From an uncultured beta proteobacterium (GTDB lineage: Bacteria; Pseudomonadota; Gammaproteobacteria; Burkholderiales; Burkholderiaceae_C), in NCBI GenBank assembly GCA_903927295.1, contig CAIYMN010000400.1:1-42740 (forward strand): a stretch of DNA of 42,740 nucleotides, read 5' to 3'. The notes below the pieces were generated by a model. That model was not told the origin of the DNA. It saw nothing but the letters and a program-made list of their open reading frames with translations, and searched no databases. This document shows, piece after piece, positions 1 to 42,740 of the stretch. Positions within the stretch are counted from its first letter, which is position 1. Each line of letters opens with the position of its first letter. Position numbers and translations under genes: made by a program.

Positions 1-2
1 CC

Positions 3-173
3 TTTGACTTTGGCGTCAAGGAGTCTGGCATCGACCTGGTCGCCGAACTGGACAAACAGGACAGCGCCAAGCGCGCCAGATTCGACACCATGGTGACCGA
101 ACTGCTGGGAAATTTTGGCGCCCACAGCCGAAATCTGGTACGTGGTGTCCTGAAGAGCGCCGCCGCAAAGTAG
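3..173 (+). CDS. C-terminal fragment of an unrecognised protein
   Basis: An open frame enters from the left edge and ends at TAG (171-173). The visible 56 residues are hydrophilic and probably helical, ending in ...GVLKSAAAK. The frame is distinct from the antisense ORF over the same bases, and its codon use fits the downstream genes. I do not recognise the family. The gene lies upstream of the FNR-box promoter of the oxidoreductase operon and is probably a separate transcription unit, because about 155 bp of non-coding sequence follows. Confidence 0.55.
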   Translation, partial: FDFGVKESGIDLVAELDKQDSAKRARFDTMVTELLGNFGAHSRNLVRGVLKSAAAK

Positions 174-233
174 TTGTTTTGCGCCGCCCGCCAAGCGGCA
201 TCGGGTTAACACTGCCGACGCTCTGGTGGCCCT

Positions 234-247
234 TTGATTTGGATCAA
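234..247 (+). promoter_or_regulatory. FNR/Anr box upstream of the Nfn-OFOR operon
   Basis: TTGATTTGGATCAA is a perfect match to the FNR/Anr consensus TTGAT-N4-ATCAA. Its centre is at 240.5. A plausible -10 element (GATACT, 270-275) puts the transcription start near 282, so the box would sit at about -41.5, the class II activator position. This predicts anaerobic activation of the operon starting at 329. Confidence 0.75.
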
Positions 248-269
248 AACCCAAATTGACTATCGCGAA

Positions 270-275
270 GATACT
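270..275 (+). promoter_or_regulatory. Putative -10 element of the Nfn-OFOR operon
   Basis: GATACT lies about 30 bp downstream of the centre of the FNR box. No good -35 hexamer is present at the expected place; the FNR box occupies it, as expected for an FNR-dependent class II promoter. Start by sequence inference only. Confidence 0.5.
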
Positions 276-328
276 GGCCCGGGCCCGCCCAAGGGTCAAC
301 AGATAGCTCAACCTAGAAGGCCAAATCA

Positions 329-1189
329 ATGTCCAATTTTGAGATCGTGACCCGGGAGGACTTCTCGGACGTCACTTACCTGCTTGAAGTACGCCATCCG
401 ATGATGGCCAAAGCCGCCAAGCCAGGCCAATTCGTGATTGTCATGCTCAACGAGCACGGTGAACGGATCCCTCTGACCATCGCCGATTTTGATCGAAACA
501 AAGGCACGATTACTCTGGTAATCCAGGCAGTCGGCAAAACGACGCGCCAGATGCAGCAGGAATGCAAGGTCGGAACAACGCTGTACGGCATGGTCGGACC
601 GATGGGCATTCCCAGCCCCATGAGCCACGCCAAGAAAGTGGTGTGCGTCGGTGGTGGCCTGGGCGTAGCGCCGATCTTTCCGCAGGCGCGCGGCTTCAAG
701 GACGCCGGCGCCTACGTCATTGCCATCCTGGGTTTTCGAAATAAGGATCTGGTCTTCTGGGAGAAGAAGTTCCGTGACTGCTGCGACGAACTGATACTGT
801 GCACGAACGATGGCTCGGCTGGCATGAAGGGCATGATCACCGACGGCATCAAGGTCGCGCTGGCCAGGCACGACGACGTCGAGGAAGTGGTCGCCATCGG
901 CCCGCCGGTCATGATGAAAGCCTGCGCGGATGCCACCCGGGCCGCAAAGATCAAGACCATGGTGAGCGTCAATCCAATCATGGTGGACGGAACCGGGATG
1001 TGCGGTGGTTGCCGTGTCAAGGTCGGCGAGGAGGTCAAGTTTGCCTGCGTGGACGGTCCTGACTTCGATGGCCACCTGGTCGATTTTGACGACCTGATGC
1101 TACGCCTGCAGCGCTACACCACGGTCGAAAAGGAGGCGCACGAGCGCTGGTCCGAGAGTTGCCGCATGGCCAAGCCACCCCAAATTTGA
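329..1189 (+). CDS. NfnA/SudB-like FAD/[2Fe-2S] reductase subunit
   Basis: A 286-aa protein of the dihydroorotate-dehydrogenase electron-transfer / sulfide dehydrogenase beta / NfnA family. The flavin motif R46-x-P-x-T and a nucleotide-binding GGGLGVAP (about 108-115) are visible. The C-terminal cluster region has D220, C225, C228 and C240, matching the Asp plus three Cys [2Fe-2S] ligation known for NfnA. In Nfn, this subunit takes NADH and works with NfnB, NADPH and ferredoxin. The ATG at 329 has AGAAGG eight bases upstream. It is the first gene after the FNR-type promoter and is followed 22 bp later by the NfnB-like gene. Whether this pair bifurcates electrons or only couples ferredoxin with NAD(P)H cannot be read from sequence alone. 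Confidence 0.85.
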   Translation: MSNFEIVTREDFSDVTYLLEVRHPMMAKAAKPGQFVIVMLNEHGERIPLTIADFDRNKGTITLVIQAVGKTTRQMQQECKVGTTLYGMVGPMGIPSPMSHAKKVVCVGGGLGVAPIFPQARGFKDAGAYVIAILGFRNKDLVFWEKKFRDCCDELILCTNDGSAGMKGMITDGIKVALARHDDVEEVVAIGPPVMMKACADATRAAKIKTMVSVNPIMVDGTGMCGGCRVKVGEEVKFACVDGPDFDGHLVDFDDLMLRLQRYTTVEKEAHERWSESCRMAKPPQI

Positions 1190-1211
1190 ATAGCCGCTAG
1201 AGGAATAACAG

Positions 1212-2708
1212 ATGGCCAAGAAAAAGACAATTCGATCGATTCCGCAGGAACGCACACCGATGCGCGAGCTTGACGCCAAGGTGCGCGCCACCAATTTCGA
1301 GGAGGTGGCTTGCGGCTACAACCTCGAAGAAGCGCTGCGCGAATCCGACCGCTGCCTGATGTGCCCGGACGAGCCCTGCATCTCGGGCTGCCCGGTGGGC
1401 ATCAACATCCCGGGCTTCATCCAGAAGATCAGCGAGAAGAATCTTCGCGGCGCGTATGACATTCTGACCAACACCAATTTGCTTCCGTCGATCTGCGGGC
1501 GCGTCTGCCCACAGGAAAACCAGTGCGAAGGTGTCTGCACCGTGGGCGACTCGCTTGAAGCAGTGGCGATCGGGCGCATGGAGCGTTTTGTGGGAGACAC
1601 AGCCATCAAGGAAGGCTGGGTCAATATTCCGCACATCGAACCGAACCGCTTTCGCGTCGGCATCGTTGGCTCGGGTCCTGCCGGCATGGCATGCGCCGCA
1701 GACATGGCCAAGGCAGGTTGCGACGTCACGGTGTACGAGGCTTTTCACCAACCCGGTGGCGTATTGAAGTACGGCATTCCGGATTTCCGCCTTCCCAATG
1801 AGGTCATCGACGCTGAAATCAACAACCTGAAGAAGTTTGGCGTCAAGTTTGAATGCAACACGCTGGTCGGACGACTGTTCACGATCGAACAGATGATTGA
1901 CGAGATGGGCTTTCACGCAGTGTTCGTCGGCGTCGGTGCCGGCTACCCGACCATGCTGAACATCCCCGGAGATTCGCTCAATGGTGTGCTCTCCGCCAAC
2001 GAGTTACTGACGCGCTGCAACCTGATGCGGGCGCGCGATTTTCCGAACTTCGACACCCCGCTACCCATCGGCAAACGGGTTGCCGTGGTCGGCGCCGGCA
2101 ATACCGCGATGGACGCGGTGCGGGTCTCGCTGCGCCTGGGCGCCGAGAAGGTTTACTGCATTTACCGGCGCTCCCGCACGGAAGCACCAGCGCGTGCCGA
2201 AGAAGTGCACCACGCCGAGCAGGAAGGTGTGGAATTCCACTGGCTCACTGCGCCGGTAGCAGTGCTCGACGACGGCAAGGGCAGCGTGCGCGGCATGCGC
2301 TGCGTGCGCATGGAACTTGGCGAGCCCGACGACTCGGGCCGGCGCCGGCCAGTTCAGGTGAAGGGTAGCGAATTCGATTTCGAGGCCGACCTGATCGTCT
2401 ATGCCATCGGCACCAACGCCAATCCGATCATGGGCCAGACCTCCAAACTCAAGTTGAACAAGTGGGGCTACATAGGCACCGACGACACGCTCGCGACTTC
2501 CATCGCTGGTGTCTTTGCCGGTGGCGACATCGTGACCGGTGCAGCCACCGTGATCGAAGCCATGGGCGCAGGTCGCAAGGCGGCGCGTGGCATGAAGGCC
2601 TACCTCGGCATCCGGGATGCGGCCCTGCCCTACAGCGACGCCGACAGCAGCACATTGTTCGGCATCGACACCAAAGAGCGCAACTTTGCCCGCGTCCGGG
2701 TTGCCTGA
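1212..2708 (+). CDS. NfnB/GltD-like FAD, NADPH and 2x[4Fe-4S] subunit
   Basis: A 498-aa protein of the glutamate synthase small subunit / NfnB family. N-terminal Cys groups C48, C51, C56, C60 and C95, C99, C105, C109 can hold two [4Fe-4S] clusters. A first Rossmann motif GSGPAG (153-158) would bind FAD and a second GAGNTAMD (294-301) NADPH. The C-terminal FAD motif A-G-G-D-I is also present. It is commonly annotated gltA/gltD, but no glutamate synthase large subunit is near. Its place directly after an NfnA homologue and before a ferredoxin-dependent oxidoreductase argues for a ferredoxin:NAD(P)+ transhydrogenase role. Shine-Dalgarno GAGGA precedes the ATG. Confidence 0.87.
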   Translation: MAKKKTIRSIPQERTPMRELDAKVRATNFEEVACGYNLEEALRESDRCLMCPDEPCISGCPVGINIPGFIQKISEKNLRGAYDILTNTNLLPSICGRVCPQENQCEGVCTVGDSLEAVAIGRMERFVGDTAIKEGWVNIPHIEPNRFRVGIVGSGPAGMACAADMAKAGCDVTVYEAFHQPGGVLKYGIPDFRLPNEVIDAEINNLKKFGVKFECNTLVGRLFTIEQMIDEMGFHAVFVGVGAGYPTMLNIPGDSLNGVLSANELLTRCNLMRARDFPNFDTPLPIGKRVAVVGAGNTAMDAVRVSLRLGAEKVYCIYRRSRTEAPARAEEVHHAEQEGVEFHWLTAPVAVLDDGKGSVRGMRCVRMELGEPDDSGRRRPVQVKGSEFDFEADLIVYAIGTNANPIMGQTSKLKLNKWGYIGTDDTLATSIAGVFAGGDIVTGAATVIEAMGAGRKAARGMKAYLGIRDAALPYSDADSSTLFGIDTKERNFARVRVA

Positions 2709-2738
2709 ATCCCGCTTACCAGCGTCTACGGAAAAACC

Positions 2739-4649
2739 ATGAACCAAACGACCAAAGAGAAGCCAGCCAAGAAGTCCGCCAGCAAAGCAACGACTGTGGC
2801 CGGCAAGAAGGCGCCCACGATTCTGAAAGAGCACATCGTCGAAATCATCAGTGATTCCGGCGAGGGTGCACAAAAATGCGGCCAGTCACTAGGCTCGATT
2901 GCAGCGCAGATGGGCAACGGCATCTGGACCACCGAAATCATTCCGGCTGAAATTCGCCCACCTGCGCGCAGCGTCGCAGGCGCCAGCGGAAACCGCATCC
3001 GCATCGGCTCTGACTACATCACCAATGGCGGCGATGAGACCGATCTGGTGGTGGCCTTCAATGAGCAGGTGCTGCTCGGACGGGTGCGCGCCAAGGAGCT
3101 TAAACCAGACTGCATCATTTTGCTCGAGAGTATGTGGCGAGAGCACAAGGATCCGAAGATCGTGGCGTCTTACATCGAAGCCCATGACAAACTGGTGGCT
3201 GCTGGCTACCGGGTCTACGAGATTCCGATGGAGAAAGTCTGCCGCACCATGGTGGCCGATGCCAAGCGCGGCAAGAACATGTTTGCGCTTGGCATGCTGT
3301 GCTACATCTACAGCCTGGAAGTGAAACTGGCCATTGACCAGATCGAACTGGCTTTTGGCAAGAAGGACCGCAGCGTCGTCGACGCCAACATCATGCTGCT
3401 CGAAGCCGGCCAAAAATGGGCGGCAACCAATCTTGATTTCTGCTACAGCATACCGGCCAAGCGCGCCACCGAACCGCAAATCGTGGTCAACGGCAACACC
3501 GCACTTGCGCTTGGCGTGCTCGGCTCCGGCATGGAAATCTGCGCCATGTACCCGATCACGCCAGCCACCTCGGCTTCGCACTATCTCTCCGAGGTGTTCG
3601 AGAACGTGGGTGGCATGGTGCATCAGGCGGAAGACGAGATCGCCGCCTGTGCCTTCGCCGTCGGCGCGTCCTACGCTGGCAAGTGCACCATTACCATCAC
3701 ATCCGGCCCGGGCTATTCCCTGAAGCAGGAAGCCATTGGCCTGGCGGTGATGGGCGAGATTCCGCTGGTGGTCGTGAACGTGATGCGCGGCGGCCCCAGC
3801 ACAGGTCAGCCGACCAAGATGGAACAGGGCGACCTGATGACCGCCATCTTTGGCAGCCACGGCGATGCACCCAAGGTCGTGATGGCGCCAGGCACCATCG
3901 AGGAATGTTTTTACTCCATCATGACGGCCCGCAAGATTGCGGAAACCTTCAATATGGTGGTCGTGATCCTGACCGATTCGGGTCTGGCAACTTCGCAGCA
4001 ACCGTTCCCCCGTCCGCAGTTCCATGAATCCTGGTTGGCGCCACCGATTGACCAGAGCCCGGTGCCCAAGGGCGCCCGGCCCTACGACTGGGACGACACC
4101 ACGGGACTGGCGCGGCGCTTCATTCCGGGTCAGCCCGGAGGCATGCACACGTTGACCGGCCTGGCGCACGACCGTGACAGCCACGTCGCCTACGACGCCG
4201 ACATCAACGAGCAGACGCTGCGTTTCCGCAGCCTGAAGCTTGCCACGCTGCAAAAGACACTGAAAGCACCTACCGTCTTCGGCGCCGCCAAGGGCGACCT
4301 GCTGGTGGTGGGTTGGGGCAGCACCAAGGGTGCGATCGAAGAAGCGATTAGCGCCATGCGCGCCGACGGCTACAAGGTGTCCTCGCTGCATCTTCAGTTC
4401 CTGCAACCGCTGCCCCCGGGCATCAAGGAAATCATGCAGGGTTTCAAGAAGGTGATGACGATTGAGAGCAACTGGAGCGATCGCCCGGAAGACAAAGTCA
4501 TTGATGAAAACAACCGGCGCTACTCGTCGGTGGCAATTCTGCTGCGCTCGCGCTACCTGGTGGATGTGGACTGCTGGAGCGAGGTGCGCGGTCAACCGAT
4601 CAAGCCCAGCACGATCCGTCGCGTGTTACTCAAACAACTGCAAAAGTAA
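2739..4649 (+). CDS. 2-oxoacid:ferredoxin oxidoreductase, fused gamma-alpha subunit
   Basis: A 636-aa KorA/ForA-like subunit. Residues about 28-220 form the gamma domain (start ...EIISDSGEGAQKCG) and about 245-636 the alpha (PP) domain, with the conserved YPITPATS, SGPGYSL and RGGPSTGQPT motifs that line the CoA/TPP site. With the beta subunit it would interconvert a 2-oxoacid plus CoA with acyl-CoA, CO2 and two low-potential electrons on ferredoxin. The first 27 residues are a Lys/Ala-rich extension not expected in the family. The substrate is not certain: 2-oxoglutarate is the usual assignment for this fused architecture, but pyruvate or a branched or short-chain 2-oxoacid is possible. It follows nfnB by 30 bp and precedes the beta gene by 23 bp. 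Confidence 0.9.
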   Translation: MNQTTKEKPAKKSASKATTVAGKKAPTILKEHIVEIISDSGEGAQKCGQSLGSIAAQMGNGIWTTEIIPAEIRPPARSVAGASGNRIRIGSDYITNGGDETDLVVAFNEQVLLGRVRAKELKPDCIILLESMWREHKDPKIVASYIEAHDKLVAAGYRVYEIPMEKVCRTMVADAKRGKNMFALGMLCYIYSLEVKLAIDQIELAFGKKDRSVVDANIMLLEAGQKWAATNLDFCYSIPAKRATEPQIVVNGNTALALGVLGSGMEICAMYPITPATSASHYLSEVFENVGGMVHQAEDEIAACAFAVGASYAGKCTITITSGPGYSLKQEAIGLAVMGEIPLVVVNVMRGGPSTGQPTKMEQGDLMTAIFGSHGDAPKVVMAPGTIEECFYSIMTARKIAETFNMVVVILTDSGLATSQQPFPRPQFHESWLAPPIDQSPVPKGARPYDWDDTTGLARRFIPGQPGGMHTLTGLAHDRDSHVAYDADINEQTLRFRSLKLATLQKTLKAPTVFGAAKGDLLVVGWGSTKGAIEEAISAMRADGYKVSSLHLQFLQPLPPGIKEIMQGFKKVMTIESNWSDRPEDKVIDENNRRYSSVAILLRSRYLVDVDCWSEVRGQPIKPSTIRRVLLKQLQK

Positions 4650-4672
4650 AAGTACAGAAAGGTGAAAACACC

Positions 4673-5656
4673 ATGAACATGATGTCCGCCACGGAGTGTC
4701 TGCTGGAAATGTGCGACGAGCACTTTGAGCTTGAAGACTATCAGAGCGGGGTACCGCGCTGGTGCACCGGATGCGGCGACAACGCCATTCTTGCTGCCGT
4801 GCAGCGCCTGTGCAGGGATGAAGCGCTGGCGCCGGAGAAGACCGTGTTTGTCTCAGGCATCGGCTGCTCCAGCCGCTTTCCGCATTACATGAAGACCTAC
4901 GGCTTTCACGGCATTCACGGTCGTGCACTGCCAGTAGCCGAGGGTGTCAAGATGGCCCGGCCTGATCTGACCGTCTTCGTCAATACGGGCGACGGCGACT
5001 GCTGCAGCATTGGTGCGGCGCACTGGATCCACGCCATCCGTTACAACATGAACATCACGGTGTTCCTGCACGACAACCAGATCTACGGCCTGACCAAGAA
5101 GCAGGCCTCACCGACTTCGCCGATCGGCACCAAGAGCAACACCACGCCGCGCGGCAGTTACCTTGAAGCACTGAATCCGCTGACCGTCACCCTGGGCGTA
5201 CAGAACGTCTCTTTTGTAGCGCAGGCAGTCGACTGGATTCCGGAAGTTTTGTACGACATCGTCAAGGCTGCCTACCACCACAAGGGGCTGTCTTTCGTGC
5301 GCATCGTGCAGCGCTGCCCCGAGTGGCTCCCGGTGTCGCTTGACCCTTGGCTGAACGACCCGAATCGGGTGCAATTGCTCAATCATGCAGATGGCCTGCA
5401 AACCAGCGCCGGCATGTCGCGAATTTACAAGAACCAGTTGCAGCATGACCCGGCCAACATAGACCGGGCGCGCGAAATCGCCTCTGGCACCGACACAATT
5501 CCCGTCGGCATCCTGTACCGCAATCCGTACGTCCCCTGCTATGAGGACTTGCGGCTCACAGACAAGTTGCGCACAGCCGAACTGACACGCACCGGTTTGA
5601 ACGCTGAACTTGACAAATACACGGTCTGGCCAGCAGAACAGAAGGCAGGGAAGTAA
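4673..5656 (+). CDS. 2-oxoacid:ferredoxin oxidoreductase, beta subunit
   Basis: A 327-aa TPP-binding subunit. C31, C34 (WCTGCGD), C65 and C215 have the spacing of the four ligands of the single [4Fe-4S] cluster in crystallised archaeal beta subunits. GDGD (107-110) followed by DNQIYGLTKKQ is the TPP/Mg signature. It is closer in motif texture to KorB/ForB of Bacteroidetes and Aquificales type than to the second beta subunit in this window (10531-11586). The Shine-Dalgarno AAAGGTG supports the ATG at 4673, though M3 or M4 is an alternative. It is in operon with the fused gamma-alpha gene and the large ferredoxin-tailed protein that follows by 4 bp. Confidence 0.9.
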   Translation: MNMMSATECLLEMCDEHFELEDYQSGVPRWCTGCGDNAILAAVQRLCRDEALAPEKTVFVSGIGCSSRFPHYMKTYGFHGIHGRALPVAEGVKMARPDLTVFVNTGDGDCCSIGAAHWIHAIRYNMNITVFLHDNQIYGLTKKQASPTSPIGTKSNTTPRGSYLEALNPLTVTLGVQNVSFVAQAVDWIPEVLYDIVKAAYHHKGLSFVRIVQRCPEWLPVSLDPWLNDPNRVQLLNHADGLQTSAGMSRIYKNQLQHDPANIDRAREIASGTDTIPVGILYRNPYVPCYEDLRLTDKLRTAELTRTGLNAELDKYTVWPAEQKAGK

Positions 5657-5660
5657 GAAC

Positions 5661-7862
5661 ATGCAAGCAGATACACAAGCACAAGTTGCCTTCTACCTGA
5701 CCGGCAGACGCGCCAGCGCGCAACTCGATGCGGTTGACTCACTGGCCCTGCTCCCGGCTCTTTTTGCGGGCTATCGGAACCTGTCTGAACTGCGTTATGA
5801 CTTTCCGCTCCTGCTGGTAGAAGGCGCTGCCGACGACAAGGCGGTCCAGTCGCTGTCCGGGCTGTTCGACCATGCGCTCGCGGGTGCAGCACGTGGCGCT
5901 GATGCAGAGCGAATCAGAAAGCATGCGCTGCGCATTGAGCAGGAAATTCGTACGCTGGCCGCCAATGGCACTGGTGCAACGTTCTCTGCACTTTGGACCA
6001 AAGCGACGACCGCACTCGGCAAGTCGGCTGACAAATCGTTCGAAGATAGCGCGCGCCGGATTCGCACCGCCATCAAGGTCGACGGTGCTGTGGTTGATTG
6101 CGACGCCGCACTGGCGACGCGGCTGCTGCAGCATGCCTGGGCCGCGGTGCAGCGACAGAAAGCACAGGGCTTTCGTAAAAACCTTGACCGCCTCGCGCTC
6201 AAGTTGTCTGACATCCTGAAGGCGGATCATGAGCGCTCGGCTGCCGGACGCAGCGCGAAAAATCTGCACAGTGCCGTCGGCAGTGGATTCGCCGATGCGT
6301 TTGACTTCGACACCATGTCGCGCATGCTCGCCAAGGCCCTGCCGAAGGACGCGTTCCCGGAGAGCCGGCGCAAGCGCATCAACGAGTTGCTCGCCACTCT
6401 GAACGCACAGCAGTTCATTCCAGCCAGCGGCAAGGCCGGTGCCGCCAAGCCCTACTCTTTCCTGTTCACCAGTTGCGCCGACGCGCTGAGCGCCTTTCAC
6501 CAGCGCAGTGCCAAGCAGATGGCGCTGGCCAAGGCCATTGCGATGGCCGAGCTCGAAATTGCCGGCCAGTACAGCGAAGCACGTCACGACGCCCTGTTTG
6601 AGCAGTTTGGTGCCAACGGCCTCGATCCGCAGGAACTGGCAAAGTTCCCCGACTACCTTGTCTGCGCCAGCGCCGCCGGACTGGAAGCAGTTGAACGCGC
6701 CCAACTGATGGAAATCCTGTCCTCGGGTCTGCCAATCAAGGTCCTGCTCCAGATTGACGACATTCTGGAACTCTCGCCGCACGATGCAGGCAGCCTGACC
6801 ACCGGTACGAGCAGCCAGAAGATCGCCAGCATGGCAATGGGCCTGAACGACGTCTATGTGATGCAATCGAGCAGTTCCAACCTGCTGCGCTTTCACGATC
6901 GCATGCTGCGCGGACTACGCTACCGAGGTCCAGCCCTCTTCAGCGTGTTTTCTGGCGCCAGTGCCAAGGCTTCCGGTTTGCCCCCCTATCTGGCGGCAGC
7001 GGCGGCAATGGAGTCGCGCGCTTTCCCGGCCTTCAGTTACGACCCGTCAGCCGGCTCGAACTGGGTCACGCGTTTCTACCTCGGCGCCAATACCCAGGTC
7101 AATCTGGATTGGCCGGTCCAGGCCTTCAGCTACGAGGACGTGCAGCACCAGCGTGTCTCTGAAGATCTGGCCTTCACGTTCATCGATTTTCTGGCGAGTG
7201 ATCGCCGCTACGCCGCCCACCTGGCTCGCGTGCCACGCGCACAGTGGAATGGCAGCCTGATTACGGTCACCGAGAGTCTGGCCAGCGAGCGCAAGGGCTT
7301 GCCTGACAAGGTGCCCAGCCTGGCGATGGTCGATGCCGCCAACGTGCTGCAAAAAGTCATTGTTGACGAGCGACTGATCCGCGAAGCCCGCCGTTGCCTC
7401 GACGCTTGGCACAGCCTGCAGGAACTCGGTGGTGTGCACAACTCACACGCCCAGAAGCTTCTGGCGCGCGAGAAGAGAGCTTGGGAAGACAGTGCTCAGC
7501 AGGCGGCTGAAGCGCTCGCCGCAAATGCACCCGCCCCTGCTCCGGTCGCAGCCACTGCAGCGCCCGCGGCAGGCGCCAGCGCAGCCGTGGCAGAGGCCGA
7601 ACCAGAAAGGTCACCCGACGAGGCCTACATCGAAACGGCACGCTGCTCGACTTGCAACGAGTGCACCACAATCAACAGCAAGATGTTTGCCTATGACAAA
7701 AACCAGCAGGCCCGCATCATCGACATCAACGCCGGGACCTACGCCCAGTTGGTCGAAGCAGCCGAGAGTTGCCAGGTGTCCATCATTCATCCCGGAAAGC
7801 CACGCAACCCCAAGGAAGCAGGCCTGGAAGAACTGATCAAGCGCGCCGAACTGTTCCAGTAA
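5661..7862 (+). CDS. PFOR-domain-like protein with tethered C-terminal [4Fe-4S] ferredoxin
   Basis: A 733-aa protein with no standard name that I know. The start at 5661 (ATGCAAGCA) is preferred over the upstream in-frame ATG inside korB because GGGAAG lies before it. Residues 1 to about 290 are helical and unrecognised. About 330-520 look like the last TPP-binding domain of pyruvate:ferredoxin oxidoreductase (SSGLPIKVLLQIDDIL, then SQKIASMAMG..DVYVMQ, then RGPALFSVFSG), but the GDG/TPP-Mg motif and the SNTGGQ loop are absent, so it should not bind TPP in the normal way. An Ala/Pro/Glu linker (about 617-655) leads to C662-x2-C665-x2-C668 and C704, a single-cluster ferredoxin domain. Inferred role: scaffold and mobile electron carrier for the upstream oxidoreductase and Nfn pair. 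Confidence 0.7.
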   Translation: MQADTQAQVAFYLTGRRASAQLDAVDSLALLPALFAGYRNLSELRYDFPLLLVEGAADDKAVQSLSGLFDHALAGAARGADAERIRKHALRIEQEIRTLAANGTGATFSALWTKATTALGKSADKSFEDSARRIRTAIKVDGAVVDCDAALATRLLQHAWAAVQRQKAQGFRKNLDRLALKLSDILKADHERSAAGRSAKNLHSAVGSGFADAFDFDTMSRMLAKALPKDAFPESRRKRINELLATLNAQQFIPASGKAGAAKPYSFLFTSCADALSAFHQRSAKQMALAKAIAMAELEIAGQYSEARHDALFEQFGANGLDPQELAKFPDYLVCASAAGLEAVERAQLMEILSSGLPIKVLLQIDDILELSPHDAGSLTTGTSSQKIASMAMGLNDVYVMQSSSSNLLRFHDRMLRGLRYRGPALFSVFSGASAKASGLPPYLAAAAAMESRAFPAFSYDPSAGSNWVTRFYLGANTQVNLDWPVQAFSYEDVQHQRVSEDLAFTFIDFLASDRRYAAHLARVPRAQWNGSLITVTESLASERKGLPDKVPSLAMVDAANVLQKVIVDERLIREARRCLDAWHSLQELGGVHNSHAQKLLAREKRAWEDSAQQAAEALAANAPAPAPVAATAAPAAGASAAVAEAEPERSPDEAYIETARCSTCNECTTINSKMFAYDKNQQARIIDINAGTYAQLVEAAESCQVSIIHPGKPRNPKEAGLEELIKRAELFQ

Positions 7863-8030
7863 GCGCCACTCGAGTCGGCGGCTACTGCTGCCCGGCTCGT
7901 CCTTGGGCTACCGCAGCCCTGCATGGTCGCCTCGTCGTCAGGACCCGTGGGTTTCTGACTTCAGCCTTGCAAGAATAGCGACAATATTGCCAATATTGGT
8001 AGTGACTCTCCAACTAAAATCGTTGGATAA
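7863..8030. other. Intergenic region with tandem CAATATTG palindromes
   Basis: This stretch separates the ferredoxin-tailed gene from the phaZ promoter. It holds no supportable gene and no clear Rho-independent terminator. CAATATTG occurs twice with a 9-bp period (7982-7989 and 7991-7998), each copy being its own reverse complement, followed by an inverted repeat TCCAAC/GTTGGA (8009-8027). These look like operator material for phaZ, but no regulator is assigned. Confidence 0.4.
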
Positions 8031-8031
8031 C

Positions 8032-8049
8032 TGTTATATTGCACTGCAA
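8032..8049 (+). promoter_or_regulatory. phaZ promoter: extended -10 with PhaR-like palindrome
   Basis: TGTTATATT (8032-8040) is an extended -10 element, which would start transcription near 8047. It overlaps TTGCACTGCAA (8039-8049), an 11-bp palindrome of TGCA type. PhaR, the PHB-responsive repressor of phasin and PHB genes, is known to bind TGC-rich palindromic sites, so repression relieved by PHB granules is a reasonable inference. Confidence 0.45.
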
Positions 8050-8072
8050 CATTTCCTGAAAGTAAATCTACC

Positions 8073-9431
8073 GTGCTCTACCAACTCTACGAAACGCAGC
8101 GTTCCCTGATGGAGCCCCTGACTGACCTGGCTCACTCGGCTTCCAAGGTCTACGGCAATCCCTTGTCGTTGCTCGGACAGAGTCCGTTCGCACAACGGAT
8201 TTCAGCGGGCTACGACCTGATGCACCGCTTGGGCAAGGACTATGAAAAGCCGGAATTCGGTCTGCGCACGGTTGAGGTTGAAGGGGTCGAAGTGGCGATC
8301 CATGAGCGCATCGAAATTGACAAACCATTCTGTCAGTTGCGCCGCTTCAAGCGCTTCACGGACAATCCGGCAACCTTGCAAAAATTGAAAGATCAACCGG
8401 TGGTCTTGATAGTGGCGCCGCTGTCAGGCCACTACGCGACGCTATTGCGCGATACCGTCAAGACCATGCTGAAGGATCACAAGGTCTACATAACAGACTG
8501 GAAGAATGCCCGCCTGATACCGTTGTCGGACGGAAAGTTCTCGCTCGACGACTATGTCAATTACGTGCAGGAATTCATTCGCCACCTGCAGGGCAGTTAC
8601 GGTAATTGCCACGTGGTCAGCGTTTGTCAGCCAACCGTTCCTGTGCTGGCTGCTGTTTCCCTGATGGCCAGCCGCGGCGAGTTGACGCCTTTCACCATGA
8701 CCATGATGGGCGGTCCGATTGACGCGCGCAAATCGCCGACAGCGGTCAATAACCTGGCCATGAACAAGAGCCATGACTGGTTTGAAAATAACGTTATTTA
8801 CCGCGTTCCCACTAATTTTGCCGGCGCTGGTCGGCGTGTATACCCTGGCTTTCTGCAACACACGGGCTTCGTCGCTATGAACCCGAGCAACCACGCCAAG
8901 AGCCACTACGACTACTTCAAGGACCTGATCAAGGGTGACGGTGCAAGCACGGAAGCCCACCGCAAGTTCTACGACGAGTACAACGCCGTGCTCGACATGG
9001 ATGCTGACTACTACCTCGATACGATACGGGTCGTGTTTCAGGACTTCAGTCTGGTCAGCGGCACGTGGGACGTTGTGGGTGTGGATGGAAAGACCGAACG
9101 GGTGCGGCCTCAGGACATCACGACCACCGCCTTATTCTCGGTTGAAGGTGAACTCGACGACATTTCCGGCTCCGGTCAGACCGAGGCGGTTCACAGCATC
9201 TGCAGCGGCGTTCTCGCATCAGAACAAAAACATCTGGAAGTGCCCGGTGCCGGACATTACGGCATCTTCAGCGGCCGACGCTGGCGCGAGGTGGTCTACC
9301 CACAGGTGAAGGCCTTCATCCTCAGCCATCAGTCGACTGTCCAAACGCCTGCAAAGGCGCCAACCGCTCGGGTCAAGCCAAGCGCTGCGAAGACCCGGGC
9401 CGTACCCAAGAAGATCGCTCGCAAGAAATAA
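8073..9431 (+). CDS. phaZ: Intracellular polyhydroxyalkanoate (PHB) depolymerase
   Basis: A 452-aa protein of the PhaZa1 family (starting MLYQLYETQR, as in Ralstonia homologues). It hydrolyses amorphous intracellular PHB/PHBV granules to hydroxyacyl units. The nucleophile elbow reads VSVCQPTV, so a Cys replaces the usual Ser; this is the known state of this family. The late His (GAGHYGIFSGRRW) fits the catalytic triad. The start is GTG at 8073, with a modest GAAAG upstream. The last 35 or so residues are Lys/Ala/Pro-rich, probably a basic tail for binding DNA or the granule surface. The stop codon overlaps the start of the following RnfB-like gene (TAATG), so the two are translationally coupled. 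Confidence 0.92.
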   Translation: MLYQLYETQRSLMEPLTDLAHSASKVYGNPLSLLGQSPFAQRISAGYDLMHRLGKDYEKPEFGLRTVEVEGVEVAIHERIEIDKPFCQLRRFKRFTDNPATLQKLKDQPVVLIVAPLSGHYATLLRDTVKTMLKDHKVYITDWKNARLIPLSDGKFSLDDYVNYVQEFIRHLQGSYGNCHVVSVCQPTVPVLAAVSLMASRGELTPFTMTMMGGPIDARKSPTAVNNLAMNKSHDWFENNVIYRVPTNFAGAGRRVYPGFLQHTGFVAMNPSNHAKSHYDYFKDLIKGDGASTEAHRKFYDEYNAVLDMDADYYLDTIRVVFQDFSLVSGTWDVVGVDGKTERVRPQDITTTALFSVEGELDDISGSGQTEAVHSICSGVLASEQKHLEVPGAGHYGIFSGRRWREVVYPQVKAFILSHQSTVQTPAKAPTARVKPSAAKTRAVPKKIARKK

Positions 9432-10030
9432 TGCGCGCCTTGGCTGCCAGGGTTTTGGCGGTTCTGCCACAGACTCAGTGCCGCCGTTGTGGCTACAACG
9501 ACTGCACGGCCTACGCAAACGCGATTGCCGAAGGCGGTGCCAGGATCAACCAGTGCCCGCCCGGTGGCACCCAGGGGATTGCGCGGCTGGCTGCGGTTAC
9601 AGCCCAGGCGGTCGTCGTCCTGAACCCGGAAAACGGCACTGAGGGACCACGCAGTGCCGCCTTGATTGCTGAGGCCTTGTGTATCGGCTGCACCCTGTGC
9701 ATCAAGGGGTGTCCGACCGACGCCATCATCGGCAGCAACAAACAGATGCACACGGTGATCGAAGCTTACTGCACCGGATGCGAGCTTTGCCTGCCGATCT
9801 GCCCGGTCGATTGCATTGAAATGGAAAATGTGTCGGGCACCGCCAGCGGCTGGAATGCCTGGTCAGCCGGGCAAGCAGCAATGGCGCGCCAGCGCTACGA
9901 TTTTCATCAACAGCGAAGCGGATATGAGCTGACAGAAAACGCCGACATGTCGCAAGACAGGCACAGCGTCATTGAGGCCGTCGTAAAACGCGCGCGCCCC
10001 CAGCGCAACGCAAACAGCGGCAGGAACTAA
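9431..10030 (+). CDS. RnfB-like ferredoxin with three [4Fe-4S] sites
   Basis: A 199-aa protein. The N-terminal Cys set C17, C20, C25, C42 is the Fer4-type domain of RnfB. It is followed by two CxxCxxCxxxC clusters (C84, C87, C90, C94 and C114, C117, C120, C124). Unlike complete RnfB of Rnf complexes there is no N-terminal membrane helix, and no other rnf gene is nearby, so it is a soluble electron carrier. Stand-alone RnfB-like proteins are common in Burkholderiales, often near nth; here it is fused in translation to phaZ. It may act as the ferredoxin pool for the two oxidoreductase systems that flank it, which is inference from position. Confidence 0.85.
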   Translation: MRALAARVLAVLPQTQCRRCGYNDCTAYANAIAEGGARINQCPPGGTQGIARLAAVTAQAVVVLNPENGTEGPRSAALIAEALCIGCTLCIKGCPTDAIIGSNKQMHTVIEAYCTGCELCLPICPVDCIEMENVSGTASGWNAWSAGQAAMARQRYDFHQQRSGYELTENADMSQDRHSVIEAVVKRARPQRNANSGRN

Positions 10031-10039
10031 ACAGTCGTC

Positions 10040-10480
10040 CTAGCCAAGGGCATCGTTCACCTGGTCGTTGAACTCCGCCAGGCTGACCGCGTCGCCGATC
10101 TCGCGCGGCATCGCGTCCGCAACCGAAAACACACCGAGGGTCTTGTTGTTGTTGGAAATGATGGGCAAATGGCGAAAACCACGCTCTATCATCATCAGAA
10201 CCGCCTCGGCCACTTTCATGTCGGGGCCAATCGTTTGCGGGTTCGGGGTCATCACATTGGAGACGTGGGTAGTTTGTGGATTCATGGCCTTGGCCAGAAC
10301 ACGCGTGATCAAATCACGCTCCGTCAGTATGCCCAGCATGCTGCCTGAACTGTCCGTGATCAGCACGTTGCTGGACTTCGCCTTGGTCATGACACAGGCT
10401 GCCTCCCAGACCGTCGAGTGAGGCGGCAAAGTGACCACATGACGCTGCGTCAGGGATTGAAAAACAGTCCGTTCAGGCAT
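10040..10480 (-). CDS. CBS-domain pair protein
   Basis: A 146-aa protein made of two CBS domains (about 15-70 and 82-140), with the typical V..T..P and G.LTERDLI elements. CBS pairs bind adenine nucleotides or NAD-type ligands and act as energy sensors. The start MPERTVF has AAGGA ten bases upstream; the longer frame into korB is not needed. It is the last gene of the minus-strand operon that carries the second oxidoreductase (51 bp gap), and converges with the RnfB-like gene 9 bp away. A role as nucleotide-dependent modulator of the oxidoreductase is inferred from linkage only. Confidence 0.85.
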   Translation of the reverse strand: MPERTVFQSLTQRHVVTLPPHSTVWEAACVMTKAKSSNVLITDSSGSMLGILTERDLITRVLAKAMNPQTTHVSNVMTPNPQTIGPDMKVAEAVLMMIERGFRHLPIISNNNKTLGVFSVADAMPREIGDAVSLAEFNDQVNDALG

Positions 10481-10530
10481 GGTGAGAGTCCTTTCAAAAA
10501 TCTCGGGTGAATGGTTGCAGCAGGCGACCC

Positions 10531-11586
10531 CTAACGCAGCGATGCGTTGATTCTGTCGAGCACCCTGGAGCCCGGGCACAGTTGCTTGACGCCCAGTGCG
10601 TTGAGCGGCGTGTCACTGGTGTTGAGCGACATGTGCAGATCCGTGGCAATCGGGTCCAGATACAAGAGTCCGGTCACCACCTCACCGCGCACCTGGTGCG
10701 AATTCATGTAACTCAAAGCGGCGTAGCGGTCAGTGGGATCGTAGTCCTGGTGCAGTTTGCGCAAGCGCAAGGTAGAGCCGTCGTGCTGCTCAACGTCTAT
10801 CACCGAGCCCGGCGCGTACTCGGCTGTGATCTCCTCGCGTGACGTCATGAAGTCGATCCGGCTGACAGCCTCGTTGTGCTGGCGCACATAGTCGTAACTC
10901 TTGGTGCTGCCACCATGGTTATTGAACGTGACGCAGGGGCTGATGACGTCGATGAAAGCAGCTCCACCGTGGTCAATGGCGCCCTTGATGAGTGGCACCA
11001 GTTGCGCCTTGTCGCCAGAGAAACTGCGCGCCACATAAGTCGCACCCAGCTGCAGCGCCAACCCCACCAGATCCACCGGGCTGTCGCTGTTGATGACACC
11101 CTTCTTGCTCTTAGAACCGCGGTCGGCGGTCGCAGAGAACTGTCCTTTGGTCAGTCCATAAACACCGTTGTTCTCCACGATGTAAGCCATGCGCACACCT
11201 CGGCGCATCGCGTTGGCAAATTGTCCCAATCCAATGGAAGCGGAATCACCGTCGCCGGAGACACCCAGATACAGCAGGTCGCGATTTGCCAGATTGGCGC
11301 CTGTCAACACCGAGGGCATGCGCCCGTGCACCGTGTTGAAACCGTGTGACGCCCCCAGAAAATAATCGGGTGTCTTGGAACTGCAGCCAATGCCGGAAAG
11401 CTTAGCCACACGGTGTGGTTCGATGTTGAGTTCCCAGCAAGCCTGGATGATGGCTGCAGAAATCGAGTCGTGTCCGCATCCCGCGCACAGTGTGGAAATG
11501 CGCCCCTCGTAATCGCGCCGCGTGTAACCTACCTTGTTGGTGGTAAGCGTCGGGTGATGCAGTTTGGGTTTGGCGAGGTAGGTCAT
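10531..11586 (-). CDS. korB: 2-oxoglutarate oxidoreductase beta subunit (KorB type)
   Basis: A 351-aa TPP/[4Fe-4S] subunit of the Mycobacterium/Thauera KorB type. C34, C37 (LCAGCGHD), C68 and C218 (SPCVTFNNH) supply the cluster ligands; GDGD (111-114) with ENNGVYGLTKGQ binds TPP. The SPCVTFNN..GGSTKSY segment is diagnostic of this subgroup and is absent from the other beta subunit in the window. It forms succinyl-CoA and CO2 from 2-oxoglutarate and CoA, passing electrons on. Its ATG overlaps the stop of the alpha gene (ATGA at 11583-11586), so expression is coupled. Confidence 0.92.
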   Translation of the reverse strand: MTYLAKPKLHHPTLTTNKVGYTRRDYEGRISTLCAGCGHDSISAAIIQACWELNIEPHRVAKLSGIGCSSKTPDYFLGASHGFNTVHGRMPSVLTGANLANRDLLYLGVSGDGDSASIGLGQFANAMRRGVRMAYIVENNGVYGLTKGQFSATADRGSKSKKGVINSDSPVDLVGLALQLGATYVARSFSGDKAQLVPLIKGAIDHGGAAFIDVISPCVTFNNHGGSTKSYDYVRQHNEAVSRIDFMTSREEITAEYAPGSVIDVEQHDGSTLRLRKLHQDYDPTDRYAALSYMNSHQVRGEVVTGLLYLDPIATDLHMSLNTSDTPLNALGVKQLCPGSRVLDRINASLR

Positions 11587-13397
11587 ACGGCCTCCAGTTG
11601 CAGGTTCTGCTCGATGAATTGGGTGATGAAACGCGCAGTAATCGGCGTGCCGTCGTAGTGCAGCACCTTGATCAGGCGCGCCGGGTCGATCGCCAATTCG
11701 TTGACCAGCAACGATTGCATCTGGCCATCCCGATTTTGTTCCACCACGAACACCTTGTCGTGCTCGGCAATGAAGTTCTCGACGGAAGCCGGGAACGGGA
11801 AGGCGCGCAGACGCATCGCGTCGATGTGGATCCCGTTGGCAGTCAGCACGTCAAGCGCTTCCTGCATCGCCGGACTGGTCGAACCAAAATAAAGCACGCC
11901 CATCCTGGTTGGTTTTTCGGCCTTGCGCAGCACCGGTTGCGGCACAAGATCAGCAGCTGTCTGGAACTTGTGCAGCAGACGTTTCATGTTGTAGATGTAA
12001 TCCGGGCCGCGCTCCGAGTAGCGCGCGTACGGATCACGCGTGGTGCCCCGTGTGAAGAAACTGCCCTTGGTCGGGTGGGTACCAGGCAAGGTGCGCCACG
12101 GAATCCCGTCGCCATCCACATCCTTGTAACGGCCAAAATCCTTGCCTGCTTCGAGTTCCTCGGCGGTCATGACTTTGCCACGGTCGTACTCGCGTTTATC
12201 GTCCCAGACAAAGGGCTTGCACAGCCGCTGGTTCATGCCAATGTCCAGATCGGTCATGACAAAAATCGGCGTCTGCAGACGATCGGCCAGATCCAGCGCG
12301 GCCGCTGATTGCTCAAAGCATTCATAAGGATCTTCCGGAAAAAGCATCACATGTTTGGTGTCGCCGTGCGAGGCGTAGGCGCAGCTCAGCAGATCGGACT
12401 GCTGCGTACGCGTGGGCATACCGGTAGAAGGTCCACCGCGCTGCACATTGATAATGGTGACCGGAATCTCTGCGAAATAGGCCAGACCAATGAATTCCGA
12501 CATGAGGGAAATGCCAGGACCAGAGGTCGCCGTAAAGGCACGCGCACCGTTCCAGCCAGCACCCACCACCATGCCAATCGAAGCCAACTCGTCTTCCGCC
12601 TGCACAATGGCCACATTGCTGCGCCCGGTATGCTCGTCGATGCGGTACTTGTCGCAATACTTCTGGAATGCCTCGGGCACTGAAGAAGATGGGGTGATCG
12701 GGTACCAGGCGGCAACTGACGCACCACCATAAACACAACCCAGCGCGGCTGCGCTGTTGCCGTCGGTGAAGATCTGGTCACCCACCTTGTCGGCGCGGCG
12801 CACACGCAAACCGATCGGTGCGCTCAGATGTTGCGTGACATAGTCCCGCCCCAGATGCAGCGCACGAACGTTGGAATCGAGCAGCATCTCCTTGCCACGA
12901 TATTGCTCGGAAAAGAGTTTTTCGAACACCTCGGCTTCGACATCGAGCAGCACAGAGAGCGCACCAACGTAAATGATGTTCTTGAAAAGTTGGCGCTGCC
13001 GCGAGTCGGTGTAGGCCGCGTTGGCAATCTCGGTCAGCGGAATACCAATGACCTCGATGTCCTTGCGAAAACGCGATTCCGGGATCGGTCGCGTGCTGTC
13101 ATAAAAAAGGTAACCGCCACTTTGAATTTCGCCGACATCGTTGTCCCAGGTCTGCGGATTCATGGCGACCATCATGTCTACGCCACCGCGGCGACCGCCG
13201 TAGCCTTTTTCACAGACTCTGGCTTCGTACCAGGTTGGCATCCCCTGAATGTTGCTGGGGAAAATGTTGCGCGGACTGACCGGCACGCCCATGCGCATGA
13301 TGGCTTTGGCAAACAGTTCGTTGGCCGAGGCCGAGCCGGAACCGTTGACGTTGGCGAACTTGATGACGAAGTCGTTGATAGCTTCTATGTGTTTCAT
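11583..13397 (-). CDS. korA: 2-oxoglutarate oxidoreductase gamma-alpha subunit (KorA type)
   Basis: A 604-aa fused subunit: gamma domain at about 1-190 (GSGSASANELFAKAI, GGRRGGVDMMVA) and alpha domain from about 215 (YPITPSSSVPE, TSGPGISLMSEF, RGGPSTGMPTRTQQSDL). The calculated size of roughly 66 kDa fits the large subunit of the 2-oxoglutarate oxidoreductases of Thauera and Azoarcus. The start MKHIEAIN at 13397 is chosen because it overlaps the stop of the upstream gene as ATGA, whereas the longer frame would run deep into it. Functions with korB (coupled downstream) and the flavoprotein gene upstream. Confidence 0.92.
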   Translation of the reverse strand: MKHIEAINDFVIKFANVNGSGSASANELFAKAIMRMGVPVSPRNIFPSNIQGMPTWYEARVCEKGYGGRRGGVDMMVAMNPQTWDNDVGEIQSGGYLFYDSTRPIPESRFRKDIEVIGIPLTEIANAAYTDSRQRQLFKNIIYVGALSVLLDVEAEVFEKLFSEQYRGKEMLLDSNVRALHLGRDYVTQHLSAPIGLRVRRADKVGDQIFTDGNSAAALGCVYGGASVAAWYPITPSSSVPEAFQKYCDKYRIDEHTGRSNVAIVQAEDELASIGMVVGAGWNGARAFTATSGPGISLMSEFIGLAYFAEIPVTIINVQRGGPSTGMPTRTQQSDLLSCAYASHGDTKHVMLFPEDPYECFEQSAAALDLADRLQTPIFVMTDLDIGMNQRLCKPFVWDDKREYDRGKVMTAEELEAGKDFGRYKDVDGDGIPWRTLPGTHPTKGSFFTRGTTRDPYARYSERGPDYIYNMKRLLHKFQTAADLVPQPVLRKAEKPTRMGVLYFGSTSPAMQEALDVLTANGIHIDAMRLRAFPFPASVENFIAEHDKVFVVEQNRDGQMQSLLVNELAIDPARLIKVLHYDGTPITARFITQFIEQNLQLEAV

Positions 13398-15226
13398 ACG
13401 GCCTCCATCGCGCGGCGAACGACTTTGCCATCCCGGCAACGGGCTCCAGCCTGCGTCGTACTGAATAAGAATTTCTGCATATCCCAGGCCCCGGTCGGGC
13501 AACGCTCGGCACACAAGCCGCAATGCAGACAAACGTCCTCATCTTTCACCATCACACGTCCTGTCTTGAGCGCGCCAGACACGTAGAGGTCCTGCGCAAA
13601 GTTGGTCGCCGGCGCTTTCAGGCGGGTGCGCAGATCATCCTCTTCACCGTTCTTGGTGAAGGTGATGCAATCCATCGGGCAGATGTCGACGCACGCATCA
13701 CATTCAATGCACGTGTGCTTGGTAAATACGGTCTCGACGTCGCAGTTCAGGCAGCGATGCGTCTCCTTGAACGCCGTGGCCGCATCGAAACCCAGTTCCA
13801 CTTCAACCCGGATACTGGCCAATGCCACCTCCGCTTTCGCCCATGGCACCTTGAAACGGGAATCTCCCGACACTGAACTGTCGTAACTCCACTCGTGAAT
13901 CCCCATCTTGGCTGACATCAGATTGGTCATGGGTGCCGGACGACGGTGCACGTCTTCGCCATGGAGCAGGCGATCAATCGACACCGCTGCCTCGTGACCA
14001 TGCGCCACGGCTGTAATGATGTTCTTTGGCCCGTAAGCCGCGTCACCACCAAAAAATACGTTCGGCACAGTGGACTGGAACGCATCGGCCACCAACACCG
14101 GCAAACCCCACTTGTCAAATTCGATACCGACATCGCTCTCAATCCAGGGGAACGCGTTTTCCTGACCGACGGCAATCAGCACGGCATCGCACTCGACGAG
14201 CACATCGGGCACGCCGGTGGGCACCAGTGAGCGTCGACCCTTGTCGTCATAGACCGCTTTCACAATCTCAAAACGCATGCCGGTCAATTTGCCATTGGCA
14301 TGCTCAAAGGACTTGGGAACATGGAAGTTCAGAATCGGAATGCCCTCATGCAGGGCATCCTCTTTCTCCCAGGGAGATGCCTTCATCTCTTCAAAACCGC
14401 TGCGCACAATTACCTTCACATCACTGCCGCCCATGCGCCGCGCCGAGCGGCAGCAATCCATCGCGGTATTGCCCCCCCCGAGCACAATGACACGCTTGCC
14501 GATGCTGGTGATATGCCCAAAGGAAACTGAAGCCAGCCAGTCAATACCGATGTGGATGTTCTCCTTGATGTCCCAGCGCCCGGGAACATCCAGATCGCGA
14601 CCACGTGGTGCGCCGCATCCAACGAAGACGGCGTCGTAGCCTTCGGTCAAAAGCTTGCGCATGGAATCAATGCGCTGACCGCCTTTGAACTGCACGCCCA
14701 GATCGAGGATGTAACCAGTCTCTTCATCAATCACCGACTCGGGCAGGCGAAAACGTGGGATCTGGCTGCGAATGAAACCACCCGCCTTGGCCTCGCCATC
14801 AAACACCGTCACTTCGTAACCAAGCGGCGCCAGATCCCTCGCGACTGTCAGAGAAGCCGGGCCGGCACCGACACAGGCCACACGCTTGCCGTTCTTGGGA
14901 GCGACAGCGGGCATGCGATGCTTGACGTCGTCCTTGTTGTCGGCCGCGACGCGCTTGAGCCGGCAAATGGCCACTGGCTCCGGATGATCGCCATTGCTTT
15001 CTTCGACCCGACCGCGGCGGCAGGCCGGCTCGCAGGGACGGTCGCAGGTGCGCCCCAGCACGCCCGGAAATACGTTGGAAACCCAGTTCACCATGTAGGC
15101 ATCGCTGTAACGGCCCTGGCCGATCAAGCGGATGTACTCTGGAACGGGAGTGTGGGCTGGACAGGCCCATTGACAATCTACGACTTTGTGAAAATAGTTT
15201 GGATTAGCGGTGTTGGTAGGTTGCAA
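13394..15226 (-). CDS. Flavin/Fe-S gamma subunit: NAD(P)-coupling partner of KorAB
   Basis: About 610 aa. I place the start at a TTG (15226) because CAGGAGA lies five bases upstream; an ATG-initiated form up to 15313 would have no such site. N-terminal Cys are C18, C22 and C61, C65, C69, a shortened version of the GltD-type cluster region. GAGPAS then binds FAD and GGGNTAMD NAD(P)H. Near the C-terminus two ferredoxin-like clusters follow (HTCIECDACVDICP and DVCLHCGLCAERCP), plus an extra CLNC. The size of about 67 kDa and the linkage match the flavin subunit of the three-subunit 2-oxoglutarate:NADP+ oxidoreductase described in Azoarcus evansii. It passes electrons from KorAB to NADP+ or the reverse. 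Confidence 0.8.
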   Translation of the reverse strand: MQPTNTANPNYFHKVVDCQWACPAHTPVPEYIRLIGQGRYSDAYMVNWVSNVFPGVLGRTCDRPCEPACRRGRVEESNGDHPEPVAICRLKRVAADNKDDVKHRMPAVAPKNGKRVACVGAGPASLTVARDLAPLGYEVTVFDGEAKAGGFIRSQIPRFRLPESVIDEETGYILDLGVQFKGGQRIDSMRKLLTEGYDAVFVGCGAPRGRDLDVPGRWDIKENIHIGIDWLASVSFGHITSIGKRVIVLGGGNTAMDCCRSARRMGGSDVKVIVRSGFEEMKASPWEKEDALHEGIPILNFHVPKSFEHANGKLTGMRFEIVKAVYDDKGRRSLVPTGVPDVLVECDAVLIAVGQENAFPWIESDVGIEFDKWGLPVLVADAFQSTVPNVFFGGDAAYGPKNIITAVAHGHEAAVSIDRLLHGEDVHRRPAPMTNLMSAKMGIHEWSYDSSVSGDSRFKVPWAKAEVALASIRVEVELGFDAATAFKETHRCLNCDVETVFTKHTCIECDACVDICPMDCITFTKNGEEDDLRTRLKAPATNFAQDLYVSGALKTGRVMVKDEDVCLHCGLCAERCPTGAWDMQKFLFSTTQAGARCRDGKVVRRAMEAV

Positions 15227-15334
15227 GTCTGTCTCCTGAGCCGCGATGGCGGCAGGGTGAACGGGGAGTGTACGCCAGTGATCTTGCCAAATTGCCGCCA
15301 GCGCCATCGCCAATCAGGGCCGCTTCAGCAGACT

Positions 15335-15348
15335 TTGACCTATATCAA
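15335..15348 (-). promoter_or_regulatory. FNR-like box upstream of the second Kor operon
   Basis: Read on the minus strand this is TTGATATAGGTCAA, nine of ten matches to TTGAT-N4-ATCAA. It lies in the 150-bp gap between the VOC gene and the kor gamma gene and about 110 bp before its TTG start. No convincing -10 follows at the class II distance, so activation geometry is unclear. Confidence 0.5.
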
Positions 15349-15376
15349 CTAAGTTTACCTGTGGTCGCAAGCTACC

Positions 15377-15862
15377 TCAGGTCGACGTTGCCGCAAGACG
15401 GGCAAAAGCTGCCACGACTTCGGGTGGCGCCTGCACCAGTTCGATCAGCACACCCTCGCCGCTGATCGGAAATTCTTCATTGTGTCGTGGATGCAAAAAA
15501 CAGATGTCGAAGCCGGCCGCGCCGGCGCGGATGCCACCCGGCGCGAAGCGCACCCCCTGCGCTGTCAGCCATTGAACCGCAGTCGGCAAATCATCAATCC
15601 ACAAACCTACATGGTTCAGGGGCGTAGTGTGCACTGCCGGTTTCTTCTCGCTATCAAGAGGCTGCATCAGGTCAACCTCGACTTTGAACGGACCGCTGCC
15701 GATGGCGCAAATGTCTTCGTCCACGTTTTCGCGCTCGCTGCGAAAGGTACCTGTCACCTCGAGGCCAAGCATATTGACCCAGAGCCTTTGCAAGCGAGCC
15801 TTGTCGGGGCCGCCAATGGCGATTTGCTGGATTCCCAGCACCTTGAACGGTCTGCTCGTCAT
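15377..15862 (-). CDS. VOC-fold protein, probable methylmalonyl-CoA epimerase
   Basis: A 161-aa vicinal-oxygen-chelate protein with two beta-alpha-beta-beta-beta modules. H at NHVGLWIDD and E at GVLIELVQ occupy usual metal-ligand positions, but the first-strand ligand is Q (GIQQIAIG) where epimerases and glyoxalases carry His. The start MTSRPFKV leaves a 1-base gap to the pccA stop, so it belongs to the propionyl-CoA operon. Context argues for epimerisation of (S)- to (R)-methylmalonyl-CoA between carboxylase and mutase. The altered ligand leaves room for a lyase or another VOC activity. Confidence 0.7.
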
Positions 15863-15863
15863 A

Positions 15864-17918
15864 TCACACAAACTCCACGATCGGCTGATCAACCACCAGA
15901 CTTTCACCCTTGCTCGCCAGCACTTTGCCGACGACGCCGTCCGCCGCCGCAAACAGGACGTTTTCCATCTTCATAGCTTCGATCACCGCCACTCGCTCGC
16001 CGGCCTGCACCTTCTGGCCTTCCTTCACTGCGACCTCAACCAGCAAGCCGGGCATGGGCGACAAGACGAAGCGGCTCATGTCGGGTGGCGCCTTGTAGGG
16101 CATCAGAGCGTGCAACTCAGCCGCTCGCCTGGACAGAACCAGAGCATCTATTTGGGTGCCGTTGTGCGAGACGCGTATCGCCAGCGGATTCTTGCCGGCC
16201 AACGCACCGCGCTCCACCTGCGCCACAAATTCCTGCCCGTTGCAAGTGCCGCTGATGCGGATTTCGCCTAGGCGATAGTTACTGCGCAGTTGGTAGCTGC
16301 GGGAGCCCACCTTGATCAGGCTGGAGCCGGTCTTCTGGTCAAACTCAATCACCGATACTGGCGTCTGTGTCGTCAGGCCTTGCTGCCCCAGAGTCACCAC
16401 GACAAAGTCCTGCCCAACCGCCACCTCATGCCCTTCCATCTGACCGCTGATGGCGGTCGCACGACCGCGGTACTTACGGTGCACAAAGGCGGCCAGTGCC
16501 AGCAGCAGTTCGGCGTCGTCATGCGGCACGTCCTGCGCTCTGAAGCCGTGCGAATAATGTTCAGCAATGAATCCGGTGTTGAAGTCGCCCGCGACAAACT
16601 TTGGGTGCGCCAGCAGCGCCGCCTGAAACGGAATGCTGCTGCTGACACCGCGGATCACAAATCCATTGAGTGCCTGGCGCATTTTGGCGATCGCGTCCAT
16701 GCGATCCTTGCCATGCACGATCAGTTTGCAGATCATCGAGTCGTAATACATCGGAATCTCGCCACCTTCCTGCACGCCGGTATCAACCCGCACGCCCAGC
16801 CAGCGGCTCAGGTCGGAGGCAACCATCGTTTCGGCAGGCGGCTGAAAGCGCACCAAGCGACCGGTTGAGGGCAGGAAGTTGCGAAACGGATCTTCGGCAT
16901 TGATGCGGCACTCAATAGCCCAGCCATCGCGCTTCACATCGGCCTGCGTCAACGGTAATTTTTCGCCCGCCGCAACGCGAATCATCAATTCAACCAGGTC
17001 CAGCCCCGTAATGCATTCTGTCACCGGGTGCTCCACCTGCAGCCGGGTATTCATCTCCAGAAAATAAAAGCTCTGATCCTTGCCGACGACAAACTCCACC
17101 GTGCCCGCGCTCTGGTACTTGACGGCGCGGGCCAGCGCCACGGCCTGCTCGCCCATGGCCTTGCGTGTGGCGTCACTGATAAAGGACGACGGTGCTTCCT
17201 CAATCACTTTTTGATGACGCCGCTGGATCGAACACTCACGCTCATTGAGGTAAACCATGTTGCCGTGTGCGTCACCGATAAGCTGGATTTCAATGTGACG
17301 CGGCTCCTCGACGTACTTCTCGACAAATACGCGGTCATCACCAAAACTGTTGCGCGCTTCATTGCGGCAACTGGTGAAACCCTCGAAAGCCTCCTTGTCA
17401 TTGAATGCCACCCGCAGACCTTTGCCACCACCACCGGCGCTGGCCTTAATCATCACCGGATAGCCAATGCCTCCGGCAATTTCAACCGCCTGCTCGGCAC
17501 TTTCAATCGCACTGTTAACGCCGGGGATGCAGTTCACACCGGCCGCACCGGCAAGCTTTTTCGACTCGATCTTGTCGCCCATCGCCGCCATCGAATAGTG
17601 CTTGGGACCGATGAAGACAATGCCCTGCTCCTCCACAGTCCTGGCAAACCCGGCGTTCTCACTCAGGAAGCCATAGCCGGGATGGATCGCCTGGGCGCCG
17701 GTCTGCTTGCAGGCGGCAATGATCCTGTCGCCCAGCAGGTAGCTCTCACGGCTTGGCGCCGGTCCGATGTTGACAGCCTCATCGGCCAGCATCACATGGC
17801 GCGCCTCCTTGTCGGCGTCGGAATACACCGCCACCGTCTTGATGCCCATTTTGCGTGCGGTCTTGATGACACGGCAGGCGATCTCGCCGCGGTTCGCAAT
17901 CAGTATTTTGGTAAACAT
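15864..17918 (-). CDS. pccA: Propionyl-CoA (acyl-CoA) carboxylase alpha subunit
   Basis: A 684-aa biotin carboxylase/BCCP protein. The biotin-carboxylase N domain (GYGFLSEN), the ATP-grasp loop ([14 protein letters not shown]), a BT linker domain and a C-terminal biotinyl domain with A648-M-K650-M are all in order; K650 is the biotin site. With PccB it carboxylates propionyl-CoA to methylmalonyl-CoA. The neighbours (pccB, meaB, methylmalonyl-CoA mutase) make propionyl-CoA a better guess than acetyl- or methylcrotonyl-CoA. It ends one base before the VOC gene starts. Confidence 0.93.
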
Positions 17919-17927
17919 GTCAGTCTC

Positions 17928-18218
17928 CTATTCGGGAATCAGTTTTTGTGCTTTTCGCAATGGCGTGAAATGCCACCACGGCAATGCGGGGCCACCGTTC
18001 ATGAAATCTCTGGCGGCCAAAAAGGTGTCGAGGACACATGGATCGTGGCGCTGACCCATTGGCGTGCGCAGAGCGTCGTACATCGCCATCGGGTCCATGG
18101 CGGCCACATCAGCAGGCGTGTTCACACCCAGGCCGCGCAAGTCGTTTGCGATGGACTTTCCGACATTCGGAATATCCATCAACACACGGGCCTCAGAGGC
18201 GTTGGCAGCTTTAGGCAT
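17928..18218 (-). CDS. Small helix-hairpin-helix protein (Cdd1 family)
   Basis: A 96-aa protein with an N-terminal HhH motif (DIPNVGKSIANDLRGLG) and the family signature GQRHDPCVLDTF, as in the Cdd1/pathogenicity-locus family. ATG at 18218 is taken; a GTG at 18227 three codons upstream is possible. It sits between pccB and pccA in the same direction with a 9-bp gap to pccA. The family has no firm function: HhH elements usually bind nucleic acid. Its link to propionyl-CoA genes is unexplained. Confidence 0.8.
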   Translation of the reverse strand: MPKAANASEARVLMDIPNVGKSIANDLRGLGVNTPADVAAMDPMAMYDALRTPMGQRHDPCVLDTFLAARDFMNGGPALPWWHFTPLRKAQKLIPE

Positions 18219-18275
18219 CCAAAGCACCCAAGAGCGCTCGCGAGCAATGAAAGCGACTGTTCTTCCAGCGCATGA

Positions 18276-19808
18276 TCACAACGGAATATTGCCGTGCTTG
18301 CGCCACGGGTTCTCAAGCTTCTTGTCGCGCAGCATCACCAGCGAGCGGCAAATCCGTTTGCGTGTCTCGTGCGGCAGGATCACGTCATCGATAAAGCCGC
18401 GCGCTCCGGCCACAAACGGGTTGGCAAAACGCGCCTTGTATTCGGCTTCCTTGGCAGCGAGTTTCTCCGGGTCACCCTTGTCTTCGCGGAAGATGATTTC
18501 CACTGCGCCTTTGGCGCCCATGACGGCAATCTCGGCATTCGGCCAGGCCAGGTTGACATCGCCGCGCAGGTGCTTTGAACTCATCACGTCGTATGCACCA
18601 CCGTAAGCCTTGCGGGTGATGACGGTAATTTTTGGCACCGTGCATTCGGCGAAGGCGTAGAGCAGCTTGGCACCATGCTTGATGATGCCGCCGTACTCCT
18701 GGCTGGTACCCGGCATGAAGCCCGGCACGTCAACAAAGGTAATGACAGGAATGTTGAAGGCATCACAAAAGCGCACGAAGCGCGCCGCCTTGATGGAACT
18801 CTTGATGTCCAGACAGCCTGCCAGCACAAGGGGTTGATTGGCAACAAAGCCGACCGTTTGCCCCTCCATGCGGCCAAACCCGATCAGGATGTTCTTGGCA
18901 TACTCGGGCTGCAATTCGAAGAAGTCACCGTCATCGACAGTCTTGACGATCAACTCCTTCATGTCGTAGGGCTTGTTCGGATTGTCTGGCACCAGCGTGT
19001 CCAGGCTCATGTCCATGCGGTCGGCCGGATCGCCGCTGCGGCGCACCGGTGCCTTCTCCCGGTTGTTCAATGGCAGGTAGTTGTAGAGCCGGCGCAACAT
19101 GAGCAGTGCCTCAACATCACTCTCGAAAGCCAGATCCGCCACGCCGCTCTTGGTTGTATGGCTGACGGCACCACCGAGCTCTTCGGCCGTCACGTCCTCA
19201 TGCGTCACGGTCTTCACGACTTCAGGGCCCGTGACAAACATGTAGGAGCTGTCTTTCACCATGAAGATGAAATCAGTCATCGCCGGCGAGTACACGGCAC
19301 CGCCAGCACAGGGCCCCATGATCATGCTGATCTGCGGCACCACACCGCTGGCCATGACATTGCGCTGGAAGACATCGGCGTAACCCCCGAGGGATGCCAC
19401 ACCTTCCTGAATGCGCGCACCACCAGAGTCGTTCAAACCAATGACTGGCGCACCAACCTTCATCGCCTGATCCATCACCTTGCAGATCTTCTCGGCGTGC
19501 GCCTCGCTCAGGGCGCCGCCAAACACCGTGAAGTCCTGACTAAAGACAAACACCAGGCGCCCATTGATCATGCCGTAGCCAGTCACCACGCCATCGCCGG
19601 GGATCTTCTGATCCTGCATGCCAAAGTCGACGCAGCGGTGCTCCATGAACATATCCCACTCTTCGAAGGTACCCTCGTCGAGCAACAACTCGATGCGTTC
19701 GCGGGCCGTGAGCTTTCCCTTTTTGTGCTGAGCATCTATGCGTTTGATGCCGCCACCCAATCGCGCGAGTTCGCGCTTGGCTTCCAGTTGTTCAAGTATG
19801 TCGTGCAT
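18276..19808 (-). CDS. pccB: Propionyl-CoA carboxylase beta subunit
   Basis: A 510-aa carboxyltransferase with the two crotonase-like halves of the family: [15 protein letters not shown] in the N half and the oxyanion-hole region AYGGAYDVM in the C half. It transfers CO2 from biotin-PccA to propionyl-CoA. The start [10 protein letters not shown] at 19808 is chosen because GGAG lies seven bases upstream; a longer frame begins at 19829. The gene overlaps the end of meaB by 17 bp. Confidence 0.93.
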
Positions 19809-20859
19809 TGCTTTCTCCGTTTTTGTCATCCCGGCCAGACCGGGAAATTGTCGTCATTGCGGCTTGCGAATCCGGATTGGACCCGGTATGCCACGCACTG
19901 AGTAGTTGTCTTGCTGCCATGGAGGCAGCGATACGTCCCTCAAGGACTTCCTGCTTCAGCCGTGGCATCAGTTGTTGAACCCGCTGCTCCTGATAGAAGG
20001 CATGCTTCAACCCTGCGTCAATGCGTTCCCACATCCACGCCAGGGACTGTTGCTGCCTGCGAGAAAGCCACTTCCCGTTGGCCACTTGCAGCGTCTTGAA
20101 CTCGGTCACTGCTTTCCAGAAGGCGTCGACCCCTTGTCCATTGAGCGCGCTAAGTTGCAAGGCCTTGGGATGCCATGTCGTGTCCGCATGATTTCCGAAC
20201 AGACCCAACAACTGCAAGGCAGAAGTGATTTGCAACTGCGCCCGTTGCGCTGCATTGGCGTCGATGTCAGCCTTGTTGATCAAGACCAGGTCTGCGAGTT
20301 CCATCACACCCTTCTTGATCGCCTGCAAATCGTCGCCTGCGTTGGGCAGTTGCATCAGCACAAACATGTCCGTCATGCCAGCCACCGCGGTCTCGCTCTG
20401 GCCAACACCGACCGTTTCAACGATCACTATGTCATAGCCAGCGGCCTCGCACACCAGGATGGCCTCGCGCGTCTTCTCTGCAACGCCACCAAGTGCACCG
20501 CTACTCGGGCTCGGACGGATGTAGGCACGCTCATGGACCGAGAGTTTTTCCATGCGCGTTTTATCGCCCAGAATGGAGCCGCCGGAGACGGTGCTGGAAG
20601 GATCAATGGTCAGTACGGCGACTCGATGTCCTTCTTCAATCAGGTACAGGCCCAGCGCTTCAATAAAAGTGGATTTACCGACACCGGGCACGCCACTGAT
20701 ACCGAGTCGCAACGACTTCCCCGAGTGCGGCAGCAGTGCCGTCAGTAGCTCATCGGCTTGCGCACGGTGATCGCTGCGAGTTGACTCCAGCAGCGTGACA
20801 GCCTTGGCGATGGCGCGGCGCTGCGGCGCGCCGGTGCACTGTGTAATCGCATGCAGCAT
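19792..20859 (-). CDS. meaB: MeaB-type GTPase chaperone of methylmalonyl-CoA mutase
   Basis: A 355-aa G3E-family GTPase (ArgK/MeaB). Walker A GVPGVGKS (56-63), the Mg/Switch region ETVGVGQSE and the NKAD guanine motif are intact. MeaB protects the B12 mutase and gates cofactor exchange. The last 25-30 residues (after [11 protein letters not shown]) look like added sequence: the DNA there contains a CCCGGCCAGACCGGG palindrome and overlaps the pccB start, so the original stop may have been lost. It lies 33 bp downstream of the mutase gene. Confidence 0.93.
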
Positions 20860-20892
20860 GATTGTCCTGAATCGGCGTCTGACGGCGCCTAC

Positions 20893-23049
<2,157 letters not shown>

Positions 23050-23058
23050 GACGGTTCA

Positions 23059-23074
23059 GACCTCAAGAGAGGTC
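23059..23074 (-). promoter_or_regulatory. Hairpin covering the mcm ribosome binding site
   Basis: GACCTC-TCTT-GAGGTC (minus strand) is a perfect 6-bp stem with a 4-base loop. Its 3' arm contains the GAGGT that serves as Shine-Dalgarno nine bases before the mcm ATG. It could lower or gate translation of the mutase; no riboswitch class is recognised. Confidence 0.4.
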
Positions 23075-23094
23075 GCAGTGAATGAATGCTAGTT

Positions 23095-23136
23095 TACGTT
23101 ATTTATAATTATTGATTCAAAATATTATTTCAAGCT
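23095..23136. promoter_or_regulatory. AT-rich divergent promoter with operator-like palindrome
   Basis: The gap between mcm and the GntR gene is strikingly AT-rich compared with the coding sequence around it. TTGA-T-TCAA (23112-23120) is a perfect palindrome, flanked by imperfectly symmetric ATAAT arms. It is the best candidate operator for the adjacent FCD-type regulator acting on both genes. Confidence 0.45.
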
Positions 23137-23148
23137 TACAATTCGACC

Positions 23149-23796
23149 ATGGCAGCGCCTTCACTCTCACCTCGCGCACTTTATGAAGAAGTGGCTGAGC
23201 TCTTGCGTCAGCGCATCTTCAAACGTGAGCTCGCGCCTGGAAGCTGGATCGACGAGCTCAAGATAGCCGAGGCCTATGGTATCAGCCGGACGCCCCTGCG
23301 GGAAGCACTCAAGGTGCTGGCGGCCGAGGGCCTCGTCACCATGAAAGTGCGCCGTGGCGCCTACGTCACCGAAGTTTCGGAACGTGATCTGGCCGAGGTC
23401 TACTACCTGCTCAGCCTGTTGGAATCTGATGCCGCCGGCGTGGTTGCCAACGGCGCCAGCGAGTCCCAGCTTGAGGCACTGAAACTCTTGCACGAAGAAC
23501 TGGAAGCTGCGGCCCGGCCGGGCTCACAGGACACGGGGCGATTTTTCGAAGTCAACGAGCGTTTTCATATGCTGCTGCTCGAAATTGCCAATAATCGCTG
23601 GCGCGATCAAATGGTTGCCGATCTGCGCAAAGTCATGAAACTCAACCGCCACAACTCACTGCTGAAATCAGGGCGGACTGAAGAATCATTGAAAGAGCAC
23701 CGCGCACTGGTCGCCGCCATCTGCGAGCGCAATGCCGCTCTGGCTGTACAGCGCATGCAGGAACACTTCCGGAACGGCCTGGAAGCGGCCAATTAG
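23149..23796 (+). CDS. GntR-family (FadR/FCD) transcriptional regulator
   Basis: A 215-aa protein: winged-helix GntR domain at about 10-75 (IAEAYGISRTPLREALKVLAAEGLV) and a C-terminal all-helical FCD ligand domain. FCD regulators sense small organic acids or acyl compounds. Being divergent from the mutase across an AT-rich intergenic region, it is the likely repressor of the propionyl-CoA genes. The ligand cannot be read from the sequence. It converges with the DUF3443 gene, with 8 bp between them. Confidence 0.9.
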   Translation: MAAPSLSPRALYEEVAELLRQRIFKRELAPGSWIDELKIAEAYGISRTPLREALKVLAAEGLVTMKVRRGAYVTEVSERDLAEVYYLLSLLESDAAGVVANGASESQLEALKLLHEELEAAARPGSQDTGRFFEVNERFHMLLLEIANNRWRDQMVADLRKVMKLNRHNSLLKSGRTEESLKEHRALVAAICERNAALAVQRMQEHFRNGLEAAN

Positions 23797-23804
23797 AGCA
23801 AACG

Positions 23805-25031
23805 TCAGAACGCGTAGTACGGTCCGGTACCCAAGCTTGACGCCTGCGCCTCAATACCCATCCACACGCGACGCCCGTAAAAAAAAGGCAGCCCCCAGTC
23901 GAAACTGGTGGCATCGCCCATCGGCCCCGCCAGGTTCGGATAGACGGTCATACTTGCGTCGCCAAACATGGTCGAAGCGTCACCAATTGAAAATGAAACT
24001 GATGCGCGCACGGCATTGGCGCCGACAAGGGTTGCCGACATGGTGGTAAGCGTGGCCGGGCAATAGAAACCCAGACTGCTGCCAAGACACGCTGGAATCA
24101 AGCGCGAATCAAAGAAGAACCCGTTCGAACCGGTGTCCAGAAAACTGTTGCCCATGCTTTGCCCGCCCAGCACCGTCGTGAAGTAACCTGTGGCAGCGGT
24201 GGTCAGGGCCAGCACCTTGCCCGGCTGGTTGTTGGACTGCGTACCGATACCAAAAACAAGTGAGCCGGTCAGCCCGGTCGCACTGCTTGAAGCCACCGCG
24301 GGAAGATCAATCAGGATGCCGTTGTTATCTGTGGCGAACAAAGGCACCGGATTCTTCAGTTGCTGCGCCAGGCTCGCCTTTGCGCCAACAAAGTTCGCGC
24401 AACTCGCATTGCTGCAGGTGTAATAGGAACCGTTGTGGGAGATCGCTGCGCAGTCGGCACCACAATCTTCCTTGAACAGGCTCAGCCCCAGGATGCCGTT
24501 GGCGCCCAGATTGGAAGTTGTGGTCATAGCGGTCCCGCCTATCGAACAACTGCCGGGCGCGTTGCCAACAGCGGGATCACCGATGAGTTGAACCGGCACA
24601 CTCGAAGCAGTCTTGCCTCCAAGCACAATATCCGCCAGCGCCAGCGGCCCCCAGGCGAAAGTGTTGTCGACAAACTGAACGCAACTGAGCAGCGGGAATC
24701 CGGCGCTACCGGTAACCCGGCTCAGATTCAGGGCGGGTTTGACGACGGATGCCAGGAGTCTCAGCCCGATGGAACCGGTGTCAACCAGAACATGATCAAT
24801 GGTTTGGCAATCGGTGCTCGCAGGACGACAAATTCTTACGTCCACGTAAAGGCGGTTAACGTTGTAGCCCGCGTTGGCGGGACCAGCATCAACCACAACG
24901 GGAATCACGTTATTTGAAGTTTCCGCGACGGGTGGCGTCGGCGTCGGGGTTGAGTTCGGTGTCGCTGCGCCGCCACCTCCTCCGCAAGCACTTATCAGGA
25001 CGGCAAGCAGTGCCGCTCCAACGCCGTGCAT
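23805..25031 (-). CDS. DUF3443 lipoprotein with pepsin-like double DTG motif
   Basis: A 408-aa exported protein. Signal peptide with lipobox LISAC (C16) followed by five Gly and a Thr/Pro linker indicates an outer lipoprotein. D84-T-G-S (LVDTGSIGLRLL) and D299-T-G-S (FLDTGSNGFFF) are about 215 residues apart, and NGILGLS (179-184) plus the C-terminal WGLPFFYGRRVWMGIE segment resemble the corresponding parts of pepsin-fold proteases. The family is known to me only as DUF3443. ATG at 25031 is used; 25052 is an in-frame alternative that overlaps the DUF2844 end. Several Cys pairs could form disulfides. Confidence 0.8.
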   Translation of the reverse strand: MHGVGAALLAVLISACGGGGGAATPNSTPTPTPPVAETSNNVIPVVVDAGPANAGYNVNRLYVDVRICRPASTDCQTIDHVLVDTGSIGLRLLASVVKPALNLSRVTGSAGFPLLSCVQFVDNTFAWGPLALADIVLGGKTASSVPVQLIGDPAVGNAPGSCSIGGTAMTTTSNLGANGILGLSLFKEDCGADCAAISHNGSYYTCSNASCANFVGAKASLAQQLKNPVPLFATDNNGILIDLPAVASSSATGLTGSLVFGIGTQSNNQPGKVLALTTAATGYFTTVLGGQSMGNSFLDTGSNGFFFDSRLIPACLGSSLGFYCPATLTTMSATLVGANAVRASVSFSIGDASTMFGDASMTVYPNLAGPMGDATSFDWGLPFFYGRRVWMGIEAQASSLGTGPYYAF

Positions 25032-25038
25032 GAACCTG

Positions 25039-25506
25039 TTACTGCAGCACATTGTTGATATTGACCCCGCTCGGGATCAGTTCAGGTGCATAGGCGTAGC
25101 CGGCAAAACTTCGCATCCTTCCGCTCGACCTGACAACCAGTTTACTGCTCATCACATTCACGGGTGAGCCACGCTTGCCCAACGCACGCGCCTGGTCGGT
25201 TTCCAATTTGTAGCCACTGAAAAACTCACCTAGCAGCAGGCTCAGATCAGGTAGCACGGGTCCGCGCCAGCTGAGGGCAAATACCTGGCCCGCCGGCGTT
25301 GCGTATTCCTGAATCAAGGTGCCATTTTCAAGTTGCAGCGGATGCGAGGTGTAAAGACGCGCATCGACTGCGGGAACTGCCGCCTGAACTCTGGCCGCAG
25401 GCGCCGCGGCAGAAAGCGGCGTCGCAACAGTAGGCGCTTGCCCAAGCGCAGCCAGCGACCGCGCGGCTCCCACCGCCAGGGCGCAACCCAGCAAGAGCCC
25501 TGTCAT
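25039..25506 (-). CDS. DUF2844 exported protein
   Basis: A 155-aa protein with an N-terminal hydrophobic signal segment (GLLLGCALAVGAARSLAALG) and the DUF2844 core (YATPAGQVFALSWRGPVLPDL, then LLGEFFSGY). DUF2844 genes regularly pair with DUF3443, and here they are 7 bp apart. The ATG at 25506 is preferred: the longer frame to 25740 reads through the attachment site of the inserted element and is not native. The element ends 46 bp upstream, so the former promoter may have been separated from the gene. Confidence 0.75.
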   Translation of the reverse strand: MTGLLLGCALAVGAARSLAALGQAPTVATPLSAAAPAARVQAAVPAVDARLYTSHPLQLENGTLIQEYATPAGQVFALSWRGPVLPDLSLLLGEFFSGYKLETDQARALGKRGSPVNVMSSKLVVRSSGRMRSFAGYAYAPELIPSGVNINNVLQ

Positions 25507-25551
25507 GCGACGATTCGAATTCGGTCTTTTCAAAGCAAAACTCAGGTTGTC

Positions 25552-25568
25552 CCCGGAGGGGATCGAAC
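25552..25568 (+). other. attL, distal attachment site
   Basis: CCCGGAGGGGATCGAAC is identical to the 3' part of tRNA-Arg at 31576-31592. Beyond the core, a further partial match (CCACAGC) occurs with a one-base gap. It is a partial copy without the rest of a tRNA, so no functional tRNA is formed here. Confidence 0.85.
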
Positions 25569-25621
25569 AGCGAGCCACAGCCCTCATGAATACTAGGTTT
25601 CGCGCTTCCAATTTTGAAAAG

Positions 25622-25646
25622 TACCGCCAAAAATACCGCCAAAAAT
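25622..25646. repeat. Integrase arm-type repeats, left end
   Basis: TACCGCCAAAAA occurs twice in tandem about 55 bp inside attL. The same TACCGCC heptamer recurs near attR (31433-31470). Paired sites at both ends of a tyrosine-recombinase element are the normal layout of arm-type integrase sites. Confidence 0.55.
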
Positions 25647-25761
25647 GAAAGCGTCCCATGCTGTGGTGTATTTGGTACGCCATGATACATGGTGCCACAG
25701 TGCCTGCACCGTCAGCACTGGTAAGCCCCTTCTGTTTCACAGTTACACACCAGCGCCAGTC

Positions 25762-25785
25762 AAAAAAACCCGCCGAAGCGGGTTG
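25762..25785 (-). terminator. Rho-independent terminator after the KilA-N gene
   Basis: Minus strand: ACCCGC-TTCG-GCGGGT followed by seven T. A perfect 6-bp GC stem with a stable tetraloop and a U-tract, 20 bp after the KilA-N stop. It also shields the DUF2844 gene from element transcription. Confidence 0.85.
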
Positions 25786-25803
25786 ATGGGCAGGTCGAGA
25801 AGA

Positions 25804-26622
25804 TTAGGCCTTACGTCTGAATGTAGCCTTGTTGGCCGGCAGCGTCTTGACGGGAGTAGCGACTCCAATCAGCAAAATCTTGTCCAATGCAGCCAAGGCT
25901 AGTGGGTCCCGCTTTTGAAAATACTGCGCAGCTTTTTCCGCCAGCCACACATCCGCCAGCATTACCCGGAACTCTCCCAGATATTCCAACGGGTACAACT
26001 TGGCGCTGACGATGCGACCATCTGGAAATTCATGTTCATAGGTAGGAAGATCGTCGGTGTCGAGCCCGTGCTTGGTACGCAGAAGCTGACAGAGCATTTT
26101 CCCGTGCGTAATATCGGGCATCATCTTCTCCGGCATCCTGTAGCCTTGCGCTTCCATCGGTGCGACAAGGGCATTGGTCATTTCCTGAAGCACCGAAAAA
26201 TAGCCACTTGGAATCTTGTGAAAGTTCAACATGTGGCGCTCCAGGTGGAACGGCATTTTGGTGACGGTAGGGGCTTTTCCTGACATCCACTCATGCACCC
26301 ATTTGGATACTTGAACGGCAAACTTTGCGGACAGCCACTGAGCCAGATGAACGGCTACTTGGGGATGTACCCAAGTTCCTTGAAGGGAAGGATCACCGCC
26401 TTTCACAATCTGAACAAGTTCCGATGTGCAAATCTGCATATCGGAAGAAAGTTCCTCCAAGAACGCAATGGTTGAGTCGGCTCGCAGATAGCCGCCCATG
26501 AGTTTTCCAGCAGCCTTGCACATGGCTGTGGCGTTGATGTAACCATCCTCTGAACGCTGATCTACCACAGCGTTTTGCACTTTGTGCGGGATGAGTGAGA
26601 GGGAGTACTGATGGTCTGGCAT
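25804..26622 (-). CDS. KilA-N domain protein (phage antirepressor-like)
   Basis: A 272-aa protein with an N-terminal KilA-N DNA-binding domain (about 10-115): DGYINATAMCKAAGK and WVHPQVAVHLAQWLSAKF followed by VSKWVHEWMSG are the family landmarks. The C-terminal half (about 120-272) is less typical and has no domain I recognise. KilA-N proteins of phages act as antirepressors or growth inhibitors. It is the last gene before the left end of the element and is followed by a strong terminator. Confidence 0.85.
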   Translation of the reverse strand: MPDHQYSLSLIPHKVQNAVVDQRSEDGYINATAMCKAAGKLMGGYLRADSTIAFLEELSSDMQICTSELVQIVKGGDPSLQGTWVHPQVAVHLAQWLSAKFAVQVSKWVHEWMSGKAPTVTKMPFHLERHMLNFHKIPSGYFSVLQEMTNALVAPMEAQGYRMPEKMMPDITHGKMLCQLLRTKHGLDTDDLPTYEHEFPDGRIVSAKLYPLEYLGEFRVMLADVWLAEKAAQYFQKRDPLALAALDKILLIGVATPVKTLPANKATFRRKA

Positions 26623-26907
26623 GGCGTTGGGCTTTCTATCAAATCCAGCGCTCAGGGTTTTTACTTAAATGCTGCATTGCAGCAAGTGCTATACTTTCCT
26701 TCGCGCTACAGAGAAAACCACTTTGACCGTCTGCCAGGACTTACTCAAAGTGGGGCAGTGCAACCGAAAGCCAGCTTATCAGTGATGATTTGTTGGCTTT
26801 TTGTTTGCAATAGCCATTTTACTACAAGGGTAAATATATGCTGGATAAATTTCCAGTTGTTTCCAGTACCCTTGACGTTCCTACTTGCATTGCCCTGGCA
26901 ACAGGAG
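26623..26907. other. Control region of the element
   Basis: A 285-bp gap upstream of KilA-N. It has a palindrome GCTGCA-T-TGCAGC (26671-26683), a plus-strand extended -10 (TGCTATACT, 26687-26695), a long inverted repeat with pseudoknot potential (26718-26758), and a terminator-like repeat (26767-26806). I see no protein-coding gene on either strand that I would support. Confidence 0.45.
26702..26806 (+). ncRNA. Candidate structured small RNA with H-type pseudoknot
   Basis: A transcript starting after the extended -10 would hold stem 1 CCACTTTGA (26718-26726) with TCAAAGTGG (26745-26753). The loop bases CTGCC (26731-26735) match GGCAG (26754-26758) directly after the stem, giving an H-type pseudoknot. 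AAAGCCA (26767-26773) with TGGCTTT (26794-26800) and following TTGTTT forms a terminator. It is a composite of sequence signals; no known family was matched. Confidence 0.3.
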
Positions 26908-27171
26908 TCAATTCTTCGTACCCTCTTTGCCCGTGGCCGGATTCACGTTGCCCTTTTGAGAGTAGTTGTCCTTCTTGGTTTTATTGGGGTTGGTGGCACG
27001 AGTCGGAGCAACGTAGGCGCCTTTCTTGGTGATATGGCCACGAATGGCATGACTTCCCCCTGACCTGCTGCTTGATTTGGCACCACTGGACTTGCCCGAA
27101 TGCCCGCCACCCTTCGCCAGCACGCCGACCGACAGGACACAGCACAGTAGCAGGATGATTGTTCTTCTCAT
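26908..27171 (-). CDS. Small secreted basic protein
   Basis: An 87-aa protein: signal peptide MRRTIILLLCCVLSVGVLA, then a Gly/Ser/Lys-rich stretch, then a conserved-looking tail with GHITKKGAYVAPTRATNPNKTK, followed by NPATGKEGTKN. Short exported proteins with this tail are scattered in proteobacterial genomes and have no known function to me. The start is the Met directly before the Arg pair; an upstream Met (27192) is less signal-like. It lies between the unknown operon and the KilA-N gene. Confidence 0.7.
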   Translation of the reverse strand: MRRTIILLLCCVLSVGVLAKGGGHSGKSSGAKSSSRSGGSHAIRGHITKKGAYVAPTRATNPNKTKKDNYSQKGNVNPATGKEGTKN

Positions 27172-27219
27172 GGATCTCTCACAGAGGTTCACGCAGGTCG
27201 CCTAATCAGAGATTGATTC

Positions 27220-27867
27220 TCAGACCGGCAAGTCTGCTTGCATATCCCCCATTTGGGGGATATCCGACACGCTGGCCAGGGGCAATGTTGTTGCCTCTAT
27301 CACCTGTGGCACTGCCAGGAGCAGATTCACCAACTTCTTGCGCCGGTCCGCTTCGTAAGCCTCGGCGTCAGCATGCGCCTGCTTGATAGATTGGCGCTCC
27401 GCCGGCGCGCCAGGTCGTAGACCGTACAGCTTTTCAAGCTCCTGAATTCTTTCCGAATTGGTTTTGTCGTGGGCTCCGACGACACATTCAGCGGCGCGGT
27501 AGGCAGCGAATGCACCTTGCAGAGCGGCCTTAGCATTTCGTGCCGCAATGCCTAGCTCTTTGAGTGCCAGTGGGTCTGGCCCATCTGCCCAATCTCCGAA
27601 CTGCTCTCGAACAAAGTACCCGCATCCATGAATCATGAATGCAGCCAGTTGGTTCGCGGTGAATGGAAACGGTAGGGCCGGCGCAATCATCGGGTCCGGT
27701 GCATCTTCTCCATCCAGTTCACAGGAGGGTGTCCAGTTTATAAGCTGGTCAAACTCAGCGCTTTCTACCGGCACTTTTCTCGGTCTGATGCCATCGTCGC
27801 TAATCTCGAATTCCTTGATGCGAGATTCGATGATTACCTTGGCGACTTCTCTGGTGTACGTACGCAT
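27220..27867 (-). CDS. Hypothetical element protein, 215 aa
   Basis: Unrecognised. The start at 27867 (MRTYTREV) is supported by GAAGGGGGTG five bases upstream, although the frame stays open upstream and a Met at 28011 would add a CVQC segment. The C-terminal half (about 120-190) is strongly helical and rich in Ala, Lys and Glu, with coiled-coil character. Last gene of the small-gene operon; 109 bp separate it from the preceding gene. Confidence 0.6.
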   Translation of the reverse strand: MRTYTREVAKVIIESRIKEFEISDDGIRPRKVPVESAEFDQLINWTPSCELDGEDAPDPMIAPALPFPFTANQLAAFMIHGCGYFVREQFGDWADGPDPLALKELGIAARNAKAALQGAFAAYRAAECVVGAHDKTNSERIQELEKLYGLRPGAPAERQSIKQAHADAEAYEADRRKKLVNLLLAVPQVIEATTLPLASVSDIPQMGDMQADLPV

Positions 27868-27976
27868 GTCGGCACCCCCTTCACGGTGGCCCTTCAATGA
27901 GAAGCCCAGCAGGCAAGTGAAGGTGACTTGCTTTTCAACCCGGTTTCGAGGCGGGCCTAGCTGGGGCAAAACTGGC

Positions 27977-28168
27977 TTACCGAAACCGCATTGCACGCAC
28001 GATGACGGCATCTGGTACACGTTGCTGAATCTGTTTGCGGGCCCGGCGCGCATCCTCGATGCTCTCAGTTGTCGGAGAGAGCACGTTGTCTTCCACCCGG
28101 GCGCCAACCGGCACGACCATGCTGCGCGCCACCCAGTAGACCGGCTTGAACTCTTGAGGGTCAGCCAT
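27977..28168 (-). CDS. Hypothetical element protein, 63 aa
   Basis: Unrecognised small protein beginning MADPQEFKPVYWVARS. It overlaps the end of the preceding gene by 8 bp and has AAAGGAGG upstream inside that gene, which supports translation. The second half is basic (DARRARKQIQQR). No motif seen. Confidence 0.6.
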   Translation of the reverse strand: MADPQEFKPVYWVARSMVVPVGARVEDNVLSPTTESIEDARRARKQIQQRVPDAVIVRAMRFR

Positions 28169-28424
28169 GGCAACCTCCTTTCACCAGCCTCAAGTACGGC
28201 ACATCGACTCTCTTGCTGGACTTGGCAAGTTGGCCTTGATTTCTAGCCTCCTTGATAATCGCTAATATTTCTCCGACCACCTTGTGACGCAGTTCAAAAT
28301 CTTGTGGCAGCGTTTCAAATAGCCGGCAAATATCGTCACCAAAACTACCCGGACGTGGGCGGATAAAGACTGGCTCCTTGGGGTCGGGACTGGAGATGTC
28401 ACCGGGTTTGCAGCGGGTCTTCAT
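28161..28424 (-). CDS. Hypothetical element protein, 87 aa
   Basis: Unrecognised. The N-terminus is Pro/Arg-rich (PVFIRPRPGSFGDD), followed by an amphipathic helix (LRHKVVGEILAIIKEARNQ) and a basic tail. Start overlaps the stop of the preceding gene as ATGA (28421-28424), typical of a tightly packed phage-like operon. Confidence 0.6.
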   Translation of the reverse strand: MKTRCKPGDISSPDPKEPVFIRPRPGSFGDDICRLFETLPQDFELRHKVVGEILAIIKEARNQGQLAKSSKRVDVPYLRLVKGGCHG

Positions 28425-28681
28425 TTGGAAACCCTCCGAAGCATGGAATCCAACTTTCTCTTGGTTTCAGTGCGTTCTTCTTCAAGTTCAATAATCTTTC
28501 GATACATCTCACCCATGACGATGTTTTCAGCCCTTCGCTTTTGCTGCAGGTGCTGGTGGCGGAAAGCACAAAAATCAATGGTGATGCACGGCCAAATAGA
28601 TTGGCGGCGTGGCTCTTGTAACACTGGCGGGAATGTGATGATTTTTGCAGATGTGCACGTAGCGATGGTGGCGTTAAGCAT
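28421..28681 (-). CDS. Hypothetical element protein, 86 aa, with C-terminal coiled coil
   Basis: Unrecognised. The N-terminal half contains Cys, His and Trp residues (WPCITIDFCAFRHQH) that could bind metal; the C-terminal third (GEMYRKIIELEEERTETKRK) is a clear charged coiled coil. It overlaps its neighbours by 4 and 8 bp, so it is a member of the same operon. Confidence 0.55.
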   Translation of the reverse strand: MLNATIATCTSAKIITFPPVLQEPRRQSIWPCITIDFCAFRHQHLQQKRRAENIVMGEMYRKIIELEEERTETKRKLDSMLRRVSK

Positions 28682-29102
28682 GGGACACCTCCATGATGTG
28701 CACTGACAATCCAGACAGACCGAACCGTTCGAGTTGCGTGTGAATGTCGGGTTCCGTGTACCGGTTGCCGTCTTGTCCTAGTAGACTGTGGCAAGCTTCA
28801 TATGACGCCGCAGCCACACACTCGGGAATGCCACCTGTTGAATCAAAGCCTTCTTCAAACAGTTGGGTGAGTGCGGCTGAAAATCCATCAAGCAAGAGTG
28901 GGTCTGACAGCAGTATTTCAAGATATTTGCGCGTGAAGTTATGTTGGGGCACAACGTCACCATTAGGACTGCCAAAATCAGACCGGTAGTCGGCGCACAA
29001 TTGACTATCAAGGTCGCTCGGAAGGCCTGGTTTGCAACTGGATTCCAGCCCCATTGCGGCCGCCAAAGACTTGCCCTTCATGAATGATTGTTTTTTGGGC
29101 AT
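28674..29102 (-). CDS. Hypothetical element protein, 142 aa
   Basis: Unrecognised. An acidic mid-section (SDPLLLDGFSAALTQLFEEGF) and scattered Cys are seen; no signal peptide or known motif. It begins 3 bp after the stop of the 104-aa gene and overlaps the next by 8 bp. Confidence 0.55.
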   Translation of the reverse strand: MPKKQSFMKGKSLAAAMGLESSCKPGLPSDLDSQLCADYRSDFGSPNGDVVPQHNFTRKYLEILLSDPLLLDGFSAALTQLFEEGFDSTGGIPECVAAASYEACHSLLGQDGNRYTEPDIHTQLERFGLSGLSVHIMEVSHA

Positions 29103-29105
29103 GAT

Positions 29106-29420
29106 TCAAGCCCTCTCGCTGGTGGTCGACTCGGTACTGGTTTTGATGGCGTCGTGATAAGCCGGGCACATCATCCAAGCTTCTGCGTCACCCCTCTGGA
29201 TCAATACCCCGCCAAGCTTCTTTGTGCCCAAATCTGCTGTCCATCCAATTCGCTCACCAAGGGCTTCAGCTGCACAGAGAAGCTGTGCCCTGATTTCTTC
29301 GTCGTCGTGTGCGATGTGTTCGTTGATAATTCTTACCAGGGCTTCTGCGGACTGAGCAATATCCGAAAACATGAATTCGAACTGCGTCACCAGTGATTCA
29401 GCGATAATTTTCTTAGCCAT
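29106..29420 (-). CDS. Hypothetical element protein, 104 aa (first gene of the small operon)
   Basis: Unrecognised. The start MAKKIIAESL at 29420 is well supported by AAAGGAG eight bases upstream; the longer frame reaches into higA. The sequence is helical and acidic with no recognised motif (FSDIAQSAEALVRIINEHIAHDDEE). It leads a six-gene run on the minus strand ending at 27220. Confidence 0.6.
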   Translation of the reverse strand: MAKKIIAESLVTQFEFMFSDIAQSAEALVRIINEHIAHDDEEIRAQLLCAAEALGERIGWTADLGTKKLGGVLIQRGDAEAWMMCPAYHDAIKTSTESTTSERA

Positions 29421-29491
29421 GATTGCAACTCCTTTTGCTTTGATGGTCAGGGGCTGGTCAGTGTTACTGCACTTTCCGGCCCCGCCTATTT

Positions 29492-29515
29492 GCCCTGGAT
29501 AGAACGCGCCAGGGC
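29492..29515. repeat. Inverted repeat between higA and the small-gene operon
   Basis: GCCCTGG (29492-29498) and CCAGGGC (29509-29515) form a 7-bp stem just after the higA stop. There is no U-tract, so it is a weak terminator or an mRNA-stabilising hairpin. Confidence 0.4.
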
Positions 29516-29526
29516 TTCGCGTTAAT

Positions 29527-29823
29527 TCATGCTGCCACCGGCTCCGCCATGCGCTTGATGCGCTTGCGTTCTTTGGCGGTTTGCCGCGCGGTCCACAGGT
29601 CACGCTGTGTCTGCAGCGCCAGCCAGTAGCCAGGCGTCGTGCCCAGTGCCTCGGCCAGCCGCAGATCCATATCAGCAGACACGGCCGCATGGCCATGCAT
29701 TACGCGAGACAGCATGACCCGACTGATACCGATATGCGCGGCAAAGGCGGTCACGCTCACGCCCAGGTCGTCAAGCCAGCCTGTCAACAGTTCGCCCGGG
29801 TGGGCAGGGTTGTGCATGTTCAT
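29527..29823 (-). CDS. higA: HigA-type antitoxin
   Basis: A 98-aa Xre/HTH protein: HPGELLTGWLDDLGVSVTAFA.. then IGISRVMLSRVMHGHAAVS is the HigA helix-turn-helix. HigA neutralises HigB and represses the operon. The start MNMHNPAHPGE is preferred (29823). It lies 13 bp after the toxin gene, the reversed toxin-first order characteristic of higBA. It is element cargo that would penalise loss of the island. Confidence 0.9.
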   Translation of the reverse strand: MNMHNPAHPGELLTGWLDDLGVSVTAFAAHIGISRVMLSRVMHGHAAVSADMDLRLAEALGTTPGYWLALQTQRDLWTARQTAKERKRIKRMAEPVAA

Positions 29824-29836
29824 GATGTGCCTCTTC

Positions 29837-30115
29837 TCAGTGGTAATCCAAATAGTCCAACAGTTCCACGTCTGCACCGACAAACCTGAACGTCAAACGC
29901 CAGTTCGCCTGCACGGTCACGGCATAAAACCCGTTACGGTCGCCAGACAGGCCATGCAGACGCCACGACGGGCGGCTCAGGTCTTGCAACCCGCTGGCGA
30001 CATTCAAGGCGGTCAGCAACTCGCGCAGGCGCTTGGCGTGAATCGCTTGTATTCGTGCCGTGCTACCCGTCTTGAAGAACGCTTCGAGCCCCTTGTGCCG
30101 GAATGTGATTATCAT
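29837..30115 (-). CDS. higB: HigB-type toxin (RelE superfamily)
   Basis: A 92-aa protein of the RelE/ParE superfamily with the HigB pattern: FRHKGLEAFFKTGS, ...HAKRLRELLTALN, LHGLSGDRNGFYAV, NWRLTFRF. HigB toxins cleave mRNA on the ribosome. Full length for the family and the closing strand (DVELLDYLDYH) is intact, so it is probably active. Located directly upstream of higA and next to the integrase gene. Confidence 0.9.
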   Translation of the reverse strand: MIITFRHKGLEAFFKTGSTARIQAIHAKRLRELLTALNVASGLQDLSRPSWRLHGLSGDRNGFYAVTVQANWRLTFRFVGADVELLDYLDYH

Positions 30116-30152
30116 AAACTGTTAAGCATTGGTTTACAAGTGCGGACTGGAG

Positions 30153-31394
30153 TCATGCCGTTTTTAACTGGATCACGTCCGCGCCGACACGCAGCTTGTC
30201 GAGGTAGTCCGCCCATGTCTGCATCATTGCGCGACGTTGCTCCATGAACTCTGCCCGGTCATACGCACTGCCGAGAGGTCCTGACTTTTCGTGCGCCAAT
30301 TGAGCTTCAATCACGTCGGCAGATATGCCCGGCATCCGCTCGATCATCAGCGTCCGTGCAGTGGCACGAAACCCATGCGCGCTCATTTCGTCTTTGCTGT
30401 AACCCATGCGCCGCAGCGCGACGTTGACCGTGTTGTCGCTCATGGGTCGTTCGCCAGTCAACAGGCTCGGAAACACGTAGCGGCCATGCCCGGTGATTGG
30501 GCGCAACTCTTTCAGATGCGCCAAGGCTTGCGACGCCAGGGGTACAAGGTGCGGTCTGCCGTTGATCTTTTGATGCTTGCGCCGCTTCATATCCTGCGAC
30601 GGGATGGTGAGCATTGCTTGTTCGACATCCACCCATGCCCACTCCATCTGCCGAATGTTGCCGGGCCGCTGGAATAACAGAGCCGACAACGCCAACGCTA
30701 CCCGGGTTGTAGGTTGCCCTTTGTAGGCTTCGATAGTCCGCATCAACTCACCTACTTTCACAGGCTCAAGAATCGCTGCCATGTGCTTGGTCGTGACTGG
30801 CTTCAAAGCACCCTGAAGATCACTTGTTGGACTGCGCTCACACCTTCCAGTCTGGATGCCGTACCGGAACACTTGCCCAGCAGTCTGCCGAAGAGTATGG
30901 GCCGATTCAATGGCACCGCGCTTTTCGCACTTTCGCAGAGCATCCAGCAGCATGGGTGGCGTGATGGTAGCTATCGGCAGTTTGCCCACGTAGGGGAACA
31001 AATCTTTCTTCATGCCTCTGAGCCATTTTTCCGCATAGCCCGGAGACCAGGCGTCCGCCTTAGTAGCAAGAAACTCCAGCGCCACCAGTTCAAATGTGTT
31101 GGCGGATGCGAGGGTGGCAGACTGTTTTTCCGCACGCTTGACAGCACTGGGGTCGGTGCCATCGGCCAGCAACTCGCGGGCCTTGTCGCGCCGCTGGCGA
31201 GCCTTGGCCAAAGATACCGCCGGATACACGCCTATGGCCAAAGTCTTCCGCTTGTCACCGAACCGGTAATTCATGCGCCAGTATTTGCCGCCTGCATTCA
31301 CCAGCAAATACATGGCACCACCATCGGTGTGCTTGTCACCAGCGGGTGCCCCGGAATATTTGACGTTCTTAACGAAGGTGTCGGTCAGTGCCAT
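30153..31394 (-). CDS. P4-type tyrosine integrase
   Basis: A 413-aa site-specific recombinase: N-terminal DUF4102 domain (about 1-90), SAM-like core-binding domain (about 100-195) and catalytic domain with R243, H340-x2-R343, H368 and Y378. All catalytic residues are present. The start MALTDTFVK (31394) is typical; the longer frame runs through the arm-site repeats. It catalyses insertion into and excision from the tRNA-Arg gene 175 bp upstream. Confidence 0.95.
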   Translation of the reverse strand: MALTDTFVKNVKYSGAPAGDKHTDGGAMYLLVNAGGKYWRMNYRFGDKRKTLAIGVYPAVSLAKARQRRDKARELLADGTDPSAVKRAEKQSATLASANTFELVALEFLATKADAWSPGYAEKWLRGMKKDLFPYVGKLPIATITPPMLLDALRKCEKRGAIESAHTLRQTAGQVFRYGIQTGRCERSPTSDLQGALKPVTTKHMAAILEPVKVGELMRTIEAYKGQPTTRVALALSALLFQRPGNIRQMEWAWVDVEQAMLTIPSQDMKRRKHQKINGRPHLVPLASQALAHLKELRPITGHGRYVFPSLLTGERPMSDNTVNVALRRMGYSKDEMSAHGFRATARTLMIERMPGISADVIEAQLAHEKSGPLGSAYDRAEFMEQRRAMMQTWADYLDKLRVGADVIQLKTA

Positions 31395-31403
31395 TTGCCC
31401 CCT

Positions 31404-31470
31404 TTGGCGGTATGTCGTTTGACGAAGCGTCCAAATACCGCCATAAATACCGCTTTTTTGGCGGTATGTC
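31404..31470. repeat. Integrase arm-type repeats, right end
   Basis: GGCGGTATGTC occurs at about 31406-31416 and 31460-31470, and the inverted form TACCGCC / TACCGC at 31435-31453. They share the TACCGCC heptamer with the left-end repeats (25622-25646) and occupy the region between the integrase gene and attR, suggesting integrase binding and autoregulation. Confidence 0.55.
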
Positions 31471-31500
31471 ATGTTACTGCTTGAAGTGGCTTGAGGCAAC

Positions 31501-31540
31501 GAAAAACCCGCTACGCATATGAAACATGCGGGTTCTGAGA
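31501..31540 (-). terminator. Terminator downstream of tRNA-Arg, carried by the element
   Basis: On the minus strand, ACCCGC and GCGGGT pair around an 18-base loop that itself contains GCAT/ATGC pairing, followed by TTTTT. It lies inside the element (left of attR), so the insertion replaced the original tRNA 3' flank and supplied this stop, insulating the integrase from tRNA transcription. Confidence 0.65.
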
Positions 31541-31568
31541 GGTTATGAGACCTTCTGATTTGATCAAA

Positions 31569-31645
31569 TGGTCTGCCCGGAGGGGATCGAACCCCCGACC
31601 CACAGCTTAGAAGGCTGTTGCTCTATCCAACTGAGCTACGGGCAG
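31569..31645 (-). tRNA. tRNA-Arg (anticodon TCT)
   Basis: A 77-nt cloverleaf: acceptor CTGCCCG/CGGGCAG, discriminator A and encoded CCA; D-arm TAGCTCAGTTGGATAGAGC, anticodon loop CTTCTAA and T-arm GGGGGTTCGATCCCC. Target of the element: its 3' half is the attR (31576-31592) and remains fully functional after integration. Confidence 0.96.
31576..31592 (+). other. attR within tRNA-Arg
   Basis: CCCGGAGGGGATCGAAC in the T-arm/acceptor region of tRNA-Arg, repeated at 25552-25568. Inserting here restores the tRNA gene from the element side. Confidence 0.85.
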
Positions 31646-31664
31646 AGATCGAGAGAAAATGACA

Positions 31665-31741
<77 letters not shown>

Positions 31742-31769
31742 ACGTGTCCATATTGTAGCGGCTGACACC

Positions 31770-32555
31770 ATGGATTACATTCGGTGCATGCTGCCTGCAC
31801 CCCCACCACTGGCCTGGCTCAATCCGGGCCAAGACTTCCCGCCAGTGAACCAAACCTGGGGTGCCGACTCGCCAGCACCCGGCTTGCTGGCTGCAGGTGG
31901 TGTACTCGATGTCGAGACCTTGTGCCGCGCCTACAGTCAGGGCGTGTTTCCCTGGTTCAGCAAGGGTCAACCCGTTCTCTGGTGGAGCCCAGACCCCAGA
32001 ATGGTGCTGCAGGTTGAGGCATTTCACGTGCATCGATCCTTCAAGAAGTCGTTGCGCAAGTTCGTCAGCACCGATGGCTGTGAAATTCGAATGGACTCTG
32101 CATTTGATCAGGTCATCCGGGCCTGCGCCACCAGAGCGCGCGCTGGGCAAAACGGCACCTGGATCCTGCCCGACATGGTTGCCGCGTATGGCGCGCTGCA
32201 CCGTGCCGGCTATGCACACAGCGTGGAAACATGGATTCACGGCCAGCTCGTTGGTGGGCTTTACTGCGTTGCCTTGGGTAAAGCTGTGTTTGGCGAATCC
32301 ATGTTCAGTTGCGCCAATGACACCTCCAAGATCGCACTGGCCGCCTTGATCTGCTTTTGCCGCCGCCACAGCATCCAACAAATCGATTGCCAGCAAAAAA
32401 CCTCACACCTGGCTTCGACGGGTGCCCGCGAAGTTTCGTGTGCGGCATTTATTGAACAGATGACCTCTGCGCAGGCCGGCTGCCCGCCTGACTGGAAATT
32501 TGAGACCCTATACTGGCATGAGTTGATTCATCCCACTCACCAGCAACGTGACTGA
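31770..32555 (+). CDS. aat: Leucyl/phenylalanyl-tRNA--protein transferase
   Basis: A 261-aa enzyme that adds Leu or Phe from aminoacyl-tRNA to proteins with N-terminal Arg/Lys, marking them for ClpS/ClpAP. Family landmarks: GLLAAGG near residue 40, the [10 protein letters not shown] and [10 protein letters not shown] blocks, and FGESMFS. The start ATGGATTAC is taken; a second ATG six codons on is possible. Divergent from the tRNA pair and overlapping bpt by 8 bp. Confidence 0.93.
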
Positions 32556-33291
32556 CCTCAATGACCTGCCGCTGCAAGCGCTGCAGTTTTACAGCACCGC
32601 GCCCTACTCCTGCAGCTATCTGCCGGAAAGACTGGCACGCTCCCAAGTGGCGACACCGAGCCACCTGATCAACTCCGGCACTTACTCGGAACTGGTCAAC
32701 GCAGGTTTCAGACGCAGCGGCATGTTCACGTACCGCCCGTACTGCGACGCCTGTCGTAGTTGCGTTCCGATCCGCGTTCTTGTCAACGCGTTTCGGCCGG
32801 ACCGCAGCCAACGCCGCGCCTGGCGCGCACATAGCGGATTGCAAGCCCGGATCATGAAGCTCTGCTTTCTGGAAGAGCACTATGCACTGTATCTGCGCTA
32901 CCAGAACACTCGACATGCGGGCGGCGGCATGGATCAGGACAGTGTCAACCAGTACACGCAGTTCCTGCTGCAAAGCCGGGTCAATTCGCGCCTGGTAGAG
33001 TTTCGCGAGACGCTGGCTGACGGCAGCGCGGGGGCTTTGAAAATGGTATCGATACTCGACCTGCTGGATGAAGGAATTTCTTGCGTTTACACATTTTTTG
33101 AACCTGAACCGAACAACAGTTTTGGCACGTACGGCGTGCTCTGGGAGATCGCACAGGCAAAAACACTGCGCCTGCCATATGCCTACCTGGGCTACTGGGT
33201 CGCTGACAGCCGCAAGATGAACTACAAGGGAAAATTTCGCCCCGCAGAGTATCTGGTCGACGGCCAATGGACGCTCGACATCCCGGTTTGA
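32548..33291 (+). CDS. bpt: Aspartate/glutamate leucyltransferase (Bpt)
   Basis: A 247-aa N-end-rule transferase that adds Leu to proteins with N-terminal Asp or Glu. The N-terminal YSCSYLP and [12 protein letters not shown] Cys motifs and the C-terminal [22 protein letters not shown] are diagnostic. GTG start at 32548 overlaps the aat end by 8 bp, giving an N-degron operon with aat. Confidence 0.94.
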
Positions 33292-33356
33292 TCCGCACTA
33301 ACCCGAAGCATAATTTTCACAAGATAAAATCGGAACTCAGCAGATCAGGAGCACCC

Positions 33357-34133
33357 ATGAGAAAAGACGATTCCGGTAGTGGCGGCACGCCTACCGTTCA
33401 GGTCATTGAACGCATGTTCACCTTGATTGATGTACTGGCATCGCGCGAGGAAGCGATTTCGCTCAAGGAGATCAGCGAAAAATCCGGCCTGCACCTGTCG
33501 ACTACACACCGATTGCTGAATGACCTGGCCACCGGGCGTTTCGTCGAACATCCACAGCCTGGAAGCTATCGGCTTGGCATGCGCCTGCTGGAGTTGGGTA
33601 ACCTGGTCAAGGGTCGGCTTAATGTGCGGGACGCTGCGCTGGCTCCGATGCGCGAGTTGCACAAGTTGATTCAGCAACCGGTCAATCTCAGCATGCGCCA
33701 GGGCGACGAGATTGTCTACATCGAGCGCACCTACAGCGAACGCTCCGGCATGCAGGTGGTACGGGCCATAGGCGGGCGCGCGCCACTGCACCTGACTTCG
33801 GTGGGCAAGCTGTTTCTGGCAGCCGACGATCCGCAGAGAGTTCGCGCGTACGCAACCCGAACAGGTTTGAGCGGCCACACCAAGAACAGCCTGACCCAAC
33901 TGCCGGCGCTGGAGCGCGAATTGTCAAGGGTACGCCAGCACGGGAACGCGCATGACAACGAAGAGCTCGAACTGGGTGTTCGTTGCATGGCTGCCGGTAT
34001 CTACGACGACCAAGGCACGCTGGTGGCCGGCCTGTCAATTTCTGCGCCAGCCGGTCGACTGGAAGAAGCCTGGCTGCCCAAACTGCAAGCCGCAGCACGT
34101 GAAATTTCGGCTACTTTGGGCTACAAAAGCTGA
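33357..34133 (+). CDS. IclR-family transcriptional regulator
   Basis: A 258-aa protein: winged HTH at about 18-80 (LKEISEKSGLHLSTTHRLLNDL) and an IclR effector domain to the end (ERTYSERSGMQVVRAIGGRAPLHLTSVGKL). Start MRKDDSG at 33357 is preceded by CAGGA. Effector and target are not evident. It follows bpt by 65 bp and converges with the endopeptidase gene, 15 bp apart. Confidence 0.9.
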   Translation: MRKDDSGSGGTPTVQVIERMFTLIDVLASREEAISLKEISEKSGLHLSTTHRLLNDLATGRFVEHPQPGSYRLGMRLLELGNLVKGRLNVRDAALAPMRELHKLIQQPVNLSMRQGDEIVYIERTYSERSGMQVVRAIGGRAPLHLTSVGKLFLAADDPQRVRAYATRTGLSGHTKNSLTQLPALERELSRVRQHGNAHDNEELELGVRCMAAGIYDDQGTLVAGLSISAPAGRLEEAWLPKLQAAAREISATLGYKS

Positions 34134-34148
34134 CTGCCTGCGCTGAGT

Positions 34149-35195
34149 CTAGCCCTTGATTTTTCCGGCGACGGACTGACTCACAACAGTGGCCGTAACG
34201 GGCACGGACTGTGGCAGCATTGAAGGTGATGACTCGACCCATCGCCTGACCCGTTCCGCATCGCCGATACGGCTGAGTTTCCCGGCAGAGTCCAGGAAAA
34301 CCATGATCAGTTTGCGCCCGGCGACTTTGGCCTGCATCACCAAGCACTGCCCTGCTTCGGAAATATAGCCGGTTTTTTGCAAACCGATATCCCATGATGG
34401 ATTCTTGACCAAGCGATTCGTGTTTCTGTATTGCAGCGTCCTGTTGCCGACTGCGACCTGATGCTCGGGCGAGGTGGACAATTCGCGCAATGTCGGATCG
34501 CCGTAGGCAATATTCACCAGTTTGACCAGATCACGCGCACTCGACTGATTCTTGCTGGAAAGCCCGGTCGGCTCCTCGTAGTTCGTGTCGTTCATTCCAA
34601 TCAATCTGGCCTTGGCATTCATCAGCCCGACAAAGACCGGCAATCCACCCGGATAGCTGCGCCCTAGTGCATGCGCAGCGCGGTTTTCACTGGACATCAA
34701 AGCCAGATGCAGCAGTTCACCCCGGCTCAAAACTGTACCCACTTTGAGACGCGATGTGCTGCCCTTTTCGGTATCAACATCGGACTGCGAAATCGTGATG
34801 AACTCATCCATCGGCAGTCTTGCCTCACTTACGACCAAGCCTGTCATCAATTTCGTGAGCGAAGCAATCGGCAATACGGCCTTGTCGTTCTTGCTGAACA
34901 GCACTTCGTTGGTGTCCTGATCGATCACCAATGCAACACTCGACCTCAGTGCCAGTGTGTCATGCCCCTGATGCAAGCCGGCCATTTGACCGAAGGAGGG
35001 TTTCAGCGGTGCTGCCGCCACGCGCAGCACCGGCTTGCGCTTGCTTGCGACAACCGGCTTCACAGTCCGATGTTTAACAGCGGCCTTGCCTGGGGGCTTT
35101 GCTCCAGCGTGCTGATTTTCGTCCGCCCTCGCCTGCGCTAAAGAAAGCGCAAGCACAAGCACGGTCAGGGCAGAGAACAGCGAGGATCGAAGCAA
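34149..35195 (-). CDS. pbpG: D-Ala-D-Ala endopeptidase (PBP7, peptidase S11)
   Basis: A 348-aa exported penicillin-binding protein. Signal peptide at 1-24, then a Lys/Pro linker; active site S112-L-T-K115, S169-E-N171 and K274-T-G. It hydrolyses peptide cross-links in periplasmic peptidoglycan. A possible promoter on the minus strand has TTGATC (35260-35265) and TATAAA (35239-35244) with a short 15-bp spacer. Confidence 0.9.
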   Translation of the reverse strand: MLRSSLFSALTVLVLALSLAQARADENQHAGAKPPGKAAVKHRTVKPVVASKRKPVLRVAAAPLKPSFGQMAGLHQGHDTLALRSSVALVIDQDTNEVLFSKNDKAVLPIASLTKLMTGLVVSEARLPMDEFITISQSDVDTEKGSTSRLKVGTVLSRGELLHLALMSSENRAAHALGRSYPGGLPVFVGLMNAKARLIGMNDTNYEEPTGLSSKNQSSARDLVKLVNIAYGDPTLRELSTSPEHQVAVGNRTLQYRNTNRLVKNPSWDIGLQKTGYISEAGQCLVMQAKVAGRKLIMVFLDSAGKLSRIGDAERVRRWVESSPSMLPQSVPVTATVVSQSVAGKIKG

Positions 35196-35311
35196 GATAT
35201 TCCTAACAGCGACTTGATTGACAGTTCATTGCGGCGAGTTTATACAAAAAAACCCACAAGATCAATCAGTTGCGACACTTTCTTCACGAAGAAAACGGCT
35301 ACTTCGACTGA
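35196..35311. other. Gap between leuA and pbpG
   Basis: A 116-bp gap. It holds the presumed pbpG promoter (35239-35265) and a small hairpin TTTCTTC-ACG-AAGAAA near 35279-35294 just after leuA. No gene is seen. Confidence 0.4.
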
Positions 35312-36850
35312 CTACCCTTGAGCCGCCACCCGATCGGCTTTGCTTTGCAGCTTGTTGAGTGCGCTCAAGTAGGCCTTGGCGGAAGCGACGATGATGTCAG
35401 GATCCGAACCGACACCATTGACGACGCGACCGCTGTTTTGCAGTCGAACCGTAACCTCGCCCTGGCTTTCCGTCGAACCGCTGATCGCGTTGACTGAATA
35501 GAGCACCATCTCGGCGCCGCTCTTTACCTGGGCTTCGATAGCCTTGAGGGACGCATCGACCGGACCATCACCATCAGAAGCACTCTTGACCTCTTTGCCG
35601 GCGACAGTGAACACAATGCTGGCCTGTGGGCGTTCACCGGTTTCGCTGTGCTGCGAAAGCGAAACAAAGCGGTACTGTTCGTTCTCATTCGAAACAGCTT
35701 CGTCATTGACCAGGGCCAGAATGTCCTCATCGAAAATCTCGCTTTTGCGGTCGGCGAGTTCCTTGAATCTGGCGAAGGCAGTGTTGATGTCCGCCTCCGC
35801 TTCCATCTGAACTCCCAACTCCTGCAAGCGCTGCTTGAAGGCATTGCGACCGCTGAGTTTGCCCAGGATGATCTTGTTGTTGCTCCAGCCAACGTCCTCC
35901 GCACGCATGATTTCGTAAGTGTCGCGCGCCTTGAGAACACCGTCCTGATGAATGCCTGAGGCGTGCGCAAACGCATTCGCACCGACGACCGCCTTGTTCG
36001 GTTGCACGACGAAGCCTGTGGTCTGACTGACCATGCGACTGGCCGCCAGAATGTGCCTGGTATCAATGCCAAGGTCCAGACCGAAATAATCACGGCGCGT
36101 CCTGATCGCCATGACCACCTCTTCGAGACTGCAATTGCCAGCCCGTTCACCCAGTCCGTTGATGGTGCACTCAACCTGACGCGCACCGCCGATCTTCACG
36201 CCAGCCAGGGAATTGGCGACAGCCATGCCCAGATCGTTGTGACAATGCACAGACCAGACGGCTTTGTCTGAATTGGGAACCCGCTCTCGCAGATTTTTGA
36301 TGAAGTTGCCGTACAACTCCGGTATGGCGTAACCGACGGTATCGGGCACGTTGATCGTGGTGGCGCCTTCGTTGATCACGGCTTCAATAATCCGGCACAG
36401 AAAGTCGACATCGCTGCGGTAAGCATCTTCGGGGCTGAACTCAACATCAGAAACCAGATTGCGGGCAAAGCGAACCGCGAGTTTGGCCTGCTCAAACACC
36501 TGGTCTGGCGACATACGCAGTTTCTTCTCCATGTGCAACGCGGAGGTTGCTATAAAGGTGTGGATGCGCGCACTGTTGGCACCTTGAAGCGCCTCAGCAG
36601 CGCGCGAAATATCCCGGTCATTGGCGCGCGACAGCGAGCACACGGTGGAGTCCTTGATCGCCTTCGCAATGCACTGCACAGCATCGAAATCGCCGTTCGA
36701 ACTGGCTGCAAAACCGGCTTCAATGACATCCACCTTCAGACGCTCCAGCTGGCGCGCGATGCGCAATTTTTCGTCCTTGTTCATCGAGGCACCAGGCGAC
36801 TGCTCTCCGTCACGCAAGGTCGTATCGAAAATAATTATTCTGTCGCTCAT
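35312..36850 (-). CDS. leuA: 2-isopropylmalate synthase
   Basis: A 512-aa enzyme of leucine synthesis, condensing acetyl-CoA and 2-oxoisovalerate. [12 protein letters not shown] (9-20) and the [13 protein letters not shown] metal/substrate motif are intact; the C-terminal LeuA allosteric domain (about 390-512) makes it feedback-sensitive. The start MSDRIIIF (36850) has CCGGAG upstream. It is last of ilvB-ilvN-ilvC-pssA-leuA and is preceded by its own leader peptide and attenuator. Confidence 0.95.
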
Positions 36851-36883
36851 CTGGTTTCTCCGGTCATCGTTAACATTGCAGTC

Positions 36884-36922
36884 CAAAAAAACAAAAAGCC
36901 CGCTGCGGTTGCATGCGGGCCT
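36884..36922 (-). terminator. leuA attenuator terminator
   Basis: Minus strand: GCCCGC (36920-36915) pairs with GCGGGC (36903-36898), followed by TTTTTGTTTTTTT. A strong Rho-independent hairpin that ends about 35 bp before leuA and about 22 bp after the leader peptide gene. CGGGC inside the leader (36956-36960) could pair with the terminator's 5' arm as antiterminator, and GGTAGCGC..GCGCTTACC (36931-36949) forms a pause hairpin. Confidence 0.8.
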
Positions 36923-36944
36923 TTGGTTTGGGTAAGCGCGTGCG

Positions 36945-36998
36945 CTACCAACTCCGCCCGTGTGGCGTTAGCAGTAGTGCTAGCGAAATATTTTTCAT
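36945..36998 (-). CDS. leuL: leuA leader peptide
   Basis: A 17-residue frame [17 protein letters not shown] with four Leu in five codons (CTA GCA CTA CTG CTA). Three are CTA, which is rare in GC-rich betaproteobacteria, so ribosome stalling would be sensitive to leucyl-tRNA supply. It lies directly ahead of the terminator hairpin, as in known leu attenuators. It is too short for ordinary gene prediction. Shine-Dalgarno is weak (ACGGA). Confidence 0.75.
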
Positions 36999-37031
36999 TC
37001 CGTCAATGTACCACAAGTTCCTGGTCCTGCG

Positions 37032-37847
37032 TCACTTGTGCAAGCCTCGTTCATCGGGTTCGTCAGTCGAAGTGCTGATGACGCTGGTTTGCTGGCCTTT
37101 CGCCTTGCGCCATGCATAAATCAGGTAACCGCTGACGCCATAGGCGACGAACAAGCCAAACATCACAATGGGTGGATCAATGTTGATAACGGCGATGCCC
37201 AGAGCAATCAGAACAATCACGACAAAGGGCACACTTTTCTTCATGTGCACATCCTTGAAACTGTAAAACGGAACATTGGTCACCATGCTCAAGCCTGCGT
37301 AAAGGGCCAGCGCAAAAGTTGGCCATGCGACACTTGGACCTTTGACACCCAGATCGGTCGCGACCCAGATAAAACCAGCGACCAGCGCCGCCGCAGCCGG
37401 AGACGGTAAGCCCTGAAAATACCTCTTATCCACGACCCCGGTATTAACGTTGAATCGTGCCAGACGCAGTGCCGCGCATGCGCAATAGACAAAAGCGGCT
37501 ATCCAACCCCAGCGGCCCAGACCCTGCAAGGCCCAGACATAGGAAATGATGGCCGGTGCAGCGCCAAATGAAACCATGTCCGAGAGCGAATCCATCTGCT
37601 CACCGAAGGCACTTTGCGTATTGGTCATGCGTGCCACGCGACCATCCAGACTGTCGAGCACCATAGCCCAAAAAACACCTACGGCAGCCAGATCAAAGCG
37701 GCCATTGATGGCCATCACAATGGCATAAAAGCCACCAAAAAGAGCCGCCAACGTGAACAGATTGGGCAACACATAGATGCCCTTGCGGCGTTTCGCGACG
37801 ACCACACCGCCGGTCTCTGAAAAATCCACCTCTTTCTCATCCTGCAT
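37032..37847 (-). CDS. pssA: CDP-diacylglycerol--serine O-phosphatidyltransferase
   Basis: A 271-aa integral membrane enzyme making phosphatidylserine, the precursor of phosphatidylethanolamine. The CDP-alcohol phosphatidyltransferase signature DSLDGRVAR, then G and two further Asp (GEQMDSLSD), is intact, with about six to eight hydrophobic segments. The start MQDEKEVDF at 37847 has GGAGGG eight bases upstream. It lies between ilvC and leuA, a gene order characteristic of Burkholderiales. Confidence 0.94.
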   Translation of the reverse strand: MQDEKEVDFSETGGVVVAKRRKGIYVLPNLFTLAALFGGFYAIVMAINGRFDLAAVGVFWAMVLDSLDGRVARMTNTQSAFGEQMDSLSDMVSFGAAPAIISYVWALQGLGRWGWIAAFVYCACAALRLARFNVNTGVVDKRYFQGLPSPAAAALVAGFIWVATDLGVKGPSVAWPTFALALYAGLSMVTNVPFYSFKDVHMKKSVPFVVIVLIALGIAVINIDPPIVMFGLFVAYGVSGYLIYAWRKAKGQQTSVISTSTDEPDERGLHK

Positions 37848-37875
37848 AGAATTTCCCTCCGGCGCCCATAGTAAC

Positions 37876-37897
37876 AAAGGCCACCGAAGTGGCCTTT
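37876..37897 (-). terminator. Hairpin between ilvC and pssA
   Basis: AAAGGCCAC-TTCG-GTGGCCTTT (minus strand) is a perfect 9-bp stem with a UUCG loop and a short following TTTG tract. It lies 20 bp after ilvC and so may partly terminate or stabilise the ilv transcript ahead of pssA. Confidence 0.7.
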
Positions 37898-37916
37898 GCA
37901 CCAGGGGTTTACCGCC

Positions 37917-38954
<1,038 letters not shown>

Positions 38955-39446
38955 TTAAACTCGCAAAATTCGCTCGCCACGACCAATCCCACTGGGGCCG
39001 GTACGCACTGTTTCCAGAATGGCACCGCGCTCTATGGCTTCCAGAAACGCGTCATTCTTGTCCTGATTACCCGTCAATTCAATGGTGTAACTTTTTTCCG
39101 TTACATCAATGATGCGCCCGCGAAAAATGTCTGCCATGCGTTTCATTTCCTCTCGCTCCTTGCCAACCGCGCGCACCTTGACCATCATCAGTTCGCGCTC
39201 GGTGTAGGCTCCTTCGGTCAGGTCAACCACTTTGACGACATCAATCAGACGGTTCAGGTGCTTGGTTATCTGCTCGATCACCTCATCTGAACCCGCTGTC
39301 TGAATCGTCATGCGCGACAAGCTTGGATCTTCGGTTGGCGCGACAGTCAGCGACTCGATGTTGTAGCCACGTGCCGAGAACAGTCCAACCACGCGTGACA
39401 GGGCGCCCGGTTCGTTTTCCAGCAGTACAGCAATGATATGTTTCAT
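38955..39446 (-). CDS. ilvN: Acetolactate synthase small (regulatory) subunit
   Basis: A 163-aa regulatory subunit (also called ilvH). N-terminal ACT domain (ISVLLENEPGAL-like start, NIESLTVAPTEDPSLSRMT) and C-terminal ACT-like domain give valine feedback control of IlvB. Two bp after ilvB, so translationally coupled. Confidence 0.96.
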   Translation of the reverse strand: MKHIIAVLLENEPGALSRVVGLFSARGYNIESLTVAPTEDPSLSRMTIQTAGSDEVIEQITKHLNRLIDVVKVVDLTEGAYTERELMMVKVRAVGKEREEMKRMADIFRGRIIDVTEKSYTIELTGNQDKNDAFLEAIERGAILETVRTGPSGIGRGERILRV

Positions 39447-39448
39447 GA

Positions 39449-41248
39449 TTAAAGATCTTCCGAACCGAGCAGCATTTCGGTAATGCCGCTGCCAGCGCGC
39501 ACCATCGGGAACACGTTTTCTGTTGGGTCAGTACGGAAGTCCATGAAAACGGTCCTGTCTTTCAATTTTCGCGCTTCATGCAAAGCCGGCTCGACGTCCT
39601 GTGCACGCTCGATCAGCATGCCCACATGACCATAAGCCTCTGCCAGTTTGACAAAATTCGGCAGTGCATCCATGTAACTGTGGCTATAGCGGCCTTCGTA
39701 CTCGACCTCCTGCCACTGTCGAACCATGCCCAGATACCGGTTGTTGAGTGAAACAATCTTGATCGGCGTGTTGTACTGCAGGCAGGTAGAGAGTTCCTGT
39801 ATGCACATTTGCACTGAGCCGTCTCCCGTGATGCAAAACACCTCGCTCTCAGGCCTGGCCGTCTTGACTCCCATCGCATACGGAATGCCGACACCCATCG
39901 TTCCCAGACCGCCAGAGTTGATCCAGCGCCTTGGTTCGTCAAAGCGATAGTACTGGGCGGCCCACATCTGGTGCTGGCCGACATCGGACGTGATATACGC
40001 GTCCGCCCCTTTGGTCATGTTCCAGATCGTCTCGACGACGTACTGCGGCTTGATCACATCGTTCTTGCCATGATCGTACTTCAGGCAGTCGCGCTTGCGC
40101 CAGGTCTCTATCGTGTCCCACCAGGCGCCGAGAGCCTGATTGTCGGGCTTTATCGAACCCTCCCGAATCATGGCAATCATCTCCGACAGCACTTCCTTGA
40201 CGTCGCCGACGATCGGGATATCGACTTTGACGCGTTTCGAAATGCTCGACGGGTCGATGTCGATATGAATGATCTTGCGCTCATTCTGGGCGAAGTGCTT
40301 TGGGTTGCCGATGACGCGGTCGTCAAAACGCGCACCCACCGCGAGCAGGACATCGCAGTTTTGCATCGCGTTGTTGGCTTCCACCGTACCATGCATACCA
40401 AGCATGCCGAGAAACTTGCGGTCGCTTGCCGGGTAGGCCCCCAGGCCCATCAGGGTATTGGTGCAGGGATAACCCAGAGTGTCCACCAGCGTACGCAACT
40501 CAGCTGAGGCGTTGCTCAATATTACACCGCCCCCGGTGTACACATAGGGTCGTTTTGCCGCCAGAAGCAGTTGCAAAGCCTTGCGAATCTGTCCACCATG
40601 GCCTTTACGAACCGGGTTGTAGGAACGCATTTCCACACTTTCGGGATATCCTGAATATGGCACCCGCTTGAAGGAAACGTCCTTTGGAATATCCACCACG
40701 ACCGGGCCAGGCCGGCCGCTGCGCGCAATATGGAACGCCTTTTTCATGGTCTCAGCCAGATCCCGCGCATCCTTGACAAGAAAATTGTGCTTGACGACCG
40801 GGCGTGTGATGCCAACTGCGTCACACTCCTGAAAAGCGTCCAGCCCGATCGCGTGCGTCGGGACCTGCCCAGTCACAATCACCATCGGAATGCTGTCCAT
40901 GTAGGCCGTCGCTATGCCAGTGACGGCATTTGTGACGCCCGGCCCCGAAGTAACCAGTGCAACACCAACCTCGCCGGTGGCTCGCGCGTAACCGTCCGCC
41001 GCATGCACCGCCGCCTGCTCATGGCGCACCAAAATGTGCTTTATCGTGCTCTGTTTGTAAAAGGCGTCGTAGATGTGCAGCACAGCCCCGCCCGGGTAGC
41101 CCCAGATGAATTTGACGCCCTCGGCCTGCAGAGCCTTGACGAGTATTTCTGCGCCTCGCAGGTCCTGTTCATCCGATGCTGGCGTGAGCGCTTTTCCCGT
41201 GCCTGTTGCTGTGACAGCCGAAACGATTTCAGCTTTTGATATTTTCAT
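39449..41248 (-). CDS. ilvB: Acetolactate synthase large subunit
   Basis: A 599-aa TPP enzyme. The catalytic Glu in VRHEQAAVHAADGYAR, the FAD/TPP middle domain and GDGSVQMCIQE..SLNN as the C-terminal TPP motif are intact. The start MKISKAEIV at 41248 has AAAGG upstream. The in-frame extension to 41623 contains a Cys-rich stretch but overlaps the divergent sigma gene and is not included. Confidence 0.95.
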   Translation of the reverse strand: MKISKAEIVSAVTATGTGKALTPASDEQDLRGAEILVKALQAEGVKFIWGYPGGAVLHIYDAFYKQSTIKHILVRHEQAAVHAADGYARATGEVGVALVTSGPGVTNAVTGIATAYMDSIPMVIVTGQVPTHAIGLDAFQECDAVGITRPVVKHNFLVKDARDLAETMKKAFHIARSGRPGPVVVDIPKDVSFKRVPYSGYPESVEMRSYNPVRKGHGGQIRKALQLLLAAKRPYVYTGGGVILSNASAELRTLVDTLGYPCTNTLMGLGAYPASDRKFLGMLGMHGTVEANNAMQNCDVLLAVGARFDDRVIGNPKHFAQNERKIIHIDIDPSSISKRVKVDIPIVGDVKEVLSEMIAMIREGSIKPDNQALGAWWDTIETWRKRDCLKYDHGKNDVIKPQYVVETIWNMTKGADAYITSDVGQHQMWAAQYYRFDEPRRWINSGGLGTMGVGIPYAMGVKTARPESEVFCITGDGSVQMCIQELSTCLQYNTPIKIVSLNNRYLGMVRQWQEVEYEGRYSHSYMDALPNFVKLAEAYGHVGMLIERAQDVEPALHEARKLKDRTVFMDFRTDPTENVFPMVRAGSGITEMLLGSEDL

Positions 41249-41504
41249 GATCAACCTTTGCGAATGTCTCTGACGAAAGACCTTGGGTGCCCCTTCGCAA
41301 ACACTTGTGGCGTGGCGTCGGAACTTAGAGCCAAAGCCATAAGCGCAATGATTCTTGCGCCGGACCATGACCCGTTTGCCTTTTGATTTGCAGGTCGCAT
41401 TATGGCACTGCCGCCGCCCACACTGGCAAGACCTCACGGAATAGTTCAATCCAAATGCCATAATCCCCGCCAATCCACCCACCGCACCGTAAAGCAAGCA
41501 CCTC
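41249..41504. promoter_or_regulatory. Divergent control region of ilvB and the sigma factor operon
   Basis: A 256-bp region. A perfect hairpin GCGCAA-GAATCA-TTGCGC lies at 41343-41360. A 29-codon minus-strand frame beginning at 41340 (MALALSSD) ends five bases before the ilvB start, but its ribosome site is poor. I see no attenuator with a U-tract and no Ile/Val/Leu-rich leader, unlike leuA. Confidence 0.4.
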
Positions 41505-42071
41505 TTGGCAACCGAACTGGAACTTTCTGATTTTCTGAAGAGCGTGGAAAAGCGCGCCTTCAAGCGGTCGGTGTACCACGTTCGCAACGAGGAATCGGCG
41601 CTTGACATCGTGCAGGACAGCATGATGAAGCTCGCCGAGCACTACGGCCATAAGCCGGCGGCGGAACTGCCTATGCTGTTCCAGCGAATATTGTCAAACT
41701 GCACTTTGGATTGGTTTCGACGCCAAAAAACCAGAAACACGCTGTTTTCCAATCTGAGTGACTTTGAATCTGAGGGCGAAGAGGGGGAATTTGATCTCCT
41801 GAGCACTCTGAACACTCAAACAGAGTCGGACCAAGCCGAAAGTCCCGAGACATCAGCACAACGGGCACAAACCTTGCGTGCGATTGAAAGTGAGATCCAG
41901 GAACTACCCGGGCGTCAACGGGAAGCCTTCCTCATGCGTTACTGGGAGGAAATGGACGTGGCAGAAACTGCTGCAGCCATGGGCTGTTCGGAAGGCAGTG
42001 TCAAAACACACTGTTCACGGGCGGTCCAGGCCCTTGGCAAGGCATTGACGGCGAAGGGAATAACACTATGA
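41505..42071 (+). CDS. ECF-like RNA polymerase sigma factor
   Basis: A 188-aa sigma-70-family protein: region 2 (about 10-75, ALDIVQDSMMKLAEHYGHK, DWFRRQKTRN) and region 4 (about 130-180, LPGRQREAFLMRYWEEMDVAETAAAMGCSEGSVKTHCSRAVQAL). TTG start at 41505, matching the conserved MATELELSDF beginning. It overlaps the DUF3619 gene by 4 bp (ATGA), which fits the usual sigma/anti-sigma-type pairing. Confidence 0.9.
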   Translation: MATELELSDFLKSVEKRAFKRSVYHVRNEESALDIVQDSMMKLAEHYGHKPAAELPMLFQRILSNCTLDWFRRQKTRNTLFSNLSDFESEGEEGEFDLLSTLNTQTESDQAESPETSAQRAQTLRAIESEIQELPGRQREAFLMRYWEEMDVAETAAAMGCSEGSVKTHCSRAVQALGKALTAKGITL

Positions 42072-42499
42072 CTGATACATATCGTTACGAAAATCTGGTT
42101 GCGCAAGACCGTTTCGGATTGCGGGTGGCGGCGCGCCTGTCCGATGCGGCGGACGAATTGTCTTACGAGATGAGCGAGCGGCTGCGCGCAGCCAGGGCAC
42201 GTGCTTTAAGCCAGCGCAAAGTAAGCGTCCGGACAGCCAGCAGCGTTACGCGCTCCGGCGCGGCTGCAGTGCTGACTTTTGACGGCGATCATCTAAGTTG
42301 GTGGGAGCGGGTGGCGACCGTAGCGCCGCTGCTGGCCCTGGTATTGGGTCTGGTTGTGATCAATGTGATCCAGAACGACAAACGTGCGAACGAAATTGCC
42401 GAAATTGATGCTGCCTTGTTAACCGATGACCTGCCACCAGCCGCCTATGCGGATCCTGGTTTCACACAATTTCTCAAGAGCAGAAACGGGCAAAATTGA
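42068..42499 (+). CDS. DUF3619 membrane protein (anti-sigma-like)
   Basis: A 143-aa protein with a cytoplasmic N-terminal half, one membrane segment (about 80-101, VATVAPLLALVLGLVVINVI) and a short periplasmic tail with the ADPGFTQFLK family end. Translationally coupled to the sigma factor; an anti-sigma or membrane-tether role is inferred from this pairing. Confidence 0.85.
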   Translation: MTDTYRYENLVAQDRFGLRVAARLSDAADELSYEMSERLRAARARALSQRKVSVRTASSVTRSGAAAVLTFDGDHLSWWERVATVAPLLALVLGLVVINVIQNDKRANEIAEIDAALLTDDLPPAAYADPGFTQFLKSRNGQN

Positions 42500-42515
42500 G
42501 ATTCTGGACATAAGC

Positions 42516-42740
42516 ATGTTCATGCGCAGCACCGATCAGAGTCGTGTCTCCAGGAAAACCGGCAAGCTGGCCGCCAGTGCCGCGTTTTGCCTGCTGGCAG
42601 CGCTGAGCATGCCCGCCTCGTGCGCCTTGGCACAGACTGTGGCAGCGAGCAAGACCACCAGTTCGGCAGCTGCGGCAAAAAGTCCGGCATCCCCTGCGAG
42701 TTCGTCCAAGCCAGCGTGGCAGGACCTGACGCCGGTGCAG
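42516..42740 (+). CDS. DUF3106 exported protein (partial, runs off the window)
   Basis: An open frame from ATG at 42516 to the edge, 75 codons. Signal peptide with hydrophobic AAFCLLAALSMPASCALA, then a low-complexity Ala/Ser/Lys linker and WQDLTPVQ, the characteristic start of DUF3106. Third gene of the sigma operon, as in other Comamonadaceae. The C-terminus is beyond the window. Confidence 0.75.
   Translation, partial: MFMRSTDQSRVSRKTGKLAASAAFCLLAALSMPASCALAQTVAASKTTSSAAAAKSPASPASSSKPAWQDLTPVQ

Follow-up and report, generated by a model that had tools for sequence, protein, structure and literature searches.

The window analysed here, a stretch of 42,740 nucleotides from an uncultured beta proteobacterium, encodes a protein, called X, that belongs by descent to the superfamily of pyruvate:ferredoxin oxidoreductase (PFOR) and is homologous in sequence and fold to PFOR domains V–VI. 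Judged by its sequence X is not a catalytic PFOR, since the TPP motifs, the three internal cluster motifs and domains I–IV are missing. Gene order makes X a constant member of a five-gene module that also comprises a two-subunit OFOR (KorAB) and a two-subunit Nfn (NfnAB). In this module, X probably functions as a dead PFOR adaptor which passes electrons between KorAB and NfnAB, in either direction, using a tethered ferredoxin. The features of the window are collected in Table 1.

Table 1. Features of the window, with position, strand and the evidence for each.
Feature	Position	Strand	Evidence or remark
NfnA (small subunit)	329..1189	+	5jca_S, 7.7e-93
NfnB (large subunit)	1212..2708	+	4ylf_B, 2.4e-166
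KorA, fused gamma-alpha OFOR subunit	2739..4649	+	TIGR03710, 5e-152
KorB, OFOR beta subunit with GDG and CxxC	4673..5656	+	TIGR02177, 1.5e-74
X, pseudo-PFOR C-terminal half with tethered ferredoxin	5661..7862	+	733-aa ORF, ATG start
Decayed domain V of long PFOR, X residues 10-140	5688..6080	+	Both [4Fe-4S] motifs without their Cys, through loss or deletion
Decayed domain VI (TPP fold), X residues 141-609	6081..7487	+	Profile, joint alignment, structural match
Codon of C147	6099..6101	+	77/77; aligned to PFOR C1018
Ala/Pro-rich linker, variable, X residues 610-652	7488..7616	+	Composition, model confidence, conservation
Probable single-cluster ferredoxin domain, X residues 653-733	7617..7859	+	Fer4_13, E 1.6e-4; C662, C665, C668, C704
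PHA depolymerase (PhaZ) and RsxB/RnfB-like Fe-S protein, after X	8073-10030	+	In 8/80 loci, all close relatives
Second OFOR cluster KorB2-KorA2-KorC	10531-15313	-	KorC: Fer4_20, Pyr_redox_2 and Fer4_7 domains
Methylmalonyl-CoA pathway set, beside two Kor clusters	15377-23049	-	Glyoxalase_4 (epimerase-like), biotin carboxylase and carboxyltransferase subunits, MeaB, methylmalonyl-CoA mutase

The open reading frame that the first-pass annotation had assigned to X stands as drawn. A longer frame that begins with a TTG at 5610 is not supported, as M1 is shared by at least 90% of the rows in the family alignment of 77 and a Shine–Dalgarno-like GGAAG precedes the ATG. The spacing between KorB and X is 4 bp, and no terminator-like site was found 3' of X. 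The members of the family are down to about 51% identical and have the invariant cysteines in common. One copy, at 9335-11542 of locus L077, carries a single internal stop at residue 197, for which a frameshift, an assembly error or decay are all possible. The sole Pfam match in X is a weak one to a single-cluster ferredoxin at the C-terminus: Fer4_13 scores 22.7 bits, below its curated cut-off of 24.5, with the four cysteines present in every row. The body is covered by no model in Pfam or NCBIfam. Similarly, Pfam finds none of PFOR domains I–IV in X, which matches only columns 755-1645 of the long-PFOR profile.

When X was searched as a single sequence against the PDB sequences, a weak ferredoxin match was all that emerged and kinship to PFOR was not visible; the relationship is therefore drawn from relatives, profiles and fold. 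The X family profile matches that of the long PFORs with Prob 100 and E 7e-72, from about residue 10 to the C-terminus. Thus, the PFOR likeness that had been read in the middle of the protein is real and extends well beyond it. Further support came from structure, where the fold of the predicted model was the check that had been proposed and proved PFOR-like. Here, Foldseek returned 17 PDB matches with E of 0.001 or lower, all of them PFOR chains (best E 5e-6), and residues 45-591 of the model match 6cin_A 692-1170. In a tree of 34 rows (12 of the 77 X sequences and 22 PFORs), the X sequences group together as a single clade (support 100/100) that a long branch separates from the long PFORs. 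As long branches may meet in a tree, the exact point at which the X clade attaches to the PFORs is not claimed.

What has been lost was defined in a joint alignment of the 77 X sequences with 10 long PFORs, seven of type 1 and three of type 2, which was used for the counts of motifs and cysteines. Both TPP motifs had been reported as lost, and this is borne out throughout the family: the aligned columns contain GDG in 0/77 X rows and 10/10 long PFORs, and the Asn of SNTGG likewise in 0/77 and 10/10. An Asp alone occupies the GDG Asp column in 4/77 rows, and the tripeptide GDG occurs at some other place in 16/77. By the same alignment to PFOR, the features of a KorB-like beta subunit (TPP motif and CxxC ligands) are absent from X. 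The earlier reading had missed the match of the first 140 residues to domain V and the loss, as well, of the three internal Fe-S cluster motifs. We take the PFOR ligands to be those of three internal [4Fe-4S] clusters, located in domains V and VI. Ten of the 12 cysteine columns of these clusters, C801, C804, C807, C937, C940, C943 and C947 among them, have Cys in 0/77 X rows and another, C811, in 1/77. This leaves C147 as the sole internal-cluster cysteine kept family-wide, so that domain VI has lost, together with GDG and SNTGG, three of the four proximal-cluster ligands. The helical insert in residues 141-609 is common to long PFORs. Two further cysteines of the body are near-invariant, C272 (76/77; codon 6474-6476) and C579 (73/77; codon 7395-7397).

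The Ala/Pro linker described in the first-pass annotation is 30–60 residues in length, with a median Ala plus Pro fraction of 0.51 compared with 0.18 in residues 1-609; the predicted model has pLDDT below 50 at residues 623-649. Conservation is lowest in the linker (0.51 for residues 613-652) and highest in the ferredoxin domain that follows (0.85), whose cysteines C662, C665, C668 and C704, also noted at first pass, are invariant in 77/77 rows. The description of X as a pseudo-enzyme with a PFOR-type fold, a lost TPP site and, borne at the C-terminus by a flexible linker, a probable single-cluster ferredoxin is thus supported. The proposal that this ferredoxin was gained is not, because long PFORs from the order to which X belongs, including one encoded in the same genome, already end in an Ala/Pro-rich linker and a ferredoxin-like tail with four cysteines; the ferredoxin of X would accordingly be inherited, and it is the rest that decayed. 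The fourth cysteine of the tail is at the X column in the seven type-1 long PFORs and is displaced to near the C-terminus in the three of type 2. Overall, a long PFOR of about 1640 residues (L131 and the more distant L133) resembles X from residue ~10 onward in its helical insert, linker and ferredoxin, whereas domains I–IV are missing from X, as are the motifs for TPP and for the three internal clusters. The crystallised PFORs of Moorella (6cin) and Desulfovibrio (2c3y) are, unlike X, catalytic and in this comparison align to X residues 42-593 only and not to the C-terminal ferredoxin.

The genes upstream of X encode, as had been read at first pass, a complete OFOR and an Nfn pair. KorA is a fused gamma-alpha chain and KorB a beta subunit with the TPP and Cys motifs, the make-up of a two-subunit OFOR; KorB scores 251.1 bits with TIGR02177, for which the cut-off is 261.9. 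The closest solved chain to KorA is 6n2n_A, from the 2-oxoglutarate:ferredoxin oxidoreductase (OGOR) of Magnetococcus (9.8e-73), and to KorB it is 5b46_B, with 6n2n_B also matched; both structures, the second that of Sulfolobus StOFOR, are of the same subunit type as KorAB. No ferredoxin domain appears among the Pfam matches of KorAB, and their sequences contain no ferredoxin like that of domain V. KorB has an Arg at the position of StOFOR beta-Lys49, as does the Magnetococcus OGOR, and the available text of PMC5020499 states that the K49R variant of StOFOR1 preferred pyruvate. The substrate of KorAB, as read from these sequences, may be 2-oxoglutarate or pyruvate. NfnA and NfnB are homologous to the two subunits of solved Nfn (NfnAB or NfnSL of Thermotoga and Pyrococcus; 4ylf, 5jca), which they resemble in sequence; here they are found in a fixed operon with an OFOR and X.

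How constant this linkage is was surveyed, as had been suggested, in a collection scan in which the best 80 of 325 relatives were used as loci. KorB, or a piece of it, is directly upstream of X in 77 of these best 80, and the remaining three (L053, L056 and L103) have less than 90 bp of upstream DNA. The order NfnA-NfnB-KorA-KorB-X, on one strand, is found in 51 of the 52 loci among the best 80 that have more than 5.7 kb upstream; in L101 the NfnA match is partial. Homologues located mostly away from OFOR and Nfn genes, which would have spoken against a dedicated complex, were not the pattern seen. As the 80 loci are the best matches and could be biased, a second sample of 399 genomes of the order was examined. 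Standalone X, KorB (E <=1e-90) and NfnA (at least 71% identity) are found in an identical 12 of the 399, where the scans scored just the few top preliminary candidates of each genome and the limits on E-value and identity were chosen by the analyst. Sixteen further genomes with matches to X hold long PFORs instead, two further genomes have Nfn at just 54-55%, and the set is divided between contigs in G045 and G431. Among 60 closer genomes, X is present in 10 and KorB (E <=1e-60) in nine; in the one with X and no KorB match (G017), X is cut by the contig end. Across 299 genomes of the phylum, standalone X was detected in its own genome alone. The record titles also include some MAGs labelled, as deposited, Alphaproteobacteria, Acidobacteria, Spirochaetia and others. 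In the 51 loci, distances among the five proteins correlate at 0.72-0.87, consistent with inheritance as a unit.

A related pairing is seen with the long PFORs themselves. In all five loci of type-2 long PFORs with enough DNA (L133, L137, L140, L141 and L142), the PFOR gene is followed by NfnB and then NfnA. The first of these is in the same genome as X, where contig C25 carries a long PFOR of 1660 residues (2819-7798, minus strand) and an Nfn-like frame at 3-2474; its two Nfn parts seem to be encoded by a single open frame of 944 residues, and the ferredoxin tail of its PFOR is weak (Fer4_13, 16.4 bits). A 2-oxoacid oxidoreductase with a tethered ferredoxin-like tail is thus combined with Nfn in two different architectures. 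The type-1 long PFORs, which are nearer to X in sequence, have Nfn genes beside them in 0/7 cases, with short flanks, and so the parallel comes from the more distant type-2 group.

In the mechanism that we favour, X would descend from the C-terminal half of a long PFOR, that is domains V and VI with the tethered ferredoxin, and would have shed its TPP binding along with the Fe-S motifs of all three internal clusters, while the fold and the flexibly tethered ferredoxin were retained. KorAB would do the 2-oxoacid/acyl-CoA chemistry. The PFOR-fold body of X may dock onto KorAB, Nfn or both, and its ferredoxin could then swing between the cluster of KorB and that of NfnB, thereby keeping low-potential electrons within the module. 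In sum, the module would interconvert 2-oxoglutarate or pyruvate plus CoA with succinyl-CoA or acetyl-CoA plus CO2, and Nfn, going by its known chemistry (available text of PMC6405883), would bifurcate or confurcate between NAD and NADP. Electrons could flow oxidatively, with production of NADPH, or reductively, driven by NADPH. The anatomy of X and its linkage are shown; linkage by itself is not enough to define the route of the electrons, which is inferred, as are direction and substrate.

Four-subunit OFORs have a delta subunit, and X could replace it as the ferredoxin partner of KorAB only, serving other acceptors, with Nfn co-transcribed for NAD(P)H balance and not docked to X. This reading, which we hold possible and rather unlikely, gains from the lack of a Pfam ferredoxin domain in KorAB and from X distances that follow KorA and KorB (0.87 and 0.84) more closely than NfnA and NfnB (0.78 and 0.72), although all five are co-inherited. 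Against it are the occurrence of NfnA in the very genomes of the order that have X, and the long PFORs with a tethered tail that precede Nfn in 5/5 loci. Less probable still is a mainly structural, assembly or regulatory role for X as a subunit of KorAB, with a ferredoxin used for cluster insertion or redox sensing and not in turnover. A large PFOR-fold body retained despite the loss of catalytic motifs, and a rate of evolution of X roughly double that of the other four proteins (mean distance 0.40 versus 0.17-0.22, 51 loci), speak for this role, but the ferredoxin is the most conserved part of X and the linker is still Ala/Pro-rich. The invariant orphan C147 and the near-invariant C272 and C579 make a remodelled metal site in the body conceivable, with X as an enzyme or a second electron relay through these and other residues; we consider this improbable, given that the other three ancestral proximal-cluster positions have Cys in 0/77. 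That X is a broken remnant, left by fission of a PFOR or undergoing gene decay, is suggested by its being half a protein without catalytic motifs and by the internal stop in L077, and is hardly credible in view of the invariant cysteines across 77 rows, the single X clade in the tree and a KorA that is OAFO-type (507 bits with the OAFO-type gamma-alpha model, 19.6 with the PFOR model) and not a PFOR N-terminus, so that the missing PFOR half is not in the operon and fission was rejected. Separately, a KorB-X fusion, considered for open frames of 1094-1122 residues in L109 and L112, was rejected since the stretch before X does not read as KorB.

The wider neighbourhood bears on the substrate and, to a degree, on the adaptor reading. 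The second OFOR cluster, KorB2-KorA2-KorC, presumably resembles the 2-oxoglutarate:NADP+ oxidoreductase of Azoarcus evansii, an enzyme that reportedly has neither X nor NfnA. KorA2 and KorB2 are near the X module in 11/80 loci, distant ones included, and X could therefore serve this cluster too; a KorC query matched 58 loci, in a manner indistinguishable from cross-matches to NfnB. This recurrence, together with the weak type-2 tail, slightly lowers our confidence in X as the adaptor between KorAB and NfnAB. With the second Kor cluster and the methylmalonyl-CoA set in the window, succinyl-CoA/2-oxoglutarate would be an attractive substrate pair. Methylmalonyl-CoA mutase is present in 1/80 loci, and both carboxylase subunits and MeaB in 0/80, where flanks are short; the CBS gene of the window is in 10/80. 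Absence of such neighbours carries little weight as just 26/80 loci hold at least 20 kb. No further constant gene emerged from unsupervised flank clustering, for which the open frames were crudely called and in many cases antisense, and a plasmid search gave two weak matches at 28-31% identity, with no annotated name.

Pyruvate:NADP+ oxidoreductase is a PFOR fused to a reductase domain in a single catalytic chain; like X it has a tethered acceptor, but the acceptor domain is different. StOFOR consists of two alpha-beta heterodimers with a separate dicluster ferredoxin, and the available text on it mentions no X-like subunit (PMC5020499). In the main text of an Nfn review, as far as available, the term oxoglutarate is absent (PMC6405883). 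AadN of Rhodopseudomonas, an Nfn homologue, is found in strains whose aromatic-degradation cluster lacks korAB and is absent from strains in which the cluster has it, according to the available part of PMC9973337; this alternation shows that, elsewhere, Nfn and Kor have related parts in the supply of electrons. A search of open-licence PubMed Central text found no description of the X-Kor-Nfn combination or of a PFOR-derived pseudo-enzyme adaptor. The parts (PFOR, OFOR, Nfn and Fer4_13) are known, and what would be new is the use of a PFOR-derived pseudo-enzyme as the electron-carrying adaptor between OFOR and Nfn.

If this reading is correct, half of an enzyme has been stripped of its active site and internal cofactors, kept one electron-carrying domain and been reused as a joint, connecting two enzymes that are otherwise thought to trade electrons through free ferredoxin. 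Taken further, and only tentatively, the five proteins might form one stable assembly, where the inactive PFOR half would connect the OFOR to a bifurcating Nfn via a captive ferredoxin, so that betaproteobacteria which are not strictly anaerobic could use NADPH for reductive carboxylation, in 2-oxoglutarate or pyruvate synthesis, without a free pool of low-potential ferredoxin; complexes of this kind, electron-bifurcating and dedicated to 2-oxoacids, would constitute a new class. The module offers a testable claim on how bacteria insulate low-potential electrons, and a site of 2-oxoacid/NAD(P) coupling for metabolic models of Rhodoferax, Ramlibacter, Propionivibrio, Accumulibacter and relatives, as these are named in the record titles.
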